From assembly GCA_013204185.1 (NCBI GenBank), contig JABMOI010000219.1:1-37678 (forward strand): DNA of 37,678 nt, given 5' to 3'. This DNA is from a bacterium (GTDB lineage Bacteria > Bacteroidota > Rhodothermia > Rhodothermales > UBA10348). Positions within the stretch are counted from its first letter, which is position 1. Each line of letters begins with the position of its first letter. The notes under the pieces are model-generated. The model ran no database searches, was not told where the DNA came from, and saw nothing but the letters and a program-made list of their open reading frames with translations. Shown here piece by piece: positions 1-37,678 of the stretch. The position numbers and the translations under genes were made by a program.

Positions 1-58
1 CCCTTGCGGGCACAACGGTTTTCGAGACCGCCCCATTCGACCGCTCTGGCACCCCTCC
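1..58 (-). tRNA. tRNA-Ser(CGA), 3' part cut off by the window edge
   Basis: Read on the minus strand, bases 58 to 1 follow a bacterial serine tRNA. They give the acceptor strand GGAGGGG, then UG, a D arm containing AGCGGUCGAA, an anticodon stem GCGGU/ACCGU around the loop CUCGAAA, and the start of a long variable arm ending CCCGCAAGGG. The anticodon at loop positions 34-36 is CGA, which reads UCG. The long variable arm fits the class II tRNA fold of serine. The T arm and 3' acceptor strand lie outside the window. It is downstream of, and on the same strand as, alaS and the PcrB-like gene, separated by 143 bp. A poor match to a sigma70 promoter (TTGTCG, 15 bp, TTTTAT on the minus strand, 81-107) precedes it, so it may have its own promoter. 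Confidence 0.88.
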
Positions 59-201
59 GAATTTGGGCGTCAATAATCCCATAAAATGGGACTACCAGCG
101 GCGACAATTTAAATTAGGGTGCCTAAGAGGGCGCAACAATGCCTGCCGAATCAAATTATGCGGAAGAAGTCTGGTGCTAGGCGAAATACACGAAGAAAGC
201 G

Positions 202-954
202 CTACAACAAGGTGTGCGCAGCCTCAGCCATTTCTCTCATGTACAACAGGCCATGCTTCTCCCCTAATGCGTTGCCTACCAAAATGATAGAAGCTCCGGC
301 TTCAACACGCTCTCGAACTTCCTCGGCGGTTCTAAGGCCGCCCCCAACAACAATAGGCGACTCGCAACATGCAGCTACAGCTCGGATCATAGCAGCAGGT
401 ACGGGCTGCGATGCTCCTGATCCGCCTTCTAGGTAGAGCAGCTTCATCCCCATCATTTCAGCAGCTAACGCCGTTGCGGCGGCTATGTCGGGTTTATTTC
501 GAGGCAGTGGCAACGAATTGGTTAGATACTGCGCTGCCGTTAAGTCCTCGGATTCAACCAACATATAGGCGGTGGCAATCGGCTCAATGCCCAACTTCTT
601 GATCAGAGGCGCTACATACACGTGTCTTCCAAACAGAAAGTCAGCATTACGTCCGGACACCACGGATAAGTAAAGGACAGCATCGAGATGCTCAGAAATT
701 TGATTCGCGGAGCCGGGAAAGCCGATAATTGGAAGGGAAGTCGAGTCTTTTAGCGTTTTGACAAACGCATTGGTATCCGTTGTTTGAACCAACGAACCAC
801 CTACAAAAATAGCATCAACTCCCGCCTCTTCGCACAGACGAGCCTTTCTGGCAACCGTTCCAATCGGTTCGTTTTCAGGGTCCAAAAGAACCACAAATGC
901 GGCCCCTTTCGAATCGGCAACGTTTAGAAGGTGCTGATACATGTCTAATTTCAC
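202..954 (-). CDS. PcrB/GGGP synthase family prenyltransferase
   Basis: Member of the geranylgeranylglyceryl phosphate synthase / PcrB family, (beta/alpha)8-barrel enzymes that join a polyprenyl diphosphate to glycerol-1-phosphate. The 250-residue length is normal. Visible motifs in order are LLDPE near residue 24, GGSLVQ near 52, FPGSANQIS near 79, YLEGGSGAS in the second half and VVGGGLRT then VGNALG near the C terminus. The glycine-rich loops form the phosphate site in the family. The start is GTG at 954, whose GTGA overlaps the alaS stop, suggesting coupled translation. An in-frame ATG at 942 (residue 5) is an alternative. The prenyl chain length cannot be read from sequence, so archaeal-like ether lipid synthesis is possible but unproven. 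Family assignment is firm; substrate is not. Confidence 0.9.
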   Translation of the reverse strand: MKLDMYQHLLNVADSKGAAFVVLLDPENEPIGTVARKARLCEEAGVDAIFVGGSLVQTTDTNAFVKTLKDSTSLPIIGFPGSANQISEHLDAVLYLSVVSGRNADFLFGRHVYVAPLIKKLGIEPIATAYMLVESEDLTAAQYLTNSLPLPRNKPDIAAATALAAEMMGMKLLYLEGGSGASQPVPAAMIRAVAACCESPIVVGGGLRTAEEVRERVEAGASIILVGNALGEKHGLLYMREMAEAAHTLL

Positions 955-3791
955 GACATCAGTGCTTTTACTGCAGCAGGAACGCCGCTTAATGCATCGT
1001 CAAGTTTCCCAGGAAGCCTACCTCCCGCTGTTGCTAGCGTTGGCCGTCCGCCGCCGCCGCCCCCAACTTCTTTCGCTACGATCCCTACGAGTTTTCCAGC
1101 CTGAACGCCTGATCCTTTGACCACGTCTTCGGAAACAGCACACGCTAAAAACACTTTTTCGGCAGGAATATCAGCGGAGCCAAGGAGGCAGATATGTCCG
1201 CTACCCAGCGTCGCAATAAGGTTGGAGCAAATATCCTGTAACATGGACGAATCGGCGCCGTCCAGCCTTCCAACAACGAGTTTCAGGCCGTTTACATCCT
1301 GAACCTGCGAAGTAAACTCACGAGCTTTTTGCTGTAACGCATTGAGGCGCAACGCATCCGCCTCTTTCTCTAGCGATTTGGATCGCTCGATCAGGTCGGC
1401 AATTTCTTCGTCGCTAGGCCGCTGCAGGGTTTTGAATTGATCCCGAACGCGACCTAGTTCAGCTAATTCCGAATGGATGAATGTAAGTGCATCCATTCCC
1501 GCTACGGCCTCTACCCTTCTCACTCCCGACGCAACCGAGCCCTCTGACTTAAATCGGAAGAGTCCAATTTCTCCAGTCGAGTTCACGTGTACACCCCCGC
1601 ACAATTCGATGGAATAGTCCGGGTCGAAGGTAATCATGCGAACGAGCTCACCATACTTCTCGCCAAACAACGCAGTAGCTCCGCGCTCCAACGCTTGTTT
1701 GATCGGTACATCAACATCCTCTTGCTTACGGATATTCCGCTGAATCACTTCATTCACGCGGTTTTCCACGGCCAGCAAGTCTTCTGCGCTTACTTTTTCA
1801 AAATGGGAGAAGTCAAAACGAAGGTGTGTAGGCGTTACGAGAGAGCCCTTCTGCCCCACATGGCTACCCAAACGTTCTCTAAGAGCCGAATGCATGAGGT
1901 GTGTCACAGAGTGGTGCTTCACGATGCGATCTCTCCTAGCAGCATCCACAAAGCCAATGACTGCGCTATCTGCGTCGATGGGCAGCCTGTTCACCGTATG
2001 AATGATGCGTCCGCCTCGTTTCTGGGTGTCAAATACCCGAATTTCTTGGCCGCCAACCGTTAGGACTCCGGTATCCCCTACTTGCCCCCCACTCTCAGCA
2101 TAAAAGGGCGTTCTATCTAGCACAATTTCAAACTGGGACGATGTTTCTGAAACTTGAACCTCACGCATTTGGCGAATGCGAAGCCCTGAGTCGGTTACCC
2201 CGTCGTATCCAGTAAACTCAGAGTCTTCTCCTGAGGTCACGTCAATCCAATCCTCTTGGTCTCCATGAACCACCTTGAACGAAGTAGCAGCCCTAGCGCG
2301 ATTTTTCTGCTCATCCATGAGCGTGGCGTAACGCGCCATATCGACCCCAAACCCTTCTTCTCTGGCCATCAAACCAGTCAAATCGACAGGGAATCCAAAT
2401 GTATCGTGCAGCAAAAACGCGATTTCACCCGGCAAATTACCCGTTGCGCCAACGCGCAGGACATCTTGAACCATGTCATCCTTTGACATTCCAGAGGCAT
2501 AGGCCTTTTTAAGGAGGTCTAACACGGATTTGTCTTTAGAAATAGACAGAGCAACAGAATCCGGGGAGGCGCCGCTATGAAGGCTTTTGATAATCGGGGA
2601 AAGTGCAGCAAAATACTCTATGCCCGTTCCGAGGGTCTCAAGAAAGCTCTCTTCTTCCGCCTTAATAACCCGTTCAATGTAGGCTTGGCCCTTGCCGAGT
2701 TCGGGGAACTGGTGGCCCATCAAAGCAATCAAATCCTGAACTTTCGAGAACAAAACGGGGCTTCTGAAGCCGAGCGTTTGATATCCGTAACGCACAGCCC
2801 GATGTAAAATTCGCCGAATCACATAACCGCGGCCCGCATTACCTGGCATCACTCCGTCTGCAACGGCAAAGGCAATGGTGCGAAGATGGTCTGCAATGAC
2901 CCTCAATGCAATTTGTAACTGATCCCCATTGGGCTCTGCTTTTGCAGCGGCATAGGATGCCAACGAAACGCCCAAAGCATCTTTAGCTACAGAATCTAGT
3001 AAAGGCAAAAAGAGGTCGGTATCGTAGTTGCTCGACTTACCCTGCATTACTGCGACCACGCGCTCAAAACCCATCCCGGTATCGACGTGCTGTGATTTTA
3101 GCGCTTGAAGCGACCCATCAACCTGCGCGTTGTATTGGATGAAGACCAAGTTCCAAATTTCCATGACGCGCGGGTCGTCCTGATTGACCAGGCTGATCCC
3201 GGGCACTTTTGCTCTTTCCTCGTCGCTTCTAAGGTCTACATGGATCTCAGAGCAAGGTCCACACGGCCCCGTATCGCCCATCATCCAAAAATTGTCTTTG
3301 GACCAGCAATACAAAATGTGATCTGGATTGATGGAGGTTTCCGAGCGCCAAAACGCAGCAGCTTCTTCATCGGCCTTTAGACCAAGCTTTTCGTCCCCTT
3401 CGTGAACCGTGGCGTACAAACGATCAGGATCTAAGCCCCATCGATCCACCAAGAGCTCCCATGCCCATGAAATGGCTTCTTTTTTGAAATAGTCGCCGAA
3501 GCTCCAGTTGCCCAGCATTTCAAAAAAAGTGTGATGGTACGTGTCGTAGCCCACCTCTTCCAAGTCGTTATGCTTTCCTGAGACGCGCAGGCATTTTTGG
3601 GTGTCTGCAGCGCGTACATAAGAGCGCTCTCCTTCACCTAGGAAAACATCTTTGAATTGATTCATACCGGCATTGGTAAACATCAATGTCGGGTCGTTTC
3701 CAGGAACGATCGAATCGCTGGGCACAACCGCGTGGCCCTTTTCTTCAAAAAAGGCTAAGAACTCGGCTCGAATCTGATTTGCTGTTTTCAC
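951..3791 (-). CDS. alaS: Alanyl-tRNA synthetase
   Basis: Charges tRNA-Ala with alanine in the cytoplasm. The 946 residues carry the class II catalytic domain at the N terminus (PTLMFTNAGMNQFKDVFLG near 34-52), the tRNA recognition region, and the editing domain with zinc ligands H627 and H631 (HSVTH) and C731/H735 (CGGVHV). The C-Ala domain ends with the glycine run GGGGGGRP. It is longer than the roughly 876-residue E. coli enzyme, partly because of extra sequence around residues 395-450 between catalytic and editing domains. The start is GTG at 3791, and the N terminus MKTANQIRAEFLAFFEEKGH matches where the family begins. It is the first gene of a pair with the PcrB-like gene, overlapping it by 4 nt. 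The gene is intact. Confidence 0.98.
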   Translation of the reverse strand: MKTANQIRAEFLAFFEEKGHAVVPSDSIVPGNDPTLMFTNAGMNQFKDVFLGEGERSYVRAADTQKCLRVSGKHNDLEEVGYDTYHHTFFEMLGNWSFGDYFKKEAISWAWELLVDRWGLDPDRLYATVHEGDEKLGLKADEEAAAFWRSETSINPDHILYCWSKDNFWMMGDTGPCGPCSEIHVDLRSDEERAKVPGISLVNQDDPRVMEIWNLVFIQYNAQVDGSLQALKSQHVDTGMGFERVVAVMQGKSSNYDTDLFLPLLDSVAKDALGVSLASYAAAKAEPNGDQLQIALRVIADHLRTIAFAVADGVMPGNAGRGYVIRRILHRAVRYGYQTLGFRSPVLFSKVQDLIALMGHQFPELGKGQAYIERVIKAEEESFLETLGTGIEYFAALSPIIKSLHSGASPDSVALSISKDKSVLDLLKKAYASGMSKDDMVQDVLRVGATGNLPGEIAFLLHDTFGFPVDLTGLMAREEGFGVDMARYATLMDEQKNRARAATSFKVVHGDQEDWIDVTSGEDSEFTGYDGVTDSGLRIRQMREVQVSETSSQFEIVLDRTPFYAESGGQVGDTGVLTVGGQEIRVFDTQKRGGRIIHTVNRLPIDADSAVIGFVDAARRDRIVKHHSVTHLMHSALRERLGSHVGQKGSLVTPTHLRFDFSHFEKVSAEDLLAVENRVNEVIQRNIRKQEDVDVPIKQALERGATALFGEKYGELVRMITFDPDYSIELCGGVHVNSTGEIGLFRFKSEGSVASGVRRVEAVAGMDALTFIHSELAELGRVRDQFKTLQRPSDEEIADLIERSKSLEKEADALRLNALQQKAREFTSQVQDVNGLKLVVGRLDGADSSMLQDICSNLIATLGSGHICLLGSADIPAEKVFLACAVSEDVVKGSGVQAGKLVGIVAKEVGGGGGGRPTLATAGGRLPGKLDDALSGVPAAVKALMS

Positions 3792-3829
3792 GAAATGAAG
3801 GATGTACGTTTAACCAAGGACGGATACAA

Positions 3830-3865
3830 GCAAAAAGGCCGTTTCCATACTTGAAAACGCGCCTT
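3830..3865 (-). terminator. Rho-independent terminator after the M14 peptidase gene
   Basis: On the minus strand AAGGC pairs with GCCTT (3861-3865 with 3835-3839). An inner stem of about six pairs (3853-3859 with 3840-3845, one bulge) encloses a short loop, and TTTTT follows directly. It lies about 70 nt past the stop of the M14 gene and before alaS on the same strand. It therefore probably ends the asparaginase-peptidase transcript and separates it from alaS. Confidence 0.68.
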
Positions 3866-3935
3866 AGAGCTTTTAGAATCAAGGTGAATATACGGAATAC
3901 GTCGCAAATTGGACTGACTTCCGATTCAGATTCGG

Positions 3936-6548
3936 TTAATAACTAGAGCCGAAGAAGATGCCATTGAAGAACAACCGCTGGGTGCCCATCCAATAGGCGC
4001 GGTGGTTAATCTCGTTCATGAACACGATAACGTGACCGCGACCAGAACGAGTTGCTATCACACTAGCAGCTCCTCCCAATTGAGCAAGTCGCTCTTTGGA
4101 TAAATAACCACTCAGCAACGGCGTGGAACTGAAGGCGCCCAATAAGCCGCCCTGTGAACCCGTGTAGGCGTACAAGGACGAGTTGTCGTAGAAGACGGGA
4201 AGCTTCGGATTCAACCCATAGCCAACTGGATGCGTGGTGTCCAGATCTACTTCGAATATAGATCCGCCAATGGCTTGAGCTCCTCGGGCTTCGTCCAACA
4301 AGTGATACGGCAACCCGGCGGTAAGTGAATCCATATCTACCGAAATGGGCTCAACATCAATCAGGCCATTCTGGGAGGCCCAACTAGCGCCTCCTGTCAA
4401 CACAATAAGTGTTCCGCCACCCCGTGTCCAAGCTAGCAACGCATTTGTGCTACGCTCCGAATACCCACCACTAGGAAGAACAATGGTGTTGTAGCGGCTC
4501 AGGTCTGCGCTCCCAAAGTCGGATGCCTCTACCAATGAAACGGGCATATTAAATCGTTCGGAGATGGCGTGCCAGGCTTCTCCAGCTTGGCCCGAATTGG
4601 TGCCTGAACCCGCGGCAATGGCAATTCTCGGTTTTTGCAGTGTTGATGTGCTTTGTCCACCCAATTCAGGGCCGTCTGGCGTCATTGCGGTGTTCGCAGC
4701 CACAATATTGACGTAGTCTTGTCGAACAGCGTCCGCTACTAGGTCATGTACGAGTTGAGAATCGGATGTAGAATTTGGAGTATCCCGGCCATTGAGTGGA
4801 ATCACGACGGTCCCCCGGTCAAACCATACTTTCTTCCCATCCACCATTACGGAAAATGGCTCATTCGTTAGTCGAACATTGATTCCGGCTTCCATGAACC
4901 GATATAGCGCACGTGGAGCGAAAAACCGATCCCAGCGAAGTAAATAGGAATGCGTTGCTTTGCCGCCAACTAAGGATCCACCGTCTAATTCAAAAGAGGT
5001 AACCCGGTCACCTTGAATGGACGACAGCTTCCCTGAATACTCATACAAGTCGACGTCGAAGGCCAATGGCAACGTCCAGGTAGACACGTCATAAAACAAG
5101 GAATCCTGGTACTCGAGTGTTCGCTCTGTGAACGATTTGATTAGTCGATACTGGGGCTGGTCCGTAGGGATTACGTACGCGGAGCCAGATTTAATGGCCT
5201 TACCTTCAACCGTCACGTCCGAAGACAACTTGTAAAAGGCAACCCGGTGACGTTCAAACAACTGGGCGAAGAGCTGCGCCTTCGTTCGGTCCCTAGTTAG
5301 GTCCAAGACCCAAGCAGACTGGTTGGTCTTCTTTGCCATCTCACGGGATTCCTTGTAAAAATCCCTCTGGTAGGTTAGCAACCGAGTTCTTAGTCCAACA
5401 GCAGCCTGCAAGGTTGTGAGGGACGTTGCAAACTGATTTCGGACCGTGAATGCGTAGTGCAGTTCGCCATCTGGCATCTCGGACCGAAGCGCCCTGGAGG
5501 ATGCTTGTTCAAAAAGAATGCCCACCGAACCGTTGATATCAGGGTAGGCGGAGCCTTTTCCGTAGAAATAGTCGTCATATCCTTCCTCTGAAAAATAGGA
5601 CGAACCAATAGCATCAAGCCCCGCCGCGTGATATCCTGCGATGGCTTCGGTTAAACGGACATTTTCATCTGGAGTGTTTGGGTGTTTACGCGATGGGATG
5701 CCCGGCTGAAAGAAAAAAGTCGAGGCCCCTCCCATTTCGTGATGGTCCGTAAGAATTTGAGGGCGCCATGCTTGAAACACTTCCAATCTACCAACCGATT
5801 CAGGGTGCTGCCCTACCATCCAGTCCCGGTTCAGGTCAAACCAATAGTGATTTGTCCTACCTCCGGGCCATGGTTCGCTATGCTCCATGTCTTGGCTATC
5901 CGCCGTTCCTGATCGACCACGCATTCGATTAACCCAGTCCGCAAAACGATCTCGCCCGTCGGGGTTCAGCATGGGGTCAACAATTAAAACCGACTGCGAA
6001 AGCGCGTTTTCAATCATGTCACCCTCAGCGGCCGCAAGGTAGTACAGATACAGCAGCGCTGCTTCCGTTCCAGAAGCTTCGTTGCCATGCACGCTATACC
6101 CTTGGTACACAACGACTGGCATGGATTTAATATCCGAATCAGATACGCGCTCTGGCGCCTCGGATAACATGTCCTGTTGCGCTTGAATTGAAGCCAGACG
6201 ATCATGATTTGCCTCAGAGGTCACAATGGCATGGATCAGAGGGCGGCCTTCGTACGAACGTGCGTGCTCGGTAACCACCACTCGGTCGCTCACCGCCGCA
6301 ACGGCTCTGTAGTACGCTTCAACTTGGTGAGGCAATGTATGCTGCGTGCCAACCACATGTCCAATCACTTCTTCCGGAGTTGGAATAGCCGGATTAAACG
6401 AATCGACGCCTTCCAGAGGCATTTCCATAGCGAACGGCAGTCGCTGAGCATACACACTCGTTGACAAGGCGCTCAGAAACAAAAGACCAAGGACAAAGAG
6501 CACGCCCCGCTTCGATGGGGCGTGCATTCCACTTCCAAATGAAAACAT
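3936..6548 (-). CDS. Exported M14-family zinc carboxypeptidase with C-terminal amidotransferase-like region
   Basis: Secreted or periplasmic metallopeptidase of 870 residues. A basic N terminus and hydrophobic stretch (about 14-32), followed by a VYAQ-type cleavage region, give a signal peptide. The M14 domain runs from about 55 to 400. Zinc ligands are H154 and E157 in the SVHGNEASG motif and H269 or H270 in TDHHEMG; a likely catalytic Glu is E347 in ILFEQAS. The C-terminal half, with IAIAAGSG, IVLPSGGY and a final GRGHVIVFMNEINHRAYW, resembles class I glutamine-amidotransferase-like regions seen attached to bacterial M14 peptidases, but I see no clear catalytic triad there. It follows the glycosylasparaginase gene by 1 nt and is probably cotranscribed with it. 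An ATG at residue 8 is an alternative start. Exact substrate is unknown. Confidence 0.9.
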   Translation of the reverse strand: MFSFGSGMHAPSKRGVLFVLGLLFLSALSTSVYAQRLPFAMEMPLEGVDSFNPAIPTPEEVIGHVVGTQHTLPHQVEAYYRAVAAVSDRVVVTEHARSYEGRPLIHAIVTSEANHDRLASIQAQQDMLSEAPERVSDSDIKSMPVVVYQGYSVHGNEASGTEAALLYLYYLAAAEGDMIENALSQSVLIVDPMLNPDGRDRFADWVNRMRGRSGTADSQDMEHSEPWPGGRTNHYWFDLNRDWMVGQHPESVGRLEVFQAWRPQILTDHHEMGGASTFFFQPGIPSRKHPNTPDENVRLTEAIAGYHAAGLDAIGSSYFSEEGYDDYFYGKGSAYPDINGSVGILFEQASSRALRSEMPDGELHYAFTVRNQFATSLTTLQAAVGLRTRLLTYQRDFYKESREMAKKTNQSAWVLDLTRDRTKAQLFAQLFERHRVAFYKLSSDVTVEGKAIKSGSAYVIPTDQPQYRLIKSFTERTLEYQDSLFYDVSTWTLPLAFDVDLYEYSGKLSSIQGDRVTSFELDGGSLVGGKATHSYLLRWDRFFAPRALYRFMEAGINVRLTNEPFSVMVDGKKVWFDRGTVVIPLNGRDTPNSTSDSQLVHDLVADAVRQDYVNIVAANTAMTPDGPELGGQSTSTLQKPRIAIAAGSGTNSGQAGEAWHAISERFNMPVSLVEASDFGSADLSRYNTIVLPSGGYSERSTNALLAWTRGGGTLIVLTGGASWASQNGLIDVEPISVDMDSLTAGLPYHLLDEARGAQAIGGSIFEVDLDTTHPVGYGLNPKLPVFYDNSSLYAYTGSQGGLLGAFSSTPLLSGYLSKERLAQLGGAASVIATRSGRGHVIVFMNEINHRAYWMGTQRLFFNGIFFGSSY

Positions 6549-6549
6549 A

Positions 6550-7680
6550 TTAACCGTTGTTTTTGTAGAGATAAGCCAGTTTAACTAAGCGGCCGCCTTC
6601 AGGCGTGGCTACCGCGAACGTTCCGTTTCCGCCTCTGATTTCAGCTCCACCAACTTCCCCTTTCATGTTTAGGGCGTAGAACTGGACGTTAAAATCGGGA
6701 CGCCCCATGCTGTCTTGGAGCCGTGCGAGTTTTGTGTGATCGGCAATGCGCTGGCAAGCGACTAAACAAGCCTGCTCGGGCGAATCTCCTGCTCGCATAC
6801 GCTCAACAATGAGGAAGCTCGCTAGATTTTCGAGGTTTGCTTCGCCGCGGCCGGTTGATCCTGCTGCGCCCACTTCATTGTCACAATAGAGACCCGCACC
6901 GATAATTGGCGAATCGCCAACGCGGCCCGGAATTTTAAACGCCAGACCAGAAGTCGTTGTGACGCATGAAATATTTCCAGCCAAGTCGATTGCGGAACAG
7001 TGAATGGTACCCCAGTGGCGATGGATTGGCTCAGAAAGCGCTCCTATTCCTTTATCGCCGGGCTTGTGAGGTGGCAGATATTCGTCCATCGTGGACATGT
7101 TTTCCTTCCATCTCACCCATTCTTTGCGGGCTTTTTCTGTCAGCAGGTTTTCAATTGGGAACCCATGCATGGCCGCAAACTCTTGAGCGCCTTTGCCCAT
7201 TAAATTGACGTGGTCTGTGCGTTCCAACACTAATTTGGCCACTTTTGAGGGATATTTTATTCCTTCAATACAAGCAACCGAGCCAGCGCGACACGTGGGT
7301 CCGTGCATTACGGCTGAATCCAACTGGACCACGCCGTTGGCATTCGGAAGGCCGCCATAGCCAACACTCGTGTCTTCAGGATCTTCTTCAACCAAATTCA
7401 CTCCTGCAACCACAGCATCAAGGGCGTCGGCCCCGGACTGGATCATTTCAATGGCTTTCAACACCGTACCCTGCCCGTTCCGACTTGATATGGCAATGGG
7501 GCCAGCCTTCTTGTAAAGCGCTGTAGGCGCTGATACCGCACCGACTACGCGCGGCGCCGCTCCGAAGGTTGCGGCAGCGATGCCCGCCATGGTGCTCGTT
7601 TTCAAAAAGTCTCGCCGAGACGAGGGCTGGATTTTCGATTCTGGAGCCAAAGGTTTCACTTCTTCCGTTTGCTTATTCAT
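6550..7680 (-). CDS. N4-(beta-N-acetylglucosaminyl)-L-asparaginase (glycosylasparaginase)
   Basis: N-terminal nucleophile hydrolase that splits the bond between N-acetylglucosamine and asparagine in degraded N-glycoproteins. The 376 residues start with a Tat-type signal, SRRDFLK at 21-27 followed by an alanine-rich hydrophobic segment, so export of a folded enzyme is expected. The likely autocatalytic nucleophile is T225 in HWGTIHCSA. Downstream are the family motifs TTTSGLAFKIPGRVGDSPI (241-259) and GAAGSTGRGE. It is the first gene of a two-gene unit with the M14 peptidase, 1 nt apart. Both products are exported hydrolases of amide bonds, which suggests scavenging of glycopeptides; that link is inference. 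The upstream region to 7750 is shared with divergent thiE and holds a 12-bp palindrome. Specificity could extend to plain asparagine amides. Confidence 0.94.
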   Translation of the reverse strand: MNKQTEEVKPLAPESKIQPSSRRDFLKTSTMAGIAAATFGAAPRVVGAVSAPTALYKKAGPIAISSRNGQGTVLKAIEMIQSGADALDAVVAGVNLVEEDPEDTSVGYGGLPNANGVVQLDSAVMHGPTCRAGSVACIEGIKYPSKVAKLVLERTDHVNLMGKGAQEFAAMHGFPIENLLTEKARKEWVRWKENMSTMDEYLPPHKPGDKGIGALSEPIHRHWGTIHCSAIDLAGNISCVTTTSGLAFKIPGRVGDSPIIGAGLYCDNEVGAAGSTGRGEANLENLASFLIVERMRAGDSPEQACLVACQRIADHTKLARLQDSMGRPDFNVQFYALNMKGEVGGAEIRGGNGTFAVATPEGGRLVKLAYLYKNNG

Positions 7681-7718
7681 CTGGAACTATCTTAGGTGGA
7701 CGAGACATTTTCGATAAC

Positions 7719-7730
7719 CTACAATTGTAG
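7719..7730. promoter_or_regulatory. 12-bp palindrome between divergent genes, operator-like
   Basis: CTACAATTGTAG is a perfect palindrome in the 70-bp space between the divergent asparaginase and thiE genes. Its core fits TACAnnTGTA, the half-site pattern known for BlaI/CopY-type repressors. No such regulator is encoded in the window, and a chance palindrome cannot be excluded. Confidence 0.3.
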
Positions 7731-7750
7731 CTCCATCAACACAACTGCAA

Positions 7751-8383
7751 ATGCATCGAATTGGAAGACTTCACGTCCTAACAGATTTCACGTTTCAACA
7801 GCGCTATTCACATGCAGAACAAGCACTTATGGCCATTCAGGGCGGTGCTGAGGTCATTCAGTTCCGTCAAAAACATGGAAGCGTTCGTGACATGTTTGCT
7901 GAAGCCATGGCTGTAAAAAAGGTTTGCGAACACCAAGAAGTAACATTTTTGATAAATGACCGCGTAGATATTGCCTTGGCAGTCGGTGCGGATGGGGTCC
8001 ATTTGGGACAAACCGATTTGCCGGTTTCCGCTGCTAGAAGCATCCTCGGGCCAAACGCAATTATTGGAGTTACCGCGCCAGATGTAGAACTGGCCAAATT
8101 GGCAGAGAAGCAAGGCGCCGATTATGTAGGCTTTGGCCCCGTGTTTCTGACTCGTTCAAAGGCTAATCCTACAAGCGTCAAAGGGGTCCCTGGTCTTCAA
8201 AAGTTTTGCAGTTCTGTTTCCCTTCCTGTCATTGCAATTGCTGGTATTACGGTCGATCGTACGCGGGAAGTCCTTGAAGCTGGTGCGCATGGAATTGCCG
8301 TTATGACGGCTATATCTTTGGCTCAGTATCCGGAAATAGAAACCCAAAAATTCAGCCTTGCTTTGCTGGGGCAAAACGGCTAA
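7751..8383 (+). CDS. thiE: Thiamine phosphate synthase (ThiE family)
   Basis: Couples the pyrimidine diphosphate and thiazole phosphate moieties to make thiamine monophosphate; a cytoplasmic TIM barrel. The 210 residues are typical. Motifs are IQFRQK (near 35-40, the QLREK position), INDRVDIALAVGADGVHLGQTD (Asp/Asn and HLGQ-D residues that bind Mg2+ and pyrophosphate), and DYVGFGPVF. The loop that usually reads GVSxH in the family is GVTAPD here, so the His is replaced by Pro. This could mean relaxed function or a TenI-like role, although the remaining sites favour a real synthase. No other thiamine genes are nearby. It is divergent from the asparaginase gene and stands alone before the peptidase-kinase operon. 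Confidence 0.9.
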   Translation: MHRIGRLHVLTDFTFQQRYSHAEQALMAIQGGAEVIQFRQKHGSVRDMFAEAMAVKKVCEHQEVTFLINDRVDIALAVGADGVHLGQTDLPVSAARSILGPNAIIGVTAPDVELAKLAEKQGADYVGFGPVFLTRSKANPTSVKGVPGLQKFCSSVSLPVIAIAGITVDRTREVLEAGAHGIAVMTAISLAQYPEIETQKFSLALLGQNG

Positions 8384-8391
8384 CTGGTGAA

Positions 8392-8409
8392 ATTGCCTAT
8401 TTTTGGCAA
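8392..8409 (+). terminator. Weak hairpin just after thiE
   Basis: ATTGCC and GGCAAT form a perfect 6-bp stem with a 6-nt loop, starting 8 nt after the thiE stop codon. The loop is T-rich but no T-tract follows the stem, so it is at best a weak terminator or an RNA-stabilising hairpin. Confidence 0.3.
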
Positions 8410-8430
8410 TAATGCCTACAAACTATGTTC

Positions 8431-8458
8431 TTGTAATTTGCGACCTTAAGACTATACT
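8431..8458 (+). promoter_or_regulatory. Candidate promoter for the M24 peptidase operon
   Basis: TTGTAA, a 16-bp spacer, and TATACT lie 24 bp before the ATG at 8482. Match to the sigma70 consensus is fair. The Bacteroidetes TAnnTTTG element is not evident here. The position, between the thiE hairpin and the next start codon, supports it. Confidence 0.45.
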
Positions 8459-8481
8459 CGATTCAAAAATTCAAGTCCAAC

Positions 8482-9603
8482 ATGTCAGACGCTATTTCAA
8501 CCCGCCTAAACGCACTCGTTGCATCCATGGAGTCCCACAATCTGGATGCCATTCTGTTAAACCCTGGGTCCTCTCTTCCCTACTTGAGCGGATTGCATTT
8601 CCACATTAGTGAACGCCCCGTTGTATTTGCGCTATCGAAGGCTGGCAAGGTTTCAATTGTGCTTCCAGAACTGGAGAAGCAGAAAGTAACGCACTGTCCT
8701 TACCCCATCTCATCGTTTACTTATTCGGAAGACGTAGCTTCATGGCAGAAGGCGTTTTCAGCTGGGTTGTCTTTTTTGGCCAGCAGCGGGGCCAAAAACG
8801 TTGGAATTGAGCCAAGAAGCTTGCGGGTACTCGAGTTGCGCCTTATCGAAGATGCTCTGCCCGGCGTGAAGCTTGCCTCGTGCGAAGCATTGGTGGCTTC
8901 CCTTAGAATGCGTAAGGATTCTGACGAAATTGCTCAGATGAAAGTGGCCGTCGATATCGCTCAAAAAGCCCTCTTGGAAACACTCCCCCATGTAAAAGTG
9001 GGAGTCAGTGAGAGAGAAATGGCAGGACTGCTTATTCAAAATATGTTGAAGTTTGGATCCGGCGGTGAACTGCCATTTCAACCCATCGTCGCTTTTGGAG
9101 CCAATTCCGCCAATCCGCACGCCGTGCCTACGGACTACAAGGCCAAGCAAGGCGATATGATTTTGTTTGACTGGGGCGCAAATACCAACGGATACTTTTC
9201 CGATTTGACTCGGACATTTGCGTTGGGTGACCCTGGGGAAACGCTCAAAAATGCATATGCGGCTGTTCAAGCGGCGAATGCAGCGGGGCGAAACGCTTCA
9301 AAACCTGGCGTCACAGCGGGAAAAGTGGACGACGCGACGCGCAATGAAATTGTAAAAGCTGGTTTTGGACCTAAATTTACCCACCGGACAGGACACGGCC
9401 TTGGGCTTGAGGTCCACGAAGAACCGTACATTCGCGCTGGTAATGACGCGGTTCTAGACGTCGGAATGACGTTTACAGTGGAGCCAGGCGTCTATTTAGA
9501 TGGGCTGGGAGGCATTCGAATCGAAGACGATATGCTCATCACAGCTAATGGAAGTGAAAGCCTAAGTACATTGGATAGGGACCTGCAGATTCTGCCTCTA
9601 TGA
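8482..9603 (+). CDS. M24-family Xaa-Pro dipeptidase/aminopeptidase
   Basis: Cytoplasmic metallopeptidase that removes residues from peptides containing proline. The 373 residues have an N-terminal creatinase-like domain (about 5-140) and a C-terminal pita-bread domain. All five metal ligands are present: D230 in DWGAN, D241 in SDLTRT, H305 in HRTGHGLG, E334 in VEPGVY and E348 in RIEDD. Its final codons overlap the next gene's start by ATGA (9600-9603), so translation is coupled to the histidine kinase gene. A candidate promoter lies at 8431-8458. PepQ-like or aminopeptidase-P-like specificity cannot be separated from sequence alone. The arrangement with a kinase and a DUF819 membrane protein suggests peptide use under sensory control. 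Confidence 0.93.
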   Translation: MSDAISTRLNALVASMESHNLDAILLNPGSSLPYLSGLHFHISERPVVFALSKAGKVSIVLPELEKQKVTHCPYPISSFTYSEDVASWQKAFSAGLSFLASSGAKNVGIEPRSLRVLELRLIEDALPGVKLASCEALVASLRMRKDSDEIAQMKVAVDIAQKALLETLPHVKVGVSEREMAGLLIQNMLKFGSGGELPFQPIVAFGANSANPHAVPTDYKAKQGDMILFDWGANTNGYFSDLTRTFALGDPGETLKNAYAAVQAANAAGRNASKPGVTAGKVDDATRNEIVKAGFGPKFTHRTGHGLGLEVHEEPYIRAGNDAVLDVGMTFTVEPGVYLDGLGGIRIEDDMLITANGSESLSTLDRDLQILPL

Positions 9604-11030
9604 TGCATGAAATCCAAGTTCTGGTTGTTTCAGATTCGGCGGACCAAGTTCAATGGCTCCGGCGTCATGAGTCAGCGCTTGAAAGTTTGAACATCTCGTT
9701 TCGGTTCACGACAGAGTTTAACGTAAATGCGTTAGACGATATTCAGGCCTTGGAAGATATTCAGGCCATCATCGTAGATGAGTCGATCGGAGCAGACCTT
9801 GTACACGCCCTTCTAGCAGAGGTCATGTTACTGAATCGCTCACTTCCCGTGGTCATGGCGGTTCATGAACACCAGTTGGCCGAAAACGAGTACATGATTC
9901 GCTATGGCGCGCAGGATTTTATCCTGAAGAACATTGACTCTCCAGCGACCATTCGCAGGAGTATGATCAATGCCTTAGACCGAAGCGCTGTGCTTAGGGC
10001 AACGGAAGAAGCTGAATCTCAAATTCGAGCCTTGATCGAATCGTTGGCAGACGGCATTCTCATCGTAGACTCAACGGGAGTGGTTTTGTATGCGAATCCC
10101 ATGACGGAAGAGCTGTTGGGGAAAGAGCTCGACGAATTATTCGGCTTGCAAACGCCTTTTGCGCTTGGAGGAAGCGAACACGAGTATTTGTTCTGGGAGC
10201 GCCCAAACCGCCCCCCTGTGACTCTCTCGATCCAGTTGAGCCCCATCAGATGGGATGGTAGAAACGCTAGCCTTTTTCTGATGCGCGACGTGACCTCAGA
10301 GCAAGCTTCGTTCGATTTGCTAAAAGCAGCTAGAAAATCGGCAGAAAAGGCCGCTGCCATGAAATCGACCTTTTTGGCTCATATGAGCCATGAACTTCGG
10401 CTTCCTCTTGCTAGCATCATTGGTTTTGCGGAGCTCATCGAGGAAGGTGAAACGAATCCTGATTTCAAAGAATTTGCTTCTCTCATTCATGAAAGCGGAC
10501 AGCGTTTACTCGAGACAATTAATGCCGTTTTAGAAGCGACTCGGCTTGATCAACATACCTTGCTACCATCGTTCACGACTGTGAACTTGGCACCCGTCAT
10601 TCAATCGGTCGTAAAACGCATGCAACCCTTGGTTAAAGGACCGGATGTTGTGCTATCTGCGACCACCGGACCTCAGTTAAAAGTGAAGGCCGACGCCGCT
10701 TTTTTGGAGCGCATCCTGAACAACCTCATTGGAAACGCCACCAAATTTACCCCGAAAGGAACGATTACCGTATCCTGGGAAGAAGAGGAAGAAAACGCGG
10801 TAGTTCACATCGTTGACACCGGAATTGGAATTGCTTCCTCCTTTTTGAGGACCGCTTTTGATGAGTTTACTCAAGAAAGTTCAGGCCCAAGTCGTTCCCA
10901 CGATGGATCTGGATTGGGGCTTTCCATTGTTAAGAAGCTTCTAGAAATGATGGACGGAAGCATATCTGTTTCAAGCATTAAAGACAAAGGCTCCACCTTT
11001 ACGTTTCGTCTGCCACTCGTATCCAACTAA
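9600..11030 (+). CDS. Receiver-PAS-histidine kinase
   Basis: Sensor kinase of 476 residues without transmembrane segments, so probably cytoplasmic. An N-terminal receiver-like domain (about 1-130) keeps a candidate phospho-acceptor D60 (IIVDESIG) and the conserved Lys K110 (FILKN). A PAS domain follows at about 140-235. The HisKA domain holds H264 in MSHELRLPL, and the ATPase domain has the N box near N375-N379, DTGIGI at 406-411 and DGSGLGLS at 435-442. An 18-bp partial duplication (9738-9767) repeats DIQA inside the receiver. Translation is coupled by ATGA to the M24 peptidase gene, and the DUF819 gene begins 8 nt later. No partner response regulator is adjacent, so the output is unknown. 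Confidence 0.93.
   Translation: MMHEIQVLVVSDSADQVQWLRRHESALESLNISFRFTTEFNVNALDDIQALEDIQAIIVDESIGADLVHALLAEVMLLNRSLPVVMAVHEHQLAENEYMIRYGAQDFILKNIDSPATIRRSMINALDRSAVLRATEEAESQIRALIESLADGILIVDSTGVVLYANPMTEELLGKELDELFGLQTPFALGGSEHEYLFWERPNRPPVTLSIQLSPIRWDGRNASLFLMRDVTSEQASFDLLKAARKSAEKAAAMKSTFLAHMSHELRLPLASIIGFAELIEEGETNPDFKEFASLIHESGQRLLETINAVLEATRLDQHTLLPSFTTVNLAPVIQSVVKRMQPLVKGPDVVLSATTGPQLKVKADAAFLERILNNLIGNATKFTPKGTITVSWEEEEENAVVHIVDTGIGIASSFLRTAFDEFTQESSGPSRSHDGSGLGLSIVKKLLEMMDGSISVSSIKDKGSTFTFRLPLVSN
9738..9767 (+). repeat. 18-bp-period tandem duplication inside the kinase receiver domain
   Basis: GATATTCAGGCC occurs at 9738-9749 and again at 9756-9767, separated by TTGGAA, giving an 18-bp period and the in-frame peptide DIQALEDIQA. 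It looks like a small slippage insertion of six codons just before the phospho-acceptor strand. Confidence 0.85.
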
Positions 11031-11038
11031 GAGAATCA

Positions 11039-12211
11039 GTGATAACCGAACCCAACCAACTGTTTGCCCTGCTTGCTTCCGTACTCGCTTTACTGTTTTA
11101 CTTAAGTACTCTCGATTACCTAAAAGGCTTTTTCAAGTTTTTGCCTCCCGTTATTTGGGCCTATTTCCTACCCATGTTTCTAACAGCGGGCGGCATTACG
11201 CCTCTGCAGTCCACCGTTTATGACTGGATGGGCGACTATCTCCTGCCCTTCTCACTCTTCTTGTTGATGCTCACTGTCGATCTGCCAGCGATCATGAAAC
11301 TGGGCAGAAAGGCCATCACCATGATGCTGGCAGGAACGTTGGGAATTGTTATTGGAGGCCCCATTGCGTTCTTGATATTCAAATCGTTTTTGCCACCCGA
11401 TGCGTGGAAAGGGTTCGCTACACTTTCTGGGAGCTGGATTGGCGGAACGGCGAATATGCTAGCGATTCAGGCAAGCGTGGGGGCTCCCGACTCTATTGTG
11501 GGCCCCATTATCGTTGTAGATACCGTAGTTGGATACGGCTGGATGGGCGTCCTCATATTCTTAAGCGCTTTCCAAGTACGGTTTGACAAGTGGGTTGGGG
11601 CGGATAATTCGGCCATCGAGCAAGCCAATGCGCGTCTTCAGGAAATGGATACAACGCGTAGACCAACCCAACTGAACGATCTGGTTTACATGTTGGGCTT
11701 GGGCCTCGGCGGTACCGTGATTGCAAAAGTACTTGGAAACCTGCTTCCGGTGCTCGGCAATCCGACCATTATCAGCCATACTACATGGTCCATATTGATT
11801 GTGGTTACCATTGGACTGAGCCTTTCTTTTACACCGTTGCGCAAGTTAGAACGAGCAGGAGCCTCAAAAATGGGCTTTCTCGCTCTGTTCTTGTTGCTGA
11901 CTTCCATCGGAGCCAAAGCGGACCTTAGAGCCCTGTGGGAAGTCCCTATTTATATGGCTGCTGGCGCTGTTTGGATCACCATTCATATTGGCATCCTGAT
12001 CATTGTAGCCAAACTGATGAAAGCACCCCTGTTTTTTGTAGCTACGGGGAGCATGGCCAATATTGGTGGGGCGGCAAGCGCCCCAATCGTGGCCAGCGTG
12101 TACCATCCCGCCATGGCACCCGTAGGGCTCCTCATGGGTGTTTCTGGTTACTTCCTAGGAATTTACGCTGCGATTGGATGCGCCTGGATACTTGGGCAAT
12201 TGGCCATGTAG
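11039..12211 (+). CDS. DUF819 family integral membrane protein
   Basis: Polytopic inner-membrane protein of 390 residues with about ten hydrophobic helices, resembling the DUF819 (YjcL-like) family. Conserved-looking stretches include SGSWIGGTANMLAIQ with a Gly/Asn-rich loop, IIVVDTVVGYGWMG, and ATGSMANIGGAASAPIVAS near the C terminus. The paired Gly/Asn/Ala-rich half-helical loops recall transporters with inverted repeats, but no substrate is established for the family. The start codon is GTG at 11039, 8 nt after the kinase stop; the next residues lead straight into the first helix. It is the last gene of the peptidase-kinase-membrane protein unit. A role in moving short peptides or amino acids is inference from context. 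Confidence 0.88.
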   Translation: MITEPNQLFALLASVLALLFYLSTLDYLKGFFKFLPPVIWAYFLPMFLTAGGITPLQSTVYDWMGDYLLPFSLFLLMLTVDLPAIMKLGRKAITMMLAGTLGIVIGGPIAFLIFKSFLPPDAWKGFATLSGSWIGGTANMLAIQASVGAPDSIVGPIIVVDTVVGYGWMGVLIFLSAFQVRFDKWVGADNSAIEQANARLQEMDTTRRPTQLNDLVYMLGLGLGGTVIAKVLGNLLPVLGNPTIISHTTWSILIVVTIGLSLSFTPLRKLERAGASKMGFLALFLLLTSIGAKADLRALWEVPIYMAAGAVWITIHIGILIIVAKLMKAPLFFVATGSMANIGGAASAPIVASVYHPAMAPVGLLMGVSGYFLGIYAAIGCAWILGQLAM

Positions 12212-12217
12212 TTGAGC

Positions 12218-12254
12218 GCGGCCTAACTCTGTGGCCACCATGGTTTTAGGCCGC
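12218..12254. terminator. Hairpin between convergent genes
   Basis: GCGGCCTAA (12218-12226) pairs perfectly with TTAGGCCGC (12246-12254), a 9-bp GC-rich stem with a 19-nt loop. It fills the 48-bp space between the DUF819 gene and the convergent oligoendopeptidase gene. No T-tract follows on either strand, so a bidirectional terminator is plausible but not classical. Confidence 0.5.
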
Positions 12255-12259
12255 CAAGC

Positions 12260-14107
12260 CTAAGCCTTAGTTTTTAGCATCAACGCCTCAGCCTGATCAA
12301 CCAATGCACCAATAGCAGCGACTCCTTGAGCCCAGAATTCTGGGTCGCGCAGGTCCACTCCTAGCTTTCCGACCAAAACGTGAGGCCAGTCAGAGCCGCC
12401 GGAGGACAGTAATTCTAAGTAGTCGCTTGCAAAGGCGTCGCCTTCTACTTGGTATTTTGCATGCAGCGCCAACACTAAGAGCTCTCCAAACGCATACGCA
12501 TACACATAGCCTGGCGTATGCAAAAAGTGAGGGATGTAGCTCCACCACCATTGGTAATTCTGAGAAAGCTGGACGCTACCGTCAAACATTGGCTTCTGGG
12601 TTTCCATCCAGGCTGCGCTTAAATCCTCGGAAGATAATTCACCTCGCTCGCGTCTCAGCGTGTGAATGCGATCCTCGAAACGGTTCATTGAGACCTGACG
12701 AAAAACCGTGGCGATCGTGTCGTCAATTTTCCCCATGAGCATGGCTAACCGGTTAGCGTCCTCTTTTTCCTCTGACATCAAACGCTGAAATACCAACATC
12801 TCGCCGAACACAGAAGCCGTTTCCGCTGTGGTTAAGGGCGTATCCGCGTGAAAGATTCCCTGCTTTCTGGATAGATACTGATGAATACCGTGGCCCAGTT
12901 CATGTGCTAGCGTCTGAACGTCCCGGATTTTGCCAGTGTAGTTAACCAAGATATACGGATGGGTGCTTGGAACGGCCCCGTGACTGAATGCGCCACCGCG
13001 TTTTGCTGGGGCAAGCGCGGCGTCAATCCAATTGCGCTCAAAAAACATGGAAGCAATCTCCCCCATCTGGGGATGAAACGCCGTATACGAATCCAGCACC
13101 ATTTTTTTTGCTGTTTCCCAGGGGATAAATCGATCTGCCTCTCCAATGGGAGCGTACCGATCGTATTCCGTCATCTCGTCGATTCCCAGAAGCTGACGCT
13201 TAATCTCGTAAAAGCGTCCAACGTGCGCATACCCAGCTTGGACAGCGGCAATAAGCGCTTCCACATCTTGGTCAGCCACTTCGTTGGATTGATTCCGGGA
13301 CGATATCCAATTGGGGTACCCTCGCAAGCGATCGTCCAGCGCTTTATCGGCGAGGATGGTATTAAAAACGAAGGTAAGAGGGCGAATGGAACTCTTAAGG
13401 CCGGATGTAAATGCCTCTGCGGCTTCCTGGCGCACACTCCGATCACTATCGTGCAGCTTTGCAAGTATTTGCTGCTGAGTTAGCTTTTCTCCGTCAAAAT
13501 CGAAGGTTAAGTCTCCTAGCGTTTCATCAAAAAACCGATTCCAGGCAGATCGACCCGTGTTGTGCTTCTCCACCATAATGCGCTCTTCGGGCTCGGACAG
13601 CAGATGCTTCTTATTGAGCGACAACACTTCCAAATAATGGCCAAAAGCCGACATGTCAGGTCTCGACAAAATGTCGCGCATTCTGCTTTCTTCCAGCTCC
13701 GTCCACTCTAGGTCGAAAAACAGGAGATTTGTCGATATTTCGGTGTAGGCTTCTTTCACTTTTTGAAGAAGTGCACCTCGATGCGCCGCCGCCGTGTCTG
13801 TTGACCAATTTAAATAGGCATACGTGTAGGCTTTGCCTACGCTATCCTGAATGGATCCAAGTTCATGCATGGCAACCGCATACCCCTTGTCCTCCAACAC
13901 ATTAAGCCGCCCCTTGTACTCTTTTGAAAAAGCCTTTGCTTGTTCCAATGAGTCCGATAAAGCCTTCAAAAGCGCTTCTTCTGTGGCAAACATGTCCGTC
14001 AAATCCCAACGAACGTTTTCCGCGCCTGTAGGCTTTTCTTTAGATTTCTGTGTCGGCGAGGCGTTCGAGTAGTTCGGTGAAAGCATGTTGGGAAAGAAAG
14101 ATTTCAT
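12260..14107 (-). CDS. pepF: Oligoendopeptidase F (M3 family)
   Basis: Cytoplasmic zinc endopeptidase that cuts short peptides. The 615-residue length is close to the roughly 600 of the family. The HExxH motif is at H402, E403 and H406 in AHELGHGIHQY, with the third ligand E429 in TTAETASVFGE. The N-terminal helical part (about 30-200) is the oligoendopeptidase N-terminal region, and the C terminus has the helical substrate-channel sequence around WSYIPHFLHTPGYVYAYAFGE. A second Met at residue 8 is an alternative start. It is transcribed alone, convergent with the DUF819 gene and divergent from the TlpA-like gene. With the nearby M24, M14 and M16 peptidases it adds to the peptide-degradation character of the region. 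Confidence 0.96.
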   Translation of the reverse strand: MKSFFPNMLSPNYSNASPTQKSKEKPTGAENVRWDLTDMFATEEALLKALSDSLEQAKAFSKEYKGRLNVLEDKGYAVAMHELGSIQDSVGKAYTYAYLNWSTDTAAAHRGALLQKVKEAYTEISTNLLFFDLEWTELEESRMRDILSRPDMSAFGHYLEVLSLNKKHLLSEPEERIMVEKHNTGRSAWNRFFDETLGDLTFDFDGEKLTQQQILAKLHDSDRSVRQEAAEAFTSGLKSSIRPLTFVFNTILADKALDDRLRGYPNWISSRNQSNEVADQDVEALIAAVQAGYAHVGRFYEIKRQLLGIDEMTEYDRYAPIGEADRFIPWETAKKMVLDSYTAFHPQMGEIASMFFERNWIDAALAPAKRGGAFSHGAVPSTHPYILVNYTGKIRDVQTLAHELGHGIHQYLSRKQGIFHADTPLTTAETASVFGEMLVFQRLMSEEKEDANRLAMLMGKIDDTIATVFRQVSMNRFEDRIHTLRRERGELSSEDLSAAWMETQKPMFDGSVQLSQNYQWWWSYIPHFLHTPGYVYAYAFGELLVLALHAKYQVEGDAFASDYLELLSSGGSDWPHVLVGKLGVDLRDPEFWAQGVAAIGALVDQAEALMLKTKA

Positions 14108-14266
14108 TGCAAAAACGAGGTACCATATTGGGAATCAGAGAACCCATTACCCGATCAAAGGGTTCAAGGTGAAACGAGCAAATTTTGCAGCGAAGTGCAG
14201 CGTGTCAAAAGACAGTTAGCTCACGGATTGCCAAACCGCATTTTAAACGATTGCCCCCCTCCTTTT

Positions 14267-14818
14267 ATGACAAGAGTTATCGCTGGACTTCTATTTATGT
14301 CTTTGCTGATTGCAGGATGCTCCGAGGATTCCACACGAACTGAAAGAACTGAACTGTTGCCAGGAGAGGTTCGCCTGGACAATACCGTCCCTGATTTCGT
14401 AAGACCACTACTAGCAGGCGATTCGCTCAGAACAGCTGACCTCATGGGTCAGGTTACACTAGTCAATTTCTGGGCCACCTGGTGTGGTCCGTGCATCATT
14501 GAAATACCGGAATTCGTTGTCCTGCAAGAAGAATGGGCCGACAGGCCGTTCCAATTTATCGGGGTATCTATGGACGACATGGGGTTTGAAGCCATCGAAA
14601 CCTTCGTCTCGGATTTCCACATGAACTATCCCCAAATTGCCGACATAGGAGAATTGGCTGACCAGTTTGGCGGTGTTTGGGCCCTCCCGACGACTTTCGT
14701 TGTAAACCACGAAGGCAAGGTTCTAGCTAGCTATACCGGCCCTCTTCCGCTGGATAAGATTCAGTCTGAAATCGAAGCCTTAGTTGTACTCGCTGAACAA
14801 AGTCAGGACGGGAAATAA
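14267..14818 (+). CDS. TlpA/ResA-like thioredoxin-fold lipoprotein
   Basis: Membrane-anchored periplasmic thiol-disulfide protein. I choose the ATG at 14267 rather than the in-frame start at 14195, because it puts MTRVIAGLLFMSLLIAGC at the N terminus, a lipoprotein signal with lipobox LIAGC. The mature protein then carries a TlpA-like fold with FWATWCGPC (the CxxC active site), IGVSMDD, and the cis-proline region ALPTTFVVN. The product is 183 residues. Such proteins reduce cytochrome c or other exported thiol proteins; the partner here is unknown. The last 16 bp overlap the convergent M16 gene. The start choice is well supported; the redox role comes from the family. Confidence 0.92.
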   Translation: MTRVIAGLLFMSLLIAGCSEDSTRTERTELLPGEVRLDNTVPDFVRPLLAGDSLRTADLMGQVTLVNFWATWCGPCIIEIPEFVVLQEEWADRPFQFIGVSMDDMGFEAIETFVSDFHMNYPQIADIGELADQFGGVWALPTTFVVNHEGKVLASYTGPLPLDKIQSEIEALVVLAEQSQDGK

Positions 14819-16089
14819 AATCCGACTGTTCGCTGGCGGTTGTTGAAATACCGCACCGCAACCTCCTGAATCTTTTCAGCAGTAACCTTCTCGGCTCGGT
14901 CTAGAAAACGCGTGTATAGTTTCCAGTCTCCACTCGCAATTGCTTCGTTGAGCTGAGAAGCAAGGGAAAATGAGCCATCACGCGCATACAAGGTGTGTGC
15001 TCTTAGTTTTTTCAGCGCTCTATTGATCTCGGTTACTGAAACCAATACCTGCTTTAAAACGTCGAGTTCGCCTTCAATTTCGCTTTGTACCAGCCTGAGC
15101 TTTTCAGCATCTGCTGACATGGCCATGAGCGTGAACAAACCGGGGTCCCGAAAAGCGGAAGCTCCAGCGGACTGCATCGTGGCAAGCCCCTTATCTACAA
15201 GAGACCTAGACATTCGGCTAGACTTGCCGTTGGAAAGAATCATTCCCAAGAGATGAAGCGCAGGCAAGTCCTCGTGGTGAGCATCCGGGATTTTGTACCC
15301 CATAATGAGCGTCGGCATACCGCCGGCCATTTCAACTGTGATCTGCCGTTCACCCAATTGCTTCGGTTCAAGGCCATCAAACCGCTTGGATGGAATGTCT
15401 CTGCTAGGAATTGAACCAAACTTTTCGAGAATCAGCTCCATGGTATGAACAGAGTCAAACCCTCCAATAACTGATATTGTGGCATTATTTGGCCAATAGT
15501 ATCGGTCGTAAAACGAGCGCAGCGATTCTGGAGTCACGGTTTCAATGTCCTTGCGCCATCCAATGGTTGGATGATGATAGGGATGGGCAACGTAAGCGGC
15601 AGTCCACACAGCGTGATACAATTTCCTGACGGGCTCGTTTTCGCCACGGTCAAACTCATTGAGAATGACCGTCTTTTCGCTCGATACCTCAGTAGGATCT
15701 AACGCCAAGTTGCGCATACGATCTGCTTCAATATCAATCGCCAAGCTCAAATGCTCGGACGGAAGCATCTCGTAGTAGTTCGTCCGATCATTCCAAGTCG
15801 TTGCATTAACCCGAGCTCCCTTGGACTGCAACGCGTTAAAAATGGTCGTGCCCGATTTTTTGGAATAGCGATCCGTGCCTTTGAACATCATGTGTTCCAA
15901 GAAATGCGTTGCGCCCGTTTCGCCCAGCAATTCGTCTTTGCTGCCCACCTTGTAGGTAATCATAAACGTGGCGACCGGCGTTTCGCCGCCTGGGGCCAGC
16001 AATACTTCAAGTCCGTTGGCATCTAGCCTGTACGAAGAGATGCCCCCTTCTTCCTCGAGCTTGGTAAATCCTGAAAAAGTCCTTTCCAT
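14803..16089 (-). CDS. M16-family zinc peptidase
   Basis: Insulinase/processing-peptidase-like metallopeptidase with 428 residues, the size of a single catalytic subunit. The inverted zinc motif HxxEH is at H62, E65 and H66 (THFLEHMMFKGT), with the distal ligand probably E145 in ILNEFDRGE. The second M16 repeat (about 170-400) includes WPNNATISVIGGFD. I see no signal peptide, so a cytoplasmic location is likely. It begins 4 nt after the polA stop and should be cotranscribed with polA. Its 3' end overlaps the convergent TlpA-like gene by 16 bp. No second, inactive M16 partner gene adjoins it, so it may act as a homodimer. Confidence 0.94.
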   Translation of the reverse strand: MERTFSGFTKLEEEGGISSYRLDANGLEVLLAPGGETPVATFMITYKVGSKDELLGETGATHFLEHMMFKGTDRYSKKSGTTIFNALQSKGARVNATTWNDRTNYYEMLPSEHLSLAIDIEADRMRNLALDPTEVSSEKTVILNEFDRGENEPVRKLYHAVWTAAYVAHPYHHPTIGWRKDIETVTPESLRSFYDRYYWPNNATISVIGGFDSVHTMELILEKFGSIPSRDIPSKRFDGLEPKQLGERQITVEMAGGMPTLIMGYKIPDAHHEDLPALHLLGMILSNGKSSRMSRSLVDKGLATMQSAGASAFRDPGLFTLMAMSADAEKLRLVQSEIEGELDVLKQVLVSVTEINRALKKLRAHTLYARDGSFSLASQLNEAIASGDWKLYTRFLDRAEKVTAEKIQEVAVRYFNNRQRTVGFYFPS

Positions 16090-16093
16090 TTGC

Positions 16094-18895
16094 CTAATGA
16101 GCCTCTAGCCAATTATTTCCGATGTCCATGGATACCTCAACAGGTATGTTGAGCGGAAGAGCGCCGACCATTTCTTCCCGTACCAACGTCTCTATTTTAT
16201 CAATCTCAGAGGGCAGCACTTCAAACACCAGCTCATCGTGGACCTGTAAGAGCATTTTACTATGTAAACCCTCAGACTTGATGCGCTTTTGAATCGCAAT
16301 CATGGCAAGCTTGATCATATCCGCCTGTGTGCCTTGAATGGGCATGTTCACTGCGACTCGCTCTGCAAATGCACGCACATTCCGGTTTTTAGCATGGATA
16401 TCTGGGATATACCGTTTCCTGCCTAACATGGTCTCAGCATATCCAGTTTCTGAAGCCTTTTCAATTTGATGTACAATGAACGAGGCGACCGACGGAAAAT
16501 TACGATTGTACCCATCAATCAGTTCTTGGGCCTCAGTGCGAGAGCATCTTAACCTTGTGGCGAGGCCAAAGGCTGAAATACCGTATGGAATCCCATAATT
16601 GACCTCTTTGGCCTTATTACGTTGTTCTCTGGTGACCTCTTCAATTGAAACGCCGAAAACCTTTGCCGCCGTTGCTGTATGGATATCCACGCCATCAAGA
16701 TACGCCTGTTTCAACGCCTCATCTCCAGAAAGCGATGCAAGAATGCGTAACTCAATTTGGGCGTAGTCGGCCGACAGGAGCTGGTATCCAGGCTTAGGAA
16801 TGAACGCTTTTCTGACTTCCCGACCACGTTCCGTTCGAATCGGAATGTTTTGCAAGTTGGGGTTTGTACTGGACAAGCGGCCCGTAGCAGCCGTTGTTTG
16901 GCTATAAGAAGTATGAATACGGTGCGTTTCTGGGTGTATTAAATTTCCTAACGCATCGATATAGGTAGACTTCAGCTTAGCTAGCTCGCGCCAATCCAGA
17001 ATCATGCCCGGTAGTTCATGCTCGGTCGCTAACTCCTGCAAGACGGTTTCCTTAGTCGATGCTTTTCCGGTTGAGGTTTTCGAAATAACGGGCAGCCCTA
17101 GTTTTTCGAACAAAATCACACCAATCTGGGCCGGAGATCCAATATTGAACTCCTCTCCTGCTGCTCCAAATATTTGCCGTTCTAAGAGTTCTAGGTCTTC
17201 AGCCGTTTTGACCGACAGTTCAGACAAAACAGATGCATCCAAGCCAATTCCCGCCAATTCCATCTCAGAAAGGACCTCAACCAGTGGGAATTCGATATCG
17301 TACGCAATGTTCGACACGTCCTTTTCAGCTAGCATCGGCTCAAACAGTGCGGCCAGCTGCAATGTGACATCGGCATCTTCACATGCATAGGGCGAAACGT
17401 CCGATGGGGCCACATCTCGCATGGTCAACTGATTCTTACCCGTTCCGATCAACGAAGAAATTGGAATAGGCGAATACTTTAAGTAGCGCTTTGCTAGCGC
17501 GTCCATGTTGTGCGCCTCTTCCGGAGCAATTAAATAGTGCGCCACCATTGTGTCAAAGACGGGGCCAGACACCTGAAGTCCGTGATGCGCCAGCACAATC
17601 CAATCGTATTTGACATTTTGACCGATTTTCAGGGCGGGTCCCTCAAGAATAGGACGAACCGCATCAATTACGTCATTTGTCGAGGAGCCATCGGGCAAAG
17701 GCGTCGGAATGTAGAACGCTTCGTTCGGCTTCACGCTGAACGAAATCCCAACCAATGAAGCCAAATGTGAATCAACAGATGTCGTTTCGGTGTCAAAACT
17801 GACCCGATCAAAGCCTTTCAAGTACAAACAGAGTTCGCCTAGGCGCTCAATGGTCGTCACCATTTCATACGAGACTGCTTCCGCGTCGTGATGCTTGAGG
17901 TCGGAAGTTCCAAAAAGATCTACTTGCTCTTCTGAATCTGGTTTTTCTTTTGAAGGAGCATGCGTTGTTTTCAACGGTGCAAAAAGCCCTGTTGCCACCT
18001 TGGGAGATAACACTCGTTCAACTCGATCGAAGAGACGGTTGAACTCCAACTCCTCAAACAACTGCTTCAGTAGCTGCAGGTCCGGAGCTTGACAGGTGAA
18101 ATCGTGCCAACCAACATCGAGCTCCACATCCGTCTTGATGGTTACCAATCGTTTGGAAAGCCTAGCCATGTCCGCCTCTGCCGCAAGCCCCTCTTGTGCC
18201 CGCTTGCCTTTCACTTCATGGGCGTGATCTAATAAATTCTCGAGCGTCCCGTATTCTTCAATCAGCTTGACGGCGGTCTTTTCGCCAATCCCTTTAACAC
18301 CGGGAACGTTGTCCGCCGCATCACCCATCAAGGCCAAGACATCAATAAACTGAATAGGATTTAAGCCAAACTTTTCCTTGAAGGAAGCTTCCGTAATGGG
18401 ATCAAACTCTTCGCCCCGATACGCAGGCCTGAACATTTCGACCTTACTACTCAACAGCTGCTGAAAGTCCTTGTCGGGCGAAACAATAACGGTATGCGCC
18501 CCATCTCGCTCAGCCTGTTTTGCCAGCGTCCCAATCACGTCGTCGGCCTCTACACCCTCTACCTCAACCACCGGAATATCCATGGCCCGCACCACATTCT
18601 TCATGTGAGGCAGATTTGCAATTAAATCCTCTGGAGGTGGGTCCCGATGCGCTTTATAGTCTTCAAACATTTCATCGCGAAATGTCCCGCCCTCTCCCAT
18701 CACGTCAAACACGACGGCCAAATGGTCAATCCCATGGTCCTCAATGAGCTTTATCAGGGCAGAGGTAAATCCATACGTTGCGCTGGTGTTAAAGCCTTTG
18801 GAATTAACCAACGGTCTGTTAATGAAAATGAAGTGGGCGCGATAGGCCAGTGCCATGGCGTCCAGCAGGTACAGCGTTTTTTTCGACTCGCTCAT
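16094..18895 (-). CDS. polA: DNA polymerase I
   Basis: Repair and Okazaki-fragment polymerase, 933 residues, all three domains present. The 5' nuclease (about 1-290) has EADDVIGTLA and the helix-hairpin-helix VPGVKGIGEKTA. The 3'-5' exonuclease (about 345-520) keeps the DEDDy residues D368, E370, D431, Y503 and D507, so proofreading should be active. The polymerase domain has D710 in LLSADYAQIELRILA and the O helix around 759-778 with R759, K763 and VNYGIPYG. The residue aligned with E. coli Phe762 is Tyr767 here. VHDELVFEV is the catalytic motif C. The gene is followed after 4 nt by the M16 peptidase and is divergent from rfbB. Confidence 0.98.
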   Translation of the reverse strand: MSESKKTLYLLDAMALAYRAHFIFINRPLVNSKGFNTSATYGFTSALIKLIEDHGIDHLAVVFDVMGEGGTFRDEMFEDYKAHRDPPPEDLIANLPHMKNVVRAMDIPVVEVEGVEADDVIGTLAKQAERDGAHTVIVSPDKDFQQLLSSKVEMFRPAYRGEEFDPITEASFKEKFGLNPIQFIDVLALMGDAADNVPGVKGIGEKTAVKLIEEYGTLENLLDHAHEVKGKRAQEGLAAEADMARLSKRLVTIKTDVELDVGWHDFTCQAPDLQLLKQLFEELEFNRLFDRVERVLSPKVATGLFAPLKTTHAPSKEKPDSEEQVDLFGTSDLKHHDAEAVSYEMVTTIERLGELCLYLKGFDRVSFDTETTSVDSHLASLVGISFSVKPNEAFYIPTPLPDGSSTNDVIDAVRPILEGPALKIGQNVKYDWIVLAHHGLQVSGPVFDTMVAHYLIAPEEAHNMDALAKRYLKYSPIPISSLIGTGKNQLTMRDVAPSDVSPYACEDADVTLQLAALFEPMLAEKDVSNIAYDIEFPLVEVLSEMELAGIGLDASVLSELSVKTAEDLELLERQIFGAAGEEFNIGSPAQIGVILFEKLGLPVISKTSTGKASTKETVLQELATEHELPGMILDWRELAKLKSTYIDALGNLIHPETHRIHTSYSQTTAATGRLSSTNPNLQNIPIRTERGREVRKAFIPKPGYQLLSADYAQIELRILASLSGDEALKQAYLDGVDIHTATAAKVFGVSIEEVTREQRNKAKEVNYGIPYGISAFGLATRLRCSRTEAQELIDGYNRNFPSVASFIVHQIEKASETGYAETMLGRKRYIPDIHAKNRNVRAFAERVAVNMPIQGTQADMIKLAMIAIQKRIKSEGLHSKMLLQVHDELVFEVLPSEIDKIETLVREEMVGALPLNIPVEVSMDIGNNWLEAH

Positions 18896-19006
18896 AAATA
18901 CAGTTTGGTTTGTCGCAAGCTATGAATCCCAGCGTTCAGTCGGAACCCTTCAAGCTATCGATCTTACACGGGTTTGATTTTATTCAGGAAAACTGCGAAC
19001 AGTCTA

Positions 19007-20071
19007 TTGAGAACGCCCAACTGCATCCTCGTTACTGGAGGGGCTGGCTTCATCGGGTCGAACTACCTGTTGAATATGGTCAGGAAGTACCCCAACATTA
19101 TGTTTGTCAATGTGGATGCGCTCACGTACGCCGGTAACCTTCACAATCTTTCTGCGATTGAAGAGGCCTCAAACTATCGGTTTGAACACGTAGACATTAC
19201 CGACTCCGAAGCAGTCAATCGAGTTTTCGAGACCTATTCGCCCGATACAGTCGTTCACTTTGCCGCCGAATCACACGTTGACCGCTCGATCACAGAGCCT
19301 ACCGCTTTTGTTCATACCAACGTACTGGGCACGCTCGTTTTACTTCAAGCTGCCAAAAACACATGGGCAGAGCGCAAAACCGTAGGCCTCTTCCATCATG
19401 TTTCTACGGATGAAGTGTTTGGCTCGCTAGGCAAAACGGGCGTTTTCACCAACGCCTCGCCCTACGCACCTCGTTCCCCTTACGCTGCGTCCAAAGCATC
19501 GGCGGATCATGTGGTTCGTTCTTTTGGGACTACGTATGGTTTTCCATATATCATCACAAACACGAGCAATAACTACGGCCCGTTTCAATTCCCTGAAAAG
19601 CTAATTCCGCTGGTGCTGAACAATGCCAGGTTGAAGAAACCGATTCCTATTTACGGAAAAGGTGAAAACGTTCGGGATTGGCTCTTTGTTGAAGACCATT
19701 GCGAAGCGTTGGAAAAGGTGTTATTCAATGGGAAAGTTGGTTCTACTTATTTAATTGGCGGCTCCAACGAATTGTCTAACATAGACTTAGTGACTTCGCT
19801 GTTAGATTTATTTGATGATGAAATGGGAAATGAAAACGGATCGAGTCGGGCCCTTATTACCTACGTTGAAGACAGGGCAGGCCACGATTTTAGATATGCA
19901 ATTGACTCCTCTTTAACGGAAGCTGAGCTTGGCTGGAATCCCAAACATTCAATAAATGACGGGTTGTTGCAAACGGTTCGATGGTATATTGAGAACCAAG
20001 AGTGGTTAGAGAACGTCTTGACAGATGCGTATCAGTCGTACTATTCAAAACAGTACGGTAGTCAGGAGTAG
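19007..20071 (+). CDS. rfbB: dTDP-glucose 4,6-dehydratase
   Basis: Converts dTDP-glucose to dTDP-4-keto-6-deoxyglucose with bound NAD. Motifs are TGGAGFIGSNY (NAD-binding), FAAESHVDRS, STDEVFG (catalytic Asp-Glu), YAASKASAD (Tyr/Lys) and NNYGPFQFPEKLIP. No in-frame ATG precedes the NAD motif. The reading frame is open from 18926 and offers TTG at 18974 or TTG at 19007. I prefer 19007, because it gives MRTPNCILVTGG, close to the usual family N terminus; the upstream TTG would add 11 residues. It is the first of three TDP-sugar genes. It is 111 bp from divergent polA, where a promoter must lie, though none is clear. Confidence 0.94.
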   Translation: MRTPNCILVTGGAGFIGSNYLLNMVRKYPNIMFVNVDALTYAGNLHNLSAIEEASNYRFEHVDITDSEAVNRVFETYSPDTVVHFAAESHVDRSITEPTAFVHTNVLGTLVLLQAAKNTWAERKTVGLFHHVSTDEVFGSLGKTGVFTNASPYAPRSPYAASKASADHVVRSFGTTYGFPYIITNTSNNYGPFQFPEKLIPLVLNNARLKKPIPIYGKGENVRDWLFVEDHCEALEKVLFNGKVGSTYLIGGSNELSNIDLVTSLLDLFDDEMGNENGSSRALITYVEDRAGHDFRYAIDSSLTEAELGWNPKHSINDGLLQTVRWYIENQEWLENVLTDAYQSYYSKQYGSQE

Positions 20072-20127
20072 CAGGGCGAGCGGGCGCGTAATCGATCAAG
20101 AAATTTAGCAGGACGGAGAATCCACGT

Positions 20128-20883
20128 ATGAAAGGAGTAGTTTTGGCCGGAGGCACGGGAAGCCGCCTATATCCATTGACGCGCGTAACCAACAAGCATT
20201 TGCTGCCTGTTGGACGCTATCCCATGATTTTCCACCCGTTGATGCGGCTCAGACGGGCTGGTGTCACCGAAGTCGTATTAGTAACTAGCCCCGAGCACAT
20301 GGGCGACGTCGTGAATCTCTTAGGAAGCGGGTCTCGTTTGGGATTAGACCTAACGTACCGTGTTCAAGATGAGCCAGGAGGAATTGCCCAAGCGCTGTCA
20401 CTGTGCCGGAATTTTGTCGGAAATGATCCGTTTGTGGTAGTTTTGGGGGATAACGTCTTAGGATCTGATATTGGACACGAAGTAAAGGCGTTTGAACAAC
20501 AGATCCACGAGCACGGTGCGGGCGCCCGAGTGCTACTCAAAGAAGTGCATGACCCAGAGCGGTATGGTGTTCCTGAATTTGACGGTGACCGCATTCTACG
20601 CGTTATCGAAAAACCGACCAATCCCCCTTCTTCCTATTCCGTCATTGGAATCTACTTTTACGATTCGTCCGTGTTTTCTTTTGTCGACAAACTAAAACCT
20701 TCTGAACGCGGAGAGCTCGAAATCAGCGATGTAAGTAACGCCTACGCCGAGCAGGGCACACTCACGCACGGCGTACTAACGTCCTGGTGGGGCGACGCAG
20801 GCACGTTTGATGGCCTAGAAGAAGCCAACAAGCTTGCGCGCGATCTGTTTTACGAGGAACTAGGAAATGAGGGTGCACGATGA
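20128..20883 (+). CDS. Glucose-1-phosphate thymidylyltransferase-like nucleotidyltransferase
   Basis: Sugar-phosphate nucleotidyltransferase that would make dTDP-glucose for the dehydratase. It has LAGGTGSRLYPLTRVTNKHL (nucleotide-binding GGxGxRLxPxT plus conserved Lys), PVGRYPMIFHPL, VVLGDNVLG (metal-binding Asp) and WWGDAGTFDGLEEAN. At 251 residues it is shorter than typical RmlA (about 290) and lacks the C-terminal regulatory helices, so feedback control may differ. It lies 56 bp after rfbB, and its end overlaps the next gene by ATGA at 20880. Thymidylyl specificity is inferred from the motifs and the rfbB neighbour. Confidence 0.9.
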   Translation: MKGVVLAGGTGSRLYPLTRVTNKHLLPVGRYPMIFHPLMRLRRAGVTEVVLVTSPEHMGDVVNLLGSGSRLGLDLTYRVQDEPGGIAQALSLCRNFVGNDPFVVVLGDNVLGSDIGHEVKAFEQQIHEHGAGARVLLKEVHDPERYGVPEFDGDRILRVIEKPTNPPSSYSVIGIYFYDSSVFSFVDKLKPSERGELEISDVSNAYAEQGTLTHGVLTSWWGDAGTFDGLEEANKLARDLFYEELGNEGAR

Positions 20884-21356
20884 AGTGGAAAGATGGCGTA
20901 ATCTCGGACGTGGAAATCAGTCCGTTTAGTGTGTTTACTGACGGAAGAGGGTGGTTGGCTGAGCTGTTTAGAAGTGATGAGATGCCATCCTCAGACTATC
21001 CTCAGATGGGCTACATCTCTGAGACGCTTCCGGGCCTAGAAAGAGGTCCTCACGAACACGTCCACCAAACGGACCGTTTCGGCTTTTTCCACGGTACATA
21101 TTCGTTGTTTTTGTGGGATTCAAGGACTCAATCTGCTTCCTACGGTACAAGGCAAATTGTTGAGGTTGGAGAAGGCAATAGAGTGATCGTGACCATTCCA
21201 CCGGGCGTGGTGCACGCGTACAAAAACACAGGCCTCCTACCCGCTCTTGTTTTGAACTTCCCGAACAAGCTTTATGCAGGCAAAAACAAGGCGGAACCCG
21301 TAGATGAGATTCGTCACGAAGACTTAGTAGACTCGCCCTTCATTTTAAATAAATAG
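20880..21356 (+). CDS. RmlC-like dTDP-4-keto-sugar 3,5-epimerase family protein
   Basis: Cupin-fold protein of 158 residues that sits where rfbC is expected. It retains FTDGRGWLAELFR at the start and IPPGVVHAYKNTG, which matches the IPPGFAHG segment of RmlC. The usual catalytic region RGLHxQ reads RGPHEHVHQTDRFGFF, with extra His residues, and the protein is shorter than typical RmlC (about 180). It may therefore be a divergent epimerase or another sugar-nucleotide cupin. It is coupled to the upstream nucleotidyltransferase by ATGA and followed after 4 nt by a HAD phosphatase gene. No rmlD reductase is present, so the final sugar need not be rhamnose. Confidence 0.8.
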   Translation: MKWKDGVISDVEISPFSVFTDGRGWLAELFRSDEMPSSDYPQMGYISETLPGLERGPHEHVHQTDRFGFFHGTYSLFLWDSRTQSASYGTRQIVEVGEGNRVIVTIPPGVVHAYKNTGLLPALVLNFPNKLYAGKNKAEPVDEIRHEDLVDSPFILNK

Positions 21357-21360
21357 AATT

Positions 21361-22056
21361 ATGGTTCTGGTACTTTTCGACATTGACGGTACGCTCATTA
21401 CATCTGGAGGCACAGGCCGAAGAGCAATTGCCAGGGCTCTTTCTGACTATTGTGGGGTCGAAATTGACATGACGCGCGTTCAGCTGGGTGGCCGGACGGA
21501 TCCTGCCATTGTCCGGGATATTCTCAGGCTGAATGGAATTGAAGAGGAGCGAATTTCCGAACTAATACCCGCATGTTTGGAATTGTATGCTGCCGAACTC
21601 GAGAAAACCATCTTACCGGAGCACGTAACCTTACTGCCTGGCGTTTCTTCTCTACTACGTCAATTGCAAGACCACCCAGCTTACGACCTCGCGTTGATTA
21701 CCGGCAACATGCAGCGGACCGCCTATATGAAACTAGGCGCGGGTAATATTTCGTCCTACTTCCCTTGTGGGGGTTTTGGAAGCGACAGCGAGAACAGAAG
21801 TCTCCTTCCAGAAGTAGCCAGAGACCGAGCATCCTTGCATTACGGAAAGCCTTACAGTCCATCAAAAACAATCGTCATTGGGGATACGGAGCACGACATT
21901 TCGTGTTCAAGGCACTTTGGAGCCTGGGCCATGGCGGTTTCTACGGGAATGAATTCCCATGAAACGTTAGCTTCGTGTAAACCGGACTTATTGCTACCAT
22001 CTCTAGCAGAAGAACAAGCCGTTTGGGGCTTTTTCGAATCAGTACTTAACGCTTAG
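21361..22056 (+). CDS. HAD-superfamily hydrolase, phosphoglycolate phosphatase-like
   Basis: Phosphatase of 231 residues with the HAD motifs in order: DIDGT at 7-11 (nucleophile D7, acid D9), LITGN with the motif II Thr in the middle, and GDTEHDI (motif III/IV acids). The helical cap between motifs I and II resembles Gph/beta-phosphoglucomutase-type enzymes. The substrate could be phosphoglycolate, a sugar phosphate or a nucleotide. It begins 4 nt after the RmlC-like gene and is likely cotranscribed with it, so a sugar-phosphate role is possible but unproven. Its last 18 bp overlap the convergent phosphotyrosine phosphatase gene. Confidence 0.9.
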   Translation: MVLVLFDIDGTLITSGGTGRRAIARALSDYCGVEIDMTRVQLGGRTDPAIVRDILRLNGIEEERISELIPACLELYAAELEKTILPEHVTLLPGVSSLLRQLQDHPAYDLALITGNMQRTAYMKLGAGNISSYFPCGGFGSDSENRSLLPEVARDRASLHYGKPYSPSKTIVIGDTEHDISCSRHFGAWAMAVSTGMNSHETLASCKPDLLLPSLAEEQAVWGFFESVLNA

Positions 22057-22548
22057 CTGGTGCTCCTCGGCGATTCGATGGAATAGCATGCGGGCCGTCC
22101 GTTCCACCATCTGAAACACTTCTTCAAACCCCTCAGGGCCTCCGTAGTACGGATCTGGTACCTGGTAATCTCCGGGTTCGGGATCGAACTCTCTAAAAAG
22201 CCTAACCTTGTGGCCCAAAGTGCCCGTCGCGTCTAACGCAAGAATGTCGTCCAAATTAGACTTATCCATGGCAAAGATATAGTCAAAGGTCTCCAGGTCA
22301 GCCTTCACGAATTGCCGACCCTCAAGGTGCCCGATACTAACTCCGTGTTGCGCTGCCGCCTGGCGCATACGCTTATCTGGAGGATCTCCCACATGCCAAC
22401 CGCTCGTTCCGGCAGAGTCCACAAAAATCTTCTCGGATTGCCCGTGTTCATGCACGATTGAATCGAAGACACCATCTGCAAGTGGGCTTCGACATATGTT
22501 ACCTAAGCACACAAAAAGCACTCGAATGCTACTCGATTCCTTACTCAT
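22039..22548 (-). CDS. Low-molecular-weight protein-tyrosine phosphatase
   Basis: Cytoplasmic phosphatase of 169 residues with the P-loop CLGNICRS at 14-21 (nucleophile C14, R20) and the general acid Asp in VPDPYYGG. Substrates may be tyrosine-phosphorylated proteins such as BY-kinases, or phosphoarginine proteins; neither kinase is in the window. The start codon overlaps the stop of the upstream transporter gene by ATGA, so it belongs to the ParA-acylase-transporter unit. The 3' end overlaps the convergent HAD gene by 18 bp, leaving no room for an intergenic terminator. Confidence 0.95.
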   Translation of the reverse strand: MSKESSSIRVLFVCLGNICRSPLADGVFDSIVHEHGQSEKIFVDSAGTSGWHVGDPPDKRMRQAAAQHGVSIGHLEGRQFVKADLETFDYIFAMDKSNLDDILALDATGTLGHKVRLFREFDPEPGDYQVPDPYYGGPEGFEEVFQMVERTARMLFHRIAEEHQLSVKY

Positions 22549-24032
22549 GCCTTTTCACCTAACGTCTTGTCTACCATCCACTTGTTGGCCATAACAAAAA
22601 CTCCGAGCACGATTCCCCACTGCACCAGAACGGTCATCACACTGTAGGGGTCGAATGGGTTATACCACGTTTCTGGAGCATATTCTGTGGCCGAAAGCCA
22701 CAACCACCAACTGAGCAAAACAACGGCCTGAACCGGGATGACGTATTTGATGAGCATATCCCATCCTCGTCCGGCATTCCAATCCCCTGGAACGCCATCA
22801 ATAGCAGCTTTCCGGAAGGCAGTTACGCCGTGTTTGTTTATGGAAAATGCGATAAACGCTCCAGAAATCATCAAGGCCACTCCCCAAACAAAGTCTTGAT
22901 TTCCGAAGAAGGTCAAATTGATGGCAGATGGAATGCCCATCACAAACGAGATACCACAGACGTACAAGACAGCGCGACGACGTTTAATTCCGAGATCGAC
23001 AAGAATCCTGGTAGTGAGTTCAATCATGGAAATGAGAGAACTAAAGGCCGCGAATGAGAGGCCCAAAAAGAAAAGCATGGCCAAGGGATTACCGAAAGCC
23101 ATCCGTGCGAACAGCTGAGGCATCCAAATGAACGTAAGGCCGGTTGCTGCCGGACCACTCGTTTTCATGACCTCTAAAATTTCAGGCTTGGTCAATTCCG
23201 CTCCCAACACGGCAAAAACAGTCCCGAAAATGGTAATTGCAGCCAGAAGCGACACAATGTTGTTACCGAAACCGGTAACCAAGGCATTTTTGACGACGCC
23301 GTGCTTTGCATGCATATAAGCGCCATACGTCAGGATGAGCCCCCAACCGGCCCCTGTATCCCAAGCGTTTTGAGTTAGCGCCTCTAGCCACACCCTAGGG
23401 GACGCTAGCGTGCTCCAGTCCGGGGTGAACAAGAAGGCGATGCCGGCCCCCGCTCCATCGAGCGTGACAGCCCTGACCAGTGAAATCAGCACAATAGTGA
23501 ACAGGGCCGGAATGAGGATCTTGTTTGCTCGTTCAATGGACTGAACGCCCTTCCAAACAACGAGCGCCCCGATTGTCATGGCAATTCCATGAAACACAAT
23601 GGGCAACCCGCTTCCTTGGAAGCTTTCCCAAATCGCCGACGACGATTCAGCGCTGATTGGAAGTGGATTCACCACCATTTGGGAGAAATAATACAAACAC
23701 CAACCAGCTACCACCGAGTAGTAAAACATGATGGCGGTGGCCACAAACGCAATAAATGCTCCCATCCAACCATACTTTGCCCCTGCTACCTTAGCAATGG
23801 ATCCAACTACGCCTAGTCGACCCTTTTTGCCCAAAGCATACTCGGCTATGATGAGTGGAATAGACCAAACCAGAAGAAAGATGAACCATGCCAGCAAAAA
23901 CGCCCCGGCCCCTGAATCTCCAGCGTTGGTAGCGGCTATTCGCGGAAAGCGCCAAATATTACCCGTCCCCACTGCAATACCAAGGACGCTAAGAATGAGT
24001 CCAAGTCGGCTGGAAAAACGTTGTTCTTTCAT
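22545..24032 (-). CDS. SNF-family sodium-dependent transporter
   Basis: Neurotransmitter:sodium symporter family (LeuT fold), 495 residues with about 12 hydrophobic helices. The first helix region has VGTGNIWRFPRIAATNAG, which carries the unwound sodium/substrate segment of the family. YYSVVAGWCLYYF follows in helix 3. Substrates of bacterial members are mostly amino acids, but this one is not identifiable from sequence. It lies 42 bp after the acylase gene and overlaps the phosphatase gene by 4 nt. Uptake of an amino acid released by the acylase is an attractive inference from the order. Confidence 0.93.
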   Translation of the reverse strand: MKEQRFSSRLGLILSVLGIAVGTGNIWRFPRIAATNAGDSGAGAFLLAWFIFLLVWSIPLIIAEYALGKKGRLGVVGSIAKVAGAKYGWMGAFIAFVATAIMFYYSVVAGWCLYYFSQMVVNPLPISAESSSAIWESFQGSGLPIVFHGIAMTIGALVVWKGVQSIERANKILIPALFTIVLISLVRAVTLDGAGAGIAFLFTPDWSTLASPRVWLEALTQNAWDTGAGWGLILTYGAYMHAKHGVVKNALVTGFGNNIVSLLAAITIFGTVFAVLGAELTKPEILEVMKTSGPAATGLTFIWMPQLFARMAFGNPLAMLFFLGLSFAAFSSLISMIELTTRILVDLGIKRRRAVLYVCGISFVMGIPSAINLTFFGNQDFVWGVALMISGAFIAFSINKHGVTAFRKAAIDGVPGDWNAGRGWDMLIKYVIPVQAVVLLSWWLWLSATEYAPETWYNPFDPYSVMTVLVQWGIVLGVFVMANKWMVDKTLGEKA

Positions 24033-24074
24033 GATTCTGGGTTTTTAACAGGCAAATCTAGAGTGCAGGACCGG

Positions 24075-26492
24075 TTAGTCGCGATTTGGACTTGATCTGA
24101 GGTCGAGCGGATAATACTCAAAGGCTACGTACTTCCCGATGTGCGAATCGTAATTATTGGAAAACGGATTTCCACTTTGACCGCCCGGATAGACACCAAA
24201 GGCCGTCGGAGGTGTGGTCGAGAAATCGGCAACAACACGCCAAGAGGCGCTAAAGTAAACAGGATTGGACATGGCTGGGCTAAGCGTCTCAGCGTACCCG
24301 GGAAACGGGTACGGCCCCTTCCATAATGGCTTAAGGGCTTCAGAGCGCGTTATATGCCGTATAACAAGTGAATGGTCTTCGCCGTACGGCTTCAAACTAA
24401 ATTGGTCTGCTTCCCACCGAGCACCGGCGTTATCGATTGCTTCTGTCAGCACATCTTGCAGCGTCTCAACTTTAGGTGTTTCTGCATGGTCAAACCAGCG
24501 CGCATCGCCATCCGCGATCAGATCTAAAATCCGAATTTGCTTAGGTTCTACGCGGCCTTCAAACACATCCTCATCCCACGTCAACTTTGTTAACTCATCC
24601 ATGAACCACCCAAACAACCGAGCCTGGGTCGATTCAAGGTCCATACTCCCGTCGAAGTCCTGAATTTCAGACCGGAAGCGTTCGCCAGCCTCTATCAATT
24701 CATAAACATCTCTGATTAGCGGCAGAAATAACCCGGCCTGAACAGCGACGACATCTGCCTGATAACTTTTGAGATCGTCAGCGCTATGTTTGTCCTTGCC
24801 AGACAACAAGTTATAGATTCGGATGGAACGATAAACTGACCTCCAGTCCGAGTCCAGGTAATACGGATACCCCTCCGGAGCCGGACGTTGGTTTGTTGAT
24901 GTCAAGAAACCCCTGGCAGGACTTATGGCATGAGGCAGCTCATCAAATGGGATTCTACCAACCCAGGCGGTACTCGAAGTCGTGCCGTCTTGGACGCCAA
25001 ACGCATTTCCCTGCGCTCGAATAGGCATATACCCCGTGGATCGGATGGCTATAACACTGTCCGAACCAGCATAGAGAATGTTCTGCATAGGATAGTCCCA
25101 TCTGCGAATTGCCTGTTCGAACGAGGAGTAATCTGTTGCGCGGTTCATATCCCAAACGGCAGCAAAAGTGGTCCCGAACTCATGTCCGACCCATTTTATG
25201 GCGTAGTCTCCAGATTCGCCTGAAAGTACAGGGCCCAAATGGGTGGTGAAGCGCGTATCAACGACCTGTCCCCCGTCCTTGACACGCATGGTGTCCTGCA
25301 CAACGGTAAGCGGGATCCATTGACCATCGTACAAATATGCGTCTCGCGCGTCATTAAGCTTCAACCGATAGGTATCTAATTGATCTGACCCGGTGTTCGT
25401 GAAGGCCCAAGCTGTTGTGGGAGTTATTCCCTCAACGATTCCAGGCACCGACGGAAACGTAACGCCGTACACATTCGCAGTTGGCGTGACGAGATGCGCT
25501 TCGTACCAAATAGCAGGGAGAGACAATCCTAAATGCATATCGCCCGCTAGGATGGGCATGCCGGATGCCGACTTCGAACCATCTACGGCCCAGTTATTCG
25601 ACCCTTTCCCGTCGAAAAAGCCTTCAGCTAAGTCAGGTGTTTGATTAAAAGTTGCTGATTCCGACAACAAAGCAACGTTCTCGTTCCTCAGGCCAGGCTG
25701 CACATCTGAATCAGATTTCGGACGAGTGCCAGAGGCTTCGCTCATGGAACTTGGCCAGTGTCGTTCCTCTGGAAGTATGATGGTTTTTTCTAACCTTCCG
25801 AACTGAGGATAAAGAGCCTCGAAATCCATTTCGCCCAACGCCTTTTTTAGGGCATCCATCTGCACATCCTGGTTCTGAAAGCTCAAGTCGTACGTCATGA
25901 AGGCTAGGAGCGCCATGGTATACGAAGCTTTAAAGTGCGTAGGAGGCGTAGAACCCAGAATCTTGTATTCTAGCGGAATATCCGAAGGGCTCATGGTTCG
26001 CAGATACGCATCGACGCCCATTCCGTACCACTGGACGGCTTCATACTCGCGAGGTAATTCGTCCGGAAGAAGCGCGCTGTTCCTATTCACCGCGTCCGTA
26101 ATGCCATTCCGTCTAAAAAAGCGATCCGTGCTTAGCGCCGATGCTCCGAGGAGTTCTGAAAGAGTACCCGTGGCTGCACGGTGAATAAAATCCATCTGGA
26201 ATAGCCGGTCCTGAGCAACCAAATACCCTAGGGCAATGATGGCATCTTGATCCGATGAAGCAAATATGTGCGGCACCCCCCGCTCATCGAACTCGACTTC
26301 AGCTGCTTCGAGCATGCCGTCTAATTTCAGCGGTCCAGAAATATGGTGCTTCGCTGACCGAGCCGTTCCCCAGACGCCATCTAATGGATCCAACACAGGA
26401 CCAAGTTTGAGCGCGCCTCCAATTGGAAAATGAAGGCCCCAGAGCAAGAGGGCTAGCACGCTGACTCGCAGCAGAATTGAAAAATAACGCAT
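24075..26492 (-). CDS. Penicillin acylase family N-terminal-nucleophile amidase
   Basis: Exported amidase of 805 residues. An N-terminal hydrophobic segment (about 5-27) serves as signal or anchor. The alpha-chain region has VPHIFA and DLVAQ-like LVAQDRLFQMDFIHRAATG. The autocatalytic nucleophile is probably S298 in GKGSNNWAV, with GDMHLGLSLPAIWYE following and FTNTGSDQLDTY further on. Family substrates include beta-lactams, acyl-homoserine lactones and N-acyl amino acids; none can be chosen here. It follows the ParA-like gene by 11 nt and precedes the transporter by 42 bp on the same strand, suggesting one operon. Quorum-signal quenching is one possible role but is not shown. Confidence 0.93.
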   Translation of the reverse strand: MRYFSILLRVSVLALLLWGLHFPIGGALKLGPVLDPLDGVWGTARSAKHHISGPLKLDGMLEAAEVEFDERGVPHIFASSDQDAIIALGYLVAQDRLFQMDFIHRAATGTLSELLGASALSTDRFFRRNGITDAVNRNSALLPDELPREYEAVQWYGMGVDAYLRTMSPSDIPLEYKILGSTPPTHFKASYTMALLAFMTYDLSFQNQDVQMDALKKALGEMDFEALYPQFGRLEKTIILPEERHWPSSMSEASGTRPKSDSDVQPGLRNENVALLSESATFNQTPDLAEGFFDGKGSNNWAVDGSKSASGMPILAGDMHLGLSLPAIWYEAHLVTPTANVYGVTFPSVPGIVEGITPTTAWAFTNTGSDQLDTYRLKLNDARDAYLYDGQWIPLTVVQDTMRVKDGGQVVDTRFTTHLGPVLSGESGDYAIKWVGHEFGTTFAAVWDMNRATDYSSFEQAIRRWDYPMQNILYAGSDSVIAIRSTGYMPIRAQGNAFGVQDGTTSSTAWVGRIPFDELPHAISPARGFLTSTNQRPAPEGYPYYLDSDWRSVYRSIRIYNLLSGKDKHSADDLKSYQADVVAVQAGLFLPLIRDVYELIEAGERFRSEIQDFDGSMDLESTQARLFGWFMDELTKLTWDEDVFEGRVEPKQIRILDLIADGDARWFDHAETPKVETLQDVLTEAIDNAGARWEADQFSLKPYGEDHSLVIRHITRSEALKPLWKGPYPFPGYAETLSPAMSNPVYFSASWRVVADFSTTPPTAFGVYPGGQSGNPFSNNYDSHIGKYVAFEYYPLDLRSSPNRD

Positions 26493-26503
26493 TCAGGAAC
26501 CGT

Positions 26504-27310
26504 TCATGAATAAAGAGGACCCGCATGGGATGAAGGACCCGATACCTGGCTTTCTTCAAGATTAAAATAGCTGATCACTTCGTCTGCCAGGTTAGCATAG
26601 TCAATGGCTCCCCTTGCGGTTGGGTTAGAATCGTACACCGTTCGACCGTCGCGTGAGGATACGGAAAGCGTCGTGCATGTTCTAATGATGCCATTCAAAA
26701 CGTCTTCGCCATACTTTTCTCTCAGGTACTTCCGATAAGCCAAGTGATTCCGCTTTCGCCCATCGACCATCGTAAACAAAAATCGGCATACAGTTAGGCC
26801 TGGATTCAGCTTCTTCTGGACCATTTTAACCGTTTGGTAGGTCTGTTCCGCTCCAATTACCGGCTGATATTCGGGTAGAACGGGGATGACTACCAGATCG
26901 CTTGCTACCAGCGCGTTCAGGCTGTACACGGTAACCGCCGCGGCAGTATCTAGAACAACTACGTCGTACCCCTTTATTTCGGACTGAATGTACTCTTTAG
27001 CCCAAAGCACGTCCGTGGGCTTTGTCAGCCTTCTCTGCGCGGTAGAAAGCGCGGGAGAAGATGGAATCAGATCAAAAGTAGGCAGTTGGATAATGGGAGG
27101 TTTTACGCCCAATTCCTGCTCAAAGAGCATTAATGAAGATGCAGACACCTCCGGTTCGGGTTGCCCCATCATCCGGGTTAAAAATCCCTGAGGATCTAAA
27201 TCCACAACGAGTACCTTGTATCCGCCCAACGCTAAGGCTGCAGACAAATTGATAGAGGTCGTGGTTTTCCCCGTTCCTCCTTTATGATTACAGACCGTTA
27301 ATGTGATCAT
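26504..27310 (-). CDS. ParA-like (MinD/ParA family) ATPase
   Basis: Deviant-Walker ATPase of 268 residues. The motif KGGTGKTTTS at 10-19 has the signature Lys (K10) and K15, and VVDLDPQG follows at 36-42. The Walker B region reads VVLDTAAA, where the usual DTPP/DCPP prolines are alanines. Such proteins position chromosomes, plasmids or protein clusters on a nucleoid or membrane. No parB, parS-like cluster or partner gene adjoins it. Instead it is the first gene of a unit with the acylase, transporter and phosphatase. It is divergent from lnt with 64 bp between. An orphan positioning role or simple genomic proximity are both possible. Confidence 0.92.
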   Translation of the reverse strand: MITLTVCNHKGGTGKTTTSINLSAALALGGYKVLVVDLDPQGFLTRMMGQPEPEVSASSLMLFEQELGVKPPIIQLPTFDLIPSSPALSTAQRRLTKPTDVLWAKEYIQSEIKGYDVVVLDTAAAVTVYSLNALVASDLVVIPVLPEYQPVIGAEQTYQTVKMVQKKLNPGLTVCRFLFTMVDGRKRNHLAYRKYLREKYGEDVLNGIIRTCTTLSVSSRDGRTVYDSNPTARGAIDYANLADEVISYFNLEESQVSGPSSHAGPLYS

Positions 27311-27374
27311 TGTGTAGTTTATGGGTGATGGCTGGACACACCCAGCTTGGAGCGGAAGTTATGGTCAACCCTGA

Positions 27375-28904
27375 GTGCAGTCAAATTCCTTGTCGTTCAA
27401 TTTCGTAAATCTGATTAAAAGATATCCCCGATTGCGCTTTTTCGGCTGCATCGTAGGCGGGCTTCTGTTCGGATTGAGCTGGCCACCAATTGGCATTTGG
27501 ATCTTCGCCTTGACCATGCCAGCGGTCTTGTTTCTTGCCATTTCAAGCCAAGACCTCCGTACGCGATTTATACTGGTCGTCTTATTTTTCTCCGCTGCCT
27601 GGTCTGTTGCCTTCCATTGGAACGCGATGCACCCGGTCGGGGCTACCGCCCTCTCCTCTGTGGTTGCGCTATTTGCCATGATTTGCATTCAAGCTGCATT
27701 CGTAAGCTTGTTATCCTCCAACACGGTTAAAGGCGCTCTGTTTTCGATCCCAGCAATTTGGGGCATGCTTGGAATTGCCCTGTTCGACTGGCTGATGATG
27801 CACGGGCCACTTGCCATGCCCGGTACTATGTTGGGGCTTTCGGTATCGGATTCCGTCCTAGCTGATATGTGGGTCCCTATTGCCGGTTCGTTTTCGCTCA
27901 CGCTTGTCGTGCTAACGGTAAACGGAATCTTGGTCGCTAGCGTGTTAAAAAGGCGCATCCATGTTGCTAGCGTTGTCTTGGGCATTCTTCTGGTAGGCAT
28001 TCCATGGCTGGGTGCCTCAGAGCCGCTGGGTACTTCGTCCGCGCGTTTAAATATTACGGCCATTCAACCGGGCATTCCCCCCTCAGAGTGGGCCGAGGTG
28101 TCGGATTCAAGCAAAACAATCCGCCTGGGGGCGCTCCTAACCGGAGCTTATGAGGAATTCCCACATTCAGGTGTGTTTGTATTCCCTGAAACGAGTCTGC
28201 CAATTGCGGATTCTACTTTGCTGCGCCAATCTGTTCTGAAATGGGCTAGCAAATTCAATGCGAGCGTAATCGCTGGAGGTATCGAATCAGATGATTCGGG
28301 TGCGTTTTTCAATGTTGTGGTCGGGGCTGACGGTTCTCCAAATTCATTTTTGTACCGGAAACGACGGCTCGTGCCGTTCGTCGAGGCGGTTCCGTTTGGC
28401 GAGTACCTACCTTTTTCAGATAGATTCCGCTTGGACTCGGGCGGCGTTACTTCTTATGGCGAAGGGTCCATTTTGACACCTTACGATTTAGGAGGGACCC
28501 TCGTAGGCACACTGATATGTTTTGAGAGTTTCTTTCCTAGCGACGCCCGCATCTTGAGCCGGAATGGAGCAGACCTGATTGTAGTTCCAACTCAAGATGG
28601 GTGGTGGAACAGCCAAACCGCACGGGCTCAACATGTGGCCTACACAAGGTTGTTGGCGTTGGCCGCAGGAATTCCGGTAGTTCAAGCGGCGGTCGATGGC
28701 GAAACAGCCATATTCAGTGCTCAAGGCACTGTAGCTGCAAAAAGCCATGGCAACAATCTCGAATATGTGCATGCGGAAATCCCTTTGGCGAAGGTTGAAA
28801 CCATGTACCTCCAACTTGGTGATTCTCCATCAAATGTTATCCTCATTTGCCTCTTATTGATCTATCTTATAGCATACTCGTCCTCTAAAAACCGACGTAA
28901 TTAG
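27375..28904 (+). CDS. lnt: Apolipoprotein N-acyltransferase
   Basis: Inner-membrane enzyme that adds the third acyl chain to bacterial lipoproteins. The 509 residues have about seven hydrophobic helices before residue 215, then a nitrilase-like periplasmic domain, then a C-terminal helix. The catalytic triad is visible as E272 (FPETSLPI), K329 (YRKRRLVPF) and C382 (TLICFESFFP). The start is GTG at 27375; an ATG at 27361 is in another frame. A full triacylation step fits a Gram-negative envelope and the lipoproteins in this window. The gene is followed closely by maf and is divergent from the ParA-like gene. Confidence 0.95.
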   Translation: MQSNSLSFNFVNLIKRYPRLRFFGCIVGGLLFGLSWPPIGIWIFALTMPAVLFLAISSQDLRTRFILVVLFFSAAWSVAFHWNAMHPVGATALSSVVALFAMICIQAAFVSLLSSNTVKGALFSIPAIWGMLGIALFDWLMMHGPLAMPGTMLGLSVSDSVLADMWVPIAGSFSLTLVVLTVNGILVASVLKRRIHVASVVLGILLVGIPWLGASEPLGTSSARLNITAIQPGIPPSEWAEVSDSSKTIRLGALLTGAYEEFPHSGVFVFPETSLPIADSTLLRQSVLKWASKFNASVIAGGIESDDSGAFFNVVVGADGSPNSFLYRKRRLVPFVEAVPFGEYLPFSDRFRLDSGGVTSYGEGSILTPYDLGGTLVGTLICFESFFPSDARILSRNGADLIVVPTQDGWWNSQTARAQHVAYTRLLALAAGIPVVQAAVDGETAIFSAQGTVAAKSHGNNLEYVHAEIPLAKVETMYLQLGDSPSNVILICLLLIYLIAYSSSKNRRN

Positions 28905-28913
28905 TTGCCACCC

Positions 28914-29501
28914 ATGCTGTTAACGGTTCCTCTTATTTTAGCCTCCAGCTCTCCGCGCAGAAAAGATTTGCTTACTGCAACTGGATTCTCTTTCGAAGTC
29001 CTCCCGGCAGACGTGAATGAAGATGCGGTGCCCGGCGAGTCGGTTATTCAGATGGTTGAACGATTAGCGATTTTAAAAGCGAACACGGTGTCCAGCGCGC
29101 ACTCCAATTCGTTGGTTTTGGGTTCCGATACTACGGTAGAGCTGTCAGGCAGGGTGCTAGGGAAACCAGAAACTCCTAATCATGCCGTAGAAATGCTCAA
29201 TCAGTTAAGTGGCCGGCGGCATATTGTTCACACGAGCCTAGCTCTATCTCATCGCGATTCTAACCGGCTATTTAGCTGTGTGGAGTCTACAGAAGTCGAA
29301 TTCGCAGTTTTGAGCGAAAAAGAAATTCAGCGATACGTAGACACGGGTTCTCCGATGGACAAGGCCGGCGCTTATGGAATTCAAGACGAAGGAGCCTTTT
29401 TTGTAAAAGGGGTTACTGGGGACTTTTATACCGTTATGGGGTTGCCTCTTCACCGTCTATACGGTCTATTGAAAACAAGATTTCCGGACTTCTTAGCTTA
29501 A
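28914..29501 (+). CDS. maf: Maf-family nucleotide pyrophosphatase
   Basis: House-cleaning NTP pyrophosphatase that acts on non-canonical or methylated nucleotides. With the ATG at 28914 it has 195 residues. A TTG at 28905 right after the lnt stop would add three residues, but the ATG start MLLTVPLILASSSPRRKDLL fits the family best. The signature ASSSPRRKDLL is followed by VLGSDTTV (metal-binding Asp), GKPxxxxxA-like sequence with SGRRHIVHTS, and KAGAYGIQ near the end. It is in an operon with lnt upstream and the amidotransferase 45 bp downstream. Which nucleotides it prefers cannot be read. Confidence 0.94.
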   Translation: MLLTVPLILASSSPRRKDLLTATGFSFEVLPADVNEDAVPGESVIQMVERLAILKANTVSSAHSNSLVLGSDTTVELSGRVLGKPETPNHAVEMLNQLSGRRHIVHTSLALSHRDSNRLFSCVESTEVEFAVLSEKEIQRYVDTGSPMDKAGAYGIQDEGAFFVKGVTGDFYTVMGLPLHRLYGLLKTRFPDFLA

Positions 29502-29546
29502 CCCACGCGCTTTGCCAATTAGTCCTCCTTCAATTTTAGGGTTCTC

Positions 29547-30314
29547 ATGTCTTCTGCTCCTTCGCCAGACCACGCTTCACTTAGCATCTTGTTACTCCAA
29601 GCCCGAAACGGCCAGGATATGGAACTCCAAGAACAAGCCTGTTTTTTGGAACGCTGTCAATTGGAGCGGAGTCAGTTGCATTCACTAAACCTGGCTCGAA
29701 CGGACAGTTTACCGGACATCACCGATCTTTTTAAAGGATACGATGCGTTTTTTATTGGAGGAGCAGGCGAATATTCAGCCGTAGAGAATTATGATTGGAT
29801 GCCGTTTGCACTCGAAACCGTTCAAGTTGCCCACGACATAAATTTGCCAACCTTTGGAAGCTGTTGGGGGCATCAGCTCATTGCTAGAGCGCTCGGCGGA
29901 GAAGTGATACACGATGCAGATCGAGCTGAGATGGGCTGCCACCATGTCGAGCTAACCGATGCAGGTCAACAAGATGAACTCTTTAAAGACTTCCCTGCTT
30001 CTTTTATGGCAAACATGGGGCATCACGATCGAGTAAGCATCTTGCCTGAAAATGGAATTGAGTTGGCATTCAACCAAACTCAACCGAATGAAGCATTTAG
30101 AATACGTGATAAGCCCATTTTCGGTACTCAGTTTCACAGCGAACTAAATGCACATAGAGAACGAGAGCGGCTCATCCGCTACCGTGCATTTTACGCTGAA
30201 CAGCTCCACACCGAAGAGCTTTTTCAGCAAATAATGCACGGATTGCAAGAAACCACCGATGTGGATCACCTCTTGTCAAACTTCATTAAGAAATTTGTAG
30301 CTCCTCGGCATTAA
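29547..30314 (+). CDS. Class I glutamine amidotransferase-like protein
   Basis: Stand-alone GATase1 protein of 255 residues, related to the GMP-synthase amidotransferase domain. The catalytic triad is complete: C106 in GSCWGHQ, and H197 and E199 in GTQFHSEL. Homologues of this stand-alone type include putrescine-degradation gamma-glutamyl hydrolase (PuuD-like) proteins and unassigned GATases. The substrate is unknown, and no synthase domain or gene adjoins it. It is the third gene after lnt and maf, 45 bp downstream of maf. Its stop codon overlaps the convergent nitroreductase gene by 4 nt. Confidence 0.9.
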   Translation: MSSAPSPDHASLSILLLQARNGQDMELQEQACFLERCQLERSQLHSLNLARTDSLPDITDLFKGYDAFFIGGAGEYSAVENYDWMPFALETVQVAHDINLPTFGSCWGHQLIARALGGEVIHDADRAEMGCHHVELTDAGQQDELFKDFPASFMANMGHHDRVSILPENGIELAFNQTQPNEAFRIRDKPIFGTQFHSELNAHRERERLIRYRAFYAEQLHTEELFQQIMHGLQETTDVDHLLSNFIKKFVAPRH

Positions 30315-31339
30315 CGAGAAAAGCCTGGGTGTAACATCACATCTACAAGTGCCCTTCTTGGGGTCAAAGGTGCGCGTTCGGCAAAACCCAAGCGTAACAA
30401 AACTTGTGCTGTCCAGTCCGTTTTTAGTATGGCTTCGATTCTGAGCCGAATCTCTTGGATCTGAAGAGGATGAATAATAATCGCTGCGTTTAAACCGCGT
30501 TTCCCAGCTTCAATCAAAATAATTGACATTTCAAACCCGGACCGAAGCCAATTTAGCGGCCTATTTGATGGTGAAACAACAACGGCAACTCTTGAGATAC
30601 TGCCCATTTTGTTTTCCAGCAAGTTTCCTGGAGACCATATTTCTTGAATGGATGCAGTTCTGTTTGCCAGTTCTGGTATTCCATCCCTTGATCTGTTCCG
30701 CAATGGATGTGTCCAGGAAGCGTTTTCTCTCACGTAGTGTTTGTCGGTAAGCCGCTCAGTCTCGGCGTCTCCTATGGCTCGAAGCACATCCACTTCGTCC
30801 TGAACTGAGTCGATAAGCCTGACGCTTGCTTCACCAGAGACTGTACGTTCCTCAATAAACTGCATATCCGATGGCCTCAACAATCGATCTTGAAATCCAT
30901 TCCGAACCGTTTTCCTAGATCGAATGGCATTTAGAGTACCCATCCAGTCAGTTTCGAGAGCAATTTCCCCGACTACTGCAATTCTAGCAACCAAGTCAGG
31001 TTCTGAAGGATCGGGCAGAAACGAGAGATTGTGAATCAATCCAACCGCCTCCAATGCCGTTGATAGGGTCCCACTTGCAGCCCCACAACTAATCAAAAGG
31101 CCCCGATCTTCAGGGTCAATAACTGGTAAAGCTCTACTTCTGTCAGCCAATATATCTACCGAGTCACCATTGACTCGAAAAAGCCAGGGCTGTGTATTGT
31201 GAGTAGAAGGTGCTAAAACTGCATAGTTTATCAAGTACTTCAGGCGTTCACTGATTGGCGCAGCTCTGTCATAATCCTGAGGACGGACGTCCCTAGGGCT
31301 TTGAGAAGTAGCCAAAATACCGGCTGGACGTTGGTTCAT
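30311..31339 (-). CDS. Acg-like nitroreductase-family protein
   Basis: Flavin-fold protein of 342 residues similar to the Acg (Rv2032-like) branch of the nitroreductase superfamily. LAPSTHNTQPWLFRV near 37-51 is the FMN phosphate-contact signature, and RSRALPVIDPEDRGLLISCGAA follows as in that branch. Acg-type proteins can sequester FMN rather than act as reductases, so enzymatic activity is open. It is transcribed alone. Its 3' end overlaps the convergent amidotransferase gene by 4 nt, and its 5' side faces the tonB terminator at 31472-31504. In some species Acg genes respond to hypoxia, and the FixL-like kinase a few kilobases away makes that worth testing. Confidence 0.88.
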   Translation of the reverse strand: MNQRPAGILATSQSPRDVRPQDYDRAAPISERLKYLINYAVLAPSTHNTQPWLFRVNGDSVDILADRSRALPVIDPEDRGLLISCGAASGTLSTALEAVGLIHNLSFLPDPSEPDLVARIAVVGEIALETDWMGTLNAIRSRKTVRNGFQDRLLRPSDMQFIEERTVSGEASVRLIDSVQDEVDVLRAIGDAETERLTDKHYVRENASWTHPLRNRSRDGIPELANRTASIQEIWSPGNLLENKMGSISRVAVVVSPSNRPLNWLRSGFEMSIILIEAGKRGLNAAIIIHPLQIQEIRLRIEAILKTDWTAQVLLRLGFAERAPLTPRRALVDVMLHPGFSR

Positions 31340-31471
31340 TTCGATTCCAATATCATCAGTCTACCGCTTGGGTTTGTGAACAGCAGTAAGAAAACGTTGC
31401 GACAGGGCATAAAATGACCGACTTTGTTCCTCACAGTCTGTAGGGAATAACCTTACCACCTGTGATTAAAC

Positions 31472-31504
31472 AAAAAAGTGACGGGGCCCAGCAAGCCCCG
31501 TCAC
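31472..31504 (-). terminator. Strong rho-independent terminator after tonB
   Basis: On the minus strand GTGACGGGGC (31495-31504) and GCCCCGTCAC (31478-31487) form a perfect 10-bp stem with a 7-nt loop, followed by TTTTTT (31472-31477). It sits about 80 nt past the tonB stop. It is the clearest terminator in the window. Confidence 0.93.
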
Positions 31505-31584
31505 AGGTTGATCCGTCCAAGCCACATTCCAGTATGCGGCTGCATCCAGATAGGGCGGGTCAAGATCAAAATCAGTATTACACG

Positions 31585-32334
31585 TTATTTGTTAGCGTCG
31601 CGAAGTCTAAAGCGGATCGGTATGGCGAGTCGTACCTGAACGGGCTTTCCTCTTTGTTTTCCAGGATTAAAACGTAATTGCATCACGGCTTTAATGGCAG
31701 CTTCGTCAAGAACCTGACCACCTGAGCGAACCGCTTCTGGAAGCGTTGGAACTCCTTGCTGGTTGACTACCACCTGAATAACAACAAGCCCTTCGATGCC
31801 CGCTTGACGAGCTATTTCAGGATATTCCAGGTACTCGTACACCTTTTGAGAGCCGCCAATGATCTCGGGCATTTGCTCCACTACGACGAATATCTCGATG
31901 TCGTCCTCTACTTCGTCCGATTTAGCAGGAGTTGGCGGCGGCGGAGGTATGTCGGAAACATCGGCTTCAAGATCTAGTGTGGCGTCCAAATCTAAATCGA
32001 CGTCATCAAAGACAATGTCGTCGGGGACTTCGACTGGAACAGGAGGTCTTGGAGGTGGCGGTGGTTTCTGCTCTTGCAATGTTTGTTCTATCTGTTCCAT
32101 CTGAACGACTTCTTGTGAGAACAAATCAAATTCGTCCCCTGAGTCATTTACCTGCATGTTCATTCTGAACAGCAAAGACAGAGAACCAAGTGAAAGCACT
32201 AAACCCGCCAGAATGGTCATCCGGTAGTGTTTTTTAACATCTTTGCCCGGACCTTTTTTTGGACGCCGAGGATTGTCGATCAAGCGCTGGAGTAAGTCGG
32301 AAGAAGGAGGTTGAGAAGAATTGCTGGTCTTCAT
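31585..32334 (-). CDS. tonB: Energy transducer TonB
   Basis: Passes inner-membrane proton-motive force to outer-membrane receptors. The 249 residues have a basic cytoplasmic N terminus, one transmembrane helix (about 38-56), and an acidic, proline-rich periplasmic linker with KPPPPPRPPVPVEVP and IPPPPPTPAK. The C-terminal TonB domain (about 165-246) contains YPEIARQAGIEGLVVIQVVV and LRFNPGKQRGKPVQVRLAIP. The N-terminal cytoplasmic tail of about 37 residues is longer than usual. No exbB/exbD is adjacent, so the motor must come from elsewhere. A TATACT box and an inverted repeat lie upstream at 32377-32405, and a strong terminator follows, so it is monocistronic. Confidence 0.95.
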   Translation of the reverse strand: MKTSNSSQPPSSDLLQRLIDNPRRPKKGPGKDVKKHYRMTILAGLVLSLGSLSLLFRMNMQVNDSGDEFDLFSQEVVQMEQIEQTLQEQKPPPPPRPPVPVEVPDDIVFDDVDLDLDATLDLEADVSDIPPPPPTPAKSDEVEDDIEIFVVVEQMPEIIGGSQKVYEYLEYPEIARQAGIEGLVVIQVVVNQQGVPTLPEAVRSGGQVLDEAAIKAVMQLRFNPGKQRGKPVQVRLAIPIRFRLRDANK

Positions 32335-32376
32335 AGCTGCCCCACAATATGCTGGATAAAATCTGGATCTGAGTAA

Positions 32377-32405
32377 AGTATACTCCGATCCGAATTTGAT
32401 CGGGG
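32377..32405 (-). promoter_or_regulatory. Candidate tonB promoter with operator-like inverted repeat
   Basis: On the minus strand a TATACT box (32377-32382) lies about 40 bp before the tonB ATG. Directly upstream, where a -35 element would sit, is an inverted repeat CCGATC-N7-GATCGG (8 pairs when flanks and one G-T are counted, 32383-32405). An activator or repressor site is possible. Confidence 0.4.
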
Positions 32406-32472
32406 ACAGGCTTATTCACTCCTGGTTGTAGGTCCTGATGTGCTGCAAACGTAAGTGGTCAGTCCAACATGC

Positions 32473-32493
32473 TTGTAGGATCTGTCCCTACAA
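32473..32493. other. Hairpin in the space after the response regulator gene
   Basis: TTGTAGG (32473-32479) and CCTACAA (32487-32493) form a perfect 7-bp stem with a 7-nt loop, 10 nt past the regulator stop. No T-tract follows on the minus strand, so it may be a weak terminator or an RNA 3' end stabiliser. Confidence 0.35.
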
Positions 32494-32502
32494 TTTCGAC
32501 TT

Positions 32503-33159
32503 TTAGTTTGCTTTCTCTCCTTCCACCCACTGTACTGCATGTTGCATAAGCTCAGCGGCACTATTCAAGTTCAACTTGGTCTTGATTCGGGCTCGATATG
32601 ACTCCACGGTTTTAACTGAAAGGTGAAGTCGCTCCGCAATATCTCGCGTTCCACATCCTCTACCGGTGAGTTCGAAGACCTCCAATTCCCGATCACTGAG
32701 CACTTCCAGAGGGGACTGCGCAAGCATTTCGTGTCCTGATGCCATTCCCAGCAATAACCGCTCATTGATCTCATCCGAAACATAAATACCGCCATTCATG
32801 ACCCGGCGTACTGCCTTTACCATGACATCGGGGGCCTCAAGCTTCATCACGTAGCCCTTTGCTCCTGCCCGGATTGCCCGTTCAGCATACAACGCTTCAT
32901 CGTGACGGCTTACAACCAGAGTCTTCATCGCCGGACGAATCGCATGCACTTGCTTGATTAATTCGAGACCGCTCATACCTGGAAGAGAGATATCAACGAT
33001 CACTAAATCTGGGTTTTGCGACTCAACGACGCCCAAGGCATCTTCCGCATTCGATGCCTGTCCGCAGACAGTAATATCTGATTCCGCTTCAAGGGACAAT
33101 ACGAGTCCTTTTCGCATCAAAGGGTGATCGTCTACTACTACTATTCTGATCATGGCCAT
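32503..33159 (-). CDS. NarL/FixJ-type response regulator
   Basis: Transcription factor of 218 residues. The receiver domain (about 3-120) has the acidic pocket VVDDHP at 8-13, phospho-acceptor D56 in VIVDISLPG and Lys K106 in GYVMKLEA. The LuxR-type helix-turn-helix (about 152-205) has LSDRELEVFELTGRG and SVKTVESYRARIKTKL. It begins 10 nt after the upstream histidine kinase gene on the same strand, so the two are a cognate pair. An ATG at residue 3 is an alternative start. Target genes are not visible; nothing in its own upstream region stands out. Confidence 0.96.
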   Translation of the reverse strand: MAMIRIVVVDDHPLMRKGLVLSLEAESDITVCGQASNAEDALGVVESQNPDLVIVDISLPGMSGLELIKQVHAIRPAMKTLVVSRHDEALYAERAIRAGAKGYVMKLEAPDVMVKAVRRVMNGGIYVSDEINERLLLGMASGHEMLAQSPLEVLSDRELEVFELTGRGCGTRDIAERLHLSVKTVESYRARIKTKLNLNSAAELMQHAVQWVEGEKAN

Positions 33160-33169
33160 TTGGACAAAT

Positions 33170-34501
33170 TCAAATTGATGTGTGGGGCGAAGATAAGGTA
33201 CATCTTATGAGAGTTCCTCTCCCCGCTTCTGCTTCAATCTCGAGGCGGGCGTTAATAATACGCGCCCTATAACCCATAATATCGACACCCATGCCTCGAT
33301 CTTCTTTCAAAACTTCGGGGAATCCCACTCCGTTGTCTTCGATGGTGAGAACTGCGCTATCCGGTGATGTATCTAATGTAACCGTAATTTGCTCAGCTTT
33401 TCCATGTTTAACCGCATTGCTAACGGCTTCTTGAGCAATTCGATACAAATTAGATGCCTCGCTACTATCACTAATTCGAACCTTTCCCTTCTCGACGTAA
33501 GTACAGCGAACGGAGAAGTATTTTTCCGCGTTCGAACAAAGCGTCCGCAAGGCAGCAGACATGCCATCGCCTTCGAGTTCAACTTGAACCAACCCCCTGG
33601 CAATATTGCGAGTCATTCGATCTGCTTCACGGACCAAATCAGTGATTTCATGCATTTCCTCAGCGAATTCGGACTTTTCATTCTCTAGCCGATTCGCCAT
33701 ATTACGGCCAATCAGACTAATTCCGGTTAACATTTGGCCGAGCCCATCATGCAAATCTTGTCCAACTCTTCTGCGTTCTTGCTCTGAAATCCGCAGAATC
33801 TCGTGCTCAAGTTTGCGTCGTTCGCTCACGTCTCGAATAATCCCGACAAATAATTTTTTCCCATCCGACTCAAACTCGCTGACGGCCAAATCCATCGGAA
33901 ATATCTCTCCCGACTTCCTCAAACCACTTACTTCCCTGCCAATTCCGATAATCTTTTTTTTGCCAGTTGTCAGATAATTGTCAATGTATCGGTCGTGATT
34001 TCTAGAGTAGGATTCTGGCATCAAAAAATTGACGTTTTTGCCGATCACCTCAGACGTCGAATATTGAAATATTTTTTCTGCCGCTTTGTTATAAAGCTGT
34101 ATAAAGCCACGGGTGTTGATAATGATGATGCCTTCAACCGTGTTTTCAAAAACAGCTGCGAACTGTCTCTTTCGAGACTCTCTGATAATAAGGCGCCTTA
34201 AGATGAACGGAATCCGGGAAGACAATTCAACGGCGTCAGTAAAAAGGTCATCGACGGAAGACTCTACCCTTCCCCAGATAAACGAATTATCCAAAAGTGA
34301 CCGATGTGCAATACGAACGCAGTCTAAACTATTCGATAAAAGGAATTCGATATCGTGTAATTCGACCTCATCGGTACTGACCAAAATAACCATGGACACA
34401 CCCGTCACGGGGTCCATTCCTGTAAATACCTCATGTTCGAGGGATAGGACTTCGGCTACTTCAGGCGCAATATTTAGCTTGTCGAGAACGAGAACTTTCA
34501 T
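33170..34501 (-). CDS. PAS-HisKA_3 sensor kinase with FixL-like heme-PAS signature
   Basis: Soluble sensor kinase of 443 residues. Residues 1-105 look like a receiver-type fold without a phospho-acceptor Asp. The PAS domain (about 113-228) contains GKNVNFLMPESYS, then H169 in NHDRYI and R189 in IIGIGREV. As I recall the Bradyrhizobium FixL sequence, its heme-ligating His200 and distal Arg220 lie in the same motifs with the same 20-residue spacing. The HisKA_3 region has H251 in QDLHDGLGQ, and the ATPase domain has NLYRIAQEAVSNAVKHG, EDNGVGFP and GMGVDIMGYRA. It sits 12 nt after sixA and 10 nt before its regulator gene. Oxygen or NO sensing is a reasonable inference. The PAS motif also occurs in proteins not shown to bind heme. 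Confidence 0.93.
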   Translation of the reverse strand: MKVLVLDKLNIAPEVAEVLSLEHEVFTGMDPVTGVSMVILVSTDEVELHDIEFLLSNSLDCVRIAHRSLLDNSFIWGRVESSVDDLFTDAVELSSRIPFILRRLIIRESRKRQFAAVFENTVEGIIIINTRGFIQLYNKAAEKIFQYSTSEVIGKNVNFLMPESYSRNHDRYIDNYLTTGKKKIIGIGREVSGLRKSGEIFPMDLAVSEFESDGKKLFVGIIRDVSERRKLEHEILRISEQERRRVGQDLHDGLGQMLTGISLIGRNMANRLENEKSEFAEEMHEITDLVREADRMTRNIARGLVQVELEGDGMSAALRTLCSNAEKYFSVRCTYVEKGKVRISDSSEASNLYRIAQEAVSNAVKHGKAEQITVTLDTSPDSAVLTIEDNGVGFPEVLKEDRGMGVDIMGYRARIINARLEIEAEAGRGTLIRCTLSSPHTSI

Positions 34502-34513
34502 TTCAGCAAATGA

Positions 34514-35008
34514 TCAATTTTCAAGTTGTCTTGGAGTCACGTAGAGTTTCATTGACGCCTGAGCAGCTTTCAACTCTCTCCAGCTTGAAATGGGGATGCT
34601 GAACATCATAAACGTCCCAGTTGGCACATCGACCTGCGAACCGCCCAAAAGCCAGCTAGCAAAATCCCCTGTTGTGGGTTGGTGTCCAACGACCAAGGCT
34701 GATTCAACCTTGTCGTCCAGATGGGATAGCTGCTTGATGATGTCGGCGCGCGAACATAAGTACAAATCCGTGAGGTAGGTAACGCTAGCATTCCAACCAG
34801 CATGTTTCATCAGAAGCGAGAGCGTCTCTTTGGTTCGCTTGGCAGTTGAAGATAGAATGATCTCCGGCTGGACAATCTCTTGTTTCAAAAACGAGCCCAT
34901 GCTTTTTGCGGCCCGCTTCCCCCGTTCGTTCAACGGCCTTTCGTGGTCAGCCCCATAGCTGGCGTCCCAATCAGATTTCGCATGGCGAAGTAGACACAAA
35001 GTTTTCAT
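34514..35008 (-). CDS. sixA: SixA-type phosphohistidine phosphatase
   Basis: Histidine-phosphatase superfamily protein of 164 residues. The RHG-type motif reads LLRHAKSDWD with catalytic H9, then ERPLNERGKRAA, SSTAKRTKETL and the second His in VVGHQPT. Family members remove phosphate from phosphohistidine in HPt domains or in the nitrogen-related phosphotransferase system. It is placed 12 nt before the FixL-like kinase gene on the same strand, so the product could damp signalling of that kinase. It lies 44 bp after folB. Substrate identity is not shown by sequence. Confidence 0.92.
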   Translation of the reverse strand: MKTLCLLRHAKSDWDASYGADHERPLNERGKRAAKSMGSFLKQEIVQPEIILSSTAKRTKETLSLLMKHAGWNASVTYLTDLYLCSRADIIKQLSHLDDKVESALVVGHQPTTGDFASWLLGGSQVDVPTGTFMMFSIPISSWRELKAAQASMKLYVTPRQLEN

Positions 35009-35052
35009 GGACCGAATTATCGTTCAAGATTGAGGATTGACAGCAAAAGGCA

Positions 35053-35418
35053 CTAACGAATTGCCTTACACTGCGCTTCTGCGCAATCGCACGGGCCGCC
35101 AACGGGTGGGTTCGCCTTCCTTACGACAACATCTACAGAGCAAATAATCGATTCCCTGTCTAAAATCTGGTGGGCAATAACGTAGGCCAGGCGCTCTATT
35201 AGAAAAAAATTATTTCCCGTGATAACCTGCTTAATATCGGCATAAACTCGTTCATAATCGACCGTTTTAGAGAGGTCGTCGGCTTTTGCTGCAGCTTCGA
35301 AGTCTAGCTCCATCGCTACATCGACTTCATATCGCCCCCCAATGCGGTGTTCTTCTTGCATGACTCCGTGATGTGCGTAAAACACGGCATTTTGCAGACG
35401 TACAATTCCTAGAGACAT
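35053..35418 (-). CDS. folB: Dihydroneopterin aldolase
   Basis: Folate-pathway enzyme that splits dihydroneopterin to 6-hydroxymethyl-dihydropterin and glycolaldehyde. The 121-residue length is typical. Motifs are FYAHHGVMQEEHRIGG (with the Glu of the substrate pocket at 22/23), DLSKTVDYERVY, FLIERLAYVIA and VRKANPPVGG, where K101 is the catalytic Lys. The C terminus has an unusual GPCDCAEAQC stretch with three Cys. No other folate genes are adjacent. It is the first gene of a same-strand series folB-sixA-kinase-regulator, with a 44-bp gap before sixA, so cotranscription is possible but not certain. A set of short repeats lies just upstream at 35438-35505. Confidence 0.94.
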   Translation of the reverse strand: MSLGIVRLQNAVFYAHHGVMQEEHRIGGRYEVDVAMELDFEAAAKADDLSKTVDYERVYADIKQVITGNNFFLIERLAYVIAHQILDRESIICSVDVVVRKANPPVGGPCDCAEAQCKAIR

Positions 35419-35437
35419 AGTATTTCACAGAAAATGA

Positions 35438-35505
35438 GGGCTCGAATGCGAATGGGCTCGATAACAACGGGGGCTCGATAACAATAAGGACTCGGCTAAT
35501 GATAC
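35438..35505. repeat. Short tandem repeats, 16-17 bp period, upstream of folB
   Basis: GGGCTCGA occurs at 35438, 35454 and 35471, and the longer unit GGGCTCGATAACAA is identical at 35454-35467 and 35471-35484. A weaker fourth copy GGACTCGG begins at 35488. The repeats occupy the 139-bp space between folB and the lipoprotein gene, about 20-90 bp before the folB start. They could bind a regulator or be slippage-prone. Confidence 0.75.
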
Positions 35506-35531
35506 GGGTACGATTTTTGTCAATTATTGCA

Positions 35532-35548
35532 GGTTTATCAATTAAACC
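35532..35548. other. Small inverted repeat after the P460-like gene
   Basis: GGTTTA and TAAACC form a 6-bp stem with a 5-nt loop, 10 nt past the stop of the P460-like gene. The stem is AT-rich and no T-tract follows, so termination is uncertain. Confidence 0.28.
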
Positions 35549-35557
35549 GACGAGGAA

Positions 35558-36604
35558 TTAATAAAGACCTAGATTGGCAACCACTTTAGCTTCCTCTTCA
35601 GAAGCCGTTCCGCCCTTAACGTCCCGTATCAAACTCGCTAAATATAGCGTACCGTACAGACCCAAAATATGATCGCTTCTTCGTGCATGCTCTGATAAGC
35701 CCGAGGCAAGGGACGCATTTTTTAAGTATTCCGGCACAAAGTAGGCTCTCTCTCCAGTTGGCCCAGGCCTGGCCGCTGACGGAAAGCTACGCTCTGGTTC
35801 AAAAAGCCTATCGCCAAAATGACAGCCAACACATTGAGTTGGTACCCGCAATGGATCTGGCTTTTTTTCAATGAATTGAGATAACTTTCCTTCCGATCCG
35901 TAGGCAAAATAATCCCAATATCCATCTTCCCTCTTCACCATCGCAGTCACTTCGCGCACTGACTCGCCACCTAGGTGCTCTCCTACAAATACGGTGCCGA
36001 TTGGGTAAATAATGGGGTCTGACAAGGTAGACAACCCTTTCAGAGCAGCAAACAGGGCCGTTTTGGGCACGGACAACCTGCGTCTGAAATGCGTCATTTG
36101 TCCTACCAACTCGTGGACAAACCACGATTCCGAGTCCCAATCTCCATATCGGATTTTCAAATCAGCTACGGACTTTGGCGCATTTCTCACCGCGTAGTAA
36201 GAACTTGAAACTGCCGGCTCGAATTCCTCCCACGTTAGCTTTTCATCGTCACCGGCTACTTCAAACAGGGTTTCCATTGAAGGAGGTAAGTCGAGTCCCT
36301 CCTTTGGTCGATGAAGCCACCAGGCTGAATCAACGTTTGATAACACTGAATCCAATTGCCAGCCATCAGGAAGCATGCCCCCGATATAAAATGCCAAAAG
36401 CATTTCATCATCCGATTTGTCTAACTCGATGAGGATGGATCCTGGCGCATTTGCTACTGACTGACCGGCTTCGTTGGTCTTGTTTTCTACCGCAGACGAA
36501 TCGGAGTTGCCGCCACCACAGCCCATTCCTGTGAATACGAACAGGAATACTGAGAGGTGATAAATTGGTCGTAGATGCAAGCTTGGAAACGGAGGTAATC
36601 TCAT
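35558..36604 (-). CDS. Putative lipoprotein with cytochrome-P460-like heme domain
   Basis: Exported protein of 348 residues. The hydrophobic segment at about 13-26 ends in GMGC, so C29 may be a lipidated cysteine, though the lipobox is poor (Gly at -3). A low-complexity Ser/Asn/Glu linker follows. The C-terminal part has YPIGTVFVGEHLGG, TAMVKREDGYWDYF and then QCVGCHFGD with the heme-binding C258, C261 and H262. This order resembles cytochrome P460/c'-beta proteins (hydrophobic-PxGT strand, MVK strand, CxxCH near the end). One heme c is expected. The crosslinking Lys typical of P460 cannot be placed with certainty. It is transcribed alone, divergent from the coiled-coil gene. Function could be NO or hydroxylamine chemistry or electron transfer. 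Confidence 0.75.
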   Translation of the reverse strand: MRLPPFPSLHLRPIYHLSVFLFVFTGMGCGGGNSDSSAVENKTNEAGQSVANAPGSILIELDKSDDEMLLAFYIGGMLPDGWQLDSVLSNVDSAWWLHRPKEGLDLPPSMETLFEVAGDDEKLTWEEFEPAVSSSYYAVRNAPKSVADLKIRYGDWDSESWFVHELVGQMTHFRRRLSVPKTALFAALKGLSTLSDPIIYPIGTVFVGEHLGGESVREVTAMVKREDGYWDYFAYGSEGKLSQFIEKKPDPLRVPTQCVGCHFGDRLFEPERSFPSAARPGPTGERAYFVPEYLKNASLASGLSEHARRSDHILGLYGTLYLASLIRDVKGGTASEEEAKVVANLGLY

Positions 36605-36695
36605 TCACGTGTTAACAAAACGATGCTCAAAGTGGCTCTTGGGAAAGCCCCAAACCGCCCTAAAGTAGAGTGCGTTCCTTATGGAGACCACAATA

Positions 36696-36724
36696 TTGCC
36701 GATTTATGGAATATGAACTATCTA
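36696..36724 (+). promoter_or_regulatory. Weak promoter candidate for the terminal coiled-coil gene
   Basis: TTGCCG, a 17-bp spacer and TATCTA lie about 43 bp before the TTG start at 36767, in an AT-rich divergent intergenic region. The -35 match is fair but the -10 is poor. The rest of 36605-36766 holds no gene. Confidence 0.25.
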
Positions 36725-36766
36725 TTTCATAACAATATTTACTAAGCAACGCGCCGTTAAAAGCTC

Positions 36767-37678
36767 TTGATTGAATCCATCCATATTGTGTGGCTGGCCT
36801 TATTTGGCCTATTAACCCTGGTTTTCGGAGCAGTGGGCGGATTCTTGTTTTCCAAAATCCGCCTTCACCGTAGAGAAGTGGAGCTAGGAGAGGAAGCTCA
36901 ACGACTCAGGGAGCAGCGAGTTAAGCTGCAACGGGAAGCCTATCAAACGTCCACTTCTACATTCCATAAAAAGAGTGAACAAGAAAACGATTCTACGTTA
37001 GCATTGAGCGAAATGCTCAAGCAGCGCGAGCATGAGCTCTCGATTTTGGAGCACGAGTCACAAATGGAACTTCGGATACTCCGGGAGCAGAACGAAATGC
37101 TTCAGGAGGAGCTAAATGAGATGATTGCGGCCTCCTATTCGTATGGACATCACGTTGAGCCCGGATTGTTTGAGGATGTCCACGAAAAACATGACGTGGA
37201 TGAAGCGAAAGAAGTCAATGAAATGGAAGAAAAGGCAGATAACAACGATTCGACAAAGTCGGAGCCTATTCAAACTGATGCGGCTGAAAGCATAATAGAA
37301 GATGATTCCGGGGACTCAGGCATTAAAGAAGCCGAGTCAGACTCATTTGTTGGCAAGAACGACGAGGCGTCAGAAGTCGCGGATGAAGCCGAGGATGAAG
37401 CTGAAGACGAAAACGAGTTCGCATTTCATTGGACAGCCCCTCCCACCCTTATGCCCTCACTTTCACACGTCGAGGACGCTGTCGCAGAACCAGAACTTTC
37501 TCCGCCTACTAATCCGGTTGGATCGCTATCCTGGCCTGTAAATTCTGAAGAACCTGCCATCGAACAGAAAGCGGTTTTTTCTCTACCCGTCTTTAAGCAC
37601 GTCGTTGATTTCGTACCACCCACGCCTCAAGTTCCAGTGGCGCCGCCAGCGCCGCCAGTACAAGCGGTTCAGGATGCA
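36767..37678 (+). CDS. Membrane-anchored coiled-coil protein, 3' end beyond the window
   Basis: An open frame of 304 codons runs from TTG at 36767 to the last base with no stop. An in-frame TAA at 36758 limits the start, and there is no ATG before residue 83, so TTG at 36767 or GTG at 36788 must initiate. Residues 6-28 form one hydrophobic helix followed by KIRLHRR, giving a membrane anchor with the rest in the cytoplasm by the positive-inside rule. Residues about 35-120 are rich in Glu, Gln, Leu and Arg in heptad-like order, a likely coiled coil. Residues 135-218 are strongly acidic, and 283-297 are Pro/Ala-rich. The layout recalls ZipA-like or YhcB-like anchors, but no family is recognised. 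The C-terminal domain is missing from view. Confidence 0.75.
   Translation, partial: MIESIHIVWLALFGLLTLVFGAVGGFLFSKIRLHRREVELGEEAQRLREQRVKLQREAYQTSTSTFHKKSEQENDSTLALSEMLKQREHELSILEHESQMELRILREQNEMLQEELNEMIAASYSYGHHVEPGLFEDVHEKHDVDEAKEVNEMEEKADNNDSTKSEPIQTDAAESIIEDDSGDSGIKEAESDSFVGKNDEASEVADEAEDEAEDENEFAFHWTAPPTLMPSLSHVEDAVAEPELSPPTNPVGSLSWPVNSEEPAIEQKAVFSLPVFKHVVDFVPPTPQVPVAPPAPPVQAVQDA

Follow-up and report, generated by a model that had tools for sequence, protein, structure and literature searches.

Three genes follow one another closely on the forward strand of the window (the whole stretch of 37,678 nt analysed here), encoding an M24 peptidase, a soluble histidine kinase and a DUF819 membrane protein (Table 1). 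The question is whether they form a functional unit, and what such a unit could do. The preliminary description held that the peptidase stop and the kinase start share an ATGA, and that DUF819 starts 8 nt past the kinase stop; coordinates, strands and spacings were all confirmed.

Table 1. Features of the locus, numbered from the first base of the window
Feature	Position	Strand	Basis
Asparaginase_2 / beta-aspartyl-peptidase-like gene with TAT signal, syntenic neighbour	6550–7680	-	profiles, synteny
thiE-like gene, 98 nt upstream of M24	7751–8383	+	profile matches, synteny
M24B metallopeptidase, probably Xaa-Pro dipeptidase/aminopeptidase, cytosolic (373 aa)	8482–9603	+	Pfam, nearest solved sequence, residues
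ATGA overlap of M24 stop and kinase start	9600–9603	+	window sequence; 4-nt overlap in 13/19 loci
Soluble histidine kinase, degenerate receiver-PAS-HisKA-HATPase_c (476 aa)	9600–11030	+	Pfam, orthologue alignment
Probable N-terminal pseudo-receiver, D60 at 9777–9779, K110 at 9927–9929	9600–10007	+	AF2 model, fold matches, residue counts
Phospho-acceptor His264 in MSHELRLPLAS, H+4 = Leu	10389–10391	+	orthologue alignment
DUF819 (PF05684), predicted elevator-type membrane transporter (390 aa, GTG start)	11039–12211	+	Pfam, AF2, AspT/CitS matches
DUF819 first conserved loop SGSWIGGTANM, residues 130–140	11426–11458	+	43-row alignment
DUF819 second conserved loop GSMANIGGAASAPIV, residues 337–351	12047–12091	+	43-row alignment
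Weak terminator-like hairpin past DUF819	12245–12264	+	terminator scan, sites at chance level
M3 oligoendopeptidase (PepF-like), syntenic neighbour	12260–14107	-	profiles, synteny

The trio is conserved across its family of the order Rhodothermales and is not private to one strain. A kinase orthologue was found in 21 of the 27 genomes of the host family (20 full or long matches and, in G004, a tail of 55 aa where the contig ends), always with DUF819 directly downstream, and in none of the 33 other genomes of the order that were searched. The spacing between the kinase and DUF819 genes varies from -4 to 67 nt (21 loci), and of 19 loci, 16 have overlapping M24 and kinase frames, the overlap being 4 nt in 13 of them and 1 nt in the other three. 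The recurrence of the M24-kinase-DUF819 order throughout the family, together with the overlapping frames, marks the trio as more than a chance arrangement. Cotranscription, which had been called almost certain, is very likely on these grounds, and the genes seem to constitute one tightly coupled operon. These conclusions are based on tblastn matches, and rule-based gene calls in GC-rich genomes may err in places. The kinase was not seen in six family genomes. One lineage (G020) has lost it and retained the M24-DUF819 pair, one assembly (G023) has contig breaks, and the other four (G005, G008, G024, and G026; completeness 62–85%) also lack this DUF819.

The thiE-like gene upstream may or may not share a transcript with the trio. 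A by-eye comparison of five same-genus sequences yielded nothing convincing as a conserved promoter upstream of M24. The sigma-70 scan gave 11 promoter-like sites where 5.7 were expected; the terminator scan gave nine sites against a chance expectation of 8.2.

Two other families, and the one lineage from which the kinase was lost, have the pair of M24 and DUF819 genes with no kinase. Among the 30 genomes of the class holding both genes, the two are adjacent on the same strand in 27; of the three exceptions, two are cut by contig ends, and in G032 the genes lie far apart. Judging from this adjacency, which includes kinase-less families and the kinase-loss lineage, the M24-DUF819 pair predates the kinase. 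The coupling is not universal, and we rejected this generalization: it was seen in the Rhodothermales families f1, f2, and f11 and in an independent case (L140) from f27, a distant family of Bacteroidota. Among 80 named loci, many of them from Gemmatimonadota, the window M24 matched Rhodothermales-type loci only, and nothing near the Gemmatimonadota DUF819 genes, whose products are ca. 60% identical, matched it.

Neighbourhoods may be conserved for other reasons. Synteny in the family extends over a whole block of ∼10 genes, with thiE, PepF, a TlpA-like gene and M16 genes among them, so that adjacency by itself carries little weight; the island around the trio is rich in peptidases (M14, Asparaginase_2, M3, and M16 by Pfam and synteny). 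It is possible, if doubtful, that the trio belongs to a slowly shuffled peptidase-rich island and is cotranscribed without a common function, DUF819 moving an unrelated cargo such as a carboxylate and the kinase regulating other genes. The citrate carriers among proteins of the DUF819 fold are consistent with this, as is the distribution of the genes: 39 of the 47 genomes of the order outside the host family that have this DUF819 have no such M24, and 14 of the 44 genomes with this M24 have no such DUF819. Still, the frames of M24 and the kinase overlap in most loci, and the pair persists in f2, directly adjacent at 12–50 nt, and in f11, with a divergent gene in between (its relative in L099 gave no Pfam match). 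Moreover, the M24 that adjoins DUF819 in L140 is of an unrelated subfamily.

The peptidase consists of Creatinase_N (PF01321) and Peptidase_M24 (PF00557, 217.5 bits) domains, and the nearest solved sequence is the 1wn1/2how dipeptidase (224 bits). All nine catalytic and pocket residues are intact in 30 of 30 rows. Five of these are the metal ligands D230, D241, H305, E334, and E348; the other four, H213, H301, H312, and R346, we take to be the Pro-pocket His/His/His/Arg of the AMPP numbering. The protein matches M24B Xaa-Pro dipeptidases and aminopeptidases (Pyrococcus 1wn1/2how, PepQ, YpdF) over the full length and shares their metal ligands and Pro-pocket equivalents, but it scores below the cut-off of the PepQ equivalog (NF040821; 187.7 vs. 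630) and is operonic with a transporter and a kinase. It is probably an Xaa-Pro peptidase.

DUF819 had been described as transporter-like, with modelling proposed as a check, and the model bears this out. The PF05684 profile covers residues 11–386 with 294.2 bits against a cut-off of 27. No sequence match to the aspartate:alanine exchanger or 2HCT families was obtained, as Pfam at E 0.001 returned DUF819 only and the PDB profile search returned nothing at E 1. The AF2 model (pLDDT 90.4), however, is similar to AspT, the aspartate:alanine exchanger (Z 25.6, 355 residues, rmsd 3.9), and to CitS of the 2HCT family (Z 24, and the top match in Foldseek). The predicted fold is thus common over 350–370 residues at ca. 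15% identity, whereas by sequence only the DUF819 family matches. A CPA/AT re-entrant transporter fold has been predicted for DUF819 (PMC8396727, in the part available to us), and the model agrees with this (pLDDT 90.4; Z 24–26 for AspT and CitS). The confident model points to an elevator transporter of the AspT/CitS type, in which the two loops with invariant and near-invariant residues (Table 1) would be the re-entrant loops. DUF819 is widespread: a sample of 395 genomes from across the phylum contained it in 121, and records exist also in Gemmatimonadota, Vibrio, Xanthomonas, and Fusobacterium.

The cargo of AspT and CitS comprises amino acids and carboxylates; neither is known to move peptides. 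The portions of the literature naming DUF819 that were accessible contained no tested substrate. For DUF819, peptide or amino-acid transport is plausible. An unlikely variant is that DUF819 is an AspT-like exporter or exchanger that disposes of the amino acids set free by M24 and the peptidases around it; the kinase would then sense amino-acid overflow and not an incoming peptide. This would fit the antiporter AspT being the top structural match, the cytosolic M24, and the several further peptidases in the island; however, the symporter CitS is within ∼1.5 Z of AspT and leads in Foldseek, and the fold gives neither direction nor cargo.

We also looked at DUF819 neighbours elsewhere. The second DUF819 gene of the host genome has an M19 dipeptidase gene ∼50 nt away. 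Among the 103 same-strand neighbours within 150 nt at 117 loci that exclude f1, f2, and f11, nine are named peptide- or amide-bond enzymes, a count without a background rate, with ∼38 of the neighbours outside the scan and the rest judged by cluster representative. The nine are an M19 peptidase (L122), an amidohydrolase (L119), S9 peptidases (L185, L186), NlpC/P60 proteins (L133, L141), the M24 of L140, an AstE/AspA protein (L209), and a penicillin amidase (L200). An amidohydrolase at L207/L208 was dropped, as it scores as a dihydroorotase, and an ambiguous S33-type hydrolase group (L169) was excluded from the tally. That DUF819 neighbours are generally peptidases is not demonstrated. In the available part of a study on Neisseria meningitidis (PMC12671195), a DUF819 gene likewise directly follows a metallopeptidase gene, although the peptidase is of another family (M15), there is no kinase, and the genes form a variable cassette in the methylcitrate locus. 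We found no literature tying a dipeptide epimerase to DUF819, and none under COG5505. A wider link of DUF819 to dipeptide enzymes (M24, M19, NlpC/P60, epimerase-like) is a testable lead. It is conceivable, though rather unlikely, that DUF819 proteins are secondary transporters of dipeptides or their products, coupled subfamily by subfamily to a dipeptide-handling enzyme, and that in the Rhodothermales family a kinase with a pseudo-receiver ties the flux to gene control. The proposed partners would be M24 here, M19 in the same genome, NlpC/P60 in f24, an L-Ala-D/L-Glu-epimerase-like protein in Fusobacterium, S9 in Xanthomonas, and M15 in Neisseria (PMC12671195, as far as available).

The kinase has PAS, HisKA (62.9 bits) and HATPase_c (91.1 bits) domains, the latter two over the Pfam cut-off, and His264 is retained in 20 of 20 rows; its core looks active. 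The available parts of PMC10723718 and PMC5706477 give an E/DxxT/N motif after the histidine as the mark of bifunctional HisKA kinase/phosphatases. This motif is absent from all 20 rows, where H+4 is Met (13), Leu (6, the window among them) or Ile (1), not Thr or Asn. As had been stated, no response regulator adjoins the kinase: Pfam found none among the adjacent genes, and the only one among the scanned window genes (32503–33159) sits with a different, HisKA_3-type kinase.

The preliminary description had, in addition, given the kinase its own N-terminal receiver with D60 and K110. Both residues are present, and residues 1–136, although undetected as a receiver by Pfam at E 0.001, yield an AF2 model (mean pLDDT 91) that matches receiver domains. 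A working receiver, on the other hand, is unsupported. In 19 orthologues, the beta-3 Asp60 is kept in 18, and position 110 is Lys in 10 and Arg in 5, but the acidic pair at positions 11–13 is complete in none (13 have no acidic residue there), and the beta-4 Thr/Ser is found in five. The canonical combination of acidic pair, Asp, Thr/Ser, and Lys does not occur; Asp, Lys, and Thr/Ser with at least one acidic residue coincide in a single row (L087). With the acidic pair in 0/19 and Lys in 10/19, the domain is probably a pseudo-receiver with no working phosphoacceptor. A self-contained phosphorelay, at which the preliminary description hints and in which this domain takes the phosphate from His264, is very improbable on these counts despite the predicted fold and the retention of D60 and, in part, K110. 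Pseudo-receivers such as FrzS (PMC1974792, in the part available) similarly have the receiver fold minus the acidic-pair residues; the domain described here differs in keeping the beta-3 Asp in 18/19 and in fronting a PAS-HisKA kinase.

The reading that we tentatively prefer, at somewhat less than even confidence, is a peptide-use module, as the preliminary description, borne out here in part, had suggested: a translationally coupled operon, inherited within one Rhodothermales family, whose core would be the older pair of M24B and DUF819. DUF819 would most likely work by alternating access and pass a small peptide, or one of the amino acids freed from it, through the inner membrane; this cargo would be processed by the peptidase in the cytosol. 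The soluble PAS-HisKA kinase, presumably inserted between the two genes in the host family, may read a cytosolic cue via its PAS domain and the receiver-like domain, mostly stripped of phosphorylation residues, and may signal to an unlinked response regulator. Counted for the module were the kinase always beside DUF819, the frame overlaps, the 27/30 adjacency, the nine M24 residues, the AspT/CitS fit, the peptidase-rich island, and the M19 gene near the second DUF819; counted against it were the frequent occurrence of M24 and DUF819 without each other, the Gemmatimonadota loci, G032, G020, and the cargo of AspT and CitS.

Because the operon is conserved and the specificity of its enzyme can be predicted, it provides a short list of candidate DUF819 substrates, namely Xaa-Pro dipeptides and proline. 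The kinase would be a clean example of a regulator joining an enzyme-transporter pair that existed before it, and one lineage with a loss offers a comparison.

The three reading frames are as the preliminary description placed them in the window, one of 271 contigs in a 3.44-Mb assembly, including the ATGA overlap and the 8-nt gap. We searched 60 genomes of relatives (G000 to G059), of which 27 (G000 to G026) belong to the same family, f1. Full or long matches to the kinase were found in 20 f1 genomes, and a 21st, G004, retains a 55-residue kinase tail at a contig edge. DUF819 (PF05684) lies directly downstream in all 21 (the tail included), so the arrangement is not confined to one strain. 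Of 19 loci compared, 13 show a 4-nt overlap between the M24 and kinase genes and three a 1-nt overlap, the other three being abutting or ambiguous; the gap between the kinase and DUF819 varies from -4 to 67 nt (21 loci). The recurrence of this linkage, the overlaps and the short gaps across f1 argues strongly for cotranscription, as had been proposed, and the trio is a real, conserved operon. At one locus (G010:C82, fetched as L081 and L292), an in-frame TAG interrupts the DUF819 gene, the remaining locus being intact.

Features of the window and of compared loci
Feature	Location	Remarks
M24 peptidase gene	8482-9603	Creatinase_N + Peptidase_M24 (Pfam)
Kinase gene	9600-11030	PAS + HisKA + HATPase_c (Pfam); ATGA common to M24 end and kinase start
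DUF819 gene	11039 (GTG start)	DUF819 (Pfam); 8 nt past kinase stop
Peptidase-rich island	3936-18895	Syntenic in f1; M14, Asparaginase_2 with TAT signal, M24, M3 (PepF-like), M16 (large neighbour on the same strand)
Penicillin-amidase gene adjoining sodium:neurotransmitter-symporter-family gene	22545-26492	Further pairing of an amide hydrolase with a transporter, on the trio's contig
PAS-HisKA_3 kinase and LuxR-type response regulator pair	32503-34501	Apart from the trio
Second DUF819 gene of the window's genome	L122 (G000:C267:1-5943), 2251-4418	24-27% identical to the window copy
Epimerase-like, DUF819 and beta-lactamase-like genes	L308:2688-5882	Tight series; Fusobacterium vincentii plasmid
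Serine hydrolase after DUF819 (family f16)	L165, L166, L168, L170, L172, L177, L178, L179	
Secreted/lipoprotein gene	L099:9804-10592	Also beside DUF819 in L104, L108, L110, L115, L124

No kinase orthologue including the N-terminal domain was seen in the 33 order genomes outside f1, as the strongest match there (209 bits) covers only residues 134-474. In a phylum sample of 296 genomes, the receiver-domain profile scored 62-163 bits in 7/7 f1 genomes; the hits ranked below these score no more than 44 bits and are read as ordinary receivers. Residues 1-136 have a receiver fold in the predicted structure, and Asp60 is kept in 18 of the 19 kinases possessing the domain. Lys110, cited with D60 in the earlier claim that the kinase carries its own receiver, is present in only ten (Arg in five), Thr/Ser occupies position 87 in five, and none of the 19 has the acidic pair at positions 11-13. 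Judging from the alignment and the model, the domain is best called a pseudo-receiver, which may retain binding to a partner or ligand. His264 is present in all 20 aligned kinases, and the H+4 residue is Met, Leu or Ile in every row and Thr/Asn in none; two papers tie Thr/Asn at H+4 to phosphatase activity (PMC10723718, PMC5706477).

Among 244 genomes of the class (cut-offs E 1e-60 for M24 and 1e-70 for DUF819), M24 occurs in 44, DUF819 in 141 and both in 30 (counted by hand from the survey tables). The two genes are adjacent within 2 kb on the same strand in 27 of these 30; linkage is broken by contig ends in two (G004, G023), and the genes are far apart in one (G032). Five of the 27 pairs, in family f2, are 12-50 nt apart with no kinase, and two, in f11, have a divergent gene between them. 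In the f1 genome G020, the genes are about 100 nt apart without the kinase, which we read as kinase loss because the M24 tree places G020 among kinase holders with starred support; f11 is nested in f1 with weak support. These sequences indicate that the M24-DUF819 pair predates the kinase. Separate occurrences argue against a strict functional bond: M24 is absent from 39 of 47 DUF819-carrying order genomes outside f1, and DUF819 from 14 of 44 M24-carrying class genomes.

The best M24 match among solved sequences (224 bits) is the Pyrococcus dipeptidase 1wn1/2how. In a 30-row alignment including f1, f2, f3, f11 and f14, every row has D230, D241, H305, E334 and E348 and, in the pocket, H213, H301, H312 and R346, positions selected by aminopeptidase P numbering. 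The score falls under the curated cut-off for PepQ, an M24B dipeptidase, so the protein is a putative Xaa-Pro peptidase at the family level.

The DUF819 AlphaFold2 model, built from a 43-row alignment, has a mean pLDDT of 90.4. Foldseek ranked citrate symporters top (E 8.6e-5), and a second aligner the aspartate:alanine exchanger AspT (Z 25.6, 355 residues, 3.9 A), with the citrate carrier CitS at Z 24. Families resembling DUF819 in fold have an inverted-repeat build; the model thus supports the suggested inverted-repeat fold through likeness to AspT and CitS. Published modelling assigns DUF819 to the same clan (PMC8396727).

The second DUF819 gene of the genome is preceded by an octopine-dehydrogenase-like gene and followed after about 50 nt by an M19 dipeptidase gene. 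Elsewhere DUF819 adjoins genes for an amidohydrolase (L119), S9 (L185, L186 and, separately, Xanthomonas sacchari), M24 of a distinct type (L140) and NlpC/P60 (L133, L141). On the Fusobacterium plasmid, the best NCBIfam match of the adjacent enzyme is L-Ala-D/L-Glu epimerase, below cut-off, and the gene after DUF819 is class A beta-lactamase-like. One paper describes M15-DUF819 neighbours in Neisseria meningitidis (PMC12671195). Peptide- or amide-bond enzymes make up 9 of 103 tight DUF819 neighbours in the phylum sample, a count with ~38 of the 103 unscanned and no background rate, and these wider adjacencies are leads. Among 80 named loci, many from Gemmatimonadota, M24 matches beside DUF819 are confined to Rhodothermales-type loci. 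In eight of nine loci fetched from f16, DUF819 is followed by a same-strand gene for a beta-lactamase-like serine hydrolase. In f4, f6 and f11, DUF819 has next to it or close by a divergently oriented gene predicted to encode a secreted protein or lipoprotein; the L099 copy has no Pfam match.

The operon is novel in its arrangement, its component parts being already known. A peptide-use module, as first proposed, is the best single explanation of the trio, with only moderate support; in it, DUF819 might move the peptide and the kinase might sense it or a product.

Follow-up and report, generated by a model that had tools for sequence, protein, structure and literature searches.

The kinase gene at this locus encodes a FixL-like PAS domain and lies between the gene of a NarL-type response regulator and that of a SixA-like phosphatase. 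The question it raises is what such a system would sense, which genes it would control, and which of the neighbours belong to it. An earlier note on the window (the whole stretch of DNA that was analysed, 37,678 nucleotides) had joined all three products in one sensor-regulator-phosphatase unit with SixA as the off switch. Comparison across the Rhodothermales points instead to a heme-PAS oxygen-sensing two-component system that probably controls a micro-oxic regulon, a reading to which a probability of about 0.78 is given, and SixA is left outside it. The kinase gene and its parts are the following.

33170..34501, minus strand: sensor histidine kinase, 443 aa, with pseudo-receiver, FixL-type PAS, HisKA_3 and HATPase_c
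34187..34501, minus strand: pseudo-receiver, residues 1-105, a degenerate, fast-evolving receiver domain
33818..34165, minus strand: predicted FixL-type heme-PAS, residues 113-228, from Pfam, NCBIfam, the PDB and the AlphaFold2 (AF2) model
33995..33997, minus strand: H169 codon, predicted proximal heme ligand (BjFixL H200, SmFixL H194), by alignment
33935..33937, minus strand: R189 codon, predicted distal arginine (BjFixL R220), by alignment
33584..33778, minus strand: HisKA_3 dimerisation/phosphoacceptor domain, residues 242-306, with H251 and the DxxxQ phosphatase motif
33191..33454, minus strand: HATPase_c, residues 350-437, by domain match (VraS CA domain, Z 19.8)

Residues 113-228 match the Pfam PAS model (E 5e-16), the best NCBIfam model over residues 109-232 is FixL (126 bits, E 1.6e-36; DosP 62.7 bits), and the top seven phmmer matches in the PDB are FixL heme domains (4.2e-28; EcDosP 1.5e-14). 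In the AF2 model the domain superposes on BjFixL with a Z of 19.1 and an rmsd of 1.5 A over 118 residues at 42% identity, EcDOS scoring lower (Z 15.8). It had been proposed that H169 and R189, 20 residues apart, occupy the positions of the FixL His and Arg, and alignment of residues 113-228 with FixL PAS domains bears this out: it is free of gaps, H169 falls on the FixL His (BjFixL H200) and R189 on BjFixL R220, and both residues, as well as H251 of the kinase core, are unvarying in 38/38 aligned Rhodothermales homologues. The distal residues named for SmFixL, I209, I210, L230 and V232 (PMC10765370), correspond to I184, I185, L205 and V207, all identical. The proximal, propionate-contacting Arg of FixL (Bj R206/Sm R200) is N175 here, at a variable position that is R in 5/38 homologues. 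Substitutions of SmFixL R200 leave the heme optical spectra similar (PMC10765370); with this Arg replaced by N175, affinity or switching could differ from FixL. The domain is best read as a FixL-type heme-PAS and a predicted oxygen sensor, which would bind heme and O2.

The rest of the kinase departs from FixL. Residues 1-105 have no Pfam match above cut-off, and their sequence shows neither the phospho-acceptor nor the lysine motif of receivers; in the AF2 model (pLDDT 89 for this segment, mean 83.5 for the whole kinase), their top structural matches are receiver domains (Z 11.8, rmsd 2.8, 111 residues). FixL is not known to have a pseudo-receiver. The kinase core of the model superposes on VraS and DesK (DesK-type fold), and HisKA_3 (PF07730) matches at 41.2 bits against a cut-off of 24. 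Within H251-D252-x-x-x-Q256, all three named residues are invariant among the aligned homologues, and in HisKA_3 kinases DxxxQ is the kinase's own phosphatase motif (PMC3510030, PMC11502775). Judging from sequence and model, the kinase is a FixL-like sensor joined to a NarX/DesK-type (HisKA_3) transmitter, not to that of FixL. Identity of the whole protein with FixL was considered and rejected, on the HisKA_3 kinase core and on a score of 126 bits against the 850-bit full-length cut-off of sens_FixL_Rhizob, which is far from reached because the other domains differ. The kinase is present in 73/114 genomes of Rhodothermales (E <= 1e-60), and in comparison with named genomes it has few distant relatives, the nearest being Rhodothermales/Bacteroidota MAGs. 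Two kinase genes, those of G012 and G073 (L043:5189-6544 and L219:4818-6589), are interrupted by stop codons or a change of frame beside an intact regulator gene, through sequencing error or decay, which are indistinguishable here.

Ten nucleotides separate the kinase gene from that of its presumed partner.

32503..33159, minus strand: NarL/DosR-type response regulator (RR1), REC + GerE HTH, 218 aa, cognate partner

The pairing of the kinase with a NarL/FixJ-type regulator, also claimed earlier, holds, since this adjoining gene encodes Response_reg and GerE HTH domains. By NCBIfam scores RR1 is closer to GacA (153.9 bits), MctR (152.7 bits) and NarL (117.5 bits) than to FixJ (76.8 bits). The regulator is present in 74 genomes of the order (E <= 1e-65), the match in G010 being a paralogue, RR2. 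Across the order, RR1 is 61-93% identical, with a nearly invariant recognition helix, KT[VI]ESYRARIK.

Candidate targets of the pair lie downstream of it in the window, and each has a predicted operator.

31585..32334, minus strand: TonB-like protein gene, predicted regulon member, with an operator upstream in most family members
30311..31339, minus strand: Acg/Rv3131-family FMN nitroreductase gene, predicted regulon member (NF047509 224.7 bits, cut-off 199)
32474..32492, no strand assigned: predicted operator TGTAGGATCTGTCCCTACA upstream of tonB, 13.2 bits
31439..31457, no strand assigned: predicted operator TGTAGGGAATAACCTTACC upstream of the Acg-family gene, 16.2 bits

Most genomes of the window's family have the kinase, regulator, tonB and acg genes in this same order. 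Outside this family, a Usp gene lies <=3.5 kb from the kinase gene in 28/41 loci, where 1.2 would be expected, and any of Usp, Acg and ccoN (the last identified by TIGR00780 above cut-off) is found near it in 34/41. The window's own genome carries a ccoNOP-ccoG-H-I cluster on contig C89, and three genomes that have lost the kinase-regulator pair (G023, G010 and G011) have no intact ccoN, the gene being absent or a remnant. As far as comparison of sequences can tell, what is kept across the order is the kinase-regulator pair with Usp, the Acg-type nitroreductase, TonB and the cbb3 oxidase (ccoN), joined by a palindrome. Elsewhere in the window, the AT skew reaches 0.144 at positions 22001-24000, much higher than in the remainder.

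The palindrome common to the conserved genes is 19 bp long, TGTAGGGGAATCCCCTACA. In a de novo dyad search of 68 upstream regions (Acg/Usp/COX1) from families other than the window's, GTAGG-N7-CCTAC with overlapping extensions was recovered in 8 regions, shuffles giving at most 3-4. This dyad has one perfect match in the window, at 32475-32491, and TGTAGGN7CCTACA at 32474-32492 is the sole perfect copy in the 3.44-Mb genome. The palindrome lies upstream of 34/37 ccoN genes, many with no kinase gene nearby, against a mean of 1.6 for permuted half-sites (these counts come from related genomes and are not independent events); the permuted motifs that come close on ccoN, at 33 and 32 of 37, are near-identical one-swap variants, as expected. 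Before non-cbb3 oxidase controls, it was found in 0/8.

A matrix was trained on the ccoN sites only, and the two best sites that it gave in the window were those at acg and tonB (16.2 and 13.2 bits; the third, 6.6). With this matrix, Acg and TonB genes had a site upstream in 67% of cases each (permuted matrices 5% and 3%), and SixA, FolB, Op796, Pfk and GATase genes in 0%. Of the kinase genes in other families, 19/37 were preceded by one (a mean of 1.5 after permutation), which leaves about half of these promoters without a site. Two palindrome sites precede ccoN of the C89 cluster in the own genome. Sites are lacking at tonB and acg in g5, and G023, G010 and G011 have no operator at their remaining Acg locus. 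Over the whole of the own genome, the first pattern has 67 sites at <=2 mismatches and the second 7 at <=1 mismatch, equal to the 7 of the reversed-pattern control, so that the case for an operator rests on placement, not number. No site at <=2 mismatches lies near the universal stress genes of this genome, so that for this organism Usp is not counted in the regulon. An operator-like site of 20.7 bits is found at L209:613-631 (own genome contig C207) between divergent genes, one of which encodes a small CGCC-motif protein that may be copper-related and has no NCBIfam match; this gene is a possible further regulon member.

The mechanism proposed here is modelled on FixL. With O2 bound to the heme that H169 ligates, and with R189 stabilising it, the kinase would stay off. 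Loss of O2 would lead to autophosphorylation at H251 and transfer of the phosphate to the adjacent NarL-type regulator; once phosphorylated, this would bind the 19-bp palindrome TGTRGGGNAWTNCCCYACA and switch on the micro-oxic regulon. When O2 returns, the DxxxQ motif would let the same kinase dephosphorylate the regulator. The regulon would comprise the ccoNOP-ccoG-H-I cbb3 oxidase cluster, the Acg-type nitroreductase and the TonB-like protein, in other families also Usp, and the genes of the kinase and regulator would in many families belong to it as well. RR1, with or without RR2, would be the protein that occupies the palindrome.

The share of RR2 is the point on which another account fares best. 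RR2 is 61-75% identical to RR1 with nearly the same recognition helix. In much of the window's family its gene and ccoN are divergent neighbours; RR2 lies beside ccoN in at least seven genomes of this family and in one outside it; RR2 genes lie, for example, at L213:6762-7568, L214:2103-2780, L216:5101-5769 and L211:3-521. Given this position beside ccoN and the near-identical helix, the ccoN operators in the window's family may be those of RR2, not of RR1. It is conceivable, if a minority view, that the regulon is the same one and that RR2 is the main binder of the palindrome in this family, RR1 acting only on tonB and acg and RR2 being fed by the present kinase or by another one; no matching kinase gene was seen beside RR2 at the RR2 loci. 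That G010 keeps RR2 after losing the kinase and RR1 would fit this account, but with RR2 alone this genome has a ccoN remnant only and no operator, and other families have a single regulator that adjoins both kinase and ccoN, with operators.

A second account concerns the ligand: the PAS domain would be a FixL look-alike that binds no heme, or would sense NO, CO, redox or no ligand at all. The missing proximal Arg speaks for it, FixL pockets bind CO and NO too, and many PAS domains bind no cofactor. Against it stand the conservation of H169, R189 and the four distal residues given above, and the nature of the operator-bearing genes, which are those of low-oxygen respiration; this account is improbable. 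Still less probable is that the palindrome serves some global regulator unrelated to the system, with the kinase-regulator pair merely one of its targets, as could be suspected from the kinase promoters that have no site. NarL/DosR-type sites have G+C-rich dyad arms. The arms of the palindrome fit this type, not the FNR/FixK type (TTGA-N6-TCAA; PMC13327599), and the sites cluster at the neighbours of the regulator and vanish where the pair is lost.

Finally, the phosphatase from which the three-part unit had been drawn lies on the other side of the kinase gene, next to folB.

34514..35008, minus strand: SixA-like histidine phosphatase gene, 164 aa, a neighbour and not a conserved part of the system
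35053..35418, minus strand: folB (dihydroneopterin aldolase), a neighbour that stays with sixA where the kinase is lost

In the unit as proposed, sensor, regulator and SixA would form one phosphorelay, and SixA would remove the phosphate from H251 as an off switch. Its observational basis is correct: by the ORF coordinates, sixA lies 12 nt ahead of the kinase gene, and in two relatives of the genus it overlaps it by 4 bp, so that co-transcription with the kinase is likely. The product is a clear branch-1 histidine phosphatase, as is SixA of E. coli, and the catalytic R8/H9, R58 and H109 (RHG-type set) are intact and invariant in 18 relatives; it does not reach the NCBIfam SixA equivalog cut-off (65.8 vs 74.5 bits). 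For the species with co-transcription, adjacency is the sole support for the unit. The order sixA-kinase-regulator is largely not conserved. Among the 27 genomes of the window's family that were compared, sixA directly adjoins the kinase gene only in g1, g4, one g2 species (G004) and g8 (G018); a gene of ~796 aa on the opposite strand splits the two in G001-G003, g5 and g6 (G016), and in g9/g10 each is on a contig of its own. In other families, sixA is found <=3.5 kb from the kinase gene in 1/41 loci. Such patchy linkage makes direct adjacency look lineage-specific, between genes already near each other.

Other evidence also separates SixA from the system. Where the kinase and RR1 have been lost or have decayed (G023, G010 and G011), folB-sixA is kept, with the SixA catalytic residues intact. 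The regulon operator was found in 0/26 sixA upstream regions. Between congeners, sixA is only ~40% identical, against ~90% for the regulator. The kinase has its own DxxxQ phosphatase motif, and the targets shown for E. coli SixA are elsewhere, namely NPr/PTS-Ntr and Ndk, its in vivo role on ArcB being unclear (PMC6282199, PMC12934123). SixA as a dedicated off switch is rejected as very improbable, on four grounds: its gene is linked to that of the kinase in only a part of one family, it outlasts the kinase, it has no operator, and the kinase brings its own DxxxQ. From its gene order and sequence, SixA is best regarded as a neighbour, co-transcribed in some species, and not part of the mechanism.

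Two further genes were observed around sixA and folB. The ~796-aa conserved protein (Op796), with a weak GAF match, is encoded on the strand opposite to sixA and the kinase (L044:6601-8991, L045:2829-5219, L046:6858-9254, L051:6592-8988, L052:3109-5478, L109:985-3492 and L110:4464-6956), often with the gene of a small PycTM-like (Pycsar effector-type) membrane protein directly before sixA. In the window, positions 35558-36604 on the minus strand encode a protein of 348 aa whose N-terminus is lipoprotein-like and which has a single CxxCH motif (CVGCH); it is kept beside folB across the family and has no Pfam or NCBIfam match.

With SixA set aside, the preferred reading, an oxygen-sensing pair in control of a micro-oxic regulon, can be compared with known systems. 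FixL-FixJ of Sinorhizobium and Bradyrhizobium agrees with it in the proximal His, the distal Arg and the hydrophobic residues on the distal side, and has a GerE-type regulator as partner and the cbb3 oxidase among its downstream targets, which FixL pathways drive, via FixK in rhizobia (PMC7888657). The present system is unlike it in the HisKA_3/NarX-DesK-type kinase core, the N-terminal pseudo-receiver, N175 in place of the proximal R206, a regulator nearer GacA/MctR/NarL, and an operator predicted directly before ccoN, with no FixK step. In DosS/DosT-DosR of Mycobacterium, the DosS heme sits in a GAF domain and the DosR operator is a G-rich palindrome. A HisKA_3-type kinase that senses oxygen (here by prediction), with a NarL-type regulator, is common to both systems, as is a palindromic operator shared by the regulon genes, different in sequence. 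Acg and Usp are core DosR-regulon genes, and Usp and Acg/Rv3131-type nitroreductase genes lie near the system (PMC11876180); here, the Acg gene is linked in the window's own family, and both kinds are in other families. Differences are the PAS domain, no GAF domain being found in the kinase here, the addition of ccoN and TonB, and the Bacteroidota/Rhodothermota host. NmpRSTU of Myxococcus xanthus is likewise a heme-dependent kinase pathway, and its oxygen-utilisation regulon includes the cbb3 oxidase and universal stress proteins (PMC11841059), but it has a protoglobin sensor, a multi-step relay and an NtrC-type regulator.

A literature search for a counterpart system in Rhodothermales or Salinibacter, in which subscription papers were outside the scope, found none. 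On balance, the system seems to be a previously undescribed oxygen regulon, order-wide in Rhodothermales, in which a heme-PAS sensor, a HisKA_3 kinase, a NarL-type regulator and one palindrome would lead to cbb3/Acg/Usp/TonB without FixK or FNR. It would be a hybrid that arose by convergence, with the sensor and the oxidase target of FixLJ and with the kinase type and the dormancy genes of DosSR. These results correct the earlier view of the adjacent phosphatase as a component of the relay. They also suggest that Usp, Acg and a high-affinity oxidase are a recurrent low-oxygen module that has come under several kinds of heme sensor: a GAF domain in mycobacteria, a protoglobin in Myxococcus and a FixL-type PAS here. 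Oxygen control has been little described in Rhodothermales, and a candidate sensor, regulator, operator and targets are now named that are testable in cultivable relatives.
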